A stretch of DNA of 64,000 bases from Bryum argenteum (Eukaryota; Streptophyta; Bryopsida; Bryales; Bryaceae), in contig CM073324.1 of assembly GCA_037043015.1 (NCBI GenBank), positions 13,847,013-13,911,012 on the forward strand, written 5' to 3'. Positions within the stretch are counted from its first letter, which is position 1; each line of letters starts with the position of its first letter. The notes beneath the pieces are model-generated. The model had not been told where the DNA came from. It ran no database searches and was given only the letters and a program-made list of their open reading frames with translations. The translations under genes were made by a program, and so were the position numbers. Below are positions 1 to 64,000 of this stretch, piece after piece.

Positions 1-168
1 GTAAGCTTGCATTTCTTTTGTTTTCTCCATGTTGAGGAAAACTAGACAGTAAGTGCTGACAATGGATCCTGAAAACACTTGCTTCGTGCAAGTAACTATT
101 AATTTTATGCATTGGTGTCCGTTCTACGGAGCCATGCATACATACAGAAGTAGCGATGCAAATTTCAG

Positions 169-1023
169 GATCTAGATATCCAGACGGAGCTCTTGGAGCT
201 CCGCGATTCTTCTTGAATTGCTCGAAAAAGCATCCTCAACCTATCTACTATATGGGACCGAGCTCTGTCTCTTAAATCCCTCTCGACCGACAATTCTTTC
301 TTGGAGTACATGGTAATTCTATTTCCTTCTGTGACGTGAGAAACTACAGGCGTTACGAGTCCTTTCTGGCGGAAGGTCTTGGGTATCATTTACGTTTTCT
401 ACTTTCTGTTTTTGTTTTCTCTGCCCATTCTCCGAAGGCGTTTATCAGGACATTCTTCTGATAGTGAGCAAACTTTTACTGATACCGGGTTATATATTTG
501 ACCTTTCGCCTACATGGAAAGGAGTGCAGAGTTCTAATGGATTGATGTGTAACATGCTTCAGGTTTCTCGATGAAGAACTACCGACAGCTGATCTCGGCG
601 ATGATGAACGAGGAAGCGACTGTAGAAGCGACCAAGCCGCTAACAGATAGGGAGTACGTTCTGTACCGCTTGAGCATCGTGACGGGAAAACCAGAACTGG
701 AGATTGCTAGAGAGACGTGGAGCCGCGAGCTGCTGAGCCGCATGTTCGCGCTAGCGGAAGAGGAGCACAAGCCTGAGCCTCAGGATCAGTTTTCCCCAGC
801 AGTTGTAATTGCAATTGTCGATGACTCGGATTGTGACGACACTCCATTCATGTTCCTGGGCTGCTGCATGTTCCATCTACCCGCTGTATGCCATGATCGT
901 AAACTCCATGCTACCCATTCGGTTCATGTTGAGGTTTCGACATTAGCTACTACTCGAAACTGCTCGACCACGTACAGTGCCGTTAGCTTCATGCTTTCTC
1001 TGCACTCTTTGAGCACTCTTTGA
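169..1023 (+). pseudogene. Gene X, unit A copy (unidentified protein, frame broken)
   Basis: This is the unit A copy of an unidentified gene; the better copy is at 17446-18213. Two exons are recognisable: one starting after the acceptor at 167-168 and one starting at 563 that begins with VSR/FS then MKNYRQLISAMMNEE. Compared with unit B, the first exon has lost a net 13 bases shortly after its ALGAP motif, so its frame shifts and stops. The last exon stays open to 1023, but its C-terminus after FMFLGCC is read in a different frame from unit B because of a small indel. I therefore call this copy a decayed duplicate. Product unknown; earlier exons, if any, lie before the window. Confidence 0.55.
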
Positions 1024-4000
1024 GCAGTGCTATGCTATGTAATATACTGTAGCATAACATGTATACAATGATATTCTGTCATTTCTATCTATAACAGCTT
1101 CTCAGTCACAAGCTTGTACTTTTCACATTTCCTTCCATTTTTCATGTTTTTGGGTTGCTGCTTCCTTTACGTGTTTTATTCTAGGGTTGAGATATCAATG
1201 TGATTTATTTTCGTCAAGTTGGAATGGAGACAGACTTAGTTTTTTCCCTTGCGGTCTATGATTGCCGTTAATGTGTATATATAATGACATTTTTATTTTC
1301 ATTAGACTCTGATTCATAATGGGTCACTTAAAAAGACAACAAATGAAGCCTGTAGAAAATCATTCCACAATGGATCAAGTTGATGGGTGGGTGGTCACAT
1401 AAGTAAGACTGTAGGAGGGCTAGGAGAGTTGCTTCCCTTGGTGATTTGGGATTGATGATTCTATTGGAGTTGCTTATATGGCACCATATTACTATAAGAT
1501 TTTGCTCGATTGAGAAAAGTTAGAGTCTTGTGAAAAATGAATGAAGTTAACTTTGGTGATAAACGAACAAGCAATGTGTGTATAGAGACAAAAAATAAAG
1601 AATAGTAGAAACACTCATGGTCAATTTTGTTGAGAATAAAGAGACACATGTTGAGCTCAAAACATTCTCAAATCATGAATCGACTCTTTGAACTTTAGAA
1701 TGAGACTCTTAAGAGTCCCAAGATAATGGATTTTTACTTGGTGTTCAACTCCCTCCCATCTATCGCTTTTCCTTGTCAGAATAATCTTGCAACATTCTCC
1801 TATATCTTGTTGCTTTCCTTTTCTCCACAAATTCCAATAACCATTTCAATAAATATAGAGACCTATTACATTGAGAATTATTTCTCTCCATAGGTTCTAG
1901 CTTCTTCTTGACTCTTCCATGCAAAGCGTCCCTTAGTGTAAAAAAGTGGGGAAAACTGGAAACCAACAAAATAGAAGGAGAAGGAGGAATGGGGGATAGG
2001 AGAGTAAATAGTTAGATGTATTCCCTCTTTACACTTAAATTTAAGATATCAACTTATACTTGTCCTCGTCTCTATCCAGTATCCACTTTATTGTACATGA
2101 TGTAAAAAATACTTAATATTCCAACTTTGGATTATTTGTTATTATGGCTCTTGACCAAGAGCCATGATCATGAAAATGGTCAGATTTTCTACATCACAAG
2201 TTCACAACTCATGAGGTGCAAGATCCATCATAAAACCCAAGAGGGATTTGGAAGGTCATGAATCGACACGTTTAGATGGTATAGAGTATAAGTCACCCAA
2301 TATTTCACAAGTTTTAAGGCTCCTTATGTTTTCATGTTTTTATTGAATGTAAATTTTCAATCACTTGAATCTGACTTTGTTGGCTAGACTTTCCTATATT
2401 AAACAAATATTTAATCATAATTTTGAATGGGCAATTCTAGTTTTGATTCTATTCCGTGTATAATTTATTAATTAGGCAACAAAACACATGCAGTAAGAGA
2501 TAATGGTCCTCAACTTATACTTCTATATAAGCACCACCAAAAACACTTTGGTTTTGCTTTCTCCAAACATAGAGTGAAAGGTTTTAACAAATCTTGTGTG
2601 ATGGATGAAAACCTAATGATCAGATGACAAAAAAATATGTACAAGGAAATCGTACTTAGTGGATGTTTGGGCGTTGGGCAATGGTAAGCTTGGGGTATCA
2701 CTTTTTGGACACACTAATTAGGTTATTTTTATTGAAAGCCTCCAAAGTTTGTCTAATTTAGTCATTTTAAGCAAGTAAAAAGACCCTAAAATAGAAAATA
2801 AAATATCATGCACCTCACTGAAATCAAATTATATATGCCTATAGATTTTCTTTTAGATTTTTTATTTTTTTTGGATCCATTCATAGATGAGGGAAAAAGT
2901 GTTGAATTTGGGGATTTGCAGGCATTATAGTGCACAATGAATTAATTTTTTTATTATTAAATAAATTATTTTGTATTCTATACAAGAAGATGTAGGTCAT
3001 ATTCAAAAATTATATTAAAATAAAAATGGTTGATATTCCATTTGCTTGCTTCTGTGGATTTTAGGTTATTGGGACATGACTTACTTTTTCAACTAAAAAA
3101 TCAAATAAAATTACTTCAAAATATTTTTTTTAATTTTTAATTTTTTTTCTTGATACATTATAAGTATAGACAACTAAAACTACATCTAATGAAGTCTTAT
3201 TGTATTACAGTTTAAAAATGGATATGTTTATCACACCAGCATAGAGTGCAATTGTTCATGGGACAACCTTTTTGGGTACCCCAACCAGACCATCACCCCG
3301 TTAGGGTTTAAGAGATACCTTAAGTTCTATATAGTCTTTTGCGATTGCGGTATCGAAGCGAAGTCATGCGCTCATGCTCCAGTTCTATTGAGGTAGGTCT
3401 AACAATCTGCATATCCTTTTGCATATCATTTCCATAAGAAGTTTTAGTGAGGTAATATTTGTTTCCGGTGGCCCGGTACTAACATTTGCGCTTCCTATAT
3501 TTTTTTCCTTTGTGTATAGGGTTTCGGATCTCAAGGCGTCTCGCTGTTTCGAAGCCACTTGTATCGTCATGGCACACTCTGAAGGTATCTTGTTCTTTCC
3601 TACAATGTGTGCAAGTTGCCAAACCAAGGGTTTTCAGTTTTCACTGAATTGGAGAAATTCCTAGTCTTAAAATGTATAAGATTTCTGCTTTGTTACGAGG
3701 GTGTCAGAACTAAACACATTTGCTCTTTAAATTTATTTTGTTTCTTGCCGTACTTTCTTGTTTCTGCTTTTTGTCCTACAAAGCAAAGAAAGCCGGCAAA
3801 CCTCGGAAAGCTAAGGTTTTCCGGAACTAAAGTCCTTCGTCAAGTCAACATTTGTTTAGCTAATGAGAAGAAAATTATACTATGCTTTGCAACCTAGTTC
3901 ATTCCACAAGCTTGTTGGATTAACCCTAAATTGAATCACAGTTATTCAAATGCTTTTGAGCCGATTCTTTGATCAAACTAATAAAAATAGTAATTAATGC

Positions 4001-4357
4001 ATTCTTCTCGCGCAAGTATTTTGTCAATACCTAAAATCAAAAAAACCGCAAACGAGATAGAGATATTTCAAACAAGCGATAGGTACTGTAAAGAAGTTCG
4101 TCAACCTTACTTTGAAACAATAGAATCACAAGAGCAACAATGACTTGAAAACCAATCTAATAACATATAATGCTTGTGTGATTTAGTTGTTTGCTTTGAT
4201 TCCACACTAGGTTCAAGCAATTCTATGTCATAAGTATCCCAAACTTTTCATACTTTGAAATTTGTTGCCGGTTTGCCCGGACCTGTGACCTAGATTGAGG
4301 TAAAAAGTAGTATGTTGCATTAATGAAAGGTCATTTGTGTACATTTGTGTGGCAGCA
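1024..4357. other. Spacer between gene X and F-box gene, unit A
   Basis: AT-rich non-coding DNA. Positions about 1690-2660 are almost identical to 19290-20260 of unit B, far closer than the flanking gene X exons. At 3360-3860 short stretches conserved with 20300-20830 may be 5' untranslated exons of the F-box gene, since the start codon at 4358 sits directly after a splice acceptor (ggcag). One transposon insertion is listed separately. No protein gene seen. Confidence 0.6.
2676..3298. mobile_element. TIR element, 623 bp, 4-bp target duplication CGTT
   Basis: Present in unit A and absent from unit B. The ends form imperfect inverted repeats: the left end begins GGGCAATGGTAAGCTTGGGG and the complement of the right end begins GGGTGATGGTCTGGTTGGGG. 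The element is bracketed by CGTT at 2672-2675 and 3299-3302. Unit B carries the same flanks joined over a single CGTT at 20281-20284. No transposase frame is visible, so it is a non-autonomous DNA transposon. The superfamily is not assigned; a 4-bp duplication with a GGG end is not typical of the common plant groups. Confidence 0.75.
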
Positions 4358-6031
4358 ATGAAAACGAACGATCCACAAGCTCTTTCCGAGCTTCCAATTG
4401 CTCTCGCCAATGTAACATCGAGGCCGAAGGAAGCTGGTGATCTCGAGCATGGGCAACAAGGCTCGCAAGAGATGGTCGAGTGTGCAGCTTTCATGGATGC
4501 AGTGTTCCTGAATCCCGCATTCTTGCAAAGTCTCAGCAGCCAAGAGATTCTCCTTCTTAAGTGTGTTTGCAGATCTTGGGCAGCTTGGTTTGCCGACTGT
4601 GCTGCCACCATGATCGCACATGCTCGCAGGCAAGAAGAAACCCGTGACTGGTACTTTCCTCTCTTTCACAAACCGCTCGAGTACGGAACGTATGGGTGGG
4701 GGAGGGGGATGTTGGACTCCACGCATTTGTCGGGCATGTGGCACGCAAGTGCAGAGTTCTCATCAGATCACAAGCTCTCCAACTTGCCTCGTATGACCTA
4801 CTTAGCAGGTGCGCTCAAGCGGTGCATTTGCAACGTTTGCCCGAACGATTCAGATCATTTAATAGTCGCTAGCGCAGGGGGCCTTCTCCTTCTCATGTTC
4901 GACCGGAAAACCGAGGATAACCAGTGGGGCAGTGGAGATCACACCAACGACTGCAAGGAGCACAACAGATATAGAAATCAGTTGTCATTGATTGTGACCA
5001 ACCTACTCACGCAGCAATTCAAAGCACTTCCGGCACTTCCGGAATTTGAAGGCTGTGGACCAAGAGATGAGTGGTTTGGTAACTGTGATCCTCCATACCT
5101 CAATATTGTGGTGGACGACAAAGCAAACACTTACAAAGTGCTTGTCTTTTGGTGTTCTAGCCACACTCTACCACATGTATTTAAACTTGCTGTGTACGAC
5201 TCCAAGTCCAACAAATGGCAAAGTGTGCATGAAATTCATGCACGCATGCAGCCTTTGCTTGGGATGTTAAGTAGAAGGCCTGGGGCTCCGTCACTCGTAC
5301 CTAGAAATGAAACCATGTACTGTGCAGTTGCTTACCTGTTCGGACGTTTGTACGTGGCGGATACTCGAGACACTACTCAGAGGGAGAAATCCATGAACGT
5401 GGACGTGTTCAGGGTTATAAGGTTGTACGAAGTCAACATCGAAACTGGGCAATTCAAACTGCAGAATGAGTTTCCTGTAGGGAGAGTACATATCCCTAGT
5501 GAGCATCGGGTGGTCCTTTTTCCTCGGCATGGTCCATACGGCGACCTCTGCAACTTTGAGCTGATAGAGTGCATGGGGCATTTGTATGCAGTGTTCCCAA
5601 CACGGATTGATGAGTTTCTATATCTGCCGAATAGCCGCGAAAACGTGGACGTGAAGCTAGGCTCGGGATATCAGCGCCTTCAGTTTTTTGTGTTTCAGCT
5701 GGACGGGATCGATGAAGGAGAAGGGCGTACACATGGGGTCCTTCGCATCGAGGCTCCCAGAATGAGGACCACTGAGGCTTCCGCTTTGTGCGACATGGAA
5801 ATCGAGATACTGATTGAGCGTAGTTATTTTTCTATTGGTGGCTGGCTTGGACCGATGAACAACTGGTTCGTTTGCACCGCTCAAGGCAGCGTCATTTGGC
5901 TGATGTTGGAGAATTACCTGCTCCACTACGACCTCCTGACAGGGGAATGCAAGACGGTGGTCCTGGAAGGCACACGCGAAAAGTTGACAAAAGGTCTTGT
6001 GTACCGGGCCAGCTTTCACATGAGGCCCTAA
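4358..6031 (+). CDS. F-box protein with C-terminal beta-propeller-like region
   Basis: Uninterrupted 557-aa frame. The N-terminus has a degenerate F-box at about residues 49-80 (FLQSLSSQEILLLKCVCRSW is the core), the part that binds SKP1 in SCF ubiquitin ligases. About 450 residues follow that resemble F-box/kelch-like proteins, with recurring strand motifs such as ASAGGLLLLMFD, FKLAVYDSKSNKWQ, MYCAVAYLFGRLYVAD and LLHYDLLTGECK. The substrate cannot be inferred. The ATG at 4358 follows a splice acceptor (ggcag at 4352-4356), suggesting an intron in the 5' leader. A paralogue at 21321-22992 is frameshifted, so this looks like the working copy. An in-frame GTG upstream is not needed. Confidence 0.85.
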   Translation: MKTNDPQALSELPIALANVTSRPKEAGDLEHGQQGSQEMVECAAFMDAVFLNPAFLQSLSSQEILLLKCVCRSWAAWFADCAATMIAHARRQEETRDWYFPLFHKPLEYGTYGWGRGMLDSTHLSGMWHASAEFSSDHKLSNLPRMTYLAGALKRCICNVCPNDSDHLIVASAGGLLLLMFDRKTEDNQWGSGDHTNDCKEHNRYRNQLSLIVTNLLTQQFKALPALPEFEGCGPRDEWFGNCDPPYLNIVVDDKANTYKVLVFWCSSHTLPHVFKLAVYDSKSNKWQSVHEIHARMQPLLGMLSRRPGAPSLVPRNETMYCAVAYLFGRLYVADTRDTTQREKSMNVDVFRVIRLYEVNIETGQFKLQNEFPVGRVHIPSEHRVVLFPRHGPYGDLCNFELIECMGHLYAVFPTRIDEFLYLPNSRENVDVKLGSGYQRLQFFVFQLDGIDEGEGRTHGVLRIEAPRMRTTEASALCDMEIEILIERSYFSIGGWLGPMNNWFVCTAQGSVIWLMLENYLLHYDLLTGECKTVVLEGTREKLTKGLVYRASFHMRP

Positions 6032-7244
6032 GTAGAGCGATGTATTGAATAGCATGCCAGCTTGTACAGGAAGTTCGAGGGTACGAGAACAATGTTCATT
6101 CTCATACGCACTTGTGTTGAGGACTTCACCTGTTATTACAAGCAATTCACTATTTTGTTGTTTATTTTGTTTACGATGTCATTGATGCAGTGCTTCTTTG
6201 ATTGACTACTTGAAGTAAGTATTTTTGTGGTAGACAATTAGAAGTTCTTATTCTAATTTTGACTTATTATGGTTTAGTTTGTGAACCATGGGAATGCGGG
6301 TATTAGTTTTTGGTAATGATGCATGTGGCCACCTAAAGTAATTCTAATGCATGGAAAGGCTCACAAAATACTTCACATACGTCAATATTACATGTCACAA
6401 ATTCCTCGACCATGCATGTAATTACAATTTAGCACATGCAATTGCAATTTAGATCATACATGTAATATTATATAAGTCGGATTCTATGTTATAAGTACTT
6501 GGGCCTAAAACTTGGGCATGAAAACTCTAACTGTATTTTTTATGTATAGTGAATTAAGTGAACACGATTTAATTAAAGACCAATTTGAATTTTTAAAAAC
6601 TCTAGGAGTTGACTCCTATGTGGCTTCCTAAGGTCTAGCTAGGGTGTGGTTAGGGGAGAGGATATTTGTTCTAATATTAATAAAAGGGAAAATTTCTTGC
6701 TAAGTATTTACAAACAAAATAGAAGAAAGAAGTAAAAAGAAATTTATGGAAAGAGAGGTAGTTAAGTAGAAATGGAGAATAGCCTTAATCAAGATATAAT
6801 CTCATTACAATCAAGACTTTTTTGATGGGCCCTTGAGTTCTCACTTTACATTACACCCAAAGGCCGTCATGTCAATTCAATGGCTTCTCGGTACCATATA
6901 GTCCATGGCCCAAGCAAAGTTTGGCCAAAGGCCTCTCATTTGAGTCATTTCTTACTATTGTTAAGAGTGCCTTAATTGCTTTTGGAAATTGCATTGTCGG
7001 AAGCAAAAAGAAATCTATTTTTGTCAAGGTAGGCACTTTTAAGCACCTTCTCAAATATCCTCCAACATTGACGTGGCCTTTGCTAGACCAAGCTTTGTTG
7101 TCTTTTTGTGTGTGTTCAATCCACAAAGCCATGCATTGTAGTTTTTATACACTTTTGGTCTAGTAAAATATGAGAAATGCCATTAATGTGTACCTTACAT
7201 CAACTTCTATCATTCATTAGTTGGATTAAACATATTAAACAACT
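6032..7244. other. Spacer downstream of F-box gene, unit A
   Basis: AT-rich non-coding DNA. Roughly 6310-6740 has no good match in unit B, whereas 6745-7240 realigns with about 23920-25165. No gene or RNA recognised. Confidence 0.5.
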
Positions 7245-7248
7245 TTAA

Positions 7249-8221
7249 CCCCTAAACGTCCCTAGTGTCGAAAAACGACATTTTGGATGAAGGGCAGAAA
7301 CTTTGAAGAGCCATAACTTCTTCATCCGGACTCCATTTTTAACGAAATCACTTGGGTTGGGTCCCAAATTAAGTCTAGTTTGTGTGGTACAATTTGCAGA
7401 CCCATACAATGAAGTATGAATTAATGGCATGCATTTTAGTGACAGCAGCTTTTGGTTTTGAGATTTCAAACATTGGGCATGTTTCACCATTGCAAGCCAA
7501 TTATGCAAAACCAAAAATAGTTTTTCATGAATTTTTTTTACATAAGTATGATCTTTAGATATATTCTAAAGACTTTCTAGTTGCAAGTTTTTCGATCCAA
7601 ATAACTTTGCTAGTGGATTTGCAATGATGTTTCTACAATGAAAAAAGTGAAAAAATGGATGATTTTTGAGGAGCTAGATCTCCTTCATCCACCGTTAGAT
7701 TTCGACTTTATTCTTTGGGATAGATTCCAATCATAGTCTATTTTAAGTGGTAGAAACCTTAACTTAATTGAAGATGTATTGAAGATAGGGCATGGATTTT
7801 AGTGCAAAGGGTCTAGTTTTGGACTATTTTTCCTTTGTAAATTTTGAGGCAGTTTTCACCATTGGAAGGCTACTATTTGAGCCAAGATATTTTTATGATG
7901 AATTTTTTTGGTACAAAAGTGTTTTTGAGATGAAGATGAACAACTTTCTAGTTGGTGATTTTTTGATTGCAAATTTCATGTTGGTAGTATTTTCACTTCA
8001 AAGTGGAAATGATGGTATTTTGTAGCCTGTTTTGCGCACTAATACATTACGATCTCCCAATCTATGAGGTCCCATGAGTCAAGTTTTGGCCCACATGATC
8101 TACTACAAGTCTATTATAAGTTTGTACGGTTAAGATCTGAATAGCTTATATTTATTTTCATCTATATCACTTTTTTTGAAAATGAGTTTTTGGCTAAAAA
8201 TACCCCAAGGACGTTTAGGGG
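7249..8221. mobile_element. TTAA-flanked TIR element (piggyBac-like, non-autonomous), 973 bp
   Basis: Perfect 13-bp terminal inverted repeats, CCCCTAAACGTCC, are flanked on both sides by TTAA (7245-7248 and 8222-8225). The paralogous site in unit B (25162-25165) has one TTAA and no element. A TTAA target with a short CCC-starting repeat is the hallmark of piggyBac; Kolobok also uses TTAA but usually has different ends. Internal short frames do not resemble a transposase, so it is non-autonomous. Confidence 0.75.
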
Positions 8222-8379
8222 TTAAGATACTCATTTTGGACCTCAGATTTTGAAAAGCTCTCTTTCCAATGGTCACCATCCAAAACCTTATAGTTAATTA
8301 ATAATCTTGTTGAATATGTCTAATCTATAAAAATTGACAAGCTATTATAGAAATAAATGAACGAACTTCAAAATCTTAA

Positions 8380-8963
8380 CCCCTAACTTTCCTTGAAGCC
8401 CAAAAGAAATTTTTGCACTTTCGGGCAGCCCAGATGAAGTAGTTAAGATTAATATTTTTGCCTAAATTTTTTATTGGGTGCTCCTTATACTGCAAAGTGT
8501 ATGTGGTAAAATTTGCAAAGTCAAATTTCAATTTTAAAACCTTCATGCAAAAATTTTAGGTTTCAAGTTGAAAAAGGGCAGCTTAAAAAAGTATTTTTTG
8601 AAAAAATTTCTTCTTGGAAATATGTTTATTACTAAATCACTACTCAAATTTCAAAGTCATTCAAGTCAGAAAGCTTACTAATTTTAGAAGGGCAGCCTCC
8701 AAAAATTTCATAAGTAAACCAATCTTTGTAATGCCCCAAAAAACTTAGGAGACAAAGTTTGGATGTTGCGATCTCTCACACGGTAAACATCCAACGGTCA
8801 AATTTTGGAACATCAAATAAAAATAGTCTTAGGTAGAAGATCTTACGGTTGGAAGTTTTAAAAAAGAAAACAAAATTTGTTTACACCCCCGTGAATGCAT
8901 AGAAGTAGGTAATTGCACTTTTGAGGTTTCAAGCTTCCAAAAAACACCAAGGAAAGTTAGGGG
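8380..8963. mobile_element. Second TTAA-flanked TIR element, 584 bp
   Basis: The 16-bp inverted ends CCCCTAACTTTCCTTG are flanked by TTAA at 8376-8379 and 8964-8967. The first seven bases match the neighbouring TTAA element at 7249-8221, but the inner repeat differs, so it is a related but separate subfamily. The paralogous site in unit B (about 25316-25319) reads TCAA and lacks the element. No coding capacity seen. Confidence 0.72.
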
Positions 8964-9455
8964 TTAAATTCAAAATTTTAAAGTCTTGAATAGTTTTACC
9001 AATTTTTAAAAATTATGTAAAACAAGGTTTTCACTTCATTAAGTGACCTGAAAGGACTAAGTCATCTAAGGGTTCAATATTATGAATTACAAAAAGAGTA
9101 TTTGACAGCATTTGGTAGCCTTTTATTAATATCCAATCACCACAAGAGCTAATTGATTGCCTTTTCAATTAGTCCCTACCATTACTCACTCATGATAAGA
9201 TAAACTTCTCACATCATGACTTTCACTATCCAATGGCTTACATTGAAGTAGGAAATATGTAGACAAAAAGTCAAAAACACAACCAAAAAAAGCTTATCAT
9301 AAGTATGAAGAGTTCCCTTTATCTCGGTAAGAGATTCTTTACATGAGGAGTCTAGGTGTACAACTGTACATGGAGCCAATGGAGAGCAAAAATCCTCTCA
9401 ACGCGATTGGTTTATTTTTTGAATTACAAATGCCCTCCTTTAACCCCATGCTCGG

Positions 9456-10051
9456 CTAGATTTTCCCAGGGTTGTTTTCTTCGACACATTTTCGGCAATG
9501 TCTGTCAAGTTGTTGTGTTTGTTGTGTTCGTCAAGTGTCTGGTACATTAAACAATTTGGATGAAATATGCTCAAATATCCAAGAACTGGTAAGGTACCCC
9601 TCGTCCCGACGGAGAAGCACTTTATATGGTATTTTAAAAAAGTATCCCGTGTCTACCATTTCCTCAAATGGTTTTTTTCTCCCTTTTTCTCTCTTTATTC
9701 ATATTTTTTTAATACATAAAAGAAGGTAGGTAGGTTGGTAAGTTCGTAGGTTAATAAGTTTGTAGGTTGGTAAGTTAGTAGGTTGGTAGGTTGGTACAAA
9801 GGTGGGTAGGAAGGATTGCCGAACAATATTTTATTATAGAAGTAAATACTAGCAATGTAACTGTCGTCCTGACATGAAAGCTCTTTATATGGTACTTTTA
9901 TAAAATTATCCCGTGTCTACCATTTCTTCATGTTATGTTTATTATTTTTATACAGTAAGGTACTCGTTGTCCCGACAGAGAAGCACTTTATATGGTATTT
10001 TAAAAAAGAATCTCGTATTTACCATTCCATAATAATTTTATATATGCCCGT

Positions 10052-10086
<35 letters not shown>

Positions 10087-10540
10087 GTAATTTTAATTTA
10101 ACTCATTCTATGTTACATAATCCATAAAACATAAAAGAAGATCGGTAGATAGGTTGGTTGGTACGTTGGTAGGAAGGTTTGGTGGCTAGGAAGGTTTCGT
10201 GAGTACGTAGATTGGTACGTTGGATAGGAAGGTTTGGTGGGTAGGTAGGTTTGGTGGGTAGGAAGGTTTGGTGAGTAGGTAGGTTGGTACGTTGGGTAAG
10301 AAGGTTTGGTGAGTAGTAAGGTTTAGTTGGTAGGAAGGTTTGGTAGGTAGGAAGGTCTGGTAGGTAGAAAGGATCACCGAACAGTATTATGTTATAGAAG
10401 TAGATGTGGGCATATTCTAGAATATTCAAAGTATATTTTAAGAATATGGTATATTCTCAAGGATCTGTTGTCTTGTATGTTGTATGTCTGACATGTTGTG
10501 TTCGACGTCCTGTCGAGTTTGTCGCACAAGACAATCCTGC
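9456..10540. repeat. Unit A-specific insert with dispersed 75-bp repeats and a GGTTGGTA minisatellite
   Basis: About 1.1 kb present only in unit A, between sequences that are adjacent in unit B near 25765-25795. It holds three diverged copies of a unit of about 75 bp (near 9590, 9855 and 9957) that share cactttatatggtattttaa and gtgtctaccattt. It also has two blocks of GGTTGGTA/GGAAGGTTTGG minisatellite (about 9724-9812 and 10140-10372) and a run of 27 T at 10056-10082. Long open frames across the minisatellite on the minus strand come from the stop-free repeat unit and are not genes. The mode of insertion is not clear. Confidence 0.65.
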
Positions 10541-11161
10541 ATTCCCCATGTAAAGCAAGACACCAATACTTCTTCAATTTGATTGAGGATGAACGAAGTA
10601 TGGTGGAGGATGAAAAGCATCCATCTAGCGGAGGATGAACTCATCGAAAAAGAGCATTCCGGAAGCGGGGGGCGTGACGAGCGAAGCGCCCGTGGAGGCA
10701 ACAAAACAACAGTCCGTGGAAACATTCCACTTGGTACTTCGCTCCCCTCCCAGCAGCAGCAGCATCTCATCACCTTTTCCTTTCCGAAACAATCAGTCAC
10801 ACCCTCACTTCTCTTGTTGTTACACTCCCCTCCACGAATTGCACTCAAACTTGCCATTTCCAGCACGCTCAATTCCGCCAGTTCCCCTTCTCCCAAAAGG
10901 TAACTTACATCTCTCACCCACAATTCCACAATCGTGCGCATCATTGGAGACCCATCTTCCAGAATCGTCTGTCGATCGAAAGCCCCGAAGAAACCCATTT
11001 CTTGCTTGAATGAAGCACGCTCCCGAATAATCAACCTACACCCCTGCAATGGATTTTGATGGTATCTTTCTAGGTTCCAAGAAGTAGTGATTCTTCGATT
11101 GTGATTACAGTGTGGTATTAGAATTGAGAAATCCTGGGTTGGGCGTTGTGCAGGGGACGCC

Positions 11162-12101
11162 ATGTGTCCAGCGACGAATCACACGGAGAGGCACTTCACG
11201 GCAGGGGAGATAGTGCGCGACATTGTGATCGGCATGAGCGATGGCCTCACGGTGCCATTCGCGTTGGCCGCGGGATTGTCAGGCGCATCGGCTCTCTCCT
11301 CCATCGTCGTCACTGCAGGTCTAGTTGAAGTTGCAGCTGGTTCCATTGCTATGGGCCTTGGCGGGTGAGAAAGAATGCTCCCACAATGCTGATCATTCTT
11401 ACTCTTACTAGGGTATAGCTAGGGTTCTGATTGAAATTGTATAATTCCTGCAGGTACCTTGCAGCACGAAGTGATGCTGATCATTATGAGAACGAGCGTA
11501 AGCGTGAAGAGGATGAAGTTGCTCGTGTGCCAGACACCGGTAAAACCTCGCATATTACTGCATTTGTGACAAGAATATAGAATTAGCAGAGATTCATCTT
11601 GCACAATGTATCGTCTTCATCAGTACCACTATTATTATCATAATTATGTAAAAAAAGAACGTAAGATATGTGTAGATGTTAACCTTGATTGTCATGGTGT
11701 ACCTCAGAGGCCGACTAGGTGGCTGAAATTCCGGCCAATTTCGGATTAGTGCCGAATGAATATTGGCCTGTTGTCGAAGCCTTGCGAAAACGTCCCGAAG
11801 CTTGGATCGACTTCATGATGAGGTACTGCTCCATCACGACCTTCGTCGAAGTCATTCTTAAAACCTTGTGCGTTCTTTCAGTAATGACACAAGATCTGGT
11901 CCCATATGATCAATTCCATTACCGTGATTTCGAAAACCATCTGCATGGATAATGTAGTGCTTTTTCAAGCTCGAAATCGCCAGTCTTTATAGGTCATACG
12001 TTCGATGTATAAAACCTCGAGTTTTGGCACGAACTTGCGCAAAAGATGTGGAACCATCCATCAATCAAGTTGGTCATTGCCGTAACCATGATCACGAAAA
12101 C
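11162..12101 (+). pseudogene. 5' half of VIT (vacuolar iron transporter), unit A
   Basis: Exon 1 (11162-11364), exon 2 (11454-11539) and exon 3 (from about 11707) match the intact VIT gene of unit B (26436-27851). They encode the first two membrane helices (MSDGLTVPFALAAGLSG) and part of the cytosolic metal-binding domain. Exon 3 carries a premature TAG where unit B has GAG (GAC TAG GTG versus GAC GAG GTG). The final exon with the last three helices is missing. In intron 3, at 12101, the sequence switches to a ycf23-like gene. This copy was born truncated at the duplication junction and cannot make a transporter. Confidence 0.85.
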
Positions 12102-12776
12102 CCACGTTGATATCGTTTGTGACCCTGAGCTTGTGAAACTGGCCACAAGTCTCACCGCTCTCCCGGTACGTGCTAACAATCCCAATTTATCTGAGTAGGG
12201 CTCCATTCCCTGTTTTGGAGTTGTTCGACTGACTTTGGCCCCGAAACTTGATGCTCGCCGATTGTGAACAAAATTGCATGTGGTGGTGGTGATCAGGTTT
12301 GTGTTTCATCAGTTGTTCCCGAAGACTTTGTTGCTGCAGCCGAAGCAGGTGCACACATGGTAAAATTCCTGCCAGAAACTCACGTGGTAGTGTAGACAAT
12401 TCTAGGAACTTTCTGTGGACCAACACCTATCAGACATTGTGTTAATAATTTATCTCACCTTGCAGATCGAACTTGGAAACTATGATACATTCTACGAATC
12501 TGGCCGTGTCTTCTCTGCTTCAGAAGTAAGCTTCAGATTTAATTTTCAGTCCCAATCCGTCACATTCGCATTCGCATTCGATCAGACAATCGCACTCTCT
12601 GTCATTGTTCCTCACACGCTGCCTCTTGACGAACAAGTAAGTCGCTGTTGCTACTTGACGTAGTAAAATAGGACTCTAGTGGATGCATTCAACCCCTATC
12701 CTTTGGCGAGAAAATTTTAGAAGGTTATATTATCCTGAGAATCATTGTTCTCTCTCGTCTCTTCGGAGACATCTGA

Positions 12777-12808
<32 letters not shown>

Positions 12809-13670
12809 GGCCCCTGCGCAAGGATGACACGCACAAATCGAGAAATGGTCCAAATTTTTTTTCTCTCCATTTTGCTGAATCTGGTGCAAATGTTGTTAAA
12901 TCAGGTGAGCTTGGCTGAGAAGCTGGAACTGCTGGGTGCCGACATCATCCAAACCGAAGGTGGCACGAGCGCATCGCCTTTGAGCCCCGGAATCCAAGGA
13001 CTCATCGAGAAGGTGAGCACGCAACGAACGTCGAATCGAGCTTTACCTTACATCATCGAAATTGTTGCATATTGATAAACCTCCTGTTCTTCTCTTTTCA
13101 AAAATGCAGGCCTCTCCCACGTTGGCTGCCGCATATGCCATCTCCAAGGCAGTGAGAATCCCTGTCATGTGCGCCTCCGGCCTGAGTGCTGTCACTGCTC
13201 CCATGGCCTGTGGCGCTGGCGCCGCTGGAGTGGTACGAACGACTCCTCTCCATATCTCAAACATCTAGCAACCTTACTGCCAACTCACAATGAAATACTT
13301 TATGTAAATGCACTAATGGAGGTGTGGGTTGAATAGTATGTTTGTTATCCAGCTTTTGCAAGAATACGCCATACTCTCTTCATTCCAATCACCGTAGAAT
13401 GCATCGATGCCATAGTAGTAACACTGGGCTTTGATCTTGAGTGTCCACATGAACACATTTGAGCAGGTTGTAACGTCTCAGTTATGTTTTTATAGTCAAG
13501 CGGGGTTGTGTGGGTGATAACAGGGGATTGGATCTGCGGTGAACAAGCTGAACGATCAGATTGGGATGATAGCTGCGGTGCGGAGCATTGCAGCTATCAT
13601 TGATTCTTTGGGCTTGCCCACCGAGGCTGCTTCCGTCACCACTAGCGGGGCTTCTGCAGTAGCGCAATAG
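12102..13670 (+). pseudogene. ycf23: 3' part of ycf23/DUF561 gene fused to truncated VIT
   Basis: Six or more short exons with good splice signals encode the C-terminal part of a Ycf23/DUF561 protein, a family known from cyanobacteria and plastids and also nuclear-encoded in plants; function unestablished. Exons: 12102-12165 (HVDIVCDPELVKLA), 12297-12359 (VPEDFVAAAEAGAHM), 12466-12525 (IELGNYDTFYESGRVF), one ending at 12636 (SVIVPHTLPLDEQ), 12905-13012 ([18 protein letters not shown]), 13110-13232 (IPVMCASGLSAVTAP) and 13524-13670 ending in TAG. The remaining exons are open. The N-terminal exons and promoter are absent because the fragment starts at the breakpoint inside VIT intron 3. It could be transcribed as a VIT-ycf23 chimera, but the VIT nonsense codon would prevent a fusion protein. 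Confidence 0.85.
12757..12858 (+). ncRNA. U6: U6 spliceosomal snRNA
   Basis: Matches the plant U6 snRNA along its whole length: 5' stem-loop GTCTCTTCGGAGAC, the ACAGAGA box (gatacagagaagatt), AGC triad region (agcatggcccctgcgcaagg) and 3' end (gaaatggtcc), followed by a run of eight T (12855-12862) as a Pol III terminator. From memory of the plant consensus, the 5' stem differs by a compensated pair (CCC/GGG to CTC/GAG), so the hairpin is kept. A TATA-like element (ttatatta) lies about 25-32 bases upstream; no clear plant USE (RTCCCACATCG) is seen. It lies within a 268-bp intron (12637-12904) of the ycf23 fragment, same strand. Confidence 0.9.
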
Positions 13671-14453
13671 AATAGCTTGTGAGTGGGGTGTTCTGGTTAG
13701 TCTGTGCCAGTGTAGGTGCTATCAGAGAATGGGCCATATCTGCTAAGCGGTAAAACACAAATATGTAGCTCCTCTATTTTACTAAGCGATGTTCCTGAGG
13801 GAAGCTCTGATTTGAGCTCCGGGAATATGAAGCAATTGTACACGTACATTTTTCTTTGTTCAATTTGTTCGCGATCGAAACCACGGGTGCGCTTCTGTTG
13901 TGAAGCTCGAACCTTGCACTCGTACTTCGGTTATGAAGCTGTGGCGCTGGAGACTCACTCTAACGTTCTCCGATGTTTAAGTTTTCAGGCCTGTATAGAG
14001 CTTGGTTCTTAGCTTAGGAACTAAGTTTTACATGGCCCAAAAACGGTTCAGACGGGGATAGGCTCCGCTGGATTTCTTTGTGAGATTAGCGTTCTTTACC
14101 AAAAGTTACCCGTTTCACTATTTCTCAACTCTTTCACTTTGGGTTGCCTTTGCAGTCGTCGCTTCAAGCCACCAATTTCACCAATTTCGAAAAATCCTTC
14201 CACTTGCAAGAAAGTTTGCATGCTCTCACATTTAGTGTTCTGTTTTGAAGATTAGTATTGTAACACTATGGTGACGTGTGAAAAATAGTGTCATGGATTG
14301 CAATTTATGTTTGTAATGCCAATCAACAACTCTTGCGTAGTGCTTTGATTGCTTGCATATTTGATGCTCATTGGTGATTAGCAAGAGACATTTGTGATCA
14401 CCAAAAGAATTGGAGAGCCCGTGTGTATTGTCGCACCTGACCAATTTCCTGTC

Positions 14454-14562
14454 GTGTTGCACTCTCATTGGTCTCTTTCTTGCAAGGTCTTGGTGTGTTG
14501 CACTCTCATTGGTCTCTTTCTTGCAAGGTCTTGGTGTGTTGCACTTTCATTGGCTTTCTTTG
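14454..14562. repeat. 41-bp tandem repeat, about 2.6 copies
   Basis: A unit starting gtgttgcactctcattggtc repeats at 14454, 14495 and 14536 (period 41). The third, partial copy is cut by the SINE whose left target duplication is 14551-14562. Confidence 0.85.
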
Positions 14563-14924
14563 AGGCACCACAAGCCTTGGCTTGGTGGTTAGGGCTTAGG
14601 CCCCCAATGAGGAGGTCGTGGGTTCTATTCCCCATGCCGGGCACGGTGCTCACCACTATAGTCCACCCAACTATTGTGGGGGGTCTTTGGACCTTGTTGT
14701 ATTGGTACCTCAAAGCCCTTTGGGGGGATACTATGTCAAGTATCTTCAAGGCAATTGTAACTAGGCTAGAAACTAGCGTAGTTATAGTGTCCACCCTCGA
14801 GAGGGGGAAGTAGTATTGTTCGAATTTCCCCTTGTCCGGTGGCCATCGGGATATTAGCATTACGAACGGACACTTCATTCACGCCGGCCCCTTTGAAAGG
14901 GACCGGAGTTTCTATCTATCTATC
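14563..14924 (+). mobile_element. tRNA-derived SINE, full length, 362 bp
   Basis: The head has Pol III promoter boxes: A box near 14578 (ttggcttggtggtta) and B box near 14632 (gtgggttctattcccc), spaced as in a tRNA. A body of about 260 bp follows, ending in a short TCTA simple-repeat tail (tttctatctatctatc). The 12-bp target duplication tggctttctttg flanks it at 14551-14562 and 14925-14936. A 5'-truncated copy of the same family is at 44095-44188 on the other strand. The tail type suggests mobilisation by a LINE that recognises a short repeat rather than poly-A. Confidence 0.85.
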
Positions 14925-15939
14925 TGGCTTTCTTTGTGTGCCTAATTCTAGAATTTTCTCACAATAATCTAGGGCTGCCTGTCTCACTCCCAGAGGGCGT
15001 ATTAGGGTTATTCATGGCCATGTGTAATTTGGCTTACAACTCACAGTAAACATCAATAATGAAATATTGAAAATTTTCATTATTTACTCCTATTGACAGT
15101 AGTGTTGCAATTAGCATTTAGTGTAACAAATTAGGAGAATTTATTACGTTTGATGTTAATAATTGTGAATAATATACTATACACTACTATGGAGGCAAAA
15201 ATTGAGCCCACTTTGGAAATATGTTGTGAAATAGAGCCACGTATTGATTTTGCAAGCATTGGAGGTTTACAAACTCATGAGGAGGCTTGCAATAGGCGGA
15301 GGTTCACAAATACTCAACAATTTTATGAAAATTATGAGGGATTTGGGCCCCTAGGGACCCGGGTCAAACTAAGACTTGCACTTTAACATGCATTGAATTG
15401 AAAAGGGACCAAAAGAGTACATGAGGAAAGTGCTCAAATATACATCTCTTAGGCTTGTAGCATTTGAAACAAAGTTATCCGAAAGTAATGCAACACTCAA
15501 GTGGTGGACGTGAGATGATTATAAATGATAGTTCATGTGGCTCTAACTTACATGAAGCATGGAATTTGCACCAGTCGTGCACAAGGTTAAAATTATTATG
15601 TTTTCAAAGTGGTAACCATTCATGATCCTTTTGTCCTTTTGAGCCCATTAATTGATACGTGAGTGAAAATAAATATATCATTCTTCACAACAAAAGTCAA
15701 GGTTTTACCCGTTACACGTTTTCAGATTTTAATGATGGGCACTTCAAAGGACCATGAAAAAATATCTTGCACGGTTTCTCTATTGGAGGCTTATACACCG
15801 TGGAGAAATGTTTACAATTTTTCCATTTCGAAGATAATTTTCCAGAAAATGGATCCATTTTAGGGCTGCCCACCTTAGAACAACAGTAATCGATTGGACG
15901 CAAGTAGTTCCAAAATGAAAAGCATCAACCAAGCACTTA

Positions 15940-16887
15940 GGGCCGGTTTACATTTGGGCCGGATGGAGAGCCAGCCCGAACTCTTCCAATTTCAACCAAT
16001 AGGATCGCTCGATTCTCTAAAATCCGGCCCAAGGGCTTTACATTTGGGGCCGGCCGGAAGCACAACTCATCCTACATGTCACCTTAGGTGGCATGGTTTT
16101 GGCGCCAAACCATCCGGTTCCAAGGGAGCAATTGGGACGAGGTTTTGGTGGCCCAATTCCCCATCTAGGGCCGGATGGGGCTCCATCGTTGGATCAACCG
16201 TCAATAACTTGAAGAGTTTTTTTACTTGTTTTCGTTTTGTTTTTTATTCATTTATTTTTAAGTGCCCCTATTCATACAAACTTTGCGGCCTTCCCGTTTC
16301 GTTTTTTCTTATTTTTCATTTTTTTATTTTTTATTTTTTTATTTTTTTTATTTTTTTTTAAAAAATTTGTTTTTGTTTTTTATGTGCCCCTCTTCATACA
16401 GACCTTGTAGCCTTCTGGTTTTGCTTTTATTTTTGTTTAATTTTTCTTTAATTCTATGTGCCCCTATTCATACAGACTTTGCGGCCTTCCCGATTTTATT
16501 TGTAATTTTTTTTAGTTTTATTTTTTTCAATTAATATACCCCTGTTCATGTAGACTTTGCTGCCTTCATGTTTGAGAGTTTTTTTTTAGAGAAAAATAAT
16601 GAAAAGAAATTGAAAGAGATGAAAGTTTTGAGTAATTTTCAATCACGCTTTGAGAATCCAAGAACACTGGAATTGCAAATTTGGCTCCAAAATTAGGCTT
16701 TAAGGCTTTACATTACTTAGGGCTGAAGTGCTTAATTAGAAATTTGTCCCTCAATCCGGCCCCAAGGCTTTATATTTCTTGGGGTTGGATGGAAGAATTT
16801 GAAGAATTTGGGGCCGGATTTGGGAACAGATTGAAGCCAAATCCGACCAACCTTCCATCCGGCCCCAGACCCAATGTAAACCGGACC
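15940..16887. mobile_element. TIR element with GGGCCGGTTTACA ends, 948 bp
   Basis: Left end GGGCCGGTTTACATTTGGGC and complement of the right end GGTCCGGTTTACATTGGGTC form imperfect inverted repeats that continue into ggccggatgg. Flanking trinucleotides are TTA (left) and TAA (right), so a PIF/Harbinger-type 3-bp target is possible but not proven. Inside are four imperfect copies of a unit with tgcccctattcatacagact, near 16262, 16385, 16459 and 16537, separated by T-rich DNA. No transposase. The same end sequence is found on the larger element at 44241-45821. Confidence 0.7.
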
Positions 16888-17445
16888 TAAGACCGATTCA
16901 AATCCCTTCTCAGAGCGCCTATTCTCGAAAGGATTAGATTCCTAGAACCCTAGATTCCTTGGTAATAATGAGGCATTGATTTGAGACTGAAGCCTATAAA
17001 GCAAGCTCTGACACAGAGGGCTTCACCATTCTTGTTTTGTGCAGGTTTCCGGGTGGGGCTGCTCAGGGAGGCGCGTTCGGCTAGGGAGCTCGATCCAGTC
17101 CCCAGCGACTTACCTGTGTCCATCTCCCCAGTAAGTGATCACGGACGTAATCCCCGAACCTCTAATTGCGGCCATATTGGGATTCTCGGGGTCCAGGTAG
17201 TGGAAATTCTGCTCCTTGACACAATTCGGTATGTTTCTTTCTCTGGTAGCTAGGTCGATCTGATCAAGCATTACATCTGTAAGCTAGCATTTCTTTTGTT
17301 TTCTCCATGTTGAGGAAAACTAGACAGAAACTGCTGACAATGGATCCTGAGAAAGACTTGCTTCGTGCAAGGTACAAATTATTATGCATTGGTGTCCGTT
17401 CTACGGGGCCATGCATACATACAGAGGTAGCGATGCAAATTACAG
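16888..17445 (+). other. Possible upstream exons of gene X, unit B
   Basis: An exon-like stretch at 17045-17130 has an acceptor (gcag) and a donor (gtaagt) and reads FRVGLLREARSARELDP in one frame. Another conserved block ends at a donor after 17371 (ATGGATCCTGAGAAAGAC region). The frames could not be joined confidently to the exon at 17446, so these are recorded as candidates. The match to window position 1 starts at about 17280. Confidence 0.35.
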
Positions 17446-18213
17446 GATTTAGATATCTAGACGAAGCTCTTGGAGCTCCGTTGATCGCCTCAGGGATTCT
17501 TCTTGGATTGCTCGAAAAAAGCATCCGCAACCTATTTACTAGATGGGAGCTCTTTCTCTTAAATCCCTCCCGACCGGCAATTCTTCTTGGAGTACATGGT
17601 AATTCTATTTCCTCTTGTGACGTGAAAAACGTCAGGCGTTTTGAGTCCTTTCTGGTGGAAGGTCTAGGGAATCATTTGGGATTTCTACTTTCTGTTTTTT
17701 CTCTGCCCATTCTCCGAAAGCGTCTATCAGGACATTCTTCTGATAGTGAACAAGCTTTCACTAATATCGAGTTATATACGACCTTTCGCCCACACAGAAA
17801 GGAGTGCAGAATTCAAATGAATTGATTTATAGCATGCTTCAGGTTTCTCGATGAAGAACTATCGACAGTTGATCTCGGCGATGATGAACGAGGAAGCGAC
17901 TGTAGAACCGACTAAGCCGCTAACAGAGAGGGAATACGATCTGTACCGCTTGAGCGTCCTGACGGGAAAACCAGAACTGGAGATGGCGAGAGAAATGCGG
18001 AGCCGCATGCTCGCGCTGGCGAAAGAGGAGCACAAGCCTGAGCCTCAGGCTCAGATCTCCCCAGCAGCTGTAACTGTAATAGCAATTGTCGATGATTCGG
18101 AATGTGACGACACTCCATTCATGTTCCTGGGATGCTGCCCCATCCACCCACTGTGTGCCATGATCGTAAACTCCATGCGACACATTCGGTTCCTGCTGAT
18201 GTCTCGACATTAG
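17446..18213 (+). CDS. Gene X, unit B copy (unidentified, 3' exons)
   Basis: Two exons join in phase: 17446-17598 (GFRYLDEALGAPLIASGILL) and 17843-18213 (FSMKNYRQLISAMMNEEA, then LTEREYDLYRLSVLTGKPEL), ending at TAG/stop 18213. The first exon has a hydrophobic stretch (LGAPLIASGILLGLL) that could be a membrane or buried helix. The last is charged, with a Lys/Glu-rich helix, then a short Cys-containing tail. I do not recognise the family. Upstream exons are uncertain (see 16888-17445). Unlike the unit A copy, no frame break is seen here. Confidence 0.45.
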
Positions 18214-21200
18214 TCACTGGTCCGGAACTACTCGACACTACTGGGCCAAGTACGGTACCGTTAGCTTCATGCTTCCTGAGCACTCTCTCAGCACTGCTAT
18301 GCTATCATGTAACATACTGTACCATACATGTATATCATGAATTCATGATATCCTGTCATTTCTATCTCTGAAAGCTCCTCAGTCACAAGCTTGTATTTTT
18401 CACATTTCCTTCCATTTTTCATGTTTCTGGGTTGCTGCTTCCTTTACGTGTCTTATTCCAGGGTTGACATATCAATGTGATTTATTGTCTTCAACCTAGA
18501 ATGAAGACAATAGTGTTTTACCTTGTTGTGTATGATTGCCGTTTAGTGTGTATATGTAATGACATTTTTATTTTCTTTAGACTCTGATCAATAACGGGTC
18601 ACTCAAAAAAACAACAAACGATACTTGTAGAAAGTCATTCCACAATAGATCAAGTGGATGGGTGGGTGGTCATATAGGTAGGAGGGCTACGAGAGTTGCT
18701 ACCTTTGGTGATTTGGGATGAATGACTCTATTAGAAATGTTGATATGGCACCATGTTACTATTAATTTCTGCTTGATTGAGAAAAGTTAGAGTCTTGTGA
18801 AAAATGAATGAAGTCTGGTGATAAATGAACAAGCAATGTGTGCATGGAGACAACAAATAAAGAATAGTGAAAACACTCATGATAACCCCAATTTTGTTAA
18901 AATGGCATTATTCCGGTAAAATGGCACACCAGTCCTCAACTTTCTGAACTGTAGCTCAAAAACCATGTGATATAACTGAATCTTAAGGTGATATTAGGGA
19001 AATTGAGTGACAATGTATATAAAGAAGTGATATCACAAAAAAAATTGTGATATTACAGAATATACCATTTTATATGAGCACAAATATAAGATCTAGTGTG
19101 ACAAAGTGGCACATGGCATAGTGCCATTTTAACGGAATTGGGGCTTGAACAATTTTGTTGAACTGAGATTTTCTCGTCAATTGAGGCTCTCAGCCCAATC
19201 CAATCTCCTTACGTGCCATTTGATGCCACATGTTGAGAATAAATTAAAGAGACACATGTTGAGCTCAAAACATTCTCAAATCATGAATCGACTCTTTGAA
19301 CTTTAGAATGAGACTCTTAAGAGTCCCAAGATAACGGATTTTTACTTGGTGTTCAACTCCCTCCCATCTATCACTTTTCCTTGTCAGAATATTCTTGCCA
19401 CATTCTCCTCTCTCTTGTTGCTTTCCTTTTCTCCACAAATTCCAATAACCATTTCAATAAATATAGAGACCTATTACATTGAGAATTATTTCTCTCCATA
19501 GGTTCTAGCTTCTTCTTGACTCTTCCATGCAAAGCGTCCCTTAGTGTAAAAAAGTGGGGAAAACTGGAAACCAACAAAATAGAAGGAGAAGGAGGAATGG
19601 GGGATAGGAGAGTAAATAGTTAGATGTATTCCCTCTTTACACTTAAATTTAAGATATCAACTTATACTTGTCCTCGTCTCTATCCAGTATCCACTTTATT
19701 GTACATGATGTAAAAAATACTTAATATTCCAACTTTGGATTATTTGTTATTATGGCTCTTGACCAAGAGCCATGATCATGAAAATGGTCAGATTTTCTAC
19801 ATCACAAGTTCACAACTCATGAGGTGCAAGATCCATCATAAAACCCAAGAGGGATTTGGAAGGTCATGAATCGACACGTTTAGATGGTATAGAGTATAAG
19901 TCACCCAATATTTCACAAGTTTTAAGGCTCCTTATGTTTTCATGTTTTTATTGAATGTAAATTTTCAATCACTTGAATCTGACTTTGTTGGCTAGACTTT
20001 CCTATATTAAACAAATATTTAATCATAATTTTGAATGGGCAATTCTAGTTTTGATTCTATTCCGTGTATAATTTATTAATTAGGCAACAAAACACATGCA
20101 GTAAGAGATAATGGTCCTCAACTTATACTTCTATATAAGCACCACCAAAAACACTTTGGTTTTGCTTTGCCCAAACATAGAGTGAAAGGTTTTTAACAAA
20201 TCTTGTGTGATGGATGAAAACCTAATGATAACATGACAAAAAACTCTGTACAAGGAAATCGTACTTAGTGGATGCTTGGGCGTTAGGGTTTAAGAGATAC
20301 CTTAAGCTCTATGTAGTCTTTTGCGATTGCGGTATCAAAGCAAAGTCATGCTCCAGTTCTTTTGAGGTAGGTCTAACAATCTGCATATCCTTTTGCATAT
20401 CATTTCCATGAGAAGTTTTAGTGAGGTAATATTTGTTTCCGGTGCTAACATTTGCGCTTCCTATATTTTTTTCCTTTGTGTATAGGGTTTCGGATCTCAA
20501 GGTGTCTCGCTTTTTCAAAGCGACTTGTATCGTCATGGCACACTCTGAAGGTATCTCGTTCTTTCCTACAAAGTGTGCAAGTTGCCAAACCAAGGGTTTT
20601 GAGTTTTCACTGAATTGGAGAAATTCCTTGTCATAAAATGTATAAGATTTCTGCTATGTTACGAGGGTGTCAGAACTAAACACATTTGCTCTTTAAATTT
20701 ATTTTGTTTCTTGCCATACTTTCTTGTTTCCGCTTTTTGTCCTACAAAGCAACAAATGCAGGTAAACCTCGGAAAGCTAAGGTTTTCTGGGACTAAAGTC
20801 CTTCGTCAAGTCAACGTTTGTTTAACTAATGAGTAGAAAAATATACTATTTTTTGCAGCCTAGTTCATTCCACGAGCTTGTTAGATGAGCCCTAAATTGA
20901 ATCAAAGTTTTCCAAATGCTTTTCAGCGGGTTATTTGATCAAACTAAGAAAAATAGTAATTAATGCATTCTTCTCGCGCAAGTATTTTATCAATACCTAA
21001 AATCAAAAAACCGCGAACAAGATAGAGATATTTCAAACAAGCGATAGGTACTGTAAAGAAGTTCGTCAACCTTACTCTGAAACAATAGAATTACAAGAGC
21101 AACAATGACTTGAAAACCAATCTAATAATGTTTGTGTGATTTAGCTGGTTGCTTTGATTCCACACTAGGTTCAAGCAATTTTATGTCATAAGTATCCCAA

Positions 21201-21320
21201 ACTTTTCATACTTTGAAATTTGTTGCCGGTTTGCCCTTTATGACCTGTGACCTAGATTGAGGTAAAAAGTAGCATGTTTGCGTTAATAAAAGGTCATTTG
21301 TGTACATTTGTGTGGCAGCA
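18214..21320. other. Spacer between gene X and F-box copy, unit B
   Basis: Counterpart of 1024-4357. It carries one TIR element not found in unit A and an additional block of about 72 bp (about 19165-19240) bounded by TTGA on both sides, absent from unit A. No gene recognised apart from possible leader exons near 20490-20550. Confidence 0.5.
18884..19146. mobile_element. TIR element with ACCCCAATT..GTTAAAATGGCA ends, 263 bp
   Basis: The left end AACCCCAATTTTGTTAAAAT and complement of the right end AAGCCCCAATTCCGTTAAAA are inverted repeats of about 24 bp. The element is absent from the paralogous position in unit A (near 1622), where actcatgg joins tcaattttg directly. The target duplication could not be resolved. 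The ends resemble those of the element at 59055-59489, so they appear to be one family. Non-autonomous. Confidence 0.65.
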
Positions 21321-22992
21321 ATGAAAACGAACGATCCACAAGCTCTTTCCGAGCTTCCAATTGCTCTCGCCAATGTAACATTGAGGCCGAAGGAAGCTGA
21401 CAATCTCGAGCATGGGCAACAAGTTTTGCAAGAAATGGTCGAGTGTGCAGCTTTCATGGACGCAGTGTTCCTGAATCCCGCATTCTTGCAAAGTCTCAAC
21501 AGCCAAGAGATTCTCCTTCTTAAGTGTGTTTGCAGATCTTGGGCAGCTTGGTTTGCCGACGGTGCTGCCACCATGATCGCACATGCTCGCAGGCAAGACG
21601 AAACCCGTGACTGGTACTTTCCTCTCTTTCACAAACCGCTCCAATACGGAACGTATGGGTTGGGGATGGGGATGTTGGACTCCACGCATTTGTCGGGCAT
21701 GTGGCATGCAAGTGCAGAGTTCTCATCAGACCGCAAGCTCTCCAACTTGCCTCGTATGACCTACTTAGCAGGTGCGCTCAAGCGGTGCATTTGCAACGTT
21801 TGCCCGAACGCTTCAGGTCATTTCATAGTCGCTAGCGCAGGGGGCCTTCTCCTTCTCATGTTCGACCAGGAAACCGAGGATAACCAGTGGGGCAGTGGAG
21901 ATCACACCAACGACTGCAAGGAGCACAACAGATATAGAAATCAGTTGTCATTGATTGTGACCAACCCACTCACGCAGCAATTCAAAGCACTTCCGGCACT
22001 TCCGGAATTTGAAGGCTGTGGACCAAGAGACGAGTGGTTTGGTAACTGTGATCCTCCATACCTCAATATTGTGGTGGACGACAAAGCAAACACTTACAAA
22101 GTGCTTGTCTTTTGGTGTTCTAGCCACACTCTACCACATGTATTTAAACTTGCTGTGTACGACTCCAAGTCCAACAAATGGCAAAGTGTGCATGAAATTC
22201 ATGCACGCATGCAGCCTTTGCTTGGGATGTTAAGTAGAAGGCCTGGGGCTCCGTCACTCGTACCTAGAAATGAAACCATGTACTGTGCAGTTGCTTACCT
22301 GTTCGGACGTTTGTACGTGGCGGATACTCGAGACGCTACTCAGAGGGAGAAATCCATGAACGTGGACGTGTTCAGGGTTATAAGGTTGTACGAAGTCAAC
22401 ATCGAAACTGGGCAATTCAAACTGCAGAATGAGTTTCCTGTAGGGAGAGTACATATCCCTAGTGAGCATCGGGATGGTCTAAGCGGCGACCTCTGCAACT
22501 TCGAGCTGGTAGAGAGCTGGTAGAGTGCATGGGGCATTTGTATGCAGTGTTCCCAGCACGGCATGACGAGTTTTTATATCTGCCGAATAGCCGCGAAAAG
22601 AACATATGGCAAAACGTGGACGTGAAGCTACGCTTGGGATATCGGCGCCTTCAGTTTTTTGTGTTTCAGCTGGACGGGATCGATGAAGGAGAAGGGCGTA
22701 CACATGGGGTCCTTCGCATCGAGGCTCCCAGAATGAGGACCACTGCGGCTTCCGCTTTGGGCAACATGGAAATCGATATAATGATAGAGCGTGGTTATTA
22801 TTTTAGTGGTGGCCGATGGACAACTGGTTCGTTTGCACCGCTCAAGGCAGCGTCATTTGGCTGATGTTGGAGAATTACCTGCTCCACTACGACCTCCTGA
22901 CAGGGGAATGCAAGACGGAGGTCCTGGAAGGCACAAGCGAAAAGTTGACAAGAGGTCTTGTGTACCGGGCAAGCTTTCACATGAAGCCCTAG
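21321..22992 (+). pseudogene. F-box gene, unit B copy, frameshifted
   Basis: Paralogue of the F-box gene at 4358-6031. The first 400 codons are open and carry the F-box. The frame then breaks near 22500, where gagctggtag is duplicated in tandem (the duplicate ends in an in-frame TAG). A second frame break lies near 22805-22815, where about ten bases present in unit A (GGCTTGGACC region) are missing. The downstream sequence still matches to the normal stop at 22990-22992. A truncated protein with F-box and half the propeller could be made, but loss of the C-terminal third argues for a pseudogene. Confidence 0.85.
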
Positions 22993-23007
22993 AGCAATGT
23001 GGGGAAT

Positions 23008-23111
23008 AGCATGCGAGCTTGTACTTGAAGTCCGAGAGTAGCATGCCAGCTTGTACTTGAAGGCCGAGAGTAGCATGCCAACTTGTACTTGAAGAGTTGA
23101 AGTCCGAGAGT
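23008..23111 (+). repeat. 32-bp triplication just after the F-box pseudogene
   Basis: Three tandem copies of a unit starting agcatgccagcttgtacttg at 23008, 23040 and 23072, the last with an 8-base internal duplication. Unit A has a single copy at about 6051, so the triplication arose in unit B after the duplication. Confidence 0.85.
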
Positions 23112-23590
23112 AGAACAATGTCTTCATTCTCATACGCACTTGCGTTGAAGACTTCACCTGTTATCGAAAGCAATTTTACTATTTTGTTGTTTGTTTTGTT
23201 TACGATGCCAGTGATATAGTGTTTCTTTGATTGACCACCGAGGTAGTGAGTATTCGTTTGGAGGACAATTACAAGTTTTTATTTTAATTTTGACTTAGTC
23301 TGATCAGTTTGTGAACCATGGGAATGATAGTATGAGTTTTTGGAGGCTTTATGATTGCGTGGAATGTGAGAATACTAAAAGTTGCATTCTTTTCAGTTCA
23401 AAATCCTAAAGTTACAAAAGGTTTGCGAATTCTTGAAATGCTTTCTTTCGATATTTACATGATAGTTGCATACACCACAACAACGGTGATGAATAGTGTG
23501 ATTTTGTTGGTAGTGTTAGTTTGTTGGAAATTAGTCTATATCATGTATTTCTTATTTGTTCCAAGAATCCATTTTCTATATGAACACCTA

Positions 23591-23725
23591 TTTCGTTATA
23601 ATGGGAATATTCAGATTATCAAATTGAGCTTGAGTTGAGCCAAATGTACTGTGTGGGTACATTTAGCTCGACTCGAGCTAAACCCACATTTCTCAAAACC
23701 AGTGAATAATACCATTATAACGAAT
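23591..23725. mobile_element. Short TA-flanked TIR element (mariner-type MITE), 135 bp
   Basis: Ends TTTCGTTATAATGGGAATAT and the complement of the right end ATTCGTTATAATGGTATTAT form inverted repeats of about 20 bp, flanked by TA on both sides (23589-23590 and 23726-23727). Size, TA target and foldback shape fit a Tc1/mariner-derived MITE. Also contains an inner imperfect palindrome around the agctcgactcgagct sequence. Confidence 0.6.
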
Positions 23726-24163
23726 TACGTGTTTATGGTAAAAGTTGTTCTCTAAGTATTTTAAGTTGGTATTTCTTCAAGACTTCCGTAAATGACTGAA
23801 TGTCAAAAACATTTGGATAATAGTCATGTCAAATTAAAAATTATTTAGATTTGAGAATATAAATACAATCACTTTGGCAACTTCGAAGGGGCCATAAGAC
23901 CAAACTTAGGAAATTTATAGAGATAGAGGTAGTTGAGTAAAAATGGAGAATAGCCTTAATCAGGATATAGTCTTATTAAAATCAAGACTTTTATGATGGC
24001 CCCTCCTCACTTTACATTACACCCAAAGGCCTTCAAATTAATTCAATTGCTTCTACATACTTGGGCCATGGCCCAAGTGGAGTTTGGCAGAAGCCTTCTT
24101 GTTTCTAATGTAAAACGGGCCTAAGTTGCTTCTGGAAATTGCAGGTAGGCACTTTTAAGCACC

Positions 24164-24986
24164 GGGTAGAAGCATACTAGGGTGGATCACTTTTGGACAA
24201 GTACTTGTACTCAAGAAGTACCAAAAGTCAACGCCCAATTTTGATGGGTACTTTAGGTACTAGAAATCTTTAATTGCAAATAAACAAGGTTTACAAGAAG
24301 CATTGAGTGTTAAAAATCATAGTGAATTAAAGAGAATTAAGGGGACTACTAGACTTGGTTGTGGGCCAATGATAAAAGTCACAATAATGACAATTATCCC
24401 CATCAAAGTTTTTAATATTGTACAAAAAGTACATGCTAAGTACTATATCTTGATTCCTAGAAGTAGCCTTTGGTGCCAAAAACAATGAGTTGGTACAAAT
24501 GCCCCACGTGGAGATTGTATGAATATGGTGGAATGCACAAAAATCCACTTAAAAATTTTAATTTTTGACTAAATTACATCATGTCAAAAAATTTGCCCTT
24601 TGACCGCTAAAAATTGTAAGGAAAGGATGAGTTTTTGGAAAGTAATGATACAACATATGTTACCTTAGAAGGTGCTCTCTCTAACCATATAATTATTTTT
24701 GTACTTTGCAACTCAAATCTTACCAAATTGGAGTACTTTGTAACATTTTTGACTGCTGTAACGTACTTTTCTGAAAAGCAAGAAGTCCAAATTACAATAT
24801 GTTCCTAATATTTTTGAAAAAATTTGTCAAGTGATTTGCACACTCCATCACTCTTTTTACCTAAATCCAAAAAAAAATTAGTACTTTAAGATGTAGAGGG
24901 GTCCAAGAAAGGCCATTGAACAAGCAAATTTACAAGATTTAGAGGGCGTAACGTACTTTTTGATCCACCCTAGTGTGCTTCCGCCC
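24164..24986. mobile_element. TIR element, 823 bp, 4-bp target duplication CACC
   Basis: Ends GGGTAGAAGCATACTAGGGT and complement of the right end GGGCGGAAGCACACTAGGGT match at 23 of 26 positions, continuing through GGATCA. CACC flanks it at 24160-24163 and 24987-24990. Unit A carries the same flanks joined over one CACC (near 7042-7047: aagcaccttctcaaat). No transposase recognised. A 4-bp target duplication of non-TTAA type does not fit hAT, Mutator, CACTA, Harbinger or mariner. Confidence 0.8.
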
Positions 24987-24990
24987 CACC

Positions 24991-26435
24991 TTGTCAAATA
25001 TCCTCCAAAACTAACGTGGCTCTTGCTAGACCAAGCTGTGTTGTCTTTTCATGTGTGTTCAACCCACCATGCCATGTTTTTCCAAATATGAGTATGCCAT
25101 TAATGTGTACCTTGCATCAACTTCTATCATTGATCAGTTGAACTTAAAATATTAAAAAACTTTAAGATACTCATTTTGGACCTAAGAGTTTGAAAGCCTC
25201 CCTTGCTAATGGTCATCATCGAAAACCTTATGGTTGATTAAAAATCTTGTTAAATATGTTTAATCTATGTAATTGACCATTCATTTATAGAAATAGATGA
25301 ACTAACTTCAAGATCTCAAAATTGAGATTTTATAGCCTTGAATAGTTTTACCAATTTTTATAAATTATGTAAAATAAGATTCTCATAATTATAAAGAGAC
25401 TAGTTGACAACATTTGGTAGCCTTCCAACAATATTCAATCACCACGAGAGCTAATTTATTGCCTTTTCAATATGTCCTTTCCATTACTCACTCATGATAA
25501 GGTAACTCACATCATGAGTGACAATCCAATGGCTTAGATTGTAGTAGGAAAAAGTAGTCAAAAAGTCAAAATACAAAGAAAAATTTAAATTTTTTATCAG
25601 AATTATGAAGAATTCTGTATAATTAGGTAAAGGATTCTTTATATGGAGAGTCAAGCCCTATATGGAGCTACTGGAAAGGGAAAATCCTTCCAACACGATC
25701 GGTTCATTCTTTGACTTACAAATAATGAACCAATCACATCGAAAAAAAATTGCCCTCCTTCAGCCCCATGCTCAGCTTCACCCCCACATGTAAAGCGTCC
25801 ATAACCTCGACGATATGACACCAAGGCACCAATAGTTCCTCAATTTGACTGAGGATGAACGAAGTATGGTGAAGGATGAAAAGCATCCATCTAGCGGAGG
25901 ATGAGCTCCGCGAAAAAGAGCATTCCGGAAGCGGGGGGCGTGACGAGCGAAGCGCCCGTGGAGGCAACAAAACAACAGTCCGTGGAAACATTCCACTTGG
26001 TGCTTCGCTCCCCTCCCAGCAGCAGCAGCATCTCATCACCTTTTCCTTTCCAAAACAATCAGTCACACCCTCACTTCTCTTGTTGTTACACTCCCCTCCA
26101 CGAATTGCACTCAAACTTGCCATTTCCAGCACGCTCAATTCCGCCAGTTCCCCTTCTCCCAAAAGGTAACTTACATCTCTCACCCACAATTCCACAATCG
26201 TGCGCATCATTCGCTTTCCGGAGACCCATCTTCCAGAATCGTCTGTCGATCGAAAGCCCCGAGAAAACCCATTTCTTGCTTGAATGAAGCACGCTCCCGA
26301 ATAATCAACCTACACCCCTGCAATGGATTTTGATGGTATCTTTCTAGGTTCCAAGAAGTAGTAATTCTTCGATTGTGATTACAGTGTGGTATTGGAATTG
26401 AGAAAACGTGCGTTGGGAGTTGTGCAGGGGACGCC
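24991..26435. other. Spacer and 5' region of VIT, unit B
   Basis: Matches 7050-11161 of unit A after removal of the inserts there. The last 600 bp (about 25830-26435) is strongly conserved with 10560-11161 and probably holds the VIT promoter and leader. Both copies contain the stretch agcattccggaagcgggggg and a pyrimidine-rich segment. Confidence 0.5.
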
Positions 26436-27851
26436 ATGTGTCCAGCGACGAATCACACGGAGAGGCACTTCACGGCAGGCGAGATAGTGCGCGACATTGT
26501 GATCGGCATGAGCGATGGCCTCACGGTGCCATTCGCGTTGGCCGCGGGATTGTCAGGCGCATCGGCTCCCTCCTCCATTGTCGTCACTGCAGGTCTAGCT
26601 GAAGTTGCAGCTGGTTCCATTGCTATGGGCCTTGGCGGGTGAGAAAGAATGCTCCTACAATGCTGATCATTCTTACTCTTACTAGGGTATAGCTAGGGTT
26701 CTGATTGAAATTGTATAATTCCTGCAGGTACCTTGCAGCACGAAGTGATGCTGATCATTATGAGAACGAGCGTAAGCGTGAAGAGGATGAAGTTGCTCGT
26801 GTGCCAGACACCGGTAAAACCTCGCATATTACTGCATTTGTGACAAGAATATAGAATTAGCAGAGATTTATCTTGCACAATGTATCGTCTTCTCAAGTAC
26901 CACTATTATTATCATATGTAAGTTATGTGTAGATGTTAACCTTGATTGTCATGGTGTACCTCAGAGGCCGACGAGGTGGCTGAAATTCTGGCCAATTTCG
27001 GATTAGAGCCGAATGAATATTGGCCTGTTGTCGAAGCTTTGCGAAAACGTCCCGAAGCTTGGATCGACTTCATGATGAGGTACTGCTTCATCACTACCTT
27101 CGTTGAAGTCATTCTTAAAACCTTGGCCTTATGATCAATTCCATTACCGTGATTTCGAAAACCATCTGCATGGATGAAGTAGTGCTTTTTCAAGTTCGGG
27201 AATGCCAGAGTCTTCATTGGTCATACTTTCGTTGAAAGCATGTATGAAACCTCGAGTTTTGTCACGAACATGCGCACAAGATGTGGACCCATCCATCAAT
27301 CAAGTTGGTCAATGCGTTAACCATGATCACGAAAACAATTTGCAGTAGGATTGATGTTCTACCAAGTACGAAAGTGCTAGAATTTGTAGTGATCCTATAT
27401 TCACGAACTTCGTGTGTCGCTTCGAACTTGTCAATGACCACCACACAGTATTCGGTCCCGTATGTGATCAATGACCGTTGATATTGAAACCAAGTGCAGT
27501 ATGAAAGGATACTCTTCCAAGTATGAGATTGTTAAGAGTTTGTGTCGGTGCAGATTTGAGCTGGGATTGGAGAAACCTGATCCAGCAAGAGCGCTGCAGA
27601 GTGCACTGACGATAGCAGCGTCGTACATTGTTGGAGGCCTGATTCCTCTACTACCCTACATCATCATTCCTGAGGCTATGAGGGCCTTGAGAGTTTCCAT
27701 TGTGGTTACGTTGATAGCACTCTTCATATTCGGTTACGTCAAGGGTCGATTCACTGGCCTTCGACCTTTCTGGAGTGCGTTTCAGACCGTTTGTATTGGG
27801 GCTTTAGCATCTGCTGCTGCATTTGCAATTGCTAGTGCAATCAGTGCCTGA
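26436..27851 (+). CDS. VIT1: Vacuolar iron transporter, VIT/CCC1 family (intact copy)
   Basis: Four exons in consistent phase, 26436-26638, 26728-26813, 26965-27079 and 27554-27851, give 233 aa, a normal length for VIT proteins. VIT proteins move Fe2+ (and Mn2+) from cytosol into the vacuole. Seen here: an N-terminal HTERH motif, helix 1 with MSDGLTVPFALAAGLSGA and helix 2 with AGLAEVAAGSIAMGLGG. A Glu-rich cytosolic domain (REEDEVARVPD to WIDFMMRFELGLEKPDP, about residues 80-145) matches the metal-binding domain. Three more helices follow, starting ALTIAASYIVGGLIPLLPY. The truncated paralogue lies at 11162-12101. Intron 3 (27080-27553) carries the sequence where the duplication broke. Confidence 0.93.
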
Positions 27852-28129
27852 TTTTTATACTGAATCATCTGTATAGGATTGTGTAAATTATAGTTCTTGT
27901 ATAGGATTCAAAGAAGGGAGGGAGGATCTGTTGCTCTCTACCAAGTTGTGGAAGGTAATGGATTAGGACTTAGAGCCATTATGTAGGGTTTTATTGGCTC
28001 TCTCATTAGACAAGTCTATGTATTAATTAACCGTAATAACTCAGGTCCAAAGATCTATCCACTTTCATGTCCACATTTGCATGTGCTCCAGATATTGATA
28101 AGTAGGTTACTGGATTTTTACTTGGATAT

Positions 28130-28310
28130 TGTCCTTCATTGATAAGGATACTTAACATGGGGGAGTCAAGCCATACGTGGGCTGGAGGGGAAATATCCTC
28201 TCAACTCTTGGTCCATTTTCGGAATTTAAAGAAATGAACCAGTACTGTTTTTAGGATTTTGGACTCCATGAATCCCCATGTAAAGCGTCGCAACTCCTAC
28301 TAGCATGCCG
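28130..28310. repeat. Third, diverged copy of the VIT upstream region
   Basis: The sequence resembles 25620-25805 (unit B) and 9330-9440 plus 10540-10560 (unit A). Shared blocks are the ggagtcaagcc stretch, aaatcctctcaac, a ggttcatt/ggtccatt motif, aaatgaacca and ccccatgtaaagcgtc. It lies downstream of the intact VIT gene and is not followed by VIT exons, so it looks like a remnant of an older duplication. Confidence 0.5.
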
Positions 28311-29528
28311 ACTTGGAAATTTTAGAGATTGTAATCTAGTTAAGCTTGCACCATATGCTCCCAAGTCGCTCCCGTTCCTGTCCATGTCCTCATACCCATC
28401 CCTATCCTTGTCTATTCAGTGTCCTTCTCTTGTTTAAAGTCATTTAAAATTTCTTCATGCATCAGACTTGATCTAGAATGTGATATCACTCCTTTTGCAC
28501 GTCCAAAAGGCCACAAAACTGGATGGTTGCATCTACCTCATCACTGCGAACTTGAACGGACCCACTTGGGGATTAAAGTCACCATACCACACCTTCTTTA
28601 GATGGCTTTTCGTATGCTCATGCTACGGCGATCCTTTCAGTGGAATGCCTCACAGACTCGAGTTGAGCACGAGCAAAATTGTCGATGAGCAGCCTGCGCA
28701 AGGTTGTTTGAGAGAGCTCCGACCCATTGAAACTGCGGCCGCGCGGCAGCATCATCATACTCGATGAAGACCAACCCACGGGGTGGTGTTTCATCATGAG
28801 AAATGGAGATTTGATCGGCACACAGCCAAGTTCTGTATCAAGTCTTTGTGTTGATGGATGATGCAACTTTGTTGAGCCTGGAGAGCCAGAGAGTAACTGG
28901 CTTCGCTGCATTGATCTTGACACATTTACTCGGAGAAGTATTGTCGAAACTAGGTCAGGCCTGATTGCGCATTGCAGAGTGGTGTTCAATGACGAAATGG
29001 AAGCTAGTGAAGGTTAGTATAGTGAAGGTTAGTGAATTATATCTAGTGAAGGTTAGCTTATATCGAAACTAGGTCAAAGAGCAGGAGTTCGTTTACCGGT
29101 AGCTCAATGTAGCCCCAAGTTAACAATTGTACTCAGGTACTAAGGAGTTGATTCATTGACATTATACTTTAATTGATTTGTCATCTCCCCCATCAACTCA
29201 TTTTTAGGTCCACATGAAAGTTAAGTACATAACTCATACATGTAAAAATAGTCCAATGACATGAATACCAAATTGCAATTAGCTTGTGCACATATTAGTA
29301 TGTGATATCTGAAGAGTGCAACAGAACCAAGTTCAAAACTCACTAACAATGATCTGCACTAAATGGAACCTCAGAACTATACTATTACTGCTTACCAGAA
29401 CCCATACACTTTTGGGGCTGATGTAGCTGATAGGACTACATGGAATTGAATCTGAATTAGGACCTACTAGTCTACAGACAATATGCAAGTATACAGCACC
29501 TTGAGCAATAATTGATGTGATTGTAGTG
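28311..29528. other. Spacer between VIT and PPCS
   Basis: No convincing gene. A minus-strand stretch near 28700-28790 reads PRGLVFIEYDDAA, faintly like an RRM strand, but no surrounding domain could be built. Confidence 0.4.
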
Positions 29529-32083
29529 CTAAGGTTGCTCATCTGCTTCCTGCGCTTCAATGTAGGAGGTTTGCTGTATCACTAAGAACTGCACTAGCGG
29601 AATCTCCACATCTGATTGAGATGCATCTTTCTCAACCACCGTCTCTCCTTCGCTCGTCACAACAATCACCTTCTGTTTCCTCGTTTCCAATTCGTTCGCC
29701 ACAACTGCGTGCATCCCATATTTCTCCCGTGCTGCTTGAGCCTTCTTGATTAGTATCTTGTTGTCGGTTTCCAGCTGCAGAGTCCATTTCACTCGAGAAA
29801 GATCAGTTATTGCATCCTTCACTTCGAGGATAAAGCAATAGAAGAGCAATTGCCATCCACTGGCTCGCAAGTTGTCCGTTTCAGAAGTCATCTGACTACC
29901 CCTTATTTTATTATCTGAAACTAAGTCAGCAACCCAACTATACGACTAAACAGAATGAACGAAGAACACTGCATAAAACGAGAGAGAAAGACTCATGTAA
30001 AACGGCCACAAAATCAGAAGGCACAATTCGCATCGTGGTGCTACAGGGGTGAAGGCAGCACAAACCTTGAAAGACACGCAGAATGCTTCGGGAGCCCAAA
30101 GATTACGAAGGAGTGTCAGCATCTTTGGAACTTGCGCGAGCTCCATAGCCATAGGTCCTACACCAGATTGTATTTTATGCTCCACCTACATCACCGACAG
30201 CGACTCAGCCATTGTGTACACAAACAGAATACTTGCACCAGAATGTCTTATTTCAGTGTATGTAGATGAAACACTTCACATTTATTTCCAACCTAGTGCG
30301 AAGAACGCATTTAATCAAAGGACCTGCTTCCTGAGGCACCACTGATCATACCATGGAACTCCAAGGCACGTAGAAGTCAGATACTGCAGCAGCAAGATAG
30401 AACATACAATTTCGTCGCAGCTGGCTCATGCCGACAGAGACAATTCGTAATATCTGCCACCGACAACACCAAAAACTGCTGTCAATAGACCATACAAGAA
30501 TGAAGTGAAAGTGAAAACCGGAAGTACACCATCTTAGTTAACCTGCTCCAGAAGGTTAAACTAATACAAGAGCACAGCACGTCATTAGATTAAATGCAGC
30601 ACAAGTATACATGTCTTATCACCTGAATGTATTCAAAGAGTGTCGTATATGGCAAGTTCAGAAGATGTCCACCGTCTACAGCCTGCAAGTCGATACAAGT
30701 GTCAAAAAAGACGCACATCGAATGCTGGATCTCAGTCCAATATACAGCAGTATCGGCAGGTGTATATCCCCATCAGTGATTGGCATCCATGACACTTCGT
30801 GACGAAGAAAATGAAATTACCGAATGATACTCAGTAACAGCCTCTTGCACTTCGACTGCATACCTTGAAGCAGCTGCAGATAGGAAAATAGCACACTTGA
30901 GAATCAAGTTATGATACATGTACAACAGAGACATTCCATTCAAATTCTCAACGATTGTCTCTAACCACAACAATAGAAGGTTAAACCTCTAGTACAAGAT
31001 CATAAATCAAGATTAATATGAGCCAACATTGTCGCTGCTTACGTTGTATTCCTTTGTCGCCAGCCGGTTCAAAGCATGTCAAAAGCGGGTCCTCAGGTAA
31101 ACCGCGACAAAAAGGTTGTGCTGATCCTCTGAGTCATACACAATCATCAAATCCAAGATGCAATATAATAAACTAACGACTTGATTGTGTCAAACAATCA
31201 CAATTCCAAGTGAACGAATAACAACGACTTCCAAACTATCAAGAGCAGCTTCAACTCACTTTCGGTTGACGAATATCACGGAATAGCCAGCCTTCAAAAA
31301 GTATCTGCATCAGCCACATAAGATAACGAGGTCTGGTCCTTAATCATACCCTGCCCTGCATGGAATAGGATATGACAAAGGGAAAAACATAACTCCTTAT
31401 TCTGCTGCTCATATACTCCCCTAATATATATATCAATAAATATCAATGATGACTAACGCCTACGGAAGCACAGCTGCCAAATCAGACTAAGATCGTGAAT
31501 GAAATCAAAACAAGAAAACAAGATGAGATATAACCATACTGTCGGTATACGGATAAATGAAACTAAGACATATTGCAAGTTTAATTGCAAAGATCAGAAC
31601 GAATTTAATAATTGACAGTACTCACACAAGGTGTAGAAACTCAAGGTACAACTGCTATTTGATAGCATAAAGAAGCGACAATTATGTTGCCGTGAAACCC
31701 TAAATCGGGCGCAGGGAAAACTCACTCTGTCGAGGCAGCTCCACGATGCCCCGAACTGAAATTGTCGATGAAACGAACGCATTTCCGTTCGAGTGGGACT
31801 GTCGTTCCGCCTGATGTTATACAGACAATTCTCGGAGATAGCGTAGGAGAATCTGATTGAGGAGTAATAATTCGTCAGCAAAGCGACTACACTATGTTTT
31901 TGAGCAAATACGTCAATCAAAATTGCAACACAATTTGCAGTGCTTAGACCAACCAGTTGGCAATCTGCGCCCAATGAACTTCTCCACCTTCGAAACTATG
32001 GCGTCCCGGTCATTCAGAGGAGGTGCGGAAGCGAAAAAAGCATCTGCATTGGCTTCTTCAGCATTGTCCATCTTCTGAGCCAT
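29529..32083 (-). CDS. PPCS: Phosphopantothenate-cysteine ligase (PPCS)
   Basis: Nine exons join in phase into 322 aa, the usual length for plant PPCS. The enzyme ligates cysteine to 4'-phosphopantothenate in coenzyme A synthesis. Exons (minus): 32083-31954, 31852-31726, 31304-31260, 31128-31043, 30873-30821, 30682-30623, 30453-30352, 30185-30066 and 29774-29529. Family motifs in order: [117 protein letters not shown] and [15 protein letters not shown]. The start is the upstream of two in-frame ATGs (MAQKMDN). It resembles the eukaryotic stand-alone ligase, not the bifunctional bacterial CoaBC. Confidence 0.93.
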
Positions 32084-33585
32084 CACCAAGAATTGCAGTC
32101 GATTCTAAAATTCTGAATGCCAGATAGGTGCTCGAAAACCCTACGATCGTCCAAAAACCGACACAATTGATCGTGCGTGAATCGGATGAGGCCAAATTTG
32201 TATCAGTCACGAATACTAAACGCTGAGATCGTGGCAAAATAAGGTGACGGCTGTTGATTTGAATGGTAACTTGTTTATACTCTCCAGCTTGTGATAGATT
32301 ACGAAGAGTGAGGAATCGTGAAACGTAAGTTACTCCGAAGTCGTTCAGGCTTCGATCTCCGAAGTCAACAATGACGAGAGGTCGGTGGTCGCCTTTGGTT
32401 GCTCCGACCCATGCGTACAGTGTCAAATTCATTCGATAAGTTGTTCATTGAGATTGCTGTCATAAAGTGCGAAGTATTTGATATGGAAGCAATTTAAGTT
32501 TTATTTTGTAAATGAGCTAAAACAAAGACAAAATAAAATGAACGCATTCAAGTAGTATTTGTGTTGAAGAATAAACGTTCATCATCCTAATGTTATGGAC
32601 CACTTCTTATTTAAAAATATCATCTGGTCGGGAATCGGTGCCAATGAAATTGATTAAACATAATGAAAATTCGTACCAAGCAAACTCTGTCAATTAGTAT
32701 TGACTTTGAGTGTTTTTTCAATCGCACCGCCATATCACGCATGAATAATGGTACAAGAACACACAAGTAGAACAACACTTGTCATACAAAACCGATATAA
32801 TACATTTGCTATTCGTAAAAGCACTAAAACGGAAGTACATGCAAAACTCTCAGATGCACAGTTAACCCCTAAAGGTCTGAGCGTGCCGTGGCGACTAGTA
32901 GAATACGGTGTATTTTGGTTGTATTTGGAGTGAATGCACACCTTTAATGGGTTTGAGTTCAAAGAAGAAGTTGACATTTGAATTAATGCGGTTCTAGTGA
33001 GCTATTACGATTCCAGTTTAGAGTTTCTTGTTGGTAGCAAATCCTAATTATACGACAGCGTACATACTATCCCCAAGCCTTATACACAGTGCAGCTTCAA
33101 CTGGAACAATCTACGGCAACCATATATATTACCAGCAAAATCTAACACAATAACATATGAAGGATATTATACTAGCACACAAGAGAAAATGGAAAGTTCC
33201 CGAAGAGAGCCTCACGAGACTTGAATACAAACAAGGATACATCCTGATATGAAGAAACAAGAACATAGCATGGTTCCGTAGAAGTGAACGATGTCCAACT
33301 AATGTCACAGGCCAGGTGCAACAAATTTGAGACGTATGTTAACAACTAAAGAAACAAAACAAACAGAAAATTCAGTTGACAAAAGCAAAGGCCTAGAAAG
33401 TGGTTGAGCAATAAGCCCCACAAACTTTTACAACAAAAATAGTACCAAAATTTACCTCACATTACAAATGTAATAGACAACTCCACAAACGTAGGTATGA
33501 CTCGGCTATACAACCAAGATCTCAGGCCGACTAGAGAACAGTGTAAGTCTCCGTTTACAAGTAGCATCTACAGTTTCCTCGCAAT
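32084..33585. other. Spacer upstream of PPCS
   Basis: Holds the PPCS promoter and leader and the 3' region of the next minus-strand gene. A 124-codon minus-strand open stretch at 32058-32432 overlaps the PPCS leader in another frame and has no recognisable domain. At about 32861 a TTAACCCCTAAAGG motif resembles the end of the TTAA elements of unit A, but no partner end was seen. Confidence 0.4.
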
Positions 33586-34326
33586 TCAAGTAGCCTTTGC
33601 AAGCTTCACACGAGTCTCAGCTTGCTGCAGATCCTGCTGCATCTTAGCAATACGGAATAAAAGCCTGTGATGACAGCCAGGAGAATAATTATTAGATGCC
33701 TTACAAATCGAACGACAACTCTGTAACCATGATTCATATCCAAACTAAATAGCAACGATTGTCAACACAATTCCGAGAGACGTACAGTCCAAGTTACAAC
33801 GAACTTGGCACATAACAGAAAGACAACGAAAACTTATACAACTCAAATACGTACCAATAGAGGAAAGCAGCACTGATCGCCAGAAGTGCATTACGATGAG
33901 ACTTAAAGAACTGCACATATCCAAAGAAACATATATCATGAGCTGCCAGAACTACCTGAATATTAAACACTCGTAAAAGAGAGAAGAACCTCTTACCGAT
34001 CTTTGAAAGCGATCTCTCTCAAACGGAGAACACTCTTGCTTGGAGCAATTAATGCGATGCTCGTACTTCCAGTAAACCTCTGCAATTCGTAAAAGAACGT
34101 AAGTTGATTAACAAACGGAAAATTAGTCTCAAAACAAATCGGTTACGAACAAACCTAAGAGCTGGAAAAGCGCAAACGGCACAACAGCCAAACCAGGCTG
34201 AAGTATTCTTCTCACAAACGCCAAGACTTGTTTCAATACTTCATGTGGCATCGGCGCAGAAAGTAACAAGAGAACAACTGCCTCTACGGCAGCTACTACT
34301 CCAAGGAGAAACCATTGGAGCGCCAT
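33586..34326 (-). CDS. Small conserved plant membrane protein, 129 aa
   Basis: Four exons in phase: 34326-34155, 34079-33997, 33910-33855 and 33664-33586. The protein starts MALQWFLLGVVAAVEAVVLL (helix 1). A second hydrophobic segment follows (ILQPGLAVVPFALFQLL), then a conserved loop with YWKYEHRINCS, CSPFERDRFQRS and FKSHRNALL. A third helix (ALLAISAAFLLYWLLFRI) precedes a short charged coiled tail (MQQDLQQAETRVKLAKAT). From memory, seed plants have similar proteins of about 130 aa with a YWK.EHR and ERDRY.K..YKAQRN signature, usually annotated only as transmembrane or BAP31-like. Function unknown; endoplasmic reticulum location is inferred. The ATG directly follows a splice acceptor, so a leader intron is likely. 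Confidence 0.85.
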
Positions 34327-36045
34327 ACCTGCACAAATCACACAGCCTAGGGTTTACAGCAGCCCGAATGGCTCAACCACTGCAGCTAACACTTCAGAGA
34401 CTATAAACTCATCAAAGAAGACGAGCGCAGATGCGATTTGCATGCTTTAGCTCGAAATTTTCGTACTGTGGAAATTTTTACGAGATACACCGACTTGCTT
34501 GATGGAACATTATTTTGCTTGGAACTGAATTCTGCTGAAATTTTCAAGCAACTAGGCGATAAATAAGAGGTCAGAGATTGGAAGCTGAAACTCAAACCTG
34601 GTGGAGCTTGGCGATAGTGATGGTGCGATAGTGGAGCTTCGATGAGCAAATGGAAACCCTCACTTCGGCCTTAGTCTGAAGCCTTTGATCGATCATTGTC
34701 ACTATGGAGCAGGCTCCTGGTACACATGGCAGTCCACGTGTGTTGATGCATCGTCACTCCCCTGATAGGTGCCACGTGGCAAGTGACTCAACTCATGTAG
34801 TTTGTCATTATATGTTTGTTAAGTTTTATTTATTTTTGAAACTTGGGTCATGAAAACACCCTTGTTAAACATTGTCGTGCTGAAAAGTCGGTAGTGTGAA
34901 TATCCTAAAATTTTGGCAACAAATATGTATGTTTTTATCGTATTTGAACATATTTGATACAATTGAAAGTGTCAACTAATGCCACTCATATCACCCTTCA
35001 TTTTTAAGGTCAGTTATCAATGTAATCTGCATATTATGGGATGAATTGTGCAACCAAGGATTACAAATTTCTCAGCTAGCATTGGATAACATTCATTCAT
35101 GTGTGTTTATGTTTTGTGTAGTGCAACTCCCTTCTTTGCGAAGATAAATGCACCTTCTCATTGAACTCTGCCCTCTTCGTTGGTGTGCTAATTTCCACAA
35201 TCTCCTCCTAATGGGAATTGCACTAAGGAGTTACACTCTATACTACAAATAGTCCATATTTGTATAGGGTTGGAAATATGAAGCATATATAATATTGTTT
35301 TTTTCGATAATTTTTTTAAATGAAACGGAGAAGCTTATTTACTACTCCAATATTCATATAAGGATGGATCTACACAAGGAGCAAGTAGGAGTCTACCTAT
35401 TAGTATGTAGCAATGAGCAATTTTATTAAATTGAGACTTCTTGCGTCCTAGAATCCATTCAACTTCTTCACCTCTCTTTTTATTTGGTTGGATTCTGCCC
35501 AAACCATAGTGTAAATAGAAAAGTAAACACAAATAAGATTTGTATATCACTTCATAGTATTCTTGGATTAGTTTTGTATTGGTTTACCTTGTTTTTGATA
35601 CTACTCAATAAGGGATGATGACAAAATTCTTGAAATAGTATTTGAGTAGCTTTATGAGCTTCTAATTGCAAATATGATCTGACAAAGTAAGAAATGTCAA
35701 AATTCTATTCACTTTTATTGATCATATTTCAAGGTACTCTTCATGAAACATTGTCCAACTCACTTCTAATTGTTTACCTCAAAATCGAGAATCATCTTAC
35801 AAACTCATTCTCCTCAAATTATTCCAGTGAAGAAGATCGCCGCACCCTCCATTTCGAATGTTATGTTCACTTTGCTTCATATTTGTGAATCTTCTACATC
35901 CGCGAAGTTGGGAGTGGCGTCGTGCTCGAAGCATTCGCTTCTTTCATCAACACAGCTACCTGTCTGCATTTATGCACTCCGTCTGCCTGCGAATCTAGTG
36001 TAGCATTTCTCACATACAAGTGATACAGCGAATGTATTGCGAATT
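34327..36045. other. Spacer between divergent genes
   Basis: Contains leader DNA of the 129-aa protein gene (to about 34680), then AT-rich non-coding DNA, then the upstream region of the small gene at 36046. No further gene recognised. Confidence 0.45.
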
Positions 36046-36340
36046 ATGGACAAGAAAGCCGTGATGGGCGCAATTCTTATCGCTTGGGCCGCTGCATTGC
36101 AGGTCAGTTTATCTCTGCTCGATTCCTTCTTCACTGTGGACGCAATCCGCTTACTCGCATTCTCCCCTTAAGTCACTACTTCCCTCGAATTCTTGCTTCT
36201 TTGACAGATAGACATCAGAGATTTGCTCACGATCTGTTTTCATATAACAGGGGCACATCATCTGGGTTCAGCGACAAGACGCTTTCAAAGAGAAATTTGG
36301 GACGGACGTCGAGGAGACACCCGAGAAGCTTAGTAGTTAG
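36046..36340 (+). CDS. Small membrane-anchored protein, 48 aa
   Basis: Two exons, 36046-36102 and 36251-36340, meet in phase 0 at good splice sites (CAG/gtcag and aacag/GGG). The product begins MDKKAVMGAILIAWAAALQG, a single hydrophobic N-terminal segment, followed by HIIWVQRQDAFKEKFGTDVE and a short acidic tail. The layout (short anchor, then amphipathic charged tail) resembles small mitochondrial assembly factors such as PET117, but the match is only by shape. Function not assigned. Confidence 0.6.
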
Positions 36341-37203
36341 TGAATTCTCGGAAACATATCACCTAATTCGCCTCCTTAGTTACTCGAGACTGCAGAAACT
36401 ATTAGGGTTAGGGTTTGAAACATTTCCTGTGTAGAGTACTTGTTGGTCACGTCACAATGACAGGTCCTTGATTTTCAGCCGACTTTGATGAATTAAATAA
36501 CTAACATGCAAAAAAAACGTGCGTGGTTCATTGTTGACTTCGAGCTACAGTTCAACGTACAAGCTCATCCTTACGTCTCATGTTGTACATTTTCTCATGT
36601 ACGAACGCATCGTTGAAATGGGTCTGCTCGTGGTCTTCATCCTGGCAAGCCCTGAAAGTGGCTAGTTATTGACATTGTATGTGGAGAGACGATGGAATCC
36701 TTTCGGATGAAATGGTTTCATGTTATTTGAGAGTGTACTTCGTTCCTTATCGATTGTCCCGTTCTCCTTCTGACTAGGGTCATTATGAATGCCCATATGT
36801 TACAATCCAAGATGCTCACATGTTGAAAATTTCACAGTAGCAGAGAGAGAGACGCAATGAATGGAAGGAAAACAGATACAATTGTAGATGGATGTGAGAA
36901 GGATCATGACAAGGTCAAAGCTCCTGCTCCATACAGACTAGCATCATCACCACCGAACTCTAATAAATCCTCGTCGTGTCTGCGTGCGGTGATGGATTGC
37001 CAGCCAGCAGGAATGTAACCGACTTGGCACGATGCAAAAAAGCGTGCACTCATCTAACAGTTCGAACTCCCTTCTCTCTCTCTTGTCGTCTTCAATTTAC
37101 ACATGAACTACAGTTTCATAACAGTACCTAGCTAGCTCTACTAAATACAGCTGCTCCTTGAATCGCCTTCTCAGTATAGTGTCTGCTACTAAACAGCTCT
37201 AAC

Positions 37204-40200
37204 TCAAGGTTCGTCATCCGCGTGGTTGTGAACTTCGTTTTGGCTGTCGAGAGGCATGTACTGCGCCATTATTGCACGAATCTCCGAGTCCATGTATGAC
37301 TGCCCACGTCGAGAATCGTATCAATCACAAATCATACATATACTTCCACTTTCTTAAAAAAGCTCATAATTCAAAAAGGTAGGCGAATATACTGGGCCCA
37401 CAATAAAAGTTCGAGAACGTACCCGAAGGCGGTACTTGTACACGACATAGCCACCAAGCGCAAGAGCAGCGAGACCAGCCAACACAATGAGTGACACTGT
37501 CAAGCCCACCTTCGATTGTTGACTCTTCCGATCTGTCATGAAAACAGAAACACTATGAGCTTAGCTATTCACCACAATCCATACCTAGGACAACGAAAGA
37601 GTCCAAGCTCGGAGTCGGTAAGTCCGCGAGCTAGAGCACTTACTGATGCATGTATCATGTTCCTGAAAGTAGAGAAGCCCGCCGGAGCATTCGCAATCAT
37701 AGGAGCCCCATTTGTTGGTGCACTTGCACTCCGGGCACTGGCACTTCGTCCTCGCAGTGCACTCGTTGATATCTGCAAAATAATTATAACGATTTCAAAA
37801 TTGCCATGAAGGGTTCGAGCTTAAGAGAATGAATGAAAGGTAACTTACCTACGCAGCCGCCGGTGGTATTCGTTGCGCTGCCTTCGAAGCCCTCAGGACA
37901 ATGGCATCCGGTGGAGTATTGATCCTATAACACATGATACAAATCTCAGTCTCAAATTTGAAAACGAGGCTATTTTAGTTCCTTACTGATTCTCACGAAG
38001 ACTCACCAGACACGCCGAGTAATGAACCCCATCACGAGTCTCCTCCCAGCAGCCTCCATTGCCGATCTTACAACGTCCTACTCCTTTAGCTGGCCCACAC
38101 AAAACCCAAATTCCACTCCAAATCAGAACACCAATTGGCCAAATTTGAGCATTGAGAGTCGTTTTAGAACAATGGCCACAGTTCCAATCAGGATTTGTGT
38201 TACCTTCACAGTGAGTGTAGCCATCACCCTCGAACTGAACGCCTTTTACAAGAGGACATTGACAAACGCGGCCTCGGAATGTATCCTGCAACCAAGACAA
38301 ACATTTAATCTATCGATTCATGCTTCGAAAGCAGCATAGTCGAGGATGCTTTCGTGCTTTGAAGTTGAATTAAAGATTCTCCTATCAGAATTAGTACGAA
38401 AGGATTCTTTATGATGAGAGATTTCAGTACCTGGCATGCAGAGATGTCGCCACTCTTCCAGCACCCGCCGTTGTTGTCCAAGCACTCGTTCGTCTCCATA
38501 GTGTCGCTCAAACAAACAGGGGGGTCGGTAGATTCCTCGTATCCCGAGCAGATGGCTTTCAACACCGCGGTTTTGTCCAATTTCCCTGCAAGCTCTCGAA
38601 GATTAGATACCCTGTTCGTTGAAATTGTATTGATAAGAAGAGGGCTAGGGTTAAGAGATGGCGGACCTCGGTACTGGCGTTGGTTCACAATGAGAGTAGG
38701 CAAGATGGTGACGTCGCCGCGAGTGCCTTGCCCAACTTGCGCATCCTGCTCGTTTTTCAAAACTGGGTTCTCGACGTCCGCGTCTGGGTTGCCCATACAC
38801 TTCCTCACGGCTTCCACGTCAATAGCTACCCATCCAGCAACAAAACCAAGGTTAGGTTTAGCACCATCACCGATCGGAATGATCCTTAAAAAGCAAGACT
38901 AGAGCCATGGGAAACTTACAGAGAGACTTAATAACTTCTTCGGCACACGCAGGACCATATTTGTTCTCTTTCATGGGGCAGCGGATCTGAAAATCCGTGA
39001 CAAAGTCCCACCACTTCCATGGCTGACGAGGCGAGCTTTCGTTCGTAACCTACAAGACAGAACAAAATTGAATCAGTGTTCATGTGCTATTGCTTCCTAG
39101 TTTCGATGTTGATCAAGAAGATAGTCAGACGTTGATATGTAGGTTGGTCTATTGTTTCGATTTTAGATTATGCTCATTAGCATGTGTGTGATTCTCTGAC
39201 CTTGAAAACACAAAGCTGGCGGAGATTTTCGGTGACCACTTGCTTCCCGTCGTAGCCTTTTGTGAAATCCTGCTCCGGGTCGGGGGCGCAGTAGCGGCCG
39301 TTGTTGATACACTGCGCCTTGCACTGCTTGCTCTCGATGAAGGCTTGAGGGCAGTACCAGGTGATGTAGTGGGGGGTGAACTGAGTGTAGCCGCCGCGCT
39401 CCAGGATCTGAGCCACGCCTTTGAAGTTGCGCACAAACTCGACCTGCGCGTCGCACTTGGGCCCGCACTCGTCGTTGCTGTTGGTCCAGAACTCGTACTC
39501 CACGCGCTCGTCCGGGTGTGGCAGAGACTCCCTCCAATCCAGCTTCATGGTCACCATCTCCTTGCTGTTCAGCGCTGTCTTCAGCTTGTCGCCGAGAACC
39601 TTGGTGATCAACGCCGATGGAATGGAGATGTTCTGTAGGTATTGCGACGCCACTGGGTCGTCGTCCGGTGAGTCCATGGTGATCAGCTCCTCCTGCTTGT
39701 TGTCCATCACCAGCACCGCCGCCGCTCCCGCTTGCTGCGCGTTCCATACCTTGTTCGCAAAGTAACAATCTGCAATCCAGTCCCTATTAATCTCGAATCA
39801 ACGTATTACAACTTGACATCGTGCTCATGATCGTGCAACAGAGCTTAGATCACTTACTAATCCATCTCGGTTACGCTTTTAGAAATTTGAGTGGCTCAGA
39901 ATCCGAGTTCAATTCTCAATTTCCCTTACACCGTGAATTGCCGATACATAATCTCTCTCAAAGTGGCAGAATCATACTAGGTTGCGTGACATGTTCCAGA
40001 TTAGTGTGATTACTGGTAAGGATGGCGGAGAATCCCACAAGCTAGAGACTAATTCAGCGCTGGACCAGTGACCTCAATAGTATCACCAGCGCAAACAAGG
40101 TTCAAATTCGACGCCGACGACGTTTGTGCACGAGGAAGTAGGTCTGTGAATTCCAAGGCTATGGCTGCCGAGGTAGCGAACGAAAGCAATTCTAGAAGCA

Positions 40201-40513
40201 AACACAGCGAAGTGAAAGAATTTTTACCGCCGCGTTCGATGAGGGCAAAGTTGGGGCGCGCGCCGACTTGAGGCCGGAAGTGATTGTCCGGAAACCGGTC
40301 ACACCCCTTGAAGTTAATAGTGGGCAGCATGACGAACCCCGACAACGTGCCGCCATATTGCGGCACGCCGAAGTTACCGATGGCGCTCTGGTACGTGCCT
40401 TTCAAGCTATCCGGCGTCGACACTGTCAAGGCGTTCTCCTCGACCATGAACGTGGCCACACTCACACCGACCAAGCAACACAACAGTAACAATCTCATCC
40501 TCACCATCGCCAT
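37204..40513 (-). CDS. VSR: Vacuolar sorting receptor (VSR/BP80 family)
   Basis: Eleven exons join in phase into 624 aa, as expected for VSRs, which carry soluble cargo from Golgi/TGN to the vacuole. Exons (minus): 40513-40228, 39769-39201, 39049-38920, 38825-38667, 38585-38431, 38285-38204, 38089-38007, 37924-37849, 37772-37644, 37532-37423 and 37299-37204. A signal peptide ([20 protein letters not shown]) is followed by a protease-associated domain with [14 protein letters not shown] and [16 protein letters not shown]. Next come the central domain, Cys-rich EGF repeats ([34 protein letters not shown]) and one membrane helix ([20 protein letters not shown]). The tail carries the YMPL sorting signal within [14 protein letters not shown]. 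Another in-frame ATG lies upstream at 40600 but would place residues before the signal peptide. Confidence 0.96.
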
Positions 40514-41160
40514 AGCCCCCAGCCCCAGCCTCAAAATGTAAAACCTGGCGCCGAGCAAGCTTAGATCAACCACGCAGTGACCATACCAATTCCGACCCAA
40601 AGTTTACCGACAAAACTTCAAATTCAGGACTCTCGACGTGCGATCCAAGCCACTCCAGAATCTAGATGGGTAGCGCACCCCAGCGAGAGATCTCTCGATC
40701 CCACGAGACGCGGCCTAAAGGTGAGCAGTAGCAGAGATCGAACTAGAACTACCAGGACAGGCCGGATCCGAGAGAGCGATGAGTGGCGTGCGAACGTGGG
40801 GCAAGGAACTCGTTGCTGGTTACAGAGAGTGCTGGATGCGAGGCGGGCGTGCGTCGGAGAAGCGAGAGAAGCTACCGTCGGGGGATTGGGGCGTCAAGGC
40901 GTCGTCCCGATTCGGAGGCGCAGGCAGCGGCTGGCCCGCCACTTTGAATGCTACTCGACTACTCGTATCGCCTGCTCGTCATCGACTGCAAGTACTCCGT
41001 CGTACCCGCCGGCCAGTCAACGGCCGGGTCCGGGTCTCGTGACCCGGCGAAGGTGGTTGGCCCCCCACCCTCAAATCCCGGCGCCGGGCCGGGTCGGATC
41101 ACTCGGGTGGTGGTTGGTAGCGGTGGGAATTTCCCGGCCCCGGCATAATTATCGGAGGGC
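40514..41160. promoter_or_regulatory. GC-rich 5' region of the VSR gene
   Basis: Upstream of the VSR start the sequence becomes GC-rich, peaking at about 40990-41150 with repeated CCGG/GGCCGGG words (ggccgggtccgggtctcgtg). Open stretches here are products of base composition. A similar GC-rich patch lies upstream of the NMCP gene, so these may be the promoters of constitutive genes. Confidence 0.4.
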
Positions 41161-42147
41161 TGGTGGTCATGTTCCAAGGGCCTTTTGCTTGCTTGCACTT
41201 TCTGTAACTTTCACGTTTCCGTGTGGACACTGAGTTTGTGTCTAAGGTCGAGGGACCCATTCCGGACCGGGGACCAACAACCGATCTGTAGATTATACAA
41301 ATTCTGCGAGTCAGGAGACTGATTGCCATCATTTCTTTTCTAAACGTTTAAAATAAGAATTCTTAGGATCAGGATGTGGGTGCTGTGATCCACACAACTA
41401 TGACTAGAATGATGATTAGAAACCACTCTTGCTGTGATCGGTTACTAAAGACTCTACATATTAGTTATGGGTGGTTTTCAACTTTTCACTTAAAAAATTT
41501 GTAACTATTTAAATATTGGGAATAAAATTCCAATTTTTTTTTGCATTCAACAATAACCTTATGTTTGTACATGGGAAAAATCCTCTTCAAATCATTAGCC
41601 TCAAAAACATATGCTAAAAACCTTAAGTGGTCGGTTATAGGTCTTTCTACCTTAGTTTCATTTCACCCCTAAAGTCCACTGAGGCCATATTTTTGTCGTT
41701 TGGGATTCGATCAGCCTCTAATTTAAAAATTTTAGCTCACATGAAGTTGAAACCTTTTCGAAGTTGGGATGTTTTCTCATACATTTCCAAAAAGTCATTT
41801 TATGCTCCAAAATTCCTCATACGTTTGAGAACACCATTTGAAATCTGCCCAAATCGCCGTACATGCTCAATTATTCTCAAAATCTACTTAGCATCAATTG
41901 ATTCACAAACACTTCAATACTACACCAAAAGTCAAGATTTTACTTTCTATGTAAAGCTAAAAGCTTTATGCATTTAAACGTTGAGCATATTAAATAGTTA
42001 GTTTGGCATGTACTATGATTATCAAGGTTGCTAATCACTTGAGAGTTCATTTTGAGTATTTCTATATGATGCAAATGCACGTAAGGTTCAATAAGGTTTA
42101 AGTAGTTTACAAAAGAATATCCTCTATATACCACTCTAAAATCCACT

Positions 42148-42560
42148 CTGCGAATAGCTCCCGTTGTTGTGTCCTCTCTTTTACAAAAAAGTGACGTAAA
42201 AAAGATGCTCTAATATCTCTTCTAATATCTCTCTTTGTTTTCTCCTTTCTTCTACAGAAAAAGTGATGTAAGAAATATGCTTTGATGTCTCCTCTGTCGA
42301 TTGTTGATATGGTCTCTCATTGTCTTGTCCTCTCTTCTACAAAAAAAAGTGATGCAAGAAATATGCTCTAATATCTCCTTTGTCGACTGTTGTTATGGTC
42401 TCTCGTTGTCTTGTCCCCTCTTTTATAAAAAGTAATGTAAAGAAGATGGTCTAATATCTCCTCTACCAACAACTATGTCATTGTAGTTTCTCTTTTCTAT
42501 TTTGTAAGTGATTTAATGATGATGCTATAATATCTCCTCCACTTGTTACTCTTGTTGTCC
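42148..42560. repeat. Degenerate minisatellite, unit about 85-90 bp
   Basis: About five imperfect copies of a unit containing cttgtcctctcttctacaaa, then agtgatgtaagaaatatgct, then ctaatatctcctc and ttgttatggtctctc. The copies become more diverged towards the right end. Confidence 0.75.
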
Positions 42561-44094
42561 CAAACAAATTGTTAGGTACACAATCAACATAGAGACTAGT
42601 TAATTTGGTTTTTAGGGAGTACTATGACGTCATACTCTGCTTACATGATAAGATTGACATTCAAGAATATCCCATTAATTTTCTGAAATTCACAAATGCA
42701 TAAAGGCACCTACTTACCATATAGTTTGTTTCCTAACCACATACTGTAAAACATAAATAACTCCAAACAATATGGTTGCTTTCATACCTTCTAGAAGAAA
42801 ATTTGCATGAAGATCTAAATTTGAAAAAGCATGACGAGTCTATATTTTTGCATAAGCATACCCCCAACTTAGTTATGTATGTGGGAAAGAATATATGAGC
42901 AAAGTTTTTGGTTAAACAATCAAGGAGCCCTCCTCTGTACAAAATAGACTATGATTTCCCAACAAATGCCCAAAAAACGATTTGCATCAACTTTGAGCTT
43001 TATGCTCTCACAAATGGTGAAGATGCCACCATTGAAATCATACATGGTAATAATAGTATTAACAAGTTTTAAATCTCTACATTTGAGAGTACAAAAAACG
43101 ATAAAAAAAACATGACCAAATCTCAATTGCAATAAGGTGGTGGAATATCATTGTTTGTAATTCCGAGCTTCTAGAAACGTGAAGAATATTAGGGCTCAAT
43201 TCCATGGAATTTTTACCAACATCTTATTTTCCATAAAAGTATTACTTAAAGCTATTTTCTACAAAGTTCAATGTAATAACCTAATATGAATTTTACCAAC
43301 AAAACCAAAGTGCGTTACAAAATGGTGTGCCCTCTATAATTGCACTTTTTGGTTGTTTTTATTCAAGAAATTGCAAATACAATCTTCCTTTCTCATGGTC
43401 ATTTAGTGATAAAATTCTAAAAAGTCTAAAAAGTTGAGGCATAACTCTTATAAACTCTTTGTTGGCTTGGCCAACATGGTGTTATTAGCCTTTCTGTTGT
43501 CAACCTGGCTAAGCCAACATGGAATAGGGCCTCTTTTACTTATATTAGCCTTTTCAATGTTAGTTTGGAAAGGACAATTCACAACGTATCTCAACTGGCC
43601 ATTGGAGCTAAACTATAAATTGGTTGCTTTATATGTAATAACAAGGTTTGCTAACCAACATTGTTGTGTTGGACTATCATGACCCTTTTATGTTTGATTT
43701 GTTACAATTTGTTATACTAACTTAGTCAATTGCATGTGATAGTTGACATAAAAATGGAACAATTTTTGACAATTTAATCTTTTGGTGTAGCCCAACATTT
43801 GTAAACTACCATCTGAACCAATCTTGCACAGTTTAAAACATAGGTTGCACTAGTGCGTTTCGGGCTTCACTAACGTTTAGTTTTCTAGTGTACACAAGTC
43901 CATACCAAATGCTTTTGATGTTTTTATCATTTAAATGGGTGTTCGACATACGTTCAATTACAAAATTTGTAAACCTCGCTTAGCTAAAGAAACTCCCATG
44001 CATTGACACTCCACTGCTCCAAACATGTGGGAGGTAAAGAACAAAGAGCCATTACAATAAATGATAGACTTGGAAAAAAAGGATGATCGAATCA

Positions 44095-44188
44095 TATAGA
44101 TAGATAGAAACTCCGGTCCTTTCTAAGGGGCCGATGTGAATGAAGTGTCTGTTTGTAATGCTAATATCTCGATGGCCACCGGGCAAGT
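44095..44188 (-). mobile_element. 5'-truncated SINE copy, 94 bp
   Basis: On the minus strand this matches the last 95 bp of the SINE at 14563-14924 (cggtggccatcgagatatta through ggaccggagtttctatctat). It is flanked by the 12-bp duplication atgatcgaatca at 44083-44094 and 44189-44200. The tRNA head is missing, as expected for incomplete reverse transcription. Confidence 0.85.
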
Positions 44189-44240
44189 ATGATCGAATCA
44201 CTTAAAGTTGTGGCGAGCATCCATGTGGTGAGGGGATTGA

Positions 44241-45821
44241 GGGCCGGTTTACAGTGTAGTGGAGAAGTCCACCAGTCATGAAAAAAAGGACGTTTCTCAA
44301 TTGTGATTGGTCGGAATTGCCACTCTTGACCGGTGGGTGTTTACACTTAGTGAAGAAAGCAATGGTGATGAACTTTTTTCATGGATTATAAAATGACATG
44401 GCAGCTTGCGTGGCGGTACTTTTTGAACAAGAGCTTCTCCGGAATAGTGATTTCTTGTCCGGCCTCAAGAGGCTGGACAATAAATTAGTGCTCCAGAGAA
44501 GCCCAATTCATTTAAATAATGATACATAATCGTGCTATATATGGCATCAAGCCCTTCTATTTCTACTTGAACCTACACAATTGATGATAAATATAACATA
44601 CAGTTGTGTTGGCTTCCTCATTTTCAGTTTCACTTTTTATTAAATACCTTTTGACCGGGTGGAATTGCAGTGTATGGGAAGTCTACTTTTTTTTTTATCA
44701 AATACCCTTTAAGGGGGTGCAAATAGCAGTGTAAATTTGTTTCAATATAATTCTTACCTTTGAAAGTGGTGTACAACTGCATACTTAATAAAATGATATC
44801 ATTGAGCTGAAAACTGCATTTTTCTGCAGTCATTACACTAAATTTGATAATTAGTGTTAGATACACTAATTTACATAAACATGTTATAAGTTTTTACTGT
44901 TGTTCAATAATTTTACCCACTATACTCGCCAAGATGGGGGTCCTTTTATAGTATCAGAATCAATGCTCTTGGTAAATTTTATTAAACAAAAGTAAAAACT
45001 TATAGCATTTTCAAGTCTTATAATAATCTAACACTAATTATCAAATTTAGTGTAGTGGTGAACGATGCATTTTGATAATAATAGTTGGTGACGGTCCTTT
45101 TTTGGCTCAATATGCATTTTAACATTTTGAGAAGTAGTACTTCAAAACCATGTGTACCAAAATAGATTGCTATTTCATCGCACAGTTTAGAAGAAAATTA
45201 GATTTGAATTGTATTGGAAATACAGTTGTTATTGATAATTATTTTTTGAACATTACAATTTTCTAAAATTTTTGGTACAAGCTTCATTTCCCACCAGCCA
45301 AGGAAACAACTATTTCATAAACGAGCCAAATTTGACAATACAATTGGAGGTTCCCAATTTATTTTGCATAAAATTGAACACCACAGAATGTTCATTTTAG
45401 TTTTAAAAGTGAAACTGTACAAATAAAATTATTATTCTACTACACAATATGATACATAGGCAAATCAATTTGAAGTTCAATCAAATTGCCATGTATATAG
45501 ATTATAATGCTTCATGAAAAAAAAATTGTTGAATTATTATTGATACAATGTCCACACAGGGAATATGGTTTTCTTTATCATAAGTAGTGTCACCATTTGG
45601 TGAACTTCTCTTCACCGGTGGACTTCTCCGAAGTACATCACCACTGAACTTCTCCTCTAGGTGTTTAGACTACATCCGGTTAAGACTCCTTAAGAAATAT
45701 TTTATTGCCATTCATCATCACATTTTCTCCAACACATCCACCATTTGCCTCATATAACCATGTTTAGGCCAAGCATTCTTGACCGACCGGAGGCCTTCTC
45801 CACTGTAGTGTAAACCGGCCC
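44241..45821. mobile_element. Large TIR element with GGGCCGGTTTACA ends, 1581 bp
   Basis: The left end GGGCCGGTTTACAGTGTAGT and complement of the right end GGGCCGGTTTACACTACAGT continue together through GGAGAAG. Flanks are TGA (left) and TTA (right). Subterminal copies of a gtggacttctcc motif occur near both ends. A nested foldback lies at 44831-45059. No transposase frame seen. End sequence shared with the element at 15940-16887. Confidence 0.7.
44831..45059. repeat. Foldback with arms of about 72 bp
   Basis: The left arm (44831-44902, cactaaatttgataattagt) and right arm (44988-45059) are imperfect inverted copies, each with an aacttata/ataagttt block at its inner side. It lies inside the 1581-bp TIR element, so it is either its core or a nested MITE. 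Confidence 0.65.
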
Positions 45822-46968
45822 TTAGTGTTTATAGTAAGGGTGGAGGGGGACAAAGGCCATATAGGCACCGAGTATACCAAATATACAGCTCTTCTCCTCC
45901 CGTGTAGTGCTCCCCTACAGTGAGAACACTTTTGCTCATGATAAAGGAAATAAAGCTACTTACTAACCTACAAGAATACAAGAAACATCTATGCTATGTG
46001 TAAGCATATGATGTGTAGTATGGTAAATCTACACTATACTAGCGTTGGGTTGTATAAAATTGACTAGTGTCAACACTATTGCTAGGTTGTATAAACCTAA
46101 CTAGTGTCACCTTGGCATGAGTCTACAGTTAGGAAGGAAGTTAGGAGGGTGCTAATCATACTCTTCTAGGAGGAGTATTAGTAGTAATCAAGATATGATT
46201 TTAAATGAAGTACTACTTCCATGGAACAGGCAAGGATATTTCAAATCTCCAGTAGTTCGCAGATTTTTTTAGAATTCTTGCCCGACACTGATTTCTTCCA
46301 GATGTCTTCACACTTGAAATACAAATAATAAAATGCTTTCTGCAATAGGACCCTACCATGCTTTGCCGCCGTATGGCACCGAGCTAGCTACCGATCCGCT
46401 TCCACTTGCAGCCAAGTACATACAATCGGGGCTGTCAATTGACTTTTTCACCACACTTAGGCTGGCCCACAATTCGAGGCCACGAACGGGAACCTAAAAT
46501 TAAACCGAAGAGCAAGTGAAACGACCAAGATGCACCTTAGATTCAACAGGAAAGCCAGGCAAAGATGTTATGAAAAGACAAAGTGCAAGTGAATGAAAAA
46601 AGTGTTAACATTATACAAAATGTGGAGGAGACAACATCTGAAATTTTTGTTCACAAAACGTTTCCCACTACGGACCTAAGCAACGTATCGAATGCTTTTT
46701 TCCAGATTTCCAGCTACAAACCCAATCCAAACTCTAGAGCCCGTCCAAGAATCTAGTTGGAAAGAACCTAAAAAAAAAGTTGTTGTAATGCTACCATGTA
46801 TGTACATGCGTAAAGCAAGAGCAACAAAGAAAAATGAGCTGGGTGTAAACAAAAAAAAACAGATCCTCCATCGAAATCAAACCTGTAACCCTCCTCTGTG
46901 CGTATCAATTGAAAATCCTAAAACCCTAAAAATTTGAATTCTACAACCCGTCCCCCGAGTATAACTCA

Positions 46969-49900
46969 TCATGTGGTTAAGAAGTCCCAAATCTTAGCTC
47001 GCATGGATGGCGTTGCCTCATCATCTGCATCGTCATCTTCTCTCGTGTCATCCTCGTCTTCATCCTCAACCTCCCCTACCTCTTCCTCTACCTCTTCCTC
47101 TTCCTCCTCAGCTTCCTCTACTTCCTCGCCCTCACTTTCCTCCTCTGAAAGCTGTTCAGCTTCATCAGCCACTTCTTCCTCATCAGCAGAGGCTGGCGTT
47201 GCCTCAGCGACTTCCTCTTGGTAATCACCGGACTCGCCTTGAGCGTCCTCTGCCTCAGCTTCACCGACCTCGACATCTGGCTCTTCCCTCTCCTGTTCTT
47301 CCTCTGGCGTGGGTATGCTCTCGCGTTCAGGCTCTGTTCCTGAGACTTCTTGAGTTTCCCCTTCCATGTTCAGATCAAAGACGGCTTCTTCTCTTACAAT
47401 CTCAGTGACCACTGTAGTTGTCTGTGTAACTGTTGTTTCTACAACAACTTCATTCGCGACGGCATGTGTTGCCTCAACTACTTGTGAATCCTCCGCTACT
47501 TGAGCATCAGATGCTTCTCCCACGGTTGGTGCATCTTGCACATCCATCTCCACTTCCTAATCACAGATGAACAGTACAAACATCAGAAGCCATTTTGCAT
47601 AAATTTCTTAATAGAATTTGACTTGCCAGTTGTACCCAATCTGGAGTTCCATGTTTTATATTATAATATGACATAGCTTGATTGCAATGAAAACTGTTCA
47701 TACTAACGGAGGACGAAATAAACTAAGTGTGCCATAAGTAAGAATGTTGAAGGCTGAAGAACGAACGAATAGAAGTGGAATGATCACAAACGCTAGGGGA
47801 CAATGAACTTACTTTATTGGGCTGCGATGACACTTCAACCAATTCGTCAATAGCCACTGGCTGGCTGGTCGCGGAAGCTGCCCTCTTGCTTGCAGAGGGG
47901 TGGTGTCGGGGTGAGTCATTCTCAGAGGCAGCCATCATGCTGACACTGCAGGAGGAGAACGATCATAATCAATAAACTACCAGATTGGAAATTCAGGGTT
48001 ACCTTTGGGTAGAAAAAACCAGCCCTCAAGCCCTCAAGCTTCAGTACAATACCTCTAGTGCTCAACGACAGCTCAGCTTTTTACCTTGTCTCCATTAGAT
48101 GCATCTAGATAACCTATTTTGACTCATTTCGAATCACACTTTTATGTGTTATGAACATTGAAGAGTTTGCAAGAATCTTTGTAGAATGGCTTTGAAGTTG
48201 GCCATTGCTTCTGAGGAAAGTAAAAGCACACCATTGATTCGTCATGTGGAAAGACTTGGTAAAAGATTCTGAAAATGCTACGTGGGCTGTCATGACCCAT
48301 TGTAGGAAAGGGTCAGAAATACTCTCTTTCGCCCAGAAATGTACACAATCCTTGGGACGAGATACGTTTTGATGAATAGCAGGACGGTTCGGTGCCCCAA
48401 AATGAACACTTACATAGTGGTAGGCCTGAAGTTGTAGCGCTTGGCGGCGGGCGTTAAAGCGCGGCCATGAGGAGTGTTCGCAGGAGAATCTCCATTAGTC
48501 TCAGTCTCAACCAGAATATCCTTGATCCTCTTCTTCCGCTGCGTGCTACCATGAGCATCCCCTTCCGGCAATTTACTCTCGTCATCTTCTGGGTTTCCCC
48601 GATGTCTTTTCCTACGAGGAGTAGTGAAGTCATCGTTATTTCTATTAGACTCTGAGATTTCTGTCTCCTCTCCGAGTCTACCGAGAAATGCATCTGCCTC
48701 TTCAACAACCCTCTTAATGGACCTTGTACGCTTGTACTTTGGGCCTTCGTCTGTGGTGCCAACCACCTGACCCAACTGCGACTGGTTGAAGCTAGAGCTC
48801 GGAGCATTCGCATCCTGCTGCGGCTCCACCTCCTCCTCCTCTACAGGCTCTTCCTGAACCGGCTCTTGCCCTGTTAATAGCCTGACAGGGGAACCTAACA
48901 GCTGAGAAGCTCGGCTTGCACATCGCTGCAACCATGCGAGTCTGCTCGGCGTCCGGGCGATCATCCTCCGCGTAGGTTGCGAGCTTGAGGCTTTGAAAGT
49001 CATGGGTGCAGGAGGTAGCCCAGATGTTGTTCTTTGCGTTTCGGTCCGAGCAAGAAGCCCTTGGTGATGAGGAGACACCACTTCCTCCTCTATGCGCACT
49101 AGTTCTGAGCCCCGCATGCTCATCGATCCTTCAGAGCCCTTCATCTGATCCCGCAGCTTTTGCAACCGCTCCGACTCCCGAAGCGTATTCTGGCGCTCAA
49201 TGTGCAAACTCTGACGTTGCTCCCGCAGCTTCTCACCCTGGACCTGGAGCTGCTCTATATCCTTCTTGATCTCGCTCCATTCCTTTTCAGCGTCTGCCCG
49301 CTGTTTCAAGAGCTCTTGACGCTCTTTCTCAAGCTTGACACGTTCTGCACGCAGCTGCTCCAGTTCGGTGATGACAGAGCCACGGTTCATCTTCAGATCC
49401 TCCTTCTCCTGCTCCACTTCCGCTCTCAACTGAGCTTCCTTCTCCTCGAACAATTTCACGAAGGCATCGCGTTCTTGCTCAAGACGACGGTCGAGGTCAG
49501 CGCGTTGACTCTCGAGGTTCTGAACCAACTCCTGACGTTCGGAGTCGAGCTGTGAGTAGAGCTGATTCCGCTCAGTCTCTAATCGTGACATCCAGGCCTC
49601 TCGTTCCTTCTGGAGTTCCTCCGTGGCTTTTCGAGACTGTTCCTGGGCTTCTCGCCTGGTCTCTTTCAACCTCTCCTCCTCGTCATGCATCCAATCTGCC
49701 ATACGCTTGGATTCTTCCTCAAACTTCAACCGCTCCTTCCTTGTAGCCTCCCGCTTCTCATCCAAGAGCTCCCACTCGCGCTCAAACCGGTCCTTCTGCT
49801 GCTTCAGCTCCTGAGCCTCCTCATCTACGAACTGTTTCCTGGCCCTGATCTCGTCAATCTCTTGCTTCAACTGGACTTGAATTCTAACCAGCTCCGCCCT

Positions 49901-52900
49901 CTCGGTTTCAAGAGCCTTCAGCTTCTCCTGCTCATCTTCAATCTTCTGCCTTTCGCGATCAATGGCAGCGTGTGCTTGCTCGCTCTCTTCTGCCAATTGC
50001 TGTCGCTCCAGCTCCAATTCTTGCCTGACCCGACTGCGTTCTTCAGCCATCTGCTCTCTCTCAAGATCAATAACCCTGCGGGATTCCTCCCGAAGCTCTG
50101 CGACCCGCTTTTGGTCAGCCTCAATCTCCTTACGAAGGGCATCACGCTCAAGATCAACTTCAGCTTTGAGCCTCTCACGGAGTTCGTCCAGCTCGTTATG
50201 GAGCTTCACACGCAGACTTCCAAGCTCTGAGCTCTGTTTCTCCCGTTCATTCCTCAACTCCTCACGTAGGCGATCCTTCTCAAACTCCAGCTGCTCCTTC
50301 TTGTATTCCACGTCCTTTTGAACCATCAGCCTCTGTTGCTCCCATTGCTCACGCTCTTCCTCCCAGTCTTTCCGAACCTTCTCCCTCTCTTCCTCGATCT
50401 CCTGTCGCTCGAGCTCACACTCTCGCCGCAAGTGCTCACGCTCCTCCTCAATCTGCTGCTTCTGATGCTCCAGCTTCACTTTATTCTCCTCCAGTTCCTC
50501 TTTCGCCTTGCGAATCTCTTCCTTAAGCTCGGCAATGCGGTGATGTTCATTCTCGTACTTCTTTTCTTCAACGCGTATGCCCTGTTCCAAATTGCTCACC
50601 TCTTCTAGACGGCGCTCCAATACCTGCTCCCGGTCCTCGATTTCCTGGACTCGAAGCTCAAACTCTTTCTCCCTTGCTGAGATTGCTGCCTCCAGGTGTC
50701 GCAACCTTGCCTCCCGAGCCTCAGCGGCCAATTTCAAAGATTCAAGTTCCTCCTTCTCTGCAGCAAGCGTCTTGCGAACTGAACGCAGCTCTTCCTCTGC
50801 AGCCATCAGCTCTGCTTTCTTCGAATCCACATCTGTAGTGTGACTCTTGAGGATTTTCTCCATTTCAGCCTGACGAGTGAAACATAACCAGTTTTAGTTC
50901 GGCTTCTAAGATGCCTCCGAGCGAAGAGCAGAGACTTCATGAACGTTCTGTTCATGGATCAATAGATAGATCAATAGATTTGATAGGTGCATAGGTCCGA
51001 ATCCATCAACTGCAACTCTTCTGCATTGACGTCTACCTCAAGAGACCTCCTACTGTGCAACTTATCCATGTCATTAGAAGATCAGAAAAGCTTACAAGTT
51101 CAATCGTCTGCTCCTCCAAGCTCTCCTCCCGAAGTTTCAAAGCAGATTCAAAATCATTCAAGCGTGCTCTCTCTTGCACAACATAGTCTTCTGTCTCTTT
51201 CACTTGGTGCTCACGAATCTCGAAGTCCTGGACAGGATACGTCTTTAAACATCAATAACAATACCTCGGTGATTAAAGCGATAGACGCATTCTACGACTC
51301 CCTGGTTATATATCTTCAGAAAAGAAAATTCCGAAGTATATCGCAACCGGTCGAGTCGTGATGATACGTGATGAGAATTTAGGAAACGCAAGCATACCCG
51401 AGTCTTGTCTGCGATCCTTTCCTCGAAGAGAATCAAATCCTGCTCTTTCTTCAACACCTCCAAATCTCGCTCACTCAGCGCCTGCATTAGCGAAACTCAA
51501 GGTGTCAGAAAATTCTACATATAGCAGTTCTATGTAAACCCAGAACCCAAATTGCAGGAACCTTTCAATAACGATGGCAACAGGAAGTGTGAATCAAGAG
51601 AACGTACCCTTTCTCTCTCAGAAAGAGAAAGTACACGAGCATTGAGATCAATATCTGATTGCTGAATCAGAGCTCGTTCCTTTTCAAGAAACGAACGAGT
51701 CTCTGCTAACTCCCGACTGGTCTGCTGCAAAGCCTCGTCTCGCATCTTTATGGCATCTTCGCGTTCATTGAGAAGTCGTTCTCCTTCGTGCAACCGCACA
51801 CGACCCTCCTCCAGACGCTTCTCCCACTCCCTCAAGCTAGCCTCTTCTGCTTCCACTTGCTCCTTCCTAGCGTCCACGCTGTTTCGTTCAAAAGAGCACA
51901 TACTGTCAGAAACAACCTCAAGAATGGCATAACAAGAAAATTGCAGCTCCGGTCTCTCACCAACTGAAAGATGAAAGTGGGGGCGACATACTCTGCCATT
52001 AGACTGTGACGCTCACGACGTAGTGCGACTTCACGAGCTTCCAATTCCTGGAGCTTGTGCTCAGCCTCTTGAAGTTTACGGTTAGCATCCGCACGAACAA
52101 CTTGCACTTGTGCGAGTTTAAGATCGGCCTGGACAGACCTCTCCTCAATACTAGCCACCAACTCTCGTGCCTGAGCTAACTGTTTATCTGCTGCCTGTCG
52201 AACCTCCGACTCGTCAACCTGAATTTCTTTGAGCGCCTTCTCCAACTGTACGCAAAGACAATAATCTACTATCAATAAACTCACGAATAAACAGCAACCT
52301 TGAGGAACCACGGTGAACAAAATTCCGAGCAAGTTCGAGACATCTCTACAAGGGTCATCAACGTAACACAAACCGGAGGAACTAAGGGGAAAATGCGATC
52401 ATATTCTGTGAAGAACTTACATCCGCAACACATTGTTTCTCAGTATCCAGGGCGTTCTTGGCAGCTTCCTCACGTCTCGTGACTTCTGTGAGTTCCAACA
52501 GGTGTGCCGCTTTCTCCCGTTGGAGCGTTTCTTGTGCGTCGACTACCGCAGCCTTCAATTCATCAGCTTGAGAAGTCCAATTCTTACGCTGGAGAAGTAG
52601 CAATCCCATGTTGTACTGGTAATCGTACAGCTGCACAGGAGCAACAATTAAGGAAATTTTAGCGCTAAAATTCTCGTAACACGGAATGAAAAATACCAAA
52701 AGCAGGTTTGAGGAACTGTAATGAGGCAGCCGACACGAACTTATCTTCTCATATCTATACAAACTCAGCAACAAAACACCCAGCAACAATTTTACCGACA
52801 GTAGCACTTTTCACAATTTCAATTTCAAGTGATTGCGACCGCGGATGGGAAGATCGAGGCGTGCGCATGCAAAAGTAGCGTTGTATCCCATGAGTTGTCG

Positions 52901-53305
52901 TTAGCTTCGAGATAAAGTTACGTCAAATTTATGCAACGCGTTCATCAAGCACTACAGTACCTCAGCTTCCAAGGCCGCAATGCGAGCGTGTAACGCAGCC
53001 CTGTCTTTCCGCTCGAGAGACGGCATGTCCAGAGCGCCTTCAGTCTGGAACCGCTTCCAGACTTCACTCTCCGTGTGTGTTCCATCACCAGCTCCATTCA
53101 TATCCGGCGAGCCCAAGTTAGGATCTATGAGTGCCATCGTTTCCTCCGTCACCATATCTACGGTGGTCGTCACAGCACCCACGGGTGTGGTAATCGGTGA
53201 AGCTTTCCCTTTATCTCGTGCCATTCCCCGTGGTGTCGGCGTCCCTCTCTGCTGCGGAGACGGACGTCTCCCCTGCGGCGTGTACATTGGTGACAACCCC
53301 GACAT
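46969..53305 (-). CDS. NMCP: Nuclear matrix constituent protein (NMCP/CRWN), plant lamin-like coiled coil
   Basis: Nine exons join in phase into 1490 aa: 53305-52961, 52630-52421, 52245-51992, 51878-51608, 51481-51398, 51227-51096, 50869-48414, 47945-47813 and 47556-46969. NMCP/CRWN proteins form the plant nuclear lamina. Family signs: a disordered Pro-rich head (MSGLSPMYTPQGRRPSPQQR) and the entry to the rod, LYDYQYNMGLLLLQRKNWTS, a conserved NMCP motif. A very long heptad coiled coil follows (about residues 105-950), then basic NLS-like runs (RRKRHRG), the KRYNFRPTT motif, a Glu/Asp-rich tail (about 1370-1475) and the C-terminal AKIWDFLTT. Angiosperm members are mostly 1000-1200 aa, so this one is long, mainly through its tail and spacer. 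Exon 7 alone encodes about 818 codons. Confidence 0.95.
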
Positions 53306-54870
53306 CTGTAACCCCTCTCAGTCCAATAATGCTTTTCTCAAAAGCTCTCTCGAAAATTGTTTTCCCCTCCTCTCGCCACCTTAACAAGCCTACGCTTAAG
53401 AAAGTCCGGCGAGCTTCAACATCGGATATACCGAACTACAACTCAAAAAAAATCCTCGCTGTATCACATGATCACGTTCCAATAGCACTATTGTGTATCT
53501 GCATGAGAAAGAGAAACCAAACAGTCAGTTCACACCGCCCTCCGCGAAAAACTCACCGCTGAACAAATAAAGGTGTCCTCTGTCTCTAATCAAGCTCACA
53601 TGCACACATTTTATTTCAAAAGCCTTGTCAGAAAAGCACAAAGCCATGATTCTTGCCCTCTCATGGATCCCAGAAATGGCTGCGATAACCGCTTAAACAA
53701 CCTCCGACGTAATACACGATGCAAGAAGGCGGCCAAACCAAAAGAAAAAAGCAACCGGAGGCATTTCAAACTCCTCTCGCGCGCGCTTTTCAAAGGCCAA
53801 GGATTGAAACCCAGAACCCTCTCTCAACCATTTCCGCGATAAACTCGCGAACGTCAACATCAACAACGAACAGTGCCATAGCCTAATCCCAAGCGCAGCG
53901 CCATTTTTTTTAAATTCCTACACCCAGCGCCTGAAGAGGCCGCACAAACCGCAATAAAAGCTCGCAAAGACAGAGTGTGACTGCTGACCTTGAAGAGGCA
54001 GACCCTCGAACGAGCTCCACACCTATAAAAGTTTATGCACACTTAACCCTCGAGACAAACCAAAGAGTCCTCCCCACAAGAAGAATCGGGCAAAGAGGTG
54101 CAGAAGGAAAGTTGTGGCACTTGTAGAGAGATCTGGCGCGGGTAGCAGGGAGGCAGGCACCAGGCAAGCTGCAGGATCGAGACAGAACGCGACGCTAGCC
54201 CTCCCTCCGCTGCAGGTGGCGCATTGCCGGCGTCCGGTTCGCATCGCTCGCGTGCTGCTCGCGGGCCGCGCTGGCTACCCGGACCCTGTCCATACCCTGC
54301 CCGATACCCGGGAAAAGCTCGAGTATTTCAAAAGTTAGTTCTGGTCCGAAAGAGCCGGTACACTGACATGTCAGCGCGGATCCCTATCGCCGTGCTGTCC
54401 ACGTAGGTTCAATTAGCCTGGTCCACGTGCTCGGTCTCTGCGAGCCACATATTTCCCAACAGGCTGAGTCAGCATCCCTTTTGTTAAGAGCTTCCCTCCA
54501 TAATATGCTCTTTTCGGTACCAAATCCATTAGGGAACAATGCTAGAGTGAATTTCGAGAAGCTGTTGGGAGGGGAGGCAGGGCGGCGGCGATTGGTGGAT
54601 TTAATGGAGACCCGGTCAACAAAGGAGCTGGAGTTAGAAGCTAACTGCTTCGCGAATGCCCAAATGGAAAGGAATCTGCCCCGGTCAGCTTGCCCCGCTT
54701 CGGGACGGCCGGGTCAACAGCCCACCCGGCCCGGGCCGGCTTCCGTCGTCCAGTAACCTCATTCTCGTCGAAAAAGGCGACGGACGTTCGTGGGAATCTT
54801 GTTCTAAGGCGGCCGAGGGGTTTTTGCCTCGGTAACAGGTTCGTCATTGATAAGTTTGGACGCTACTTTC
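53306..54870. promoter_or_regulatory. Upstream region of NMCP with GC-rich patches
   Basis: Leader and promoter region. GC-rich patches at 54190-54310 and 54680-54760 with CCCGGCCCGGGCC-type words. No gene recognised; open stretches follow base composition. Confidence 0.4.
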
Positions 54871-55290
54871 AAGGTTTTGATTTTTGGATTGCATGCATCA
54901 CCTCCAATGTACACAAAGTACATTCTTTTCTCTAAAAGTTGATTGGTGAGGTATTTTGGGATAAGGCAAGGACTTGAGTGGAATATATATGAAGTTAGTT
55001 AGTGTTGCGACAAAACGAGCACGGAAACCGAGAAAACAGTTCACGTTGTTCCAAAAATGAGTGTGCGCACGTCAATCGAAATGTGGGATCACGGAACCCA
55101 ATCACCTACAAAATGCAATCTATAATTTACTAAGTTATGCTCGTGTCGGTATGTGAATGTAATCGTAAGATATGAAGTCAAAATCATATAACACGGCCGT
55201 TATTCAACTACCAAAGGAGATTATTTTCAATCAATGTTAAGTCAAGGAAACAAAGTCCGTTTTGCAAATGAAGTTATGGAAGTAGTCATT

Positions 55291-55293
<3 letters not shown>

Positions 55294-55368
<75 letters not shown>
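55294..55368. repeat. (AT)n microsatellite, about 75 bp
   Basis: Uninterrupted AT dinucleotide run of about 37 units. Confidence 0.98.
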
Positions 55369-55371
<3 letters not shown>

Positions 55372-58300
55372 GTTTTGTATTCATGTCCCAAGTTTGCAAA
55401 GTATTTGAATATTTTAAAAACAAGTGGTTGTTACGTATGAGCGATTCAATCATGTTCTTGTGTAAAACTATATTGCATAAGATTACAAACAAAATGTCAA
55501 ACCAGTTGATAAGGAATAATTTTGTAACATTTTTTATTGTATAAGGGTTGAATACATTAATATAGCAATATGGTACATACTTCTTACAAGCTAGACTATA
55601 TATTGTATAGTATGTTGATAACTGATATTACACCTCAATAACATTACAAGATAATTCCACATGATACTTATATCTAACTTTCTAGTAGCAAATATAACCA
55701 CCATCTAAAAGCAACCAAAGCCTATATACTTGAAAAGTTGAAGCAAGTCAATTATATAGATTATAAAAATTAATTATTAAAATCACAAAAATAGAGACTG
55801 TTAAGCGATTATCAAACTAGACAAATTATAGGAAATTGCAAGATATTATGGACCAATTGTAAAAATACACATGTAGTGCATGGGGACACATGGTTCAATG
55901 AAAGTTGTTGAGAAGAATAAATACAAAGATGAATAATTATCCAAGAGTAATTTCGAATAAAATTTTGTCAATACGTTTTGGGTTATTTAATCCAAAATTT
56001 GATAAGAAGTTCATTTGAAGGTTATATGAAAGTAGTAACTTCTTAGAGTAGTTCTAAATTGATCTTGATGAAATTCAATTAAAAAGTATGGAATCATGAT
56101 CTAAATAAGGAACCTAAATTAGCATTGGTTTTGTAAAAGGGTAATATCGTGCTTAGAAAATGTAGACATTGTTGATACAAACGTCTTCTCATATTTCACA
56201 TCATTCATCTTATTATATGATAAAGGAATCAATATTCTTTCCGTTCCACCTTCTTTTGTTTGTTAGTGAATAGCAAGAAACATTTGGCCTCTGGCCAAAA
56301 TAAAAATGGTTTGTCTGATCATTCTCCATGAGGGGATGAGAACATGTTGTTTATCATTTTACTTTCACTCTACTTGCATTGCATTGGTGGAAAGGTGGTT
56401 TGATTAGAGTTGCAAGTAAAGCCATTGGACCACTTCAAAGCTCTAAAATGTCAGTACACCTCTACTAGTGGCTTACTAAGACTTATTGCACTAGTGCTGT
56501 TGGTTCAACAAGTGCCACACTAGTAGAAGACTTAAAGATTATGTCAAATCCAACATCTTTTCAAATTTCTAACAGAACATGTTTTTCAACTTGAATGTTT
56601 TATTTTCTAAATTCACTATGGCAACTATAGGCGTAGCTTTTGGGTAGACTCGGTTTTAGGTTCAAAAGGAAGGAGGCCTCGATTACCGCATGCAGGGGAG
56701 CATATTCCAAGATTCCTAGGACACAGCAGAGCAGGGGCTACATGTATGGCTCCAACAACAGATTGCTTTCCCTCCCTTGGAACCTGCATTCTGCGGATGG
56801 ATTTCATCATCCATCCATGCGTCCCAGTAGCAAAATGGATGACTCTCATCCATGTCTTGGTCCCTATCCTTAGAACCATGACGACCATAAATATAACATG
56901 GACAGCCGCTCCTTTCTGGTCAACTCCGAACATGAGCTTGTTTCCGCTACCAAACTCATAATCCCAAAATTCCAGCATTCAATTCAGTGATCTCACTCAT
57001 TTTCTGGGCACATCAAGAATGCAATGCGGGTGCAGAATGGAGGTGGTCTAGGATAGGTTGTCTTCTTTTAGACTTCTCTATAAGTGGGAATATGAGAAGA
57101 ATCTTTGTTTGATTCGTCAATCACCTTTTGCAAAGGCTACAACCATATATATCTAAATCCTTTTCCCCCGACAAGGCCTCTCGACGACGGCCAAATGAAC
57201 ATTTGTCGACCTGATCAGACCTTCCCGGCAGTAAAGGATCAACGTTTGTTACTTCTAGTCATTTCTTGTTCTCATTACTTCTAGTTCAATTTTCAGTAAT
57301 TGGTAGCCCAAATCATTACCAATGCAACACACAGAACTGTCGTGCAAGTGAATGTTGATTCTGAGTAAAGTTCATCAAAAGCACTTGATCCCCAAGTTCC
57401 CGTTCTATTCCACCACAGCAAGAAGGACCATTTGTCCATTGGTACGGAAACCAGGATGGCATTGTTTCGGAGCAAGCTAGATTCCTTGATTCGAGATGAG
57501 TTGTCCCAGAGAAGCGCACGCTATGGCTTCCGCACAAGGTTATTTTTATCGCTAAAAACACTATCTGGTGACCCATTTTGGTGAAACACAAATTTAGCAC
57601 CAGAACACTAAGAAGTGCCTGCAGGTGATCGACTACTACAGATCTGACATCCACTCCGCTTGCCAAAGAAAGACAATTCACGTCCAGTGATTTGAAAAGG
57701 ATCACAGCCTGGACTGAGAAAGCCCCGGAACTCTGGTTCCCGCCAGAACCCGATCGCGCCAATCGCCTCATCGGAAAATGCTGGCCTTGAAAACAGGCGC
57801 CCACTGGGATGTCCCCTTGTAGCTGGCAGCTTACTTGGCTGTCCTTTGCTTCCAAAACCAGCTCACATAGATGAACGTCTTATACTATTCATCCGTCTCT
57901 CTGTCCATCTTTAGCTGATGGCACAAAAAAGCCATTCTTGTCTTGATGCTCGAAAGTGTGATCTATCAAAATTCCATATGGGTTTCAGTCAAGATGTTGC
58001 AATGACAATTCGTTTACATTAGAAGACTGCATTCAATATACAATTAAGAATATTCTAGAGCAAGCCTGATAGAAGACAAATTAATAAGGATGCTCGTTGT
58101 GGAGTAGCACTATGGATCTGAAGTGAGGACCTGGAATTTCCAGCTGAACAAGATTCTTCAATCTACATCCAGGATTCCTATGAACTTGACATGATTGAGG
58201 CCCACATGCAGTTCGATTCATGACAACTTCTCTCGTTTTCATGAAATTCTGGATATGGTCATTCAGCCTAGTACTCAAGCTTGTGAACATTCTCTTATGG

Positions 58301-58826
58301 ATTATTTACATTACGAAACTTAGTCAGGTCGATACGAAAAATTATTAACTTAGGCACGTCAGTCATCTGGGGTTGTTTGTATTTCCGTCTGAATGATCAA
58401 GCATTTGTAAAATGGTGTTTGACAGTAATTTAAACGAGTCCAGAACTGTAATTTTGAAATATGAGAAGATAATCATTTTGTACCAAGTACTTAGATCCTG
58501 CAGCAGGGCCGGGCGGAATTAGTGCACTGGGATTACAGTACATCAAAATCAGGAGCGATGCTCACCACATCTAAGTAAAGACAGATCGATCATGCTTGGA
58601 AATTCGATCGATTCACTGACCAATAGTCCATGCAGAATAAGAAGTGCAGAATTCTCTGAAATTTGAGTTCAGGATCCGGTGCTAAGACTTCTTCCGAATC
58701 GGTGCCTGTCTGTAGAGGACATGTTGTGTAGTTGGCTATATCGATGGAAACACTCTTTCATGGAATCATCTAGATCACAGCTGAACTTGCCCTTGGATGT
58801 GCTATGCAATTCAAAATTCTCACTGT

Positions 58827-58829
<3 letters not shown>

Positions 58830-58869
<40 letters not shown>
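58830..58869. repeat. Poly-T tract, 40 bp
   Basis: Uninterrupted run of T. Could be the reverse of a poly-A tail of an old retrocopy on the minus strand, but no body with duplicated ends was recognised. Confidence 0.95.
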
Positions 58870-58874
<5 letters not shown>

Positions 58875-59054
58875 TTTCAATTCAGTGTGATTTGAAGTTT
58901 ATTGGAGATTGTTATTATTATTATTGCATAATATACATCATTTGAAATTACAACTTTAGAAACATGGGAACTTGTCAACTATTGCGATGATTTCCAAATT
59001 ATTCAAATGCACGTACTTGTATTCTCCAAATAATTTTACATGAACTCTTAACCC

Positions 59055-59489
59055 AACCTCAATTCCGTTAAAATGGAGGTATTCTTTGTGCCATTTTGCC
59101 AAATTCCCTATGAGCCATTTTGGTCGCGTTCTAAAGTGTGCCATTTTACAAGCATATTTTTGAACTGAACTTCAAAAGTATGTATGCTAGGTACAAAATG
59201 GCATGTTTATTAAGATCACACATGTACTCTGTAATATCAAAAGATTTCTATAATATCACCAAAATTTCCATAATATCACACATTTTTGTGGTTTTTGACC
59301 TTTGGACATAGTCAAAGGGCAATATTTCTGAACGACCGTTCAAAAACATTGTTGTTTATGAACAACCCTTAAGAAATATTTACCCCATCATGTCAAAACT
59401 CGACAAAAACCAACGTTACTTTTTACATTTTAAGCACTCCAAAAAGCGCCGTTTTACTAGAATAACGCCATTTTAACGGAATTGAGGTT
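59055..59489. mobile_element. TIR element, 435 bp, ACCC duplication
   Basis: Ends AACCTCAATTCCGTTAAAAT and its complement at 59470-59489 are perfect for 22 bp (AACCTCAATTCCGTTAAAATGG). ACCC flanks both sides (59051-59054 and 59490-59493). The ends resemble the 263-bp element at 18884-19146. The inside has repeated gtgccattttg and ataatatcacca words. Non-autonomous. Confidence 0.7.
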
Positions 59490-60133
59490 ACCCCTAAAAA
59501 TCCAAGAAAGTCGAAATGGAATTTTCAATTCCTCTCTTGCGATAAAAGATGAAGTCAACATTGACTATCATGATCCCACGAAAACAAAATCACCATTTGA
59601 TATTCAAGTGGAATGTGGAATGAAATTAACTTTGAAATTCTACGGTAGAGTCTTGTGAATAATGCTTGGTTTGATTTTTTTAAAATCTAAAGTAGAAAAA
59701 GGTCATTTTTGATAGTTTAGACAATTTTGCATCAAGGGACTTAAGATTATTGCAAAGATATATGCAACTTTTGTTAACCCCTAAAGGCTTGAGGGATTGA
59801 AAAAAAAAGTTATGTCCCTTATATATTATGGACTCTGTAATTTTCAGGATGCAGTACTCCAAAGATAAGATAAAGACCTCATACTATAAATAGGATCTAT
59901 TCGGTTGAATTTCTTAAAGTAGGATAAATTTGTTTTACAACGAATTAAAAAGATTACAAATTTGAAAATTTGAAAATATGAAATGTACTTTCTATTATTA
60001 GTAGTTGGAAATTGATATGATTGGCTAAAATCACATATTATATGATAAAATGGAGAGAGGCCACTAGTAATCTATGGAGAACCTCATTAGTCTTCCGAAA
60101 ACTTTCTTGGATTTTTAGGGGTAACCTCAATTC
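59480..60133. repeat. Inverted repeat pair enclosing 590 bp
   Basis: The left arm (59480-59512, ttacccctaaaaatccaaga) and right arm (60101-60133) are inverted copies of about 33 bp, including ttgaggtt/aacctcaa. This suggests a second element with CCCCTAAAAATCC ends that abuts or is nested with the 435-bp element. Inside, at 59773, a TTAACCCCTAAAGG motif recalls the TTAA elements. Confidence 0.55.
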
Positions 60134-60185
60134 AAGAAAATCCAAGAAAGTCCAACGGTTAGCTCATGTGCGTATTGTTCAATTG

Positions 60186-60605
60186 CTAACCCGTTTGTAG
60201 TTGAACATGTCGCTCGTTTGCGTTGTAGTTGAACATGTCACTCGTTTGCGTTGAAGTCCGGACAACCGGTAGCTCGCGTTGTACTGCAACACGTAGATTT
60301 TTTGCGTTGTAGTCCAACAAGTAGCTTGTTTGCGTTAAAGTCCAACACGGAGCTTGTTTGCTTGTTTGTGTGTAGTCCAAGAGGGAGCTCGTTCGCGTGT
60401 AGTACAACAGGGAGCTCGTTTGCGTGTAGTCCAACAAGAAGCTCGTTTGCTTGTTGCCCAAAATTTAGCACGTTTGCTTGTTGCCCAACAATTAGCTCTC
60501 GTTTGCTTGTTGCCCAATAGTTAGTACGTTTGCTTCTTGCCCAACAGTTAGCACGTTTGCTTGTTGCCCAACAGTTAGCTTTCGTTTGCTTGTTGCCCAA
60601 GAGTT
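60186..60605. repeat. Minisatellite, unit about 30 bp
   Basis: About a dozen imperfect copies of units like agctcgtttgcgtgtagtcc and agcacgtttgcttgttgccc. The unit lacks stop codons on the minus strand, so long repetitive open frames appear there without being genes. Confidence 0.85.
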
Positions 60606-60808
60606 AGCTTGTTTGCTTCTTAGCATGATTACTTATTGCTCAATAATTGGCTCGTTCGTGTATTGTTCAATCTTGTTATGTGATTGTGCATTGTTTGGTT
60701 GCAGAGTATTATATTACGCATTGTCTTGATTGCCCATTGTTTGATTGCTCATTGCCCCATTGCACATTTAGTTCTTGTTTTACACTATGATGGTAGTTCA
60801 AGAACACC

Positions 60809-61364
60809 ATGAAGAACTTTGAAACTATCAAGGAGACTTTGGTAGAGTTGCCAAAACAGAGCTACTTTGTAAAAAACTTTGCGGAAGCAATGTAGGTGCA
60901 GTTACACACACCACAATCAGTGCTTACAATCAAGTGGTATGTTCTTTTGCTTGTCATCTTTGTTTTGCACTATCTCTTGTTTTCAGTTTCGATAAAAATT
61001 AAATTAAGGCAATTTCCGGGTTGGTTTTCACTATCCGCAATCTTTGATTGGAGATGTCTCACTCTTGTTTAATCTCTCATTTTTTTTGCAGTGGTTGCCA
61101 CAATGTTTCATTGAAAGTTTTGAAGACAAAACCACACGATTTATTGTACTTAAAACTACCAACAACACAACTTAGAACTGTCAACTTACCGTGAGTGTTG
61201 CGGCTACACGCAACCCAGAAGTGGTCTTGGTTGGTGGATGGAGAGATTTTGTTGCTGCCCATGGCCTTGTTGTAGGTGACGTGATTATTTTCAGATGGAT
61301 AGCATTTTCCACGTTCAAGGTTTACATGTTCAACTATGCTGTAGAGCCCAAGGCTATGCAATAA
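60809..61364 (+). pseudogene. Decayed B3-domain transcription factor gene
   Basis: The second half (about 61180-61364) reads ATRNPEVVLVGGWRDFVAAH then GLVVGDVIIFRW and FKVYMFNYAVE, the typical C-terminal half of a B3 DNA-binding domain. The first part (60809-60936) reads ETLVELPKQSYFVKNFAEAM, like the B3 N-terminal strand, but is followed directly by TAG. The middle frame, after an acceptor at 61090-61091, has another TAG just before the conserved part. The two stops and missing middle strands make this a pseudogene of a B3 (REM/VRN1-like) gene. No neighbouring intact copy in the window. Confidence 0.65.
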
Positions 61365-62238
61365 GTTATGACTTAGCTTCTCATACTTGCTCTTACAACC
61401 GTTGTCAACTATCGTGGGATACAAGATTTTGGTGATATATGTAAGGCGATTTTCATATTAGTACAATTCGAAGTCTTTTTTCTCAAGGCTTTTATAGATA
61501 GTTTTCCTAGTTGCGATCACCTTTGGAGAAGAGAATACATGAAGACTTCTCAAACTTTTTTGAGTCGGGAATTTATGTAACGCTTCATCACCTCTTAATT
61601 AACACTATTATATGAGGCAATATTTGTACATAGACTGCATACTCTCTTTTAGGGAAGTTTGTAATGTGAAAGTTTCTTCGCATTCTAACTAACCAGTGCA
61701 AATTCCTACATCCGGAGGATATATGATATTTGCAGACTTTGCTGTCATCGTATGAATCTCTTAACTTTTCATTTTTTGATTGCTTCTTGTAAGAACCGTA
61801 TGCTTTACTGTGCTGGAAATTTTCATAAACCTGAAAGAATGACATCAAATCCCAGGCACATCAACAAAGTACAAATTTTTAAAGAATAAGCTCCATGAGA
61901 AACGACGGAACCATTTCTTCGGCAACATGTAGGGAGAAAAGACAACACCAAGTACTCCAGTCAAGATGTAGGGGTTCACGCGGAGGGGCTCACACCCAAT
62001 CCACATCCTCCTTATCTGAAATTGCACGGATTTTGCAAAACGAACAAGGGCATAATATTGTGAAATAAGTCAATAAACTGATTTCCATTATGTGCAGTCA
62101 AATTCCACATCACCACATCCAACACATATTCAAATTATATAGGAAGGATGCAATGATACAAAGTCTGTGATTGAGGTTATCAGACCTCTCAGGAAGACGT
62201 AAAGTCTTTACATAGCATACTCAAAAACCCTAAACCAC
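61365..62238. other. Spacer
   Basis: AT-rich non-coding DNA; no gene recognised. Confidence 0.4.
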
Positions 62239-62483
62239 CACTAGAAAGAAGGGCGTTTGCAACGCTACAAACGTTGCTTTTGAGTAAATGTTACTCAATT
62301 ATAGCAATGTTTTAGAACTTGCTTGAGCAACTTTCTCAACTAGATTATAAATAAGGTTGCTTGGTGATCAATAACGTTGCTTATTTTTTTGAGAATGTTG
62401 CTCAAGCAAGTTCCAAAACGTTGCTAGACTTAAGCAACATTTGAGAAGAAAATGTTGCAAAACCTCCTCAAATTGTAGTAGTG
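62239..62483. mobile_element. CACTA-ended hairpin element, 245 bp
   Basis: It starts CACTAGAAAGAAGGG and its complement end starts CACTACTACAATTTGAGG. Flanking triplets are CAC and AAC, close to the 3-bp duplication of CACTA (En/Spm) elements. The inside is largely a palindrome: caatgttttagaacttgctt near 62305 pairs with aagcaagttccaaaacgttg near 62405. The word aacgttgct recurs as a subterminal repeat. Non-autonomous MITE. Confidence 0.6.
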
Positions 62484-62701
62484 AACATTAGCCAGAGATA
62501 AAGAGATGTAGCATCACAAAAGTGTAAGACCTCGAATTTCAAATCAAAGCTCCAATAAAATTCGGGAACGACTTAACACCACTCCGATTCAACGGAAGTA
62601 AAAGGTTATATTAACTAACACACGTGAAAATGATCAGTATCGACAATAACAATACAATTACACAAACAAATCCATGAAAACTATCCTGCACCTCCAGAAC
62701 T

Positions 62702-63655
62702 TTACTTCAGATGAAGGGAAATTCTTCTGTTGTGGCTCTGCGGGCACTAGGAGAAACCACGCATAGGAATGCTCAAGACATGCTGTACGTACCTCGTAAA
62801 ATATAAGTTCTAGTTTTACACTCTTTCGTTTTGAAAGATGATGTTTTTATGCAACTAACACCTTTGCTTTTGCTGTTTCAGAGGGCTCCGGAATCGGGGT
62901 GTTTCTACTTATGCACTCGACACAACTGGTGCTCATTCGTGGCAACTGAGTGTGCATGGCACCCTCGCTTTACTTGGATCAGCATGGCGAGGTTGGCACT
63001 TCAAATCCGTGCACCATAGCTCAGTTCTGAACTTTTTTTTTCACCATTTTTTTCTTTTTGGTAAAGTCCTCCAATCTTATAACGAGAGTGCAGCGATTGC
63101 CGTTGGAAGTCAAGTGTGTTTCTCATAGTAGAGCTATGAGTTTAGCTGAGTTTCTGTTGCCACTAGGGTGCGTGTGGAGAGCGGCAAGACGAAACGGACT
63201 CTCTCTCTTTCGCAATTCCTGAGCTAAATTATAGTTGTTATCATTGTTAGTGGCAGGAAGACACCTTTTTGCGACGTAGCCAGTTGCTGCACCTGAACGC
63301 CCTTCGATTGAATGAGGTGAGAAATATATTTTTTGGCTTCAAAATTTAATTCCATCTCAACAATTATTAGTTGTGGGATGGGAGAGGCTCCCCCCCCTCA
63401 CTAATACTGAAATGGAATGTGCAGGTGAGGCGCATGTGGGTGACAGCAGCTTTCGACTACGACACACATATTCTTCTCAACTCAAGAATCTCTCCCGGGT
63501 CGCTGTCAGAGAGCAATTTACCATTCATTTGTTCAAGAGGAAGTAGAGGCAATTTGTATCGAGAAACCAGGAAACAGCTCCAAACACATCCTCAACTCCT
63601 ACTCTTTTTGAAGTAGAAGACGAGGACGACGACAATCTCAACTTTTGGAACATGT
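62702..63655 (+). other. Candidate multi-exon gene, unidentified
   Basis: Exon-like pieces with splice signals: ATG at about 62711 reading MKGNSSVVALRALGETTHRN with a donor after AQDM; a stretch after the acceptor at about 62879 (NRGVSTYALDTTGAHSWQLS); 63259-63318 (EDTFLRRSQLLHLNALRLNE, donor gtgaga); and a region after 63425 whose best frame reads LRHTYSSQLKNLSRVAVREQ, has one TAG, then ends FEVEDEDDDNLNFWNM at 63655. The acidic C-terminal tail and helical character look protein-like, but frames do not join cleanly, so it may be a gene I have mis-spliced or a decayed one. Confidence 0.3.
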
Positions 63656-64000
63656 AGAATATTTTCTCATAGGAAAAATGTGTATATACCTTGCAATTTT
63701 GACCGTCAGATGTGCTTCTTCGAAGGAATTTCTCCAAATTGATGATCAATCAGTAATCCGAATCCTGCTCTGCTGTTTCTGTGTTCACAATCCTTGTTTG
63801 TTTCTATGATACGTGGGTCTGAAGAGTCTTGACTTTTGACTGTATTGGACTTGCTTCGGAGGTACTGGGTTTGGTTTGGAAACTGGTTGAGATTCTCACA
63901 TTTAGAGTTGATCCTAAAGGACGAAGCATCGTCGTAAACTACCCCTACGTTTCTCGGGGGCAGGGTAAGGGAGGAGTAAAGAGTTCCTAATTTAGGGTTT
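63656..64000. other. Right edge, no recognised gene
   Basis: Nothing recognised. The last bases include tttagggttt, a telobox-like word common in plant promoters. Confidence 0.35.

Follow-up and report, generated by a model that had tools for sequence, protein, structure and literature searches.

A predicted VIT-ycf23 pseudogene at the junction of a head-to-tail duplication in Bryum argenteum

The window, a stretch of 64,000 nucleotides of Bryum argenteum DNA, covers bases 13847013-13911012 of contig 4 (28.7 Mb) in a genome of 258.8 Mb assembled in 25 contigs. An rbcL gene on contig C12 matches solved Rubisco large chains of plant type along its full length. We added the 40 kb lying to the left of the window, giving a 104-kb stretch in all; positions in the added sequence are negative, with 0 being the base that precedes the window. 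Self-alignment of this stretch revealed two head-to-tail copies of a unit of ~16 kb, with both ends of the unit inside genes and one novel junction between the copies. Unit A occupies -4022 to 12101 on the plus strand (1 to 12101 within the window), and its start, at C4:13842990 in the genome, lies within exon 3 of an intact ycf23 gene. Unit B follows on the same strand from 12102 to 27336, its alignment beginning at 12099. A 701-base probe for the junction matched three places in the genome, these being the junction itself, a site 4 kb left of the window, and the VIT gene of unit B. Chance is excluded as the source of the paired alignments because the blast E-values were 0.0, both for the pairs between units and for the pairs between the chimera described below and the upstream ycf23.

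The earlier note, drawn up from the window alone, had predicted a complete plus-strand ycf23 gene left of the window, and such a gene was found at -4469 to -2352. It has nine exons and an open frame of 310 aa, and its product carries a full-length match to DUF561 (PF04481, 293 bits, profile positions 8-237 of 243). The spacer that follows was also predicted to resemble the one behind the chimera, and the two are indeed homologous (-1294 to -518 with 15197 to 15938, and -514 to -131 with 16891 to 17262). Within the gene and its 3' side, -4022 to -3555 aligns with 12099 to 12557 of the chimera at 91% identity and -3451 to -1494 with 12585 to 14534 at 87%. No ycf23 locus was found in the genome besides the intact copy and the chimera. 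At the other outer end, an intact VIT gene of four exons lies at 26436 to 27851 on the plus strand, spanning the right end of the duplication. Its open frame of 233 aa matches PF01988 over residues 18-228 (257 bits, profile positions 1-213 of 214) and aligns with the VIT1 structure 6iu3 in the PDB over residues 7-232 (E = 4.3e-104), which identifies the predicted product as a member of the VIT family with a full-length domain. VIT matches in the genome comprised this intact copy, the chimera, and only two distant others (30-32% identity).

Between the end genes, each unit holds a plus-strand gene that the earlier note had called an F-box gene. The copy in unit A (4361 to 6031) is intact, with 564 open codons and 556 aa from its ATG, and the copy in unit B (21324 to 22523) is broken, ending after 407 codons, with an 18-bp deletion and 11 extra bp that shift the frame. 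The order given in that note, with full ycf23 and VIT on the outside, the chimera between them and an F-box gene in each unit, is the one we observe, apart from the F-box label. The F-box label did not find confirmation, as the 556-aa product matched no Pfam family at E-values up to 5, in a search whose filters may drop weak matches; we therefore use the term F-box-like. Frames related to this gene are common, with 80 matching places in the genome, including pieces and both copies described here. For each of the three protein genes examined, one copy is thus intact, namely the ycf23 spanning the left end of unit A, the F-box-like gene within unit A, and the VIT spanning the right end of unit B. 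Two further open frames, at 571-1023 (150 aa) and 17851-18213 (120 aa), are alike between the units and may be an unnamed gene or its remnant; neither matched a Pfam family at E-values up to 0.01, nor did 571-1023 at E-values up to 5.

At the junction, the sequence aaccatgatcacgaaaac ends at 12101 in unit A and at 27336 in unit B, which bears out the claim that the two units agree as far as these positions in VIT intron 3. The blast pair ends there as well (10556-12101 with 25822-27336, 92%). Beyond this point unit A enters ycf23 in mid-gene, also as had been described, and its match to the upstream ycf23 begins at 12099. A three-way comparison of the junction, the intact VIT intron 3 and the intact ycf23 exon 3 accounts for this overlap: VIT intron 3 contributes sequence as far as GAAAAC, ycf23 exon 3 contributes sequence from AACCCACG onward, and the AAC at 12099 to 12101 (plus strand) is common to both. 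This 3-bp microhomology argues weakly for a particular repair pathway, since microhomology of at least 3 bp has a chance of ~5% at a random join. When 600 bases around each parental breakpoint were compared, the similarity score was 17, against a median of 14 and a 95% value of 18 for shuffled sequence; by this measure the parental breakpoints are no more alike than shuffled sequence. No Ns occur in the 104 kb. The observed junction and copy structure are confirmed, and the reading of them as a tandem duplication is supported.

Sequence past the two outer ends bears on the same reading. No second copy of the 8 kb beyond either end was found in the 104-kb stretch, apart from scattered repeats (up to 833 bp, 69-77%). 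Genome-wide, the 1061 bases left of the ycf23 breakpoint matched only themselves, and the 1264 bases right of the VIT breakpoint gave 29 further matches, all of them to one short repeat (query positions 796-953, 70-81%), so that no full second copy of the 1.1-1.3 kb beyond either end was found in the 25 contigs. The tested sequence past both ends is thus single-copy, and 12101/12102 stands, as the earlier note held, as the sole join found that departs from the presumed ancestral order.

The chimera at this join runs from 11162, the A of the VIT start codon, to 13670, the final base of the ycf23 stop codon. Its VIT part comprises exons 1-3 (11162-11364, 11454-11539 and 11708-11822, plus strand), modeled with AG/GT intron borders, and retains the splice sites. 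Codon 100 of this part, at 11716 to 11718, is an in-frame TAG where the intact VIT has GAG. The ycf23 part (12102 to 13670, plus strand) begins with the rest of exon 3, which has no acceptor, and continues through exons 4-9; exon 6 lacks its original acceptor together with its first 39 coding bases, and the frame of exons 4-9 stays open if exon 6 is entered via another acceptor. By combining four exon sets of the VIT part with six ycf23 acceptors, 24 canonical splice combinations were assembled, and none of them enters ycf23 in frame. Retention of intron 3 leads to the same stop at codon 100, and skipping of exon 2 leaves a fitting phase but shifts the reading frame of exon 3, which then stops at codon 74. 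No open reading frame across the junction was found in any of these combinations. A fusion protein from canonical splicing was accordingly ruled out as a candidate product, and an in-frame VIT-ycf23 protein is very unlikely on these models. We consider the fusion, as predicted from its sequence, to be a dead gene, that is, a pseudogene; a chimeric transcript may exist.

Changes in the protein sequence of both halves favor the pseudogene reading. Four amino acids differ between the units in the VIT half; at three of these sites unit A departs from the residue common to unit B and 6iu3, and at the remaining one 6iu3 agrees with neither unit. The DUF561 match reaches 204.5 bits for the ycf23 half of the chimera, versus 248.2 for the corresponding stretch of the intact gene. 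On the other side, the dN/dS ratio was 0.24 for the ycf23 half (7 nonsynonymous and 10 synonymous changes) and 0.42 for the VIT half (4 nonsynonymous and 3 synonymous, the stop codon left out). These ratios might suggest that the chimera is under constraint, though we attribute them to constraint on the intact copies together with gene conversion, for reasons that follow from the divergence between the units.

This divergence is patchy. Jukes-Cantor-corrected divergence was 0.14 in the spacer (135/1068 sites), 0.11 in the ycf23 3' flank (82/784), 0.12 across 1-1627 (170/1567) and 0.10 in VIT intron 3 (23/247). In ycf23 introns 3 to 8 the differences were 9/128, 6/106, 17/59 (poorly aligned), 21/268, 3/97 and 9/291, respectively, and in VIT they were 1/89 in intron 1, 6/151 in intron 2 and 18/606 in the 5' flank. 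The least-alike part, 6300-10500 against 23400-25800 of the window, aligns as scattered pieces of 76-84% identity with large indels. At the other extreme, a noncoding tract of 756 bp at 1805 to 2560 is identical to 19413 to 20168 in unit B. Protein constraint is an unlikely cause of this identity because the longest open frame in the tract has 69 codons; a constraint of some other kind may be at work. For a shuffle test, 1534 poorly aligned columns out of 12768 were dropped, which left 11234 columns with 817 mismatches. Across 1000 shuffles no identical run was longer than 173, versus the 756 observed; as shuffling presumes an even rate, this result alone shows unevenness. Mismatches per 250 kept columns ranged from 0 to 47. 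Shorter identical runs occur in the F-box-like gene (303), in ycf23 (225) and in VIT (212 and 202). Since the exact noncoding run adjoins sequence that is ~11% diverged, the 756-bp tract is probably a gene-conversion tract, and the patchy divergence as a whole seems best explained by later gene conversion between the units. Local identity was discarded as a date for the duplication owing to the identical tracts, and the poorly aligning ~6.3 to 10.5 kb of unit A (76-84% pieces) also makes it difficult to assign one age to the unit in its entirety.

Two inserts in unit B were noted that are absent from unit A. A 374-bp insert at 14552-14936 has an 11-bp direct repeat, GGCTTTCTTTG, at its ends and a short CTAT repeat at its terminus, and looks like a SINE. 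A 949-bp insert at 15939-16887 has imperfect terminal inverted repeats and is MITE-like.

Intron 6 of ycf23 contains a U6 snRNA gene in both units. In the chimera it lies at 12757 to 12859 on the plus strand and in the intact gene at L007:6721-6823, each scoring 113.4 bits against Rfam RF00026 (gathering score 44). The two copies differ at 0 of 103 sites, versus 21 of 165 in the remainder of intron 6 (Fisher p = 2.7e-5). The genome holds at least 24 U6 matches above the cut-off among 48 scored candidates, and promoter matrices were built from 13 distinct promoters of other copies. The upstream element scored 9.4 for the copy in intact ycf23 and 15.6 for the copy in the chimera, and the TATA element 10.9 and 8.2, respectively; at most 0.06% of positions in the 104 kb score as high. 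When each of the 13 promoters was scored with itself left out, values ranged from -6.1 to 20.2 for the upstream element and from -12.9 to 16.0 for TATA, with scores below zero in 1/13 and 5/13 cases, respectively, so the nested copies fall inside these ranges, neither best nor worst. Both nested copies have the U6 sequence, the 5' stem and the external promoter elements (upstream element and TATA). They look like real genes and, judged by these features, may both be active. A literature search for U6 genes lying within introns of plant genes returned no papers.

Some variation among the U6 copies was also observed. The 5' stem of the nested copies has a U-A pair where some other copies in the genome have C-G. 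The interval C10:10352630-10443127 contains seven U6 matches in 91 kb, five of which have a different 5' stem. Elsewhere, at C9:2589000-2590998, two U6 genes on opposite strands are separated by ~1.8 kb and preceded by the same 75 bases.

We propose, with high confidence, that the locus arose by a single head-to-tail duplication of ~16 kb, in which a break in VIT intron 3 was joined to a break in ycf23 exon 3, and that decay and conversion followed. The breaks would have been joined through the 3-bp microhomology, by end joining or by replication template switching. One intact ycf23 and one intact VIT would have been left on the outside, with a fusion of the VIT 5' half and the ycf23 3' half in between; the chimera sits between two intact genes because both ends of the duplication fell inside genes running in the same direction. 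The units would then have drifted apart, gained separate insertions and exchanged tracts by gene conversion, with the three protein genes returning to one intact copy each and the intronic U6 staying intact in both units.

The same final order, with VIT and ycf23 as the end genes, would be reached if a larger tandem duplication had produced two full VIT-ycf23 arrays and a deletion running from the first VIT into the second ycf23 had then removed the 3' portion of the former and the 5' portion of the latter. This needs two events, and within the 104 kb no duplicated remnant was found of the 8 kb to the left of the breakpoint in ycf23 or of the 8 kb to the right of that in VIT, making it improbable. 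An assembly artefact, with two haplotypes of a single-copy region set in tandem, is very improbable, even though following one haplotype to VIT intron 3 and the other from ycf23 exon 3 gives an identical layout and the copies differ at many sites and by large indels. The join shares only 3 bp and has no Ns, and such an overlap is too little for an overlap-based assembler; the 25 contigs yielded no complete duplicate of the 1.1-1.3 kb past either end; and mismatches inside the unit vary from 0 to 47 per 250 kept columns. The moss tissue that was sequenced would probably also be haploid.

Two other readings can be given even less weight than an assembly artefact. That the chimera is an expressed and selected new gene draws on its dN/dS ratios of 0.24 and 0.42 and on the divergence of just 0-3% in the VIT 5' flank, exons 1-2 and ycf23 exons 7-8. 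Against this, the TAG lies in VIT exon 3, 0/24 combinations are in frame, intron 3 retention stops at codon 100, and the introns in the same tracts are equally low (VIT introns 1 and 2 at 1/89 and 6/151, ycf23 introns 7 and 8 together at 12/388). Low intron divergence there is explained by conversion and not by protein selection; the dN/dS argument was set aside for this reason, and selection on the chimera is highly improbable. An origin by unequal crossing-over, with repeats in VIT intron 3 and in ycf23 as partners, would be the least probable of all. Such crossing-over is a common route for expanding existing tandem arrays, but the parental breakpoints have no homology past 3 bp, and the repeat-mediated form was ruled out by this absence (score 17; shuffled 95% 18).

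The single head-to-tail duplication that we favor has parallels in known systems. The human RCCX module has the order STK19-C4A-CYP21A1P-TNXA-STK19B-C4B-CYP21A2-TNXB, in which STK19B is reduced to 914 bases from the 3' end of the gene (PMC8362596). As that account describes it, a full gene lies on each outside and truncated copies of both end genes meet at the inner junction, as here; one interior gene is dead in one unit, and conversion occurs between units (PMC8362596). At the present locus the F-box-like gene is likewise broken in one unit, and conversion is the probable cause of the identical tracts. TNX lies on the opposite strand in RCCX, whereas the end genes here are co-directional, which is why the present join is a 5'-to-3' gene fusion. 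RCCX copy number also varies in populations. Its genes are unrelated to those here, and the likeness is one of layout only. Tandem duplications whose ends disregard gene borders are an established source of chimeras. In D. yakuba, 76 chimeras from tandem duplications are reported in 15 lines, each, like ours, joining the 5' end of one gene to the 3' end of another through one tandem duplication (PMC5460883). Those are described as population variants, 24 of the 76 with raised expression over at least half of the exons of the duplicated segment, whereas the present chimera is widely diverged and carries a stop codon (PMC5460883). An identical 2.7-kb fragment in the Arabidopsis OAK kinase tandem cluster was read as recent gene conversion, much as we read the 756-bp tract, although that cluster consists of related kinase genes and is not a fusion of two unrelated ones (PMC3136440). 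Literature listings on ycf23, and on chimera-forming tandem duplications and microhomology in plants, gave nothing on this locus.

The locus is thus a new and well-preserved example of a known event, not a new kind. It offers a base-resolved case of one duplication yielding a gene chimera that then decayed, in which a spare U6 has been kept and local identity, given the conversion-like tracts, has no value as a clock. For annotators, a VIT-ycf23 model at this place should be taken as a pseudogene, and a gene predictor may report a false fusion. It is also conceivable, though we think it rather unlikely, that the junction locus is kept as more than debris: it would contain a further functional U6 gene and, through conversion, would both be renewed by and endanger the genome's only close VIT and ycf23 genes. 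If so, conversion could carry the TAG of the chimera over to VIT, which would make the locus a natural plant analogue of the CYP21/TNX pseudogene hazard, and in a possibly haploid-dominant plant such a conversion would show at once.
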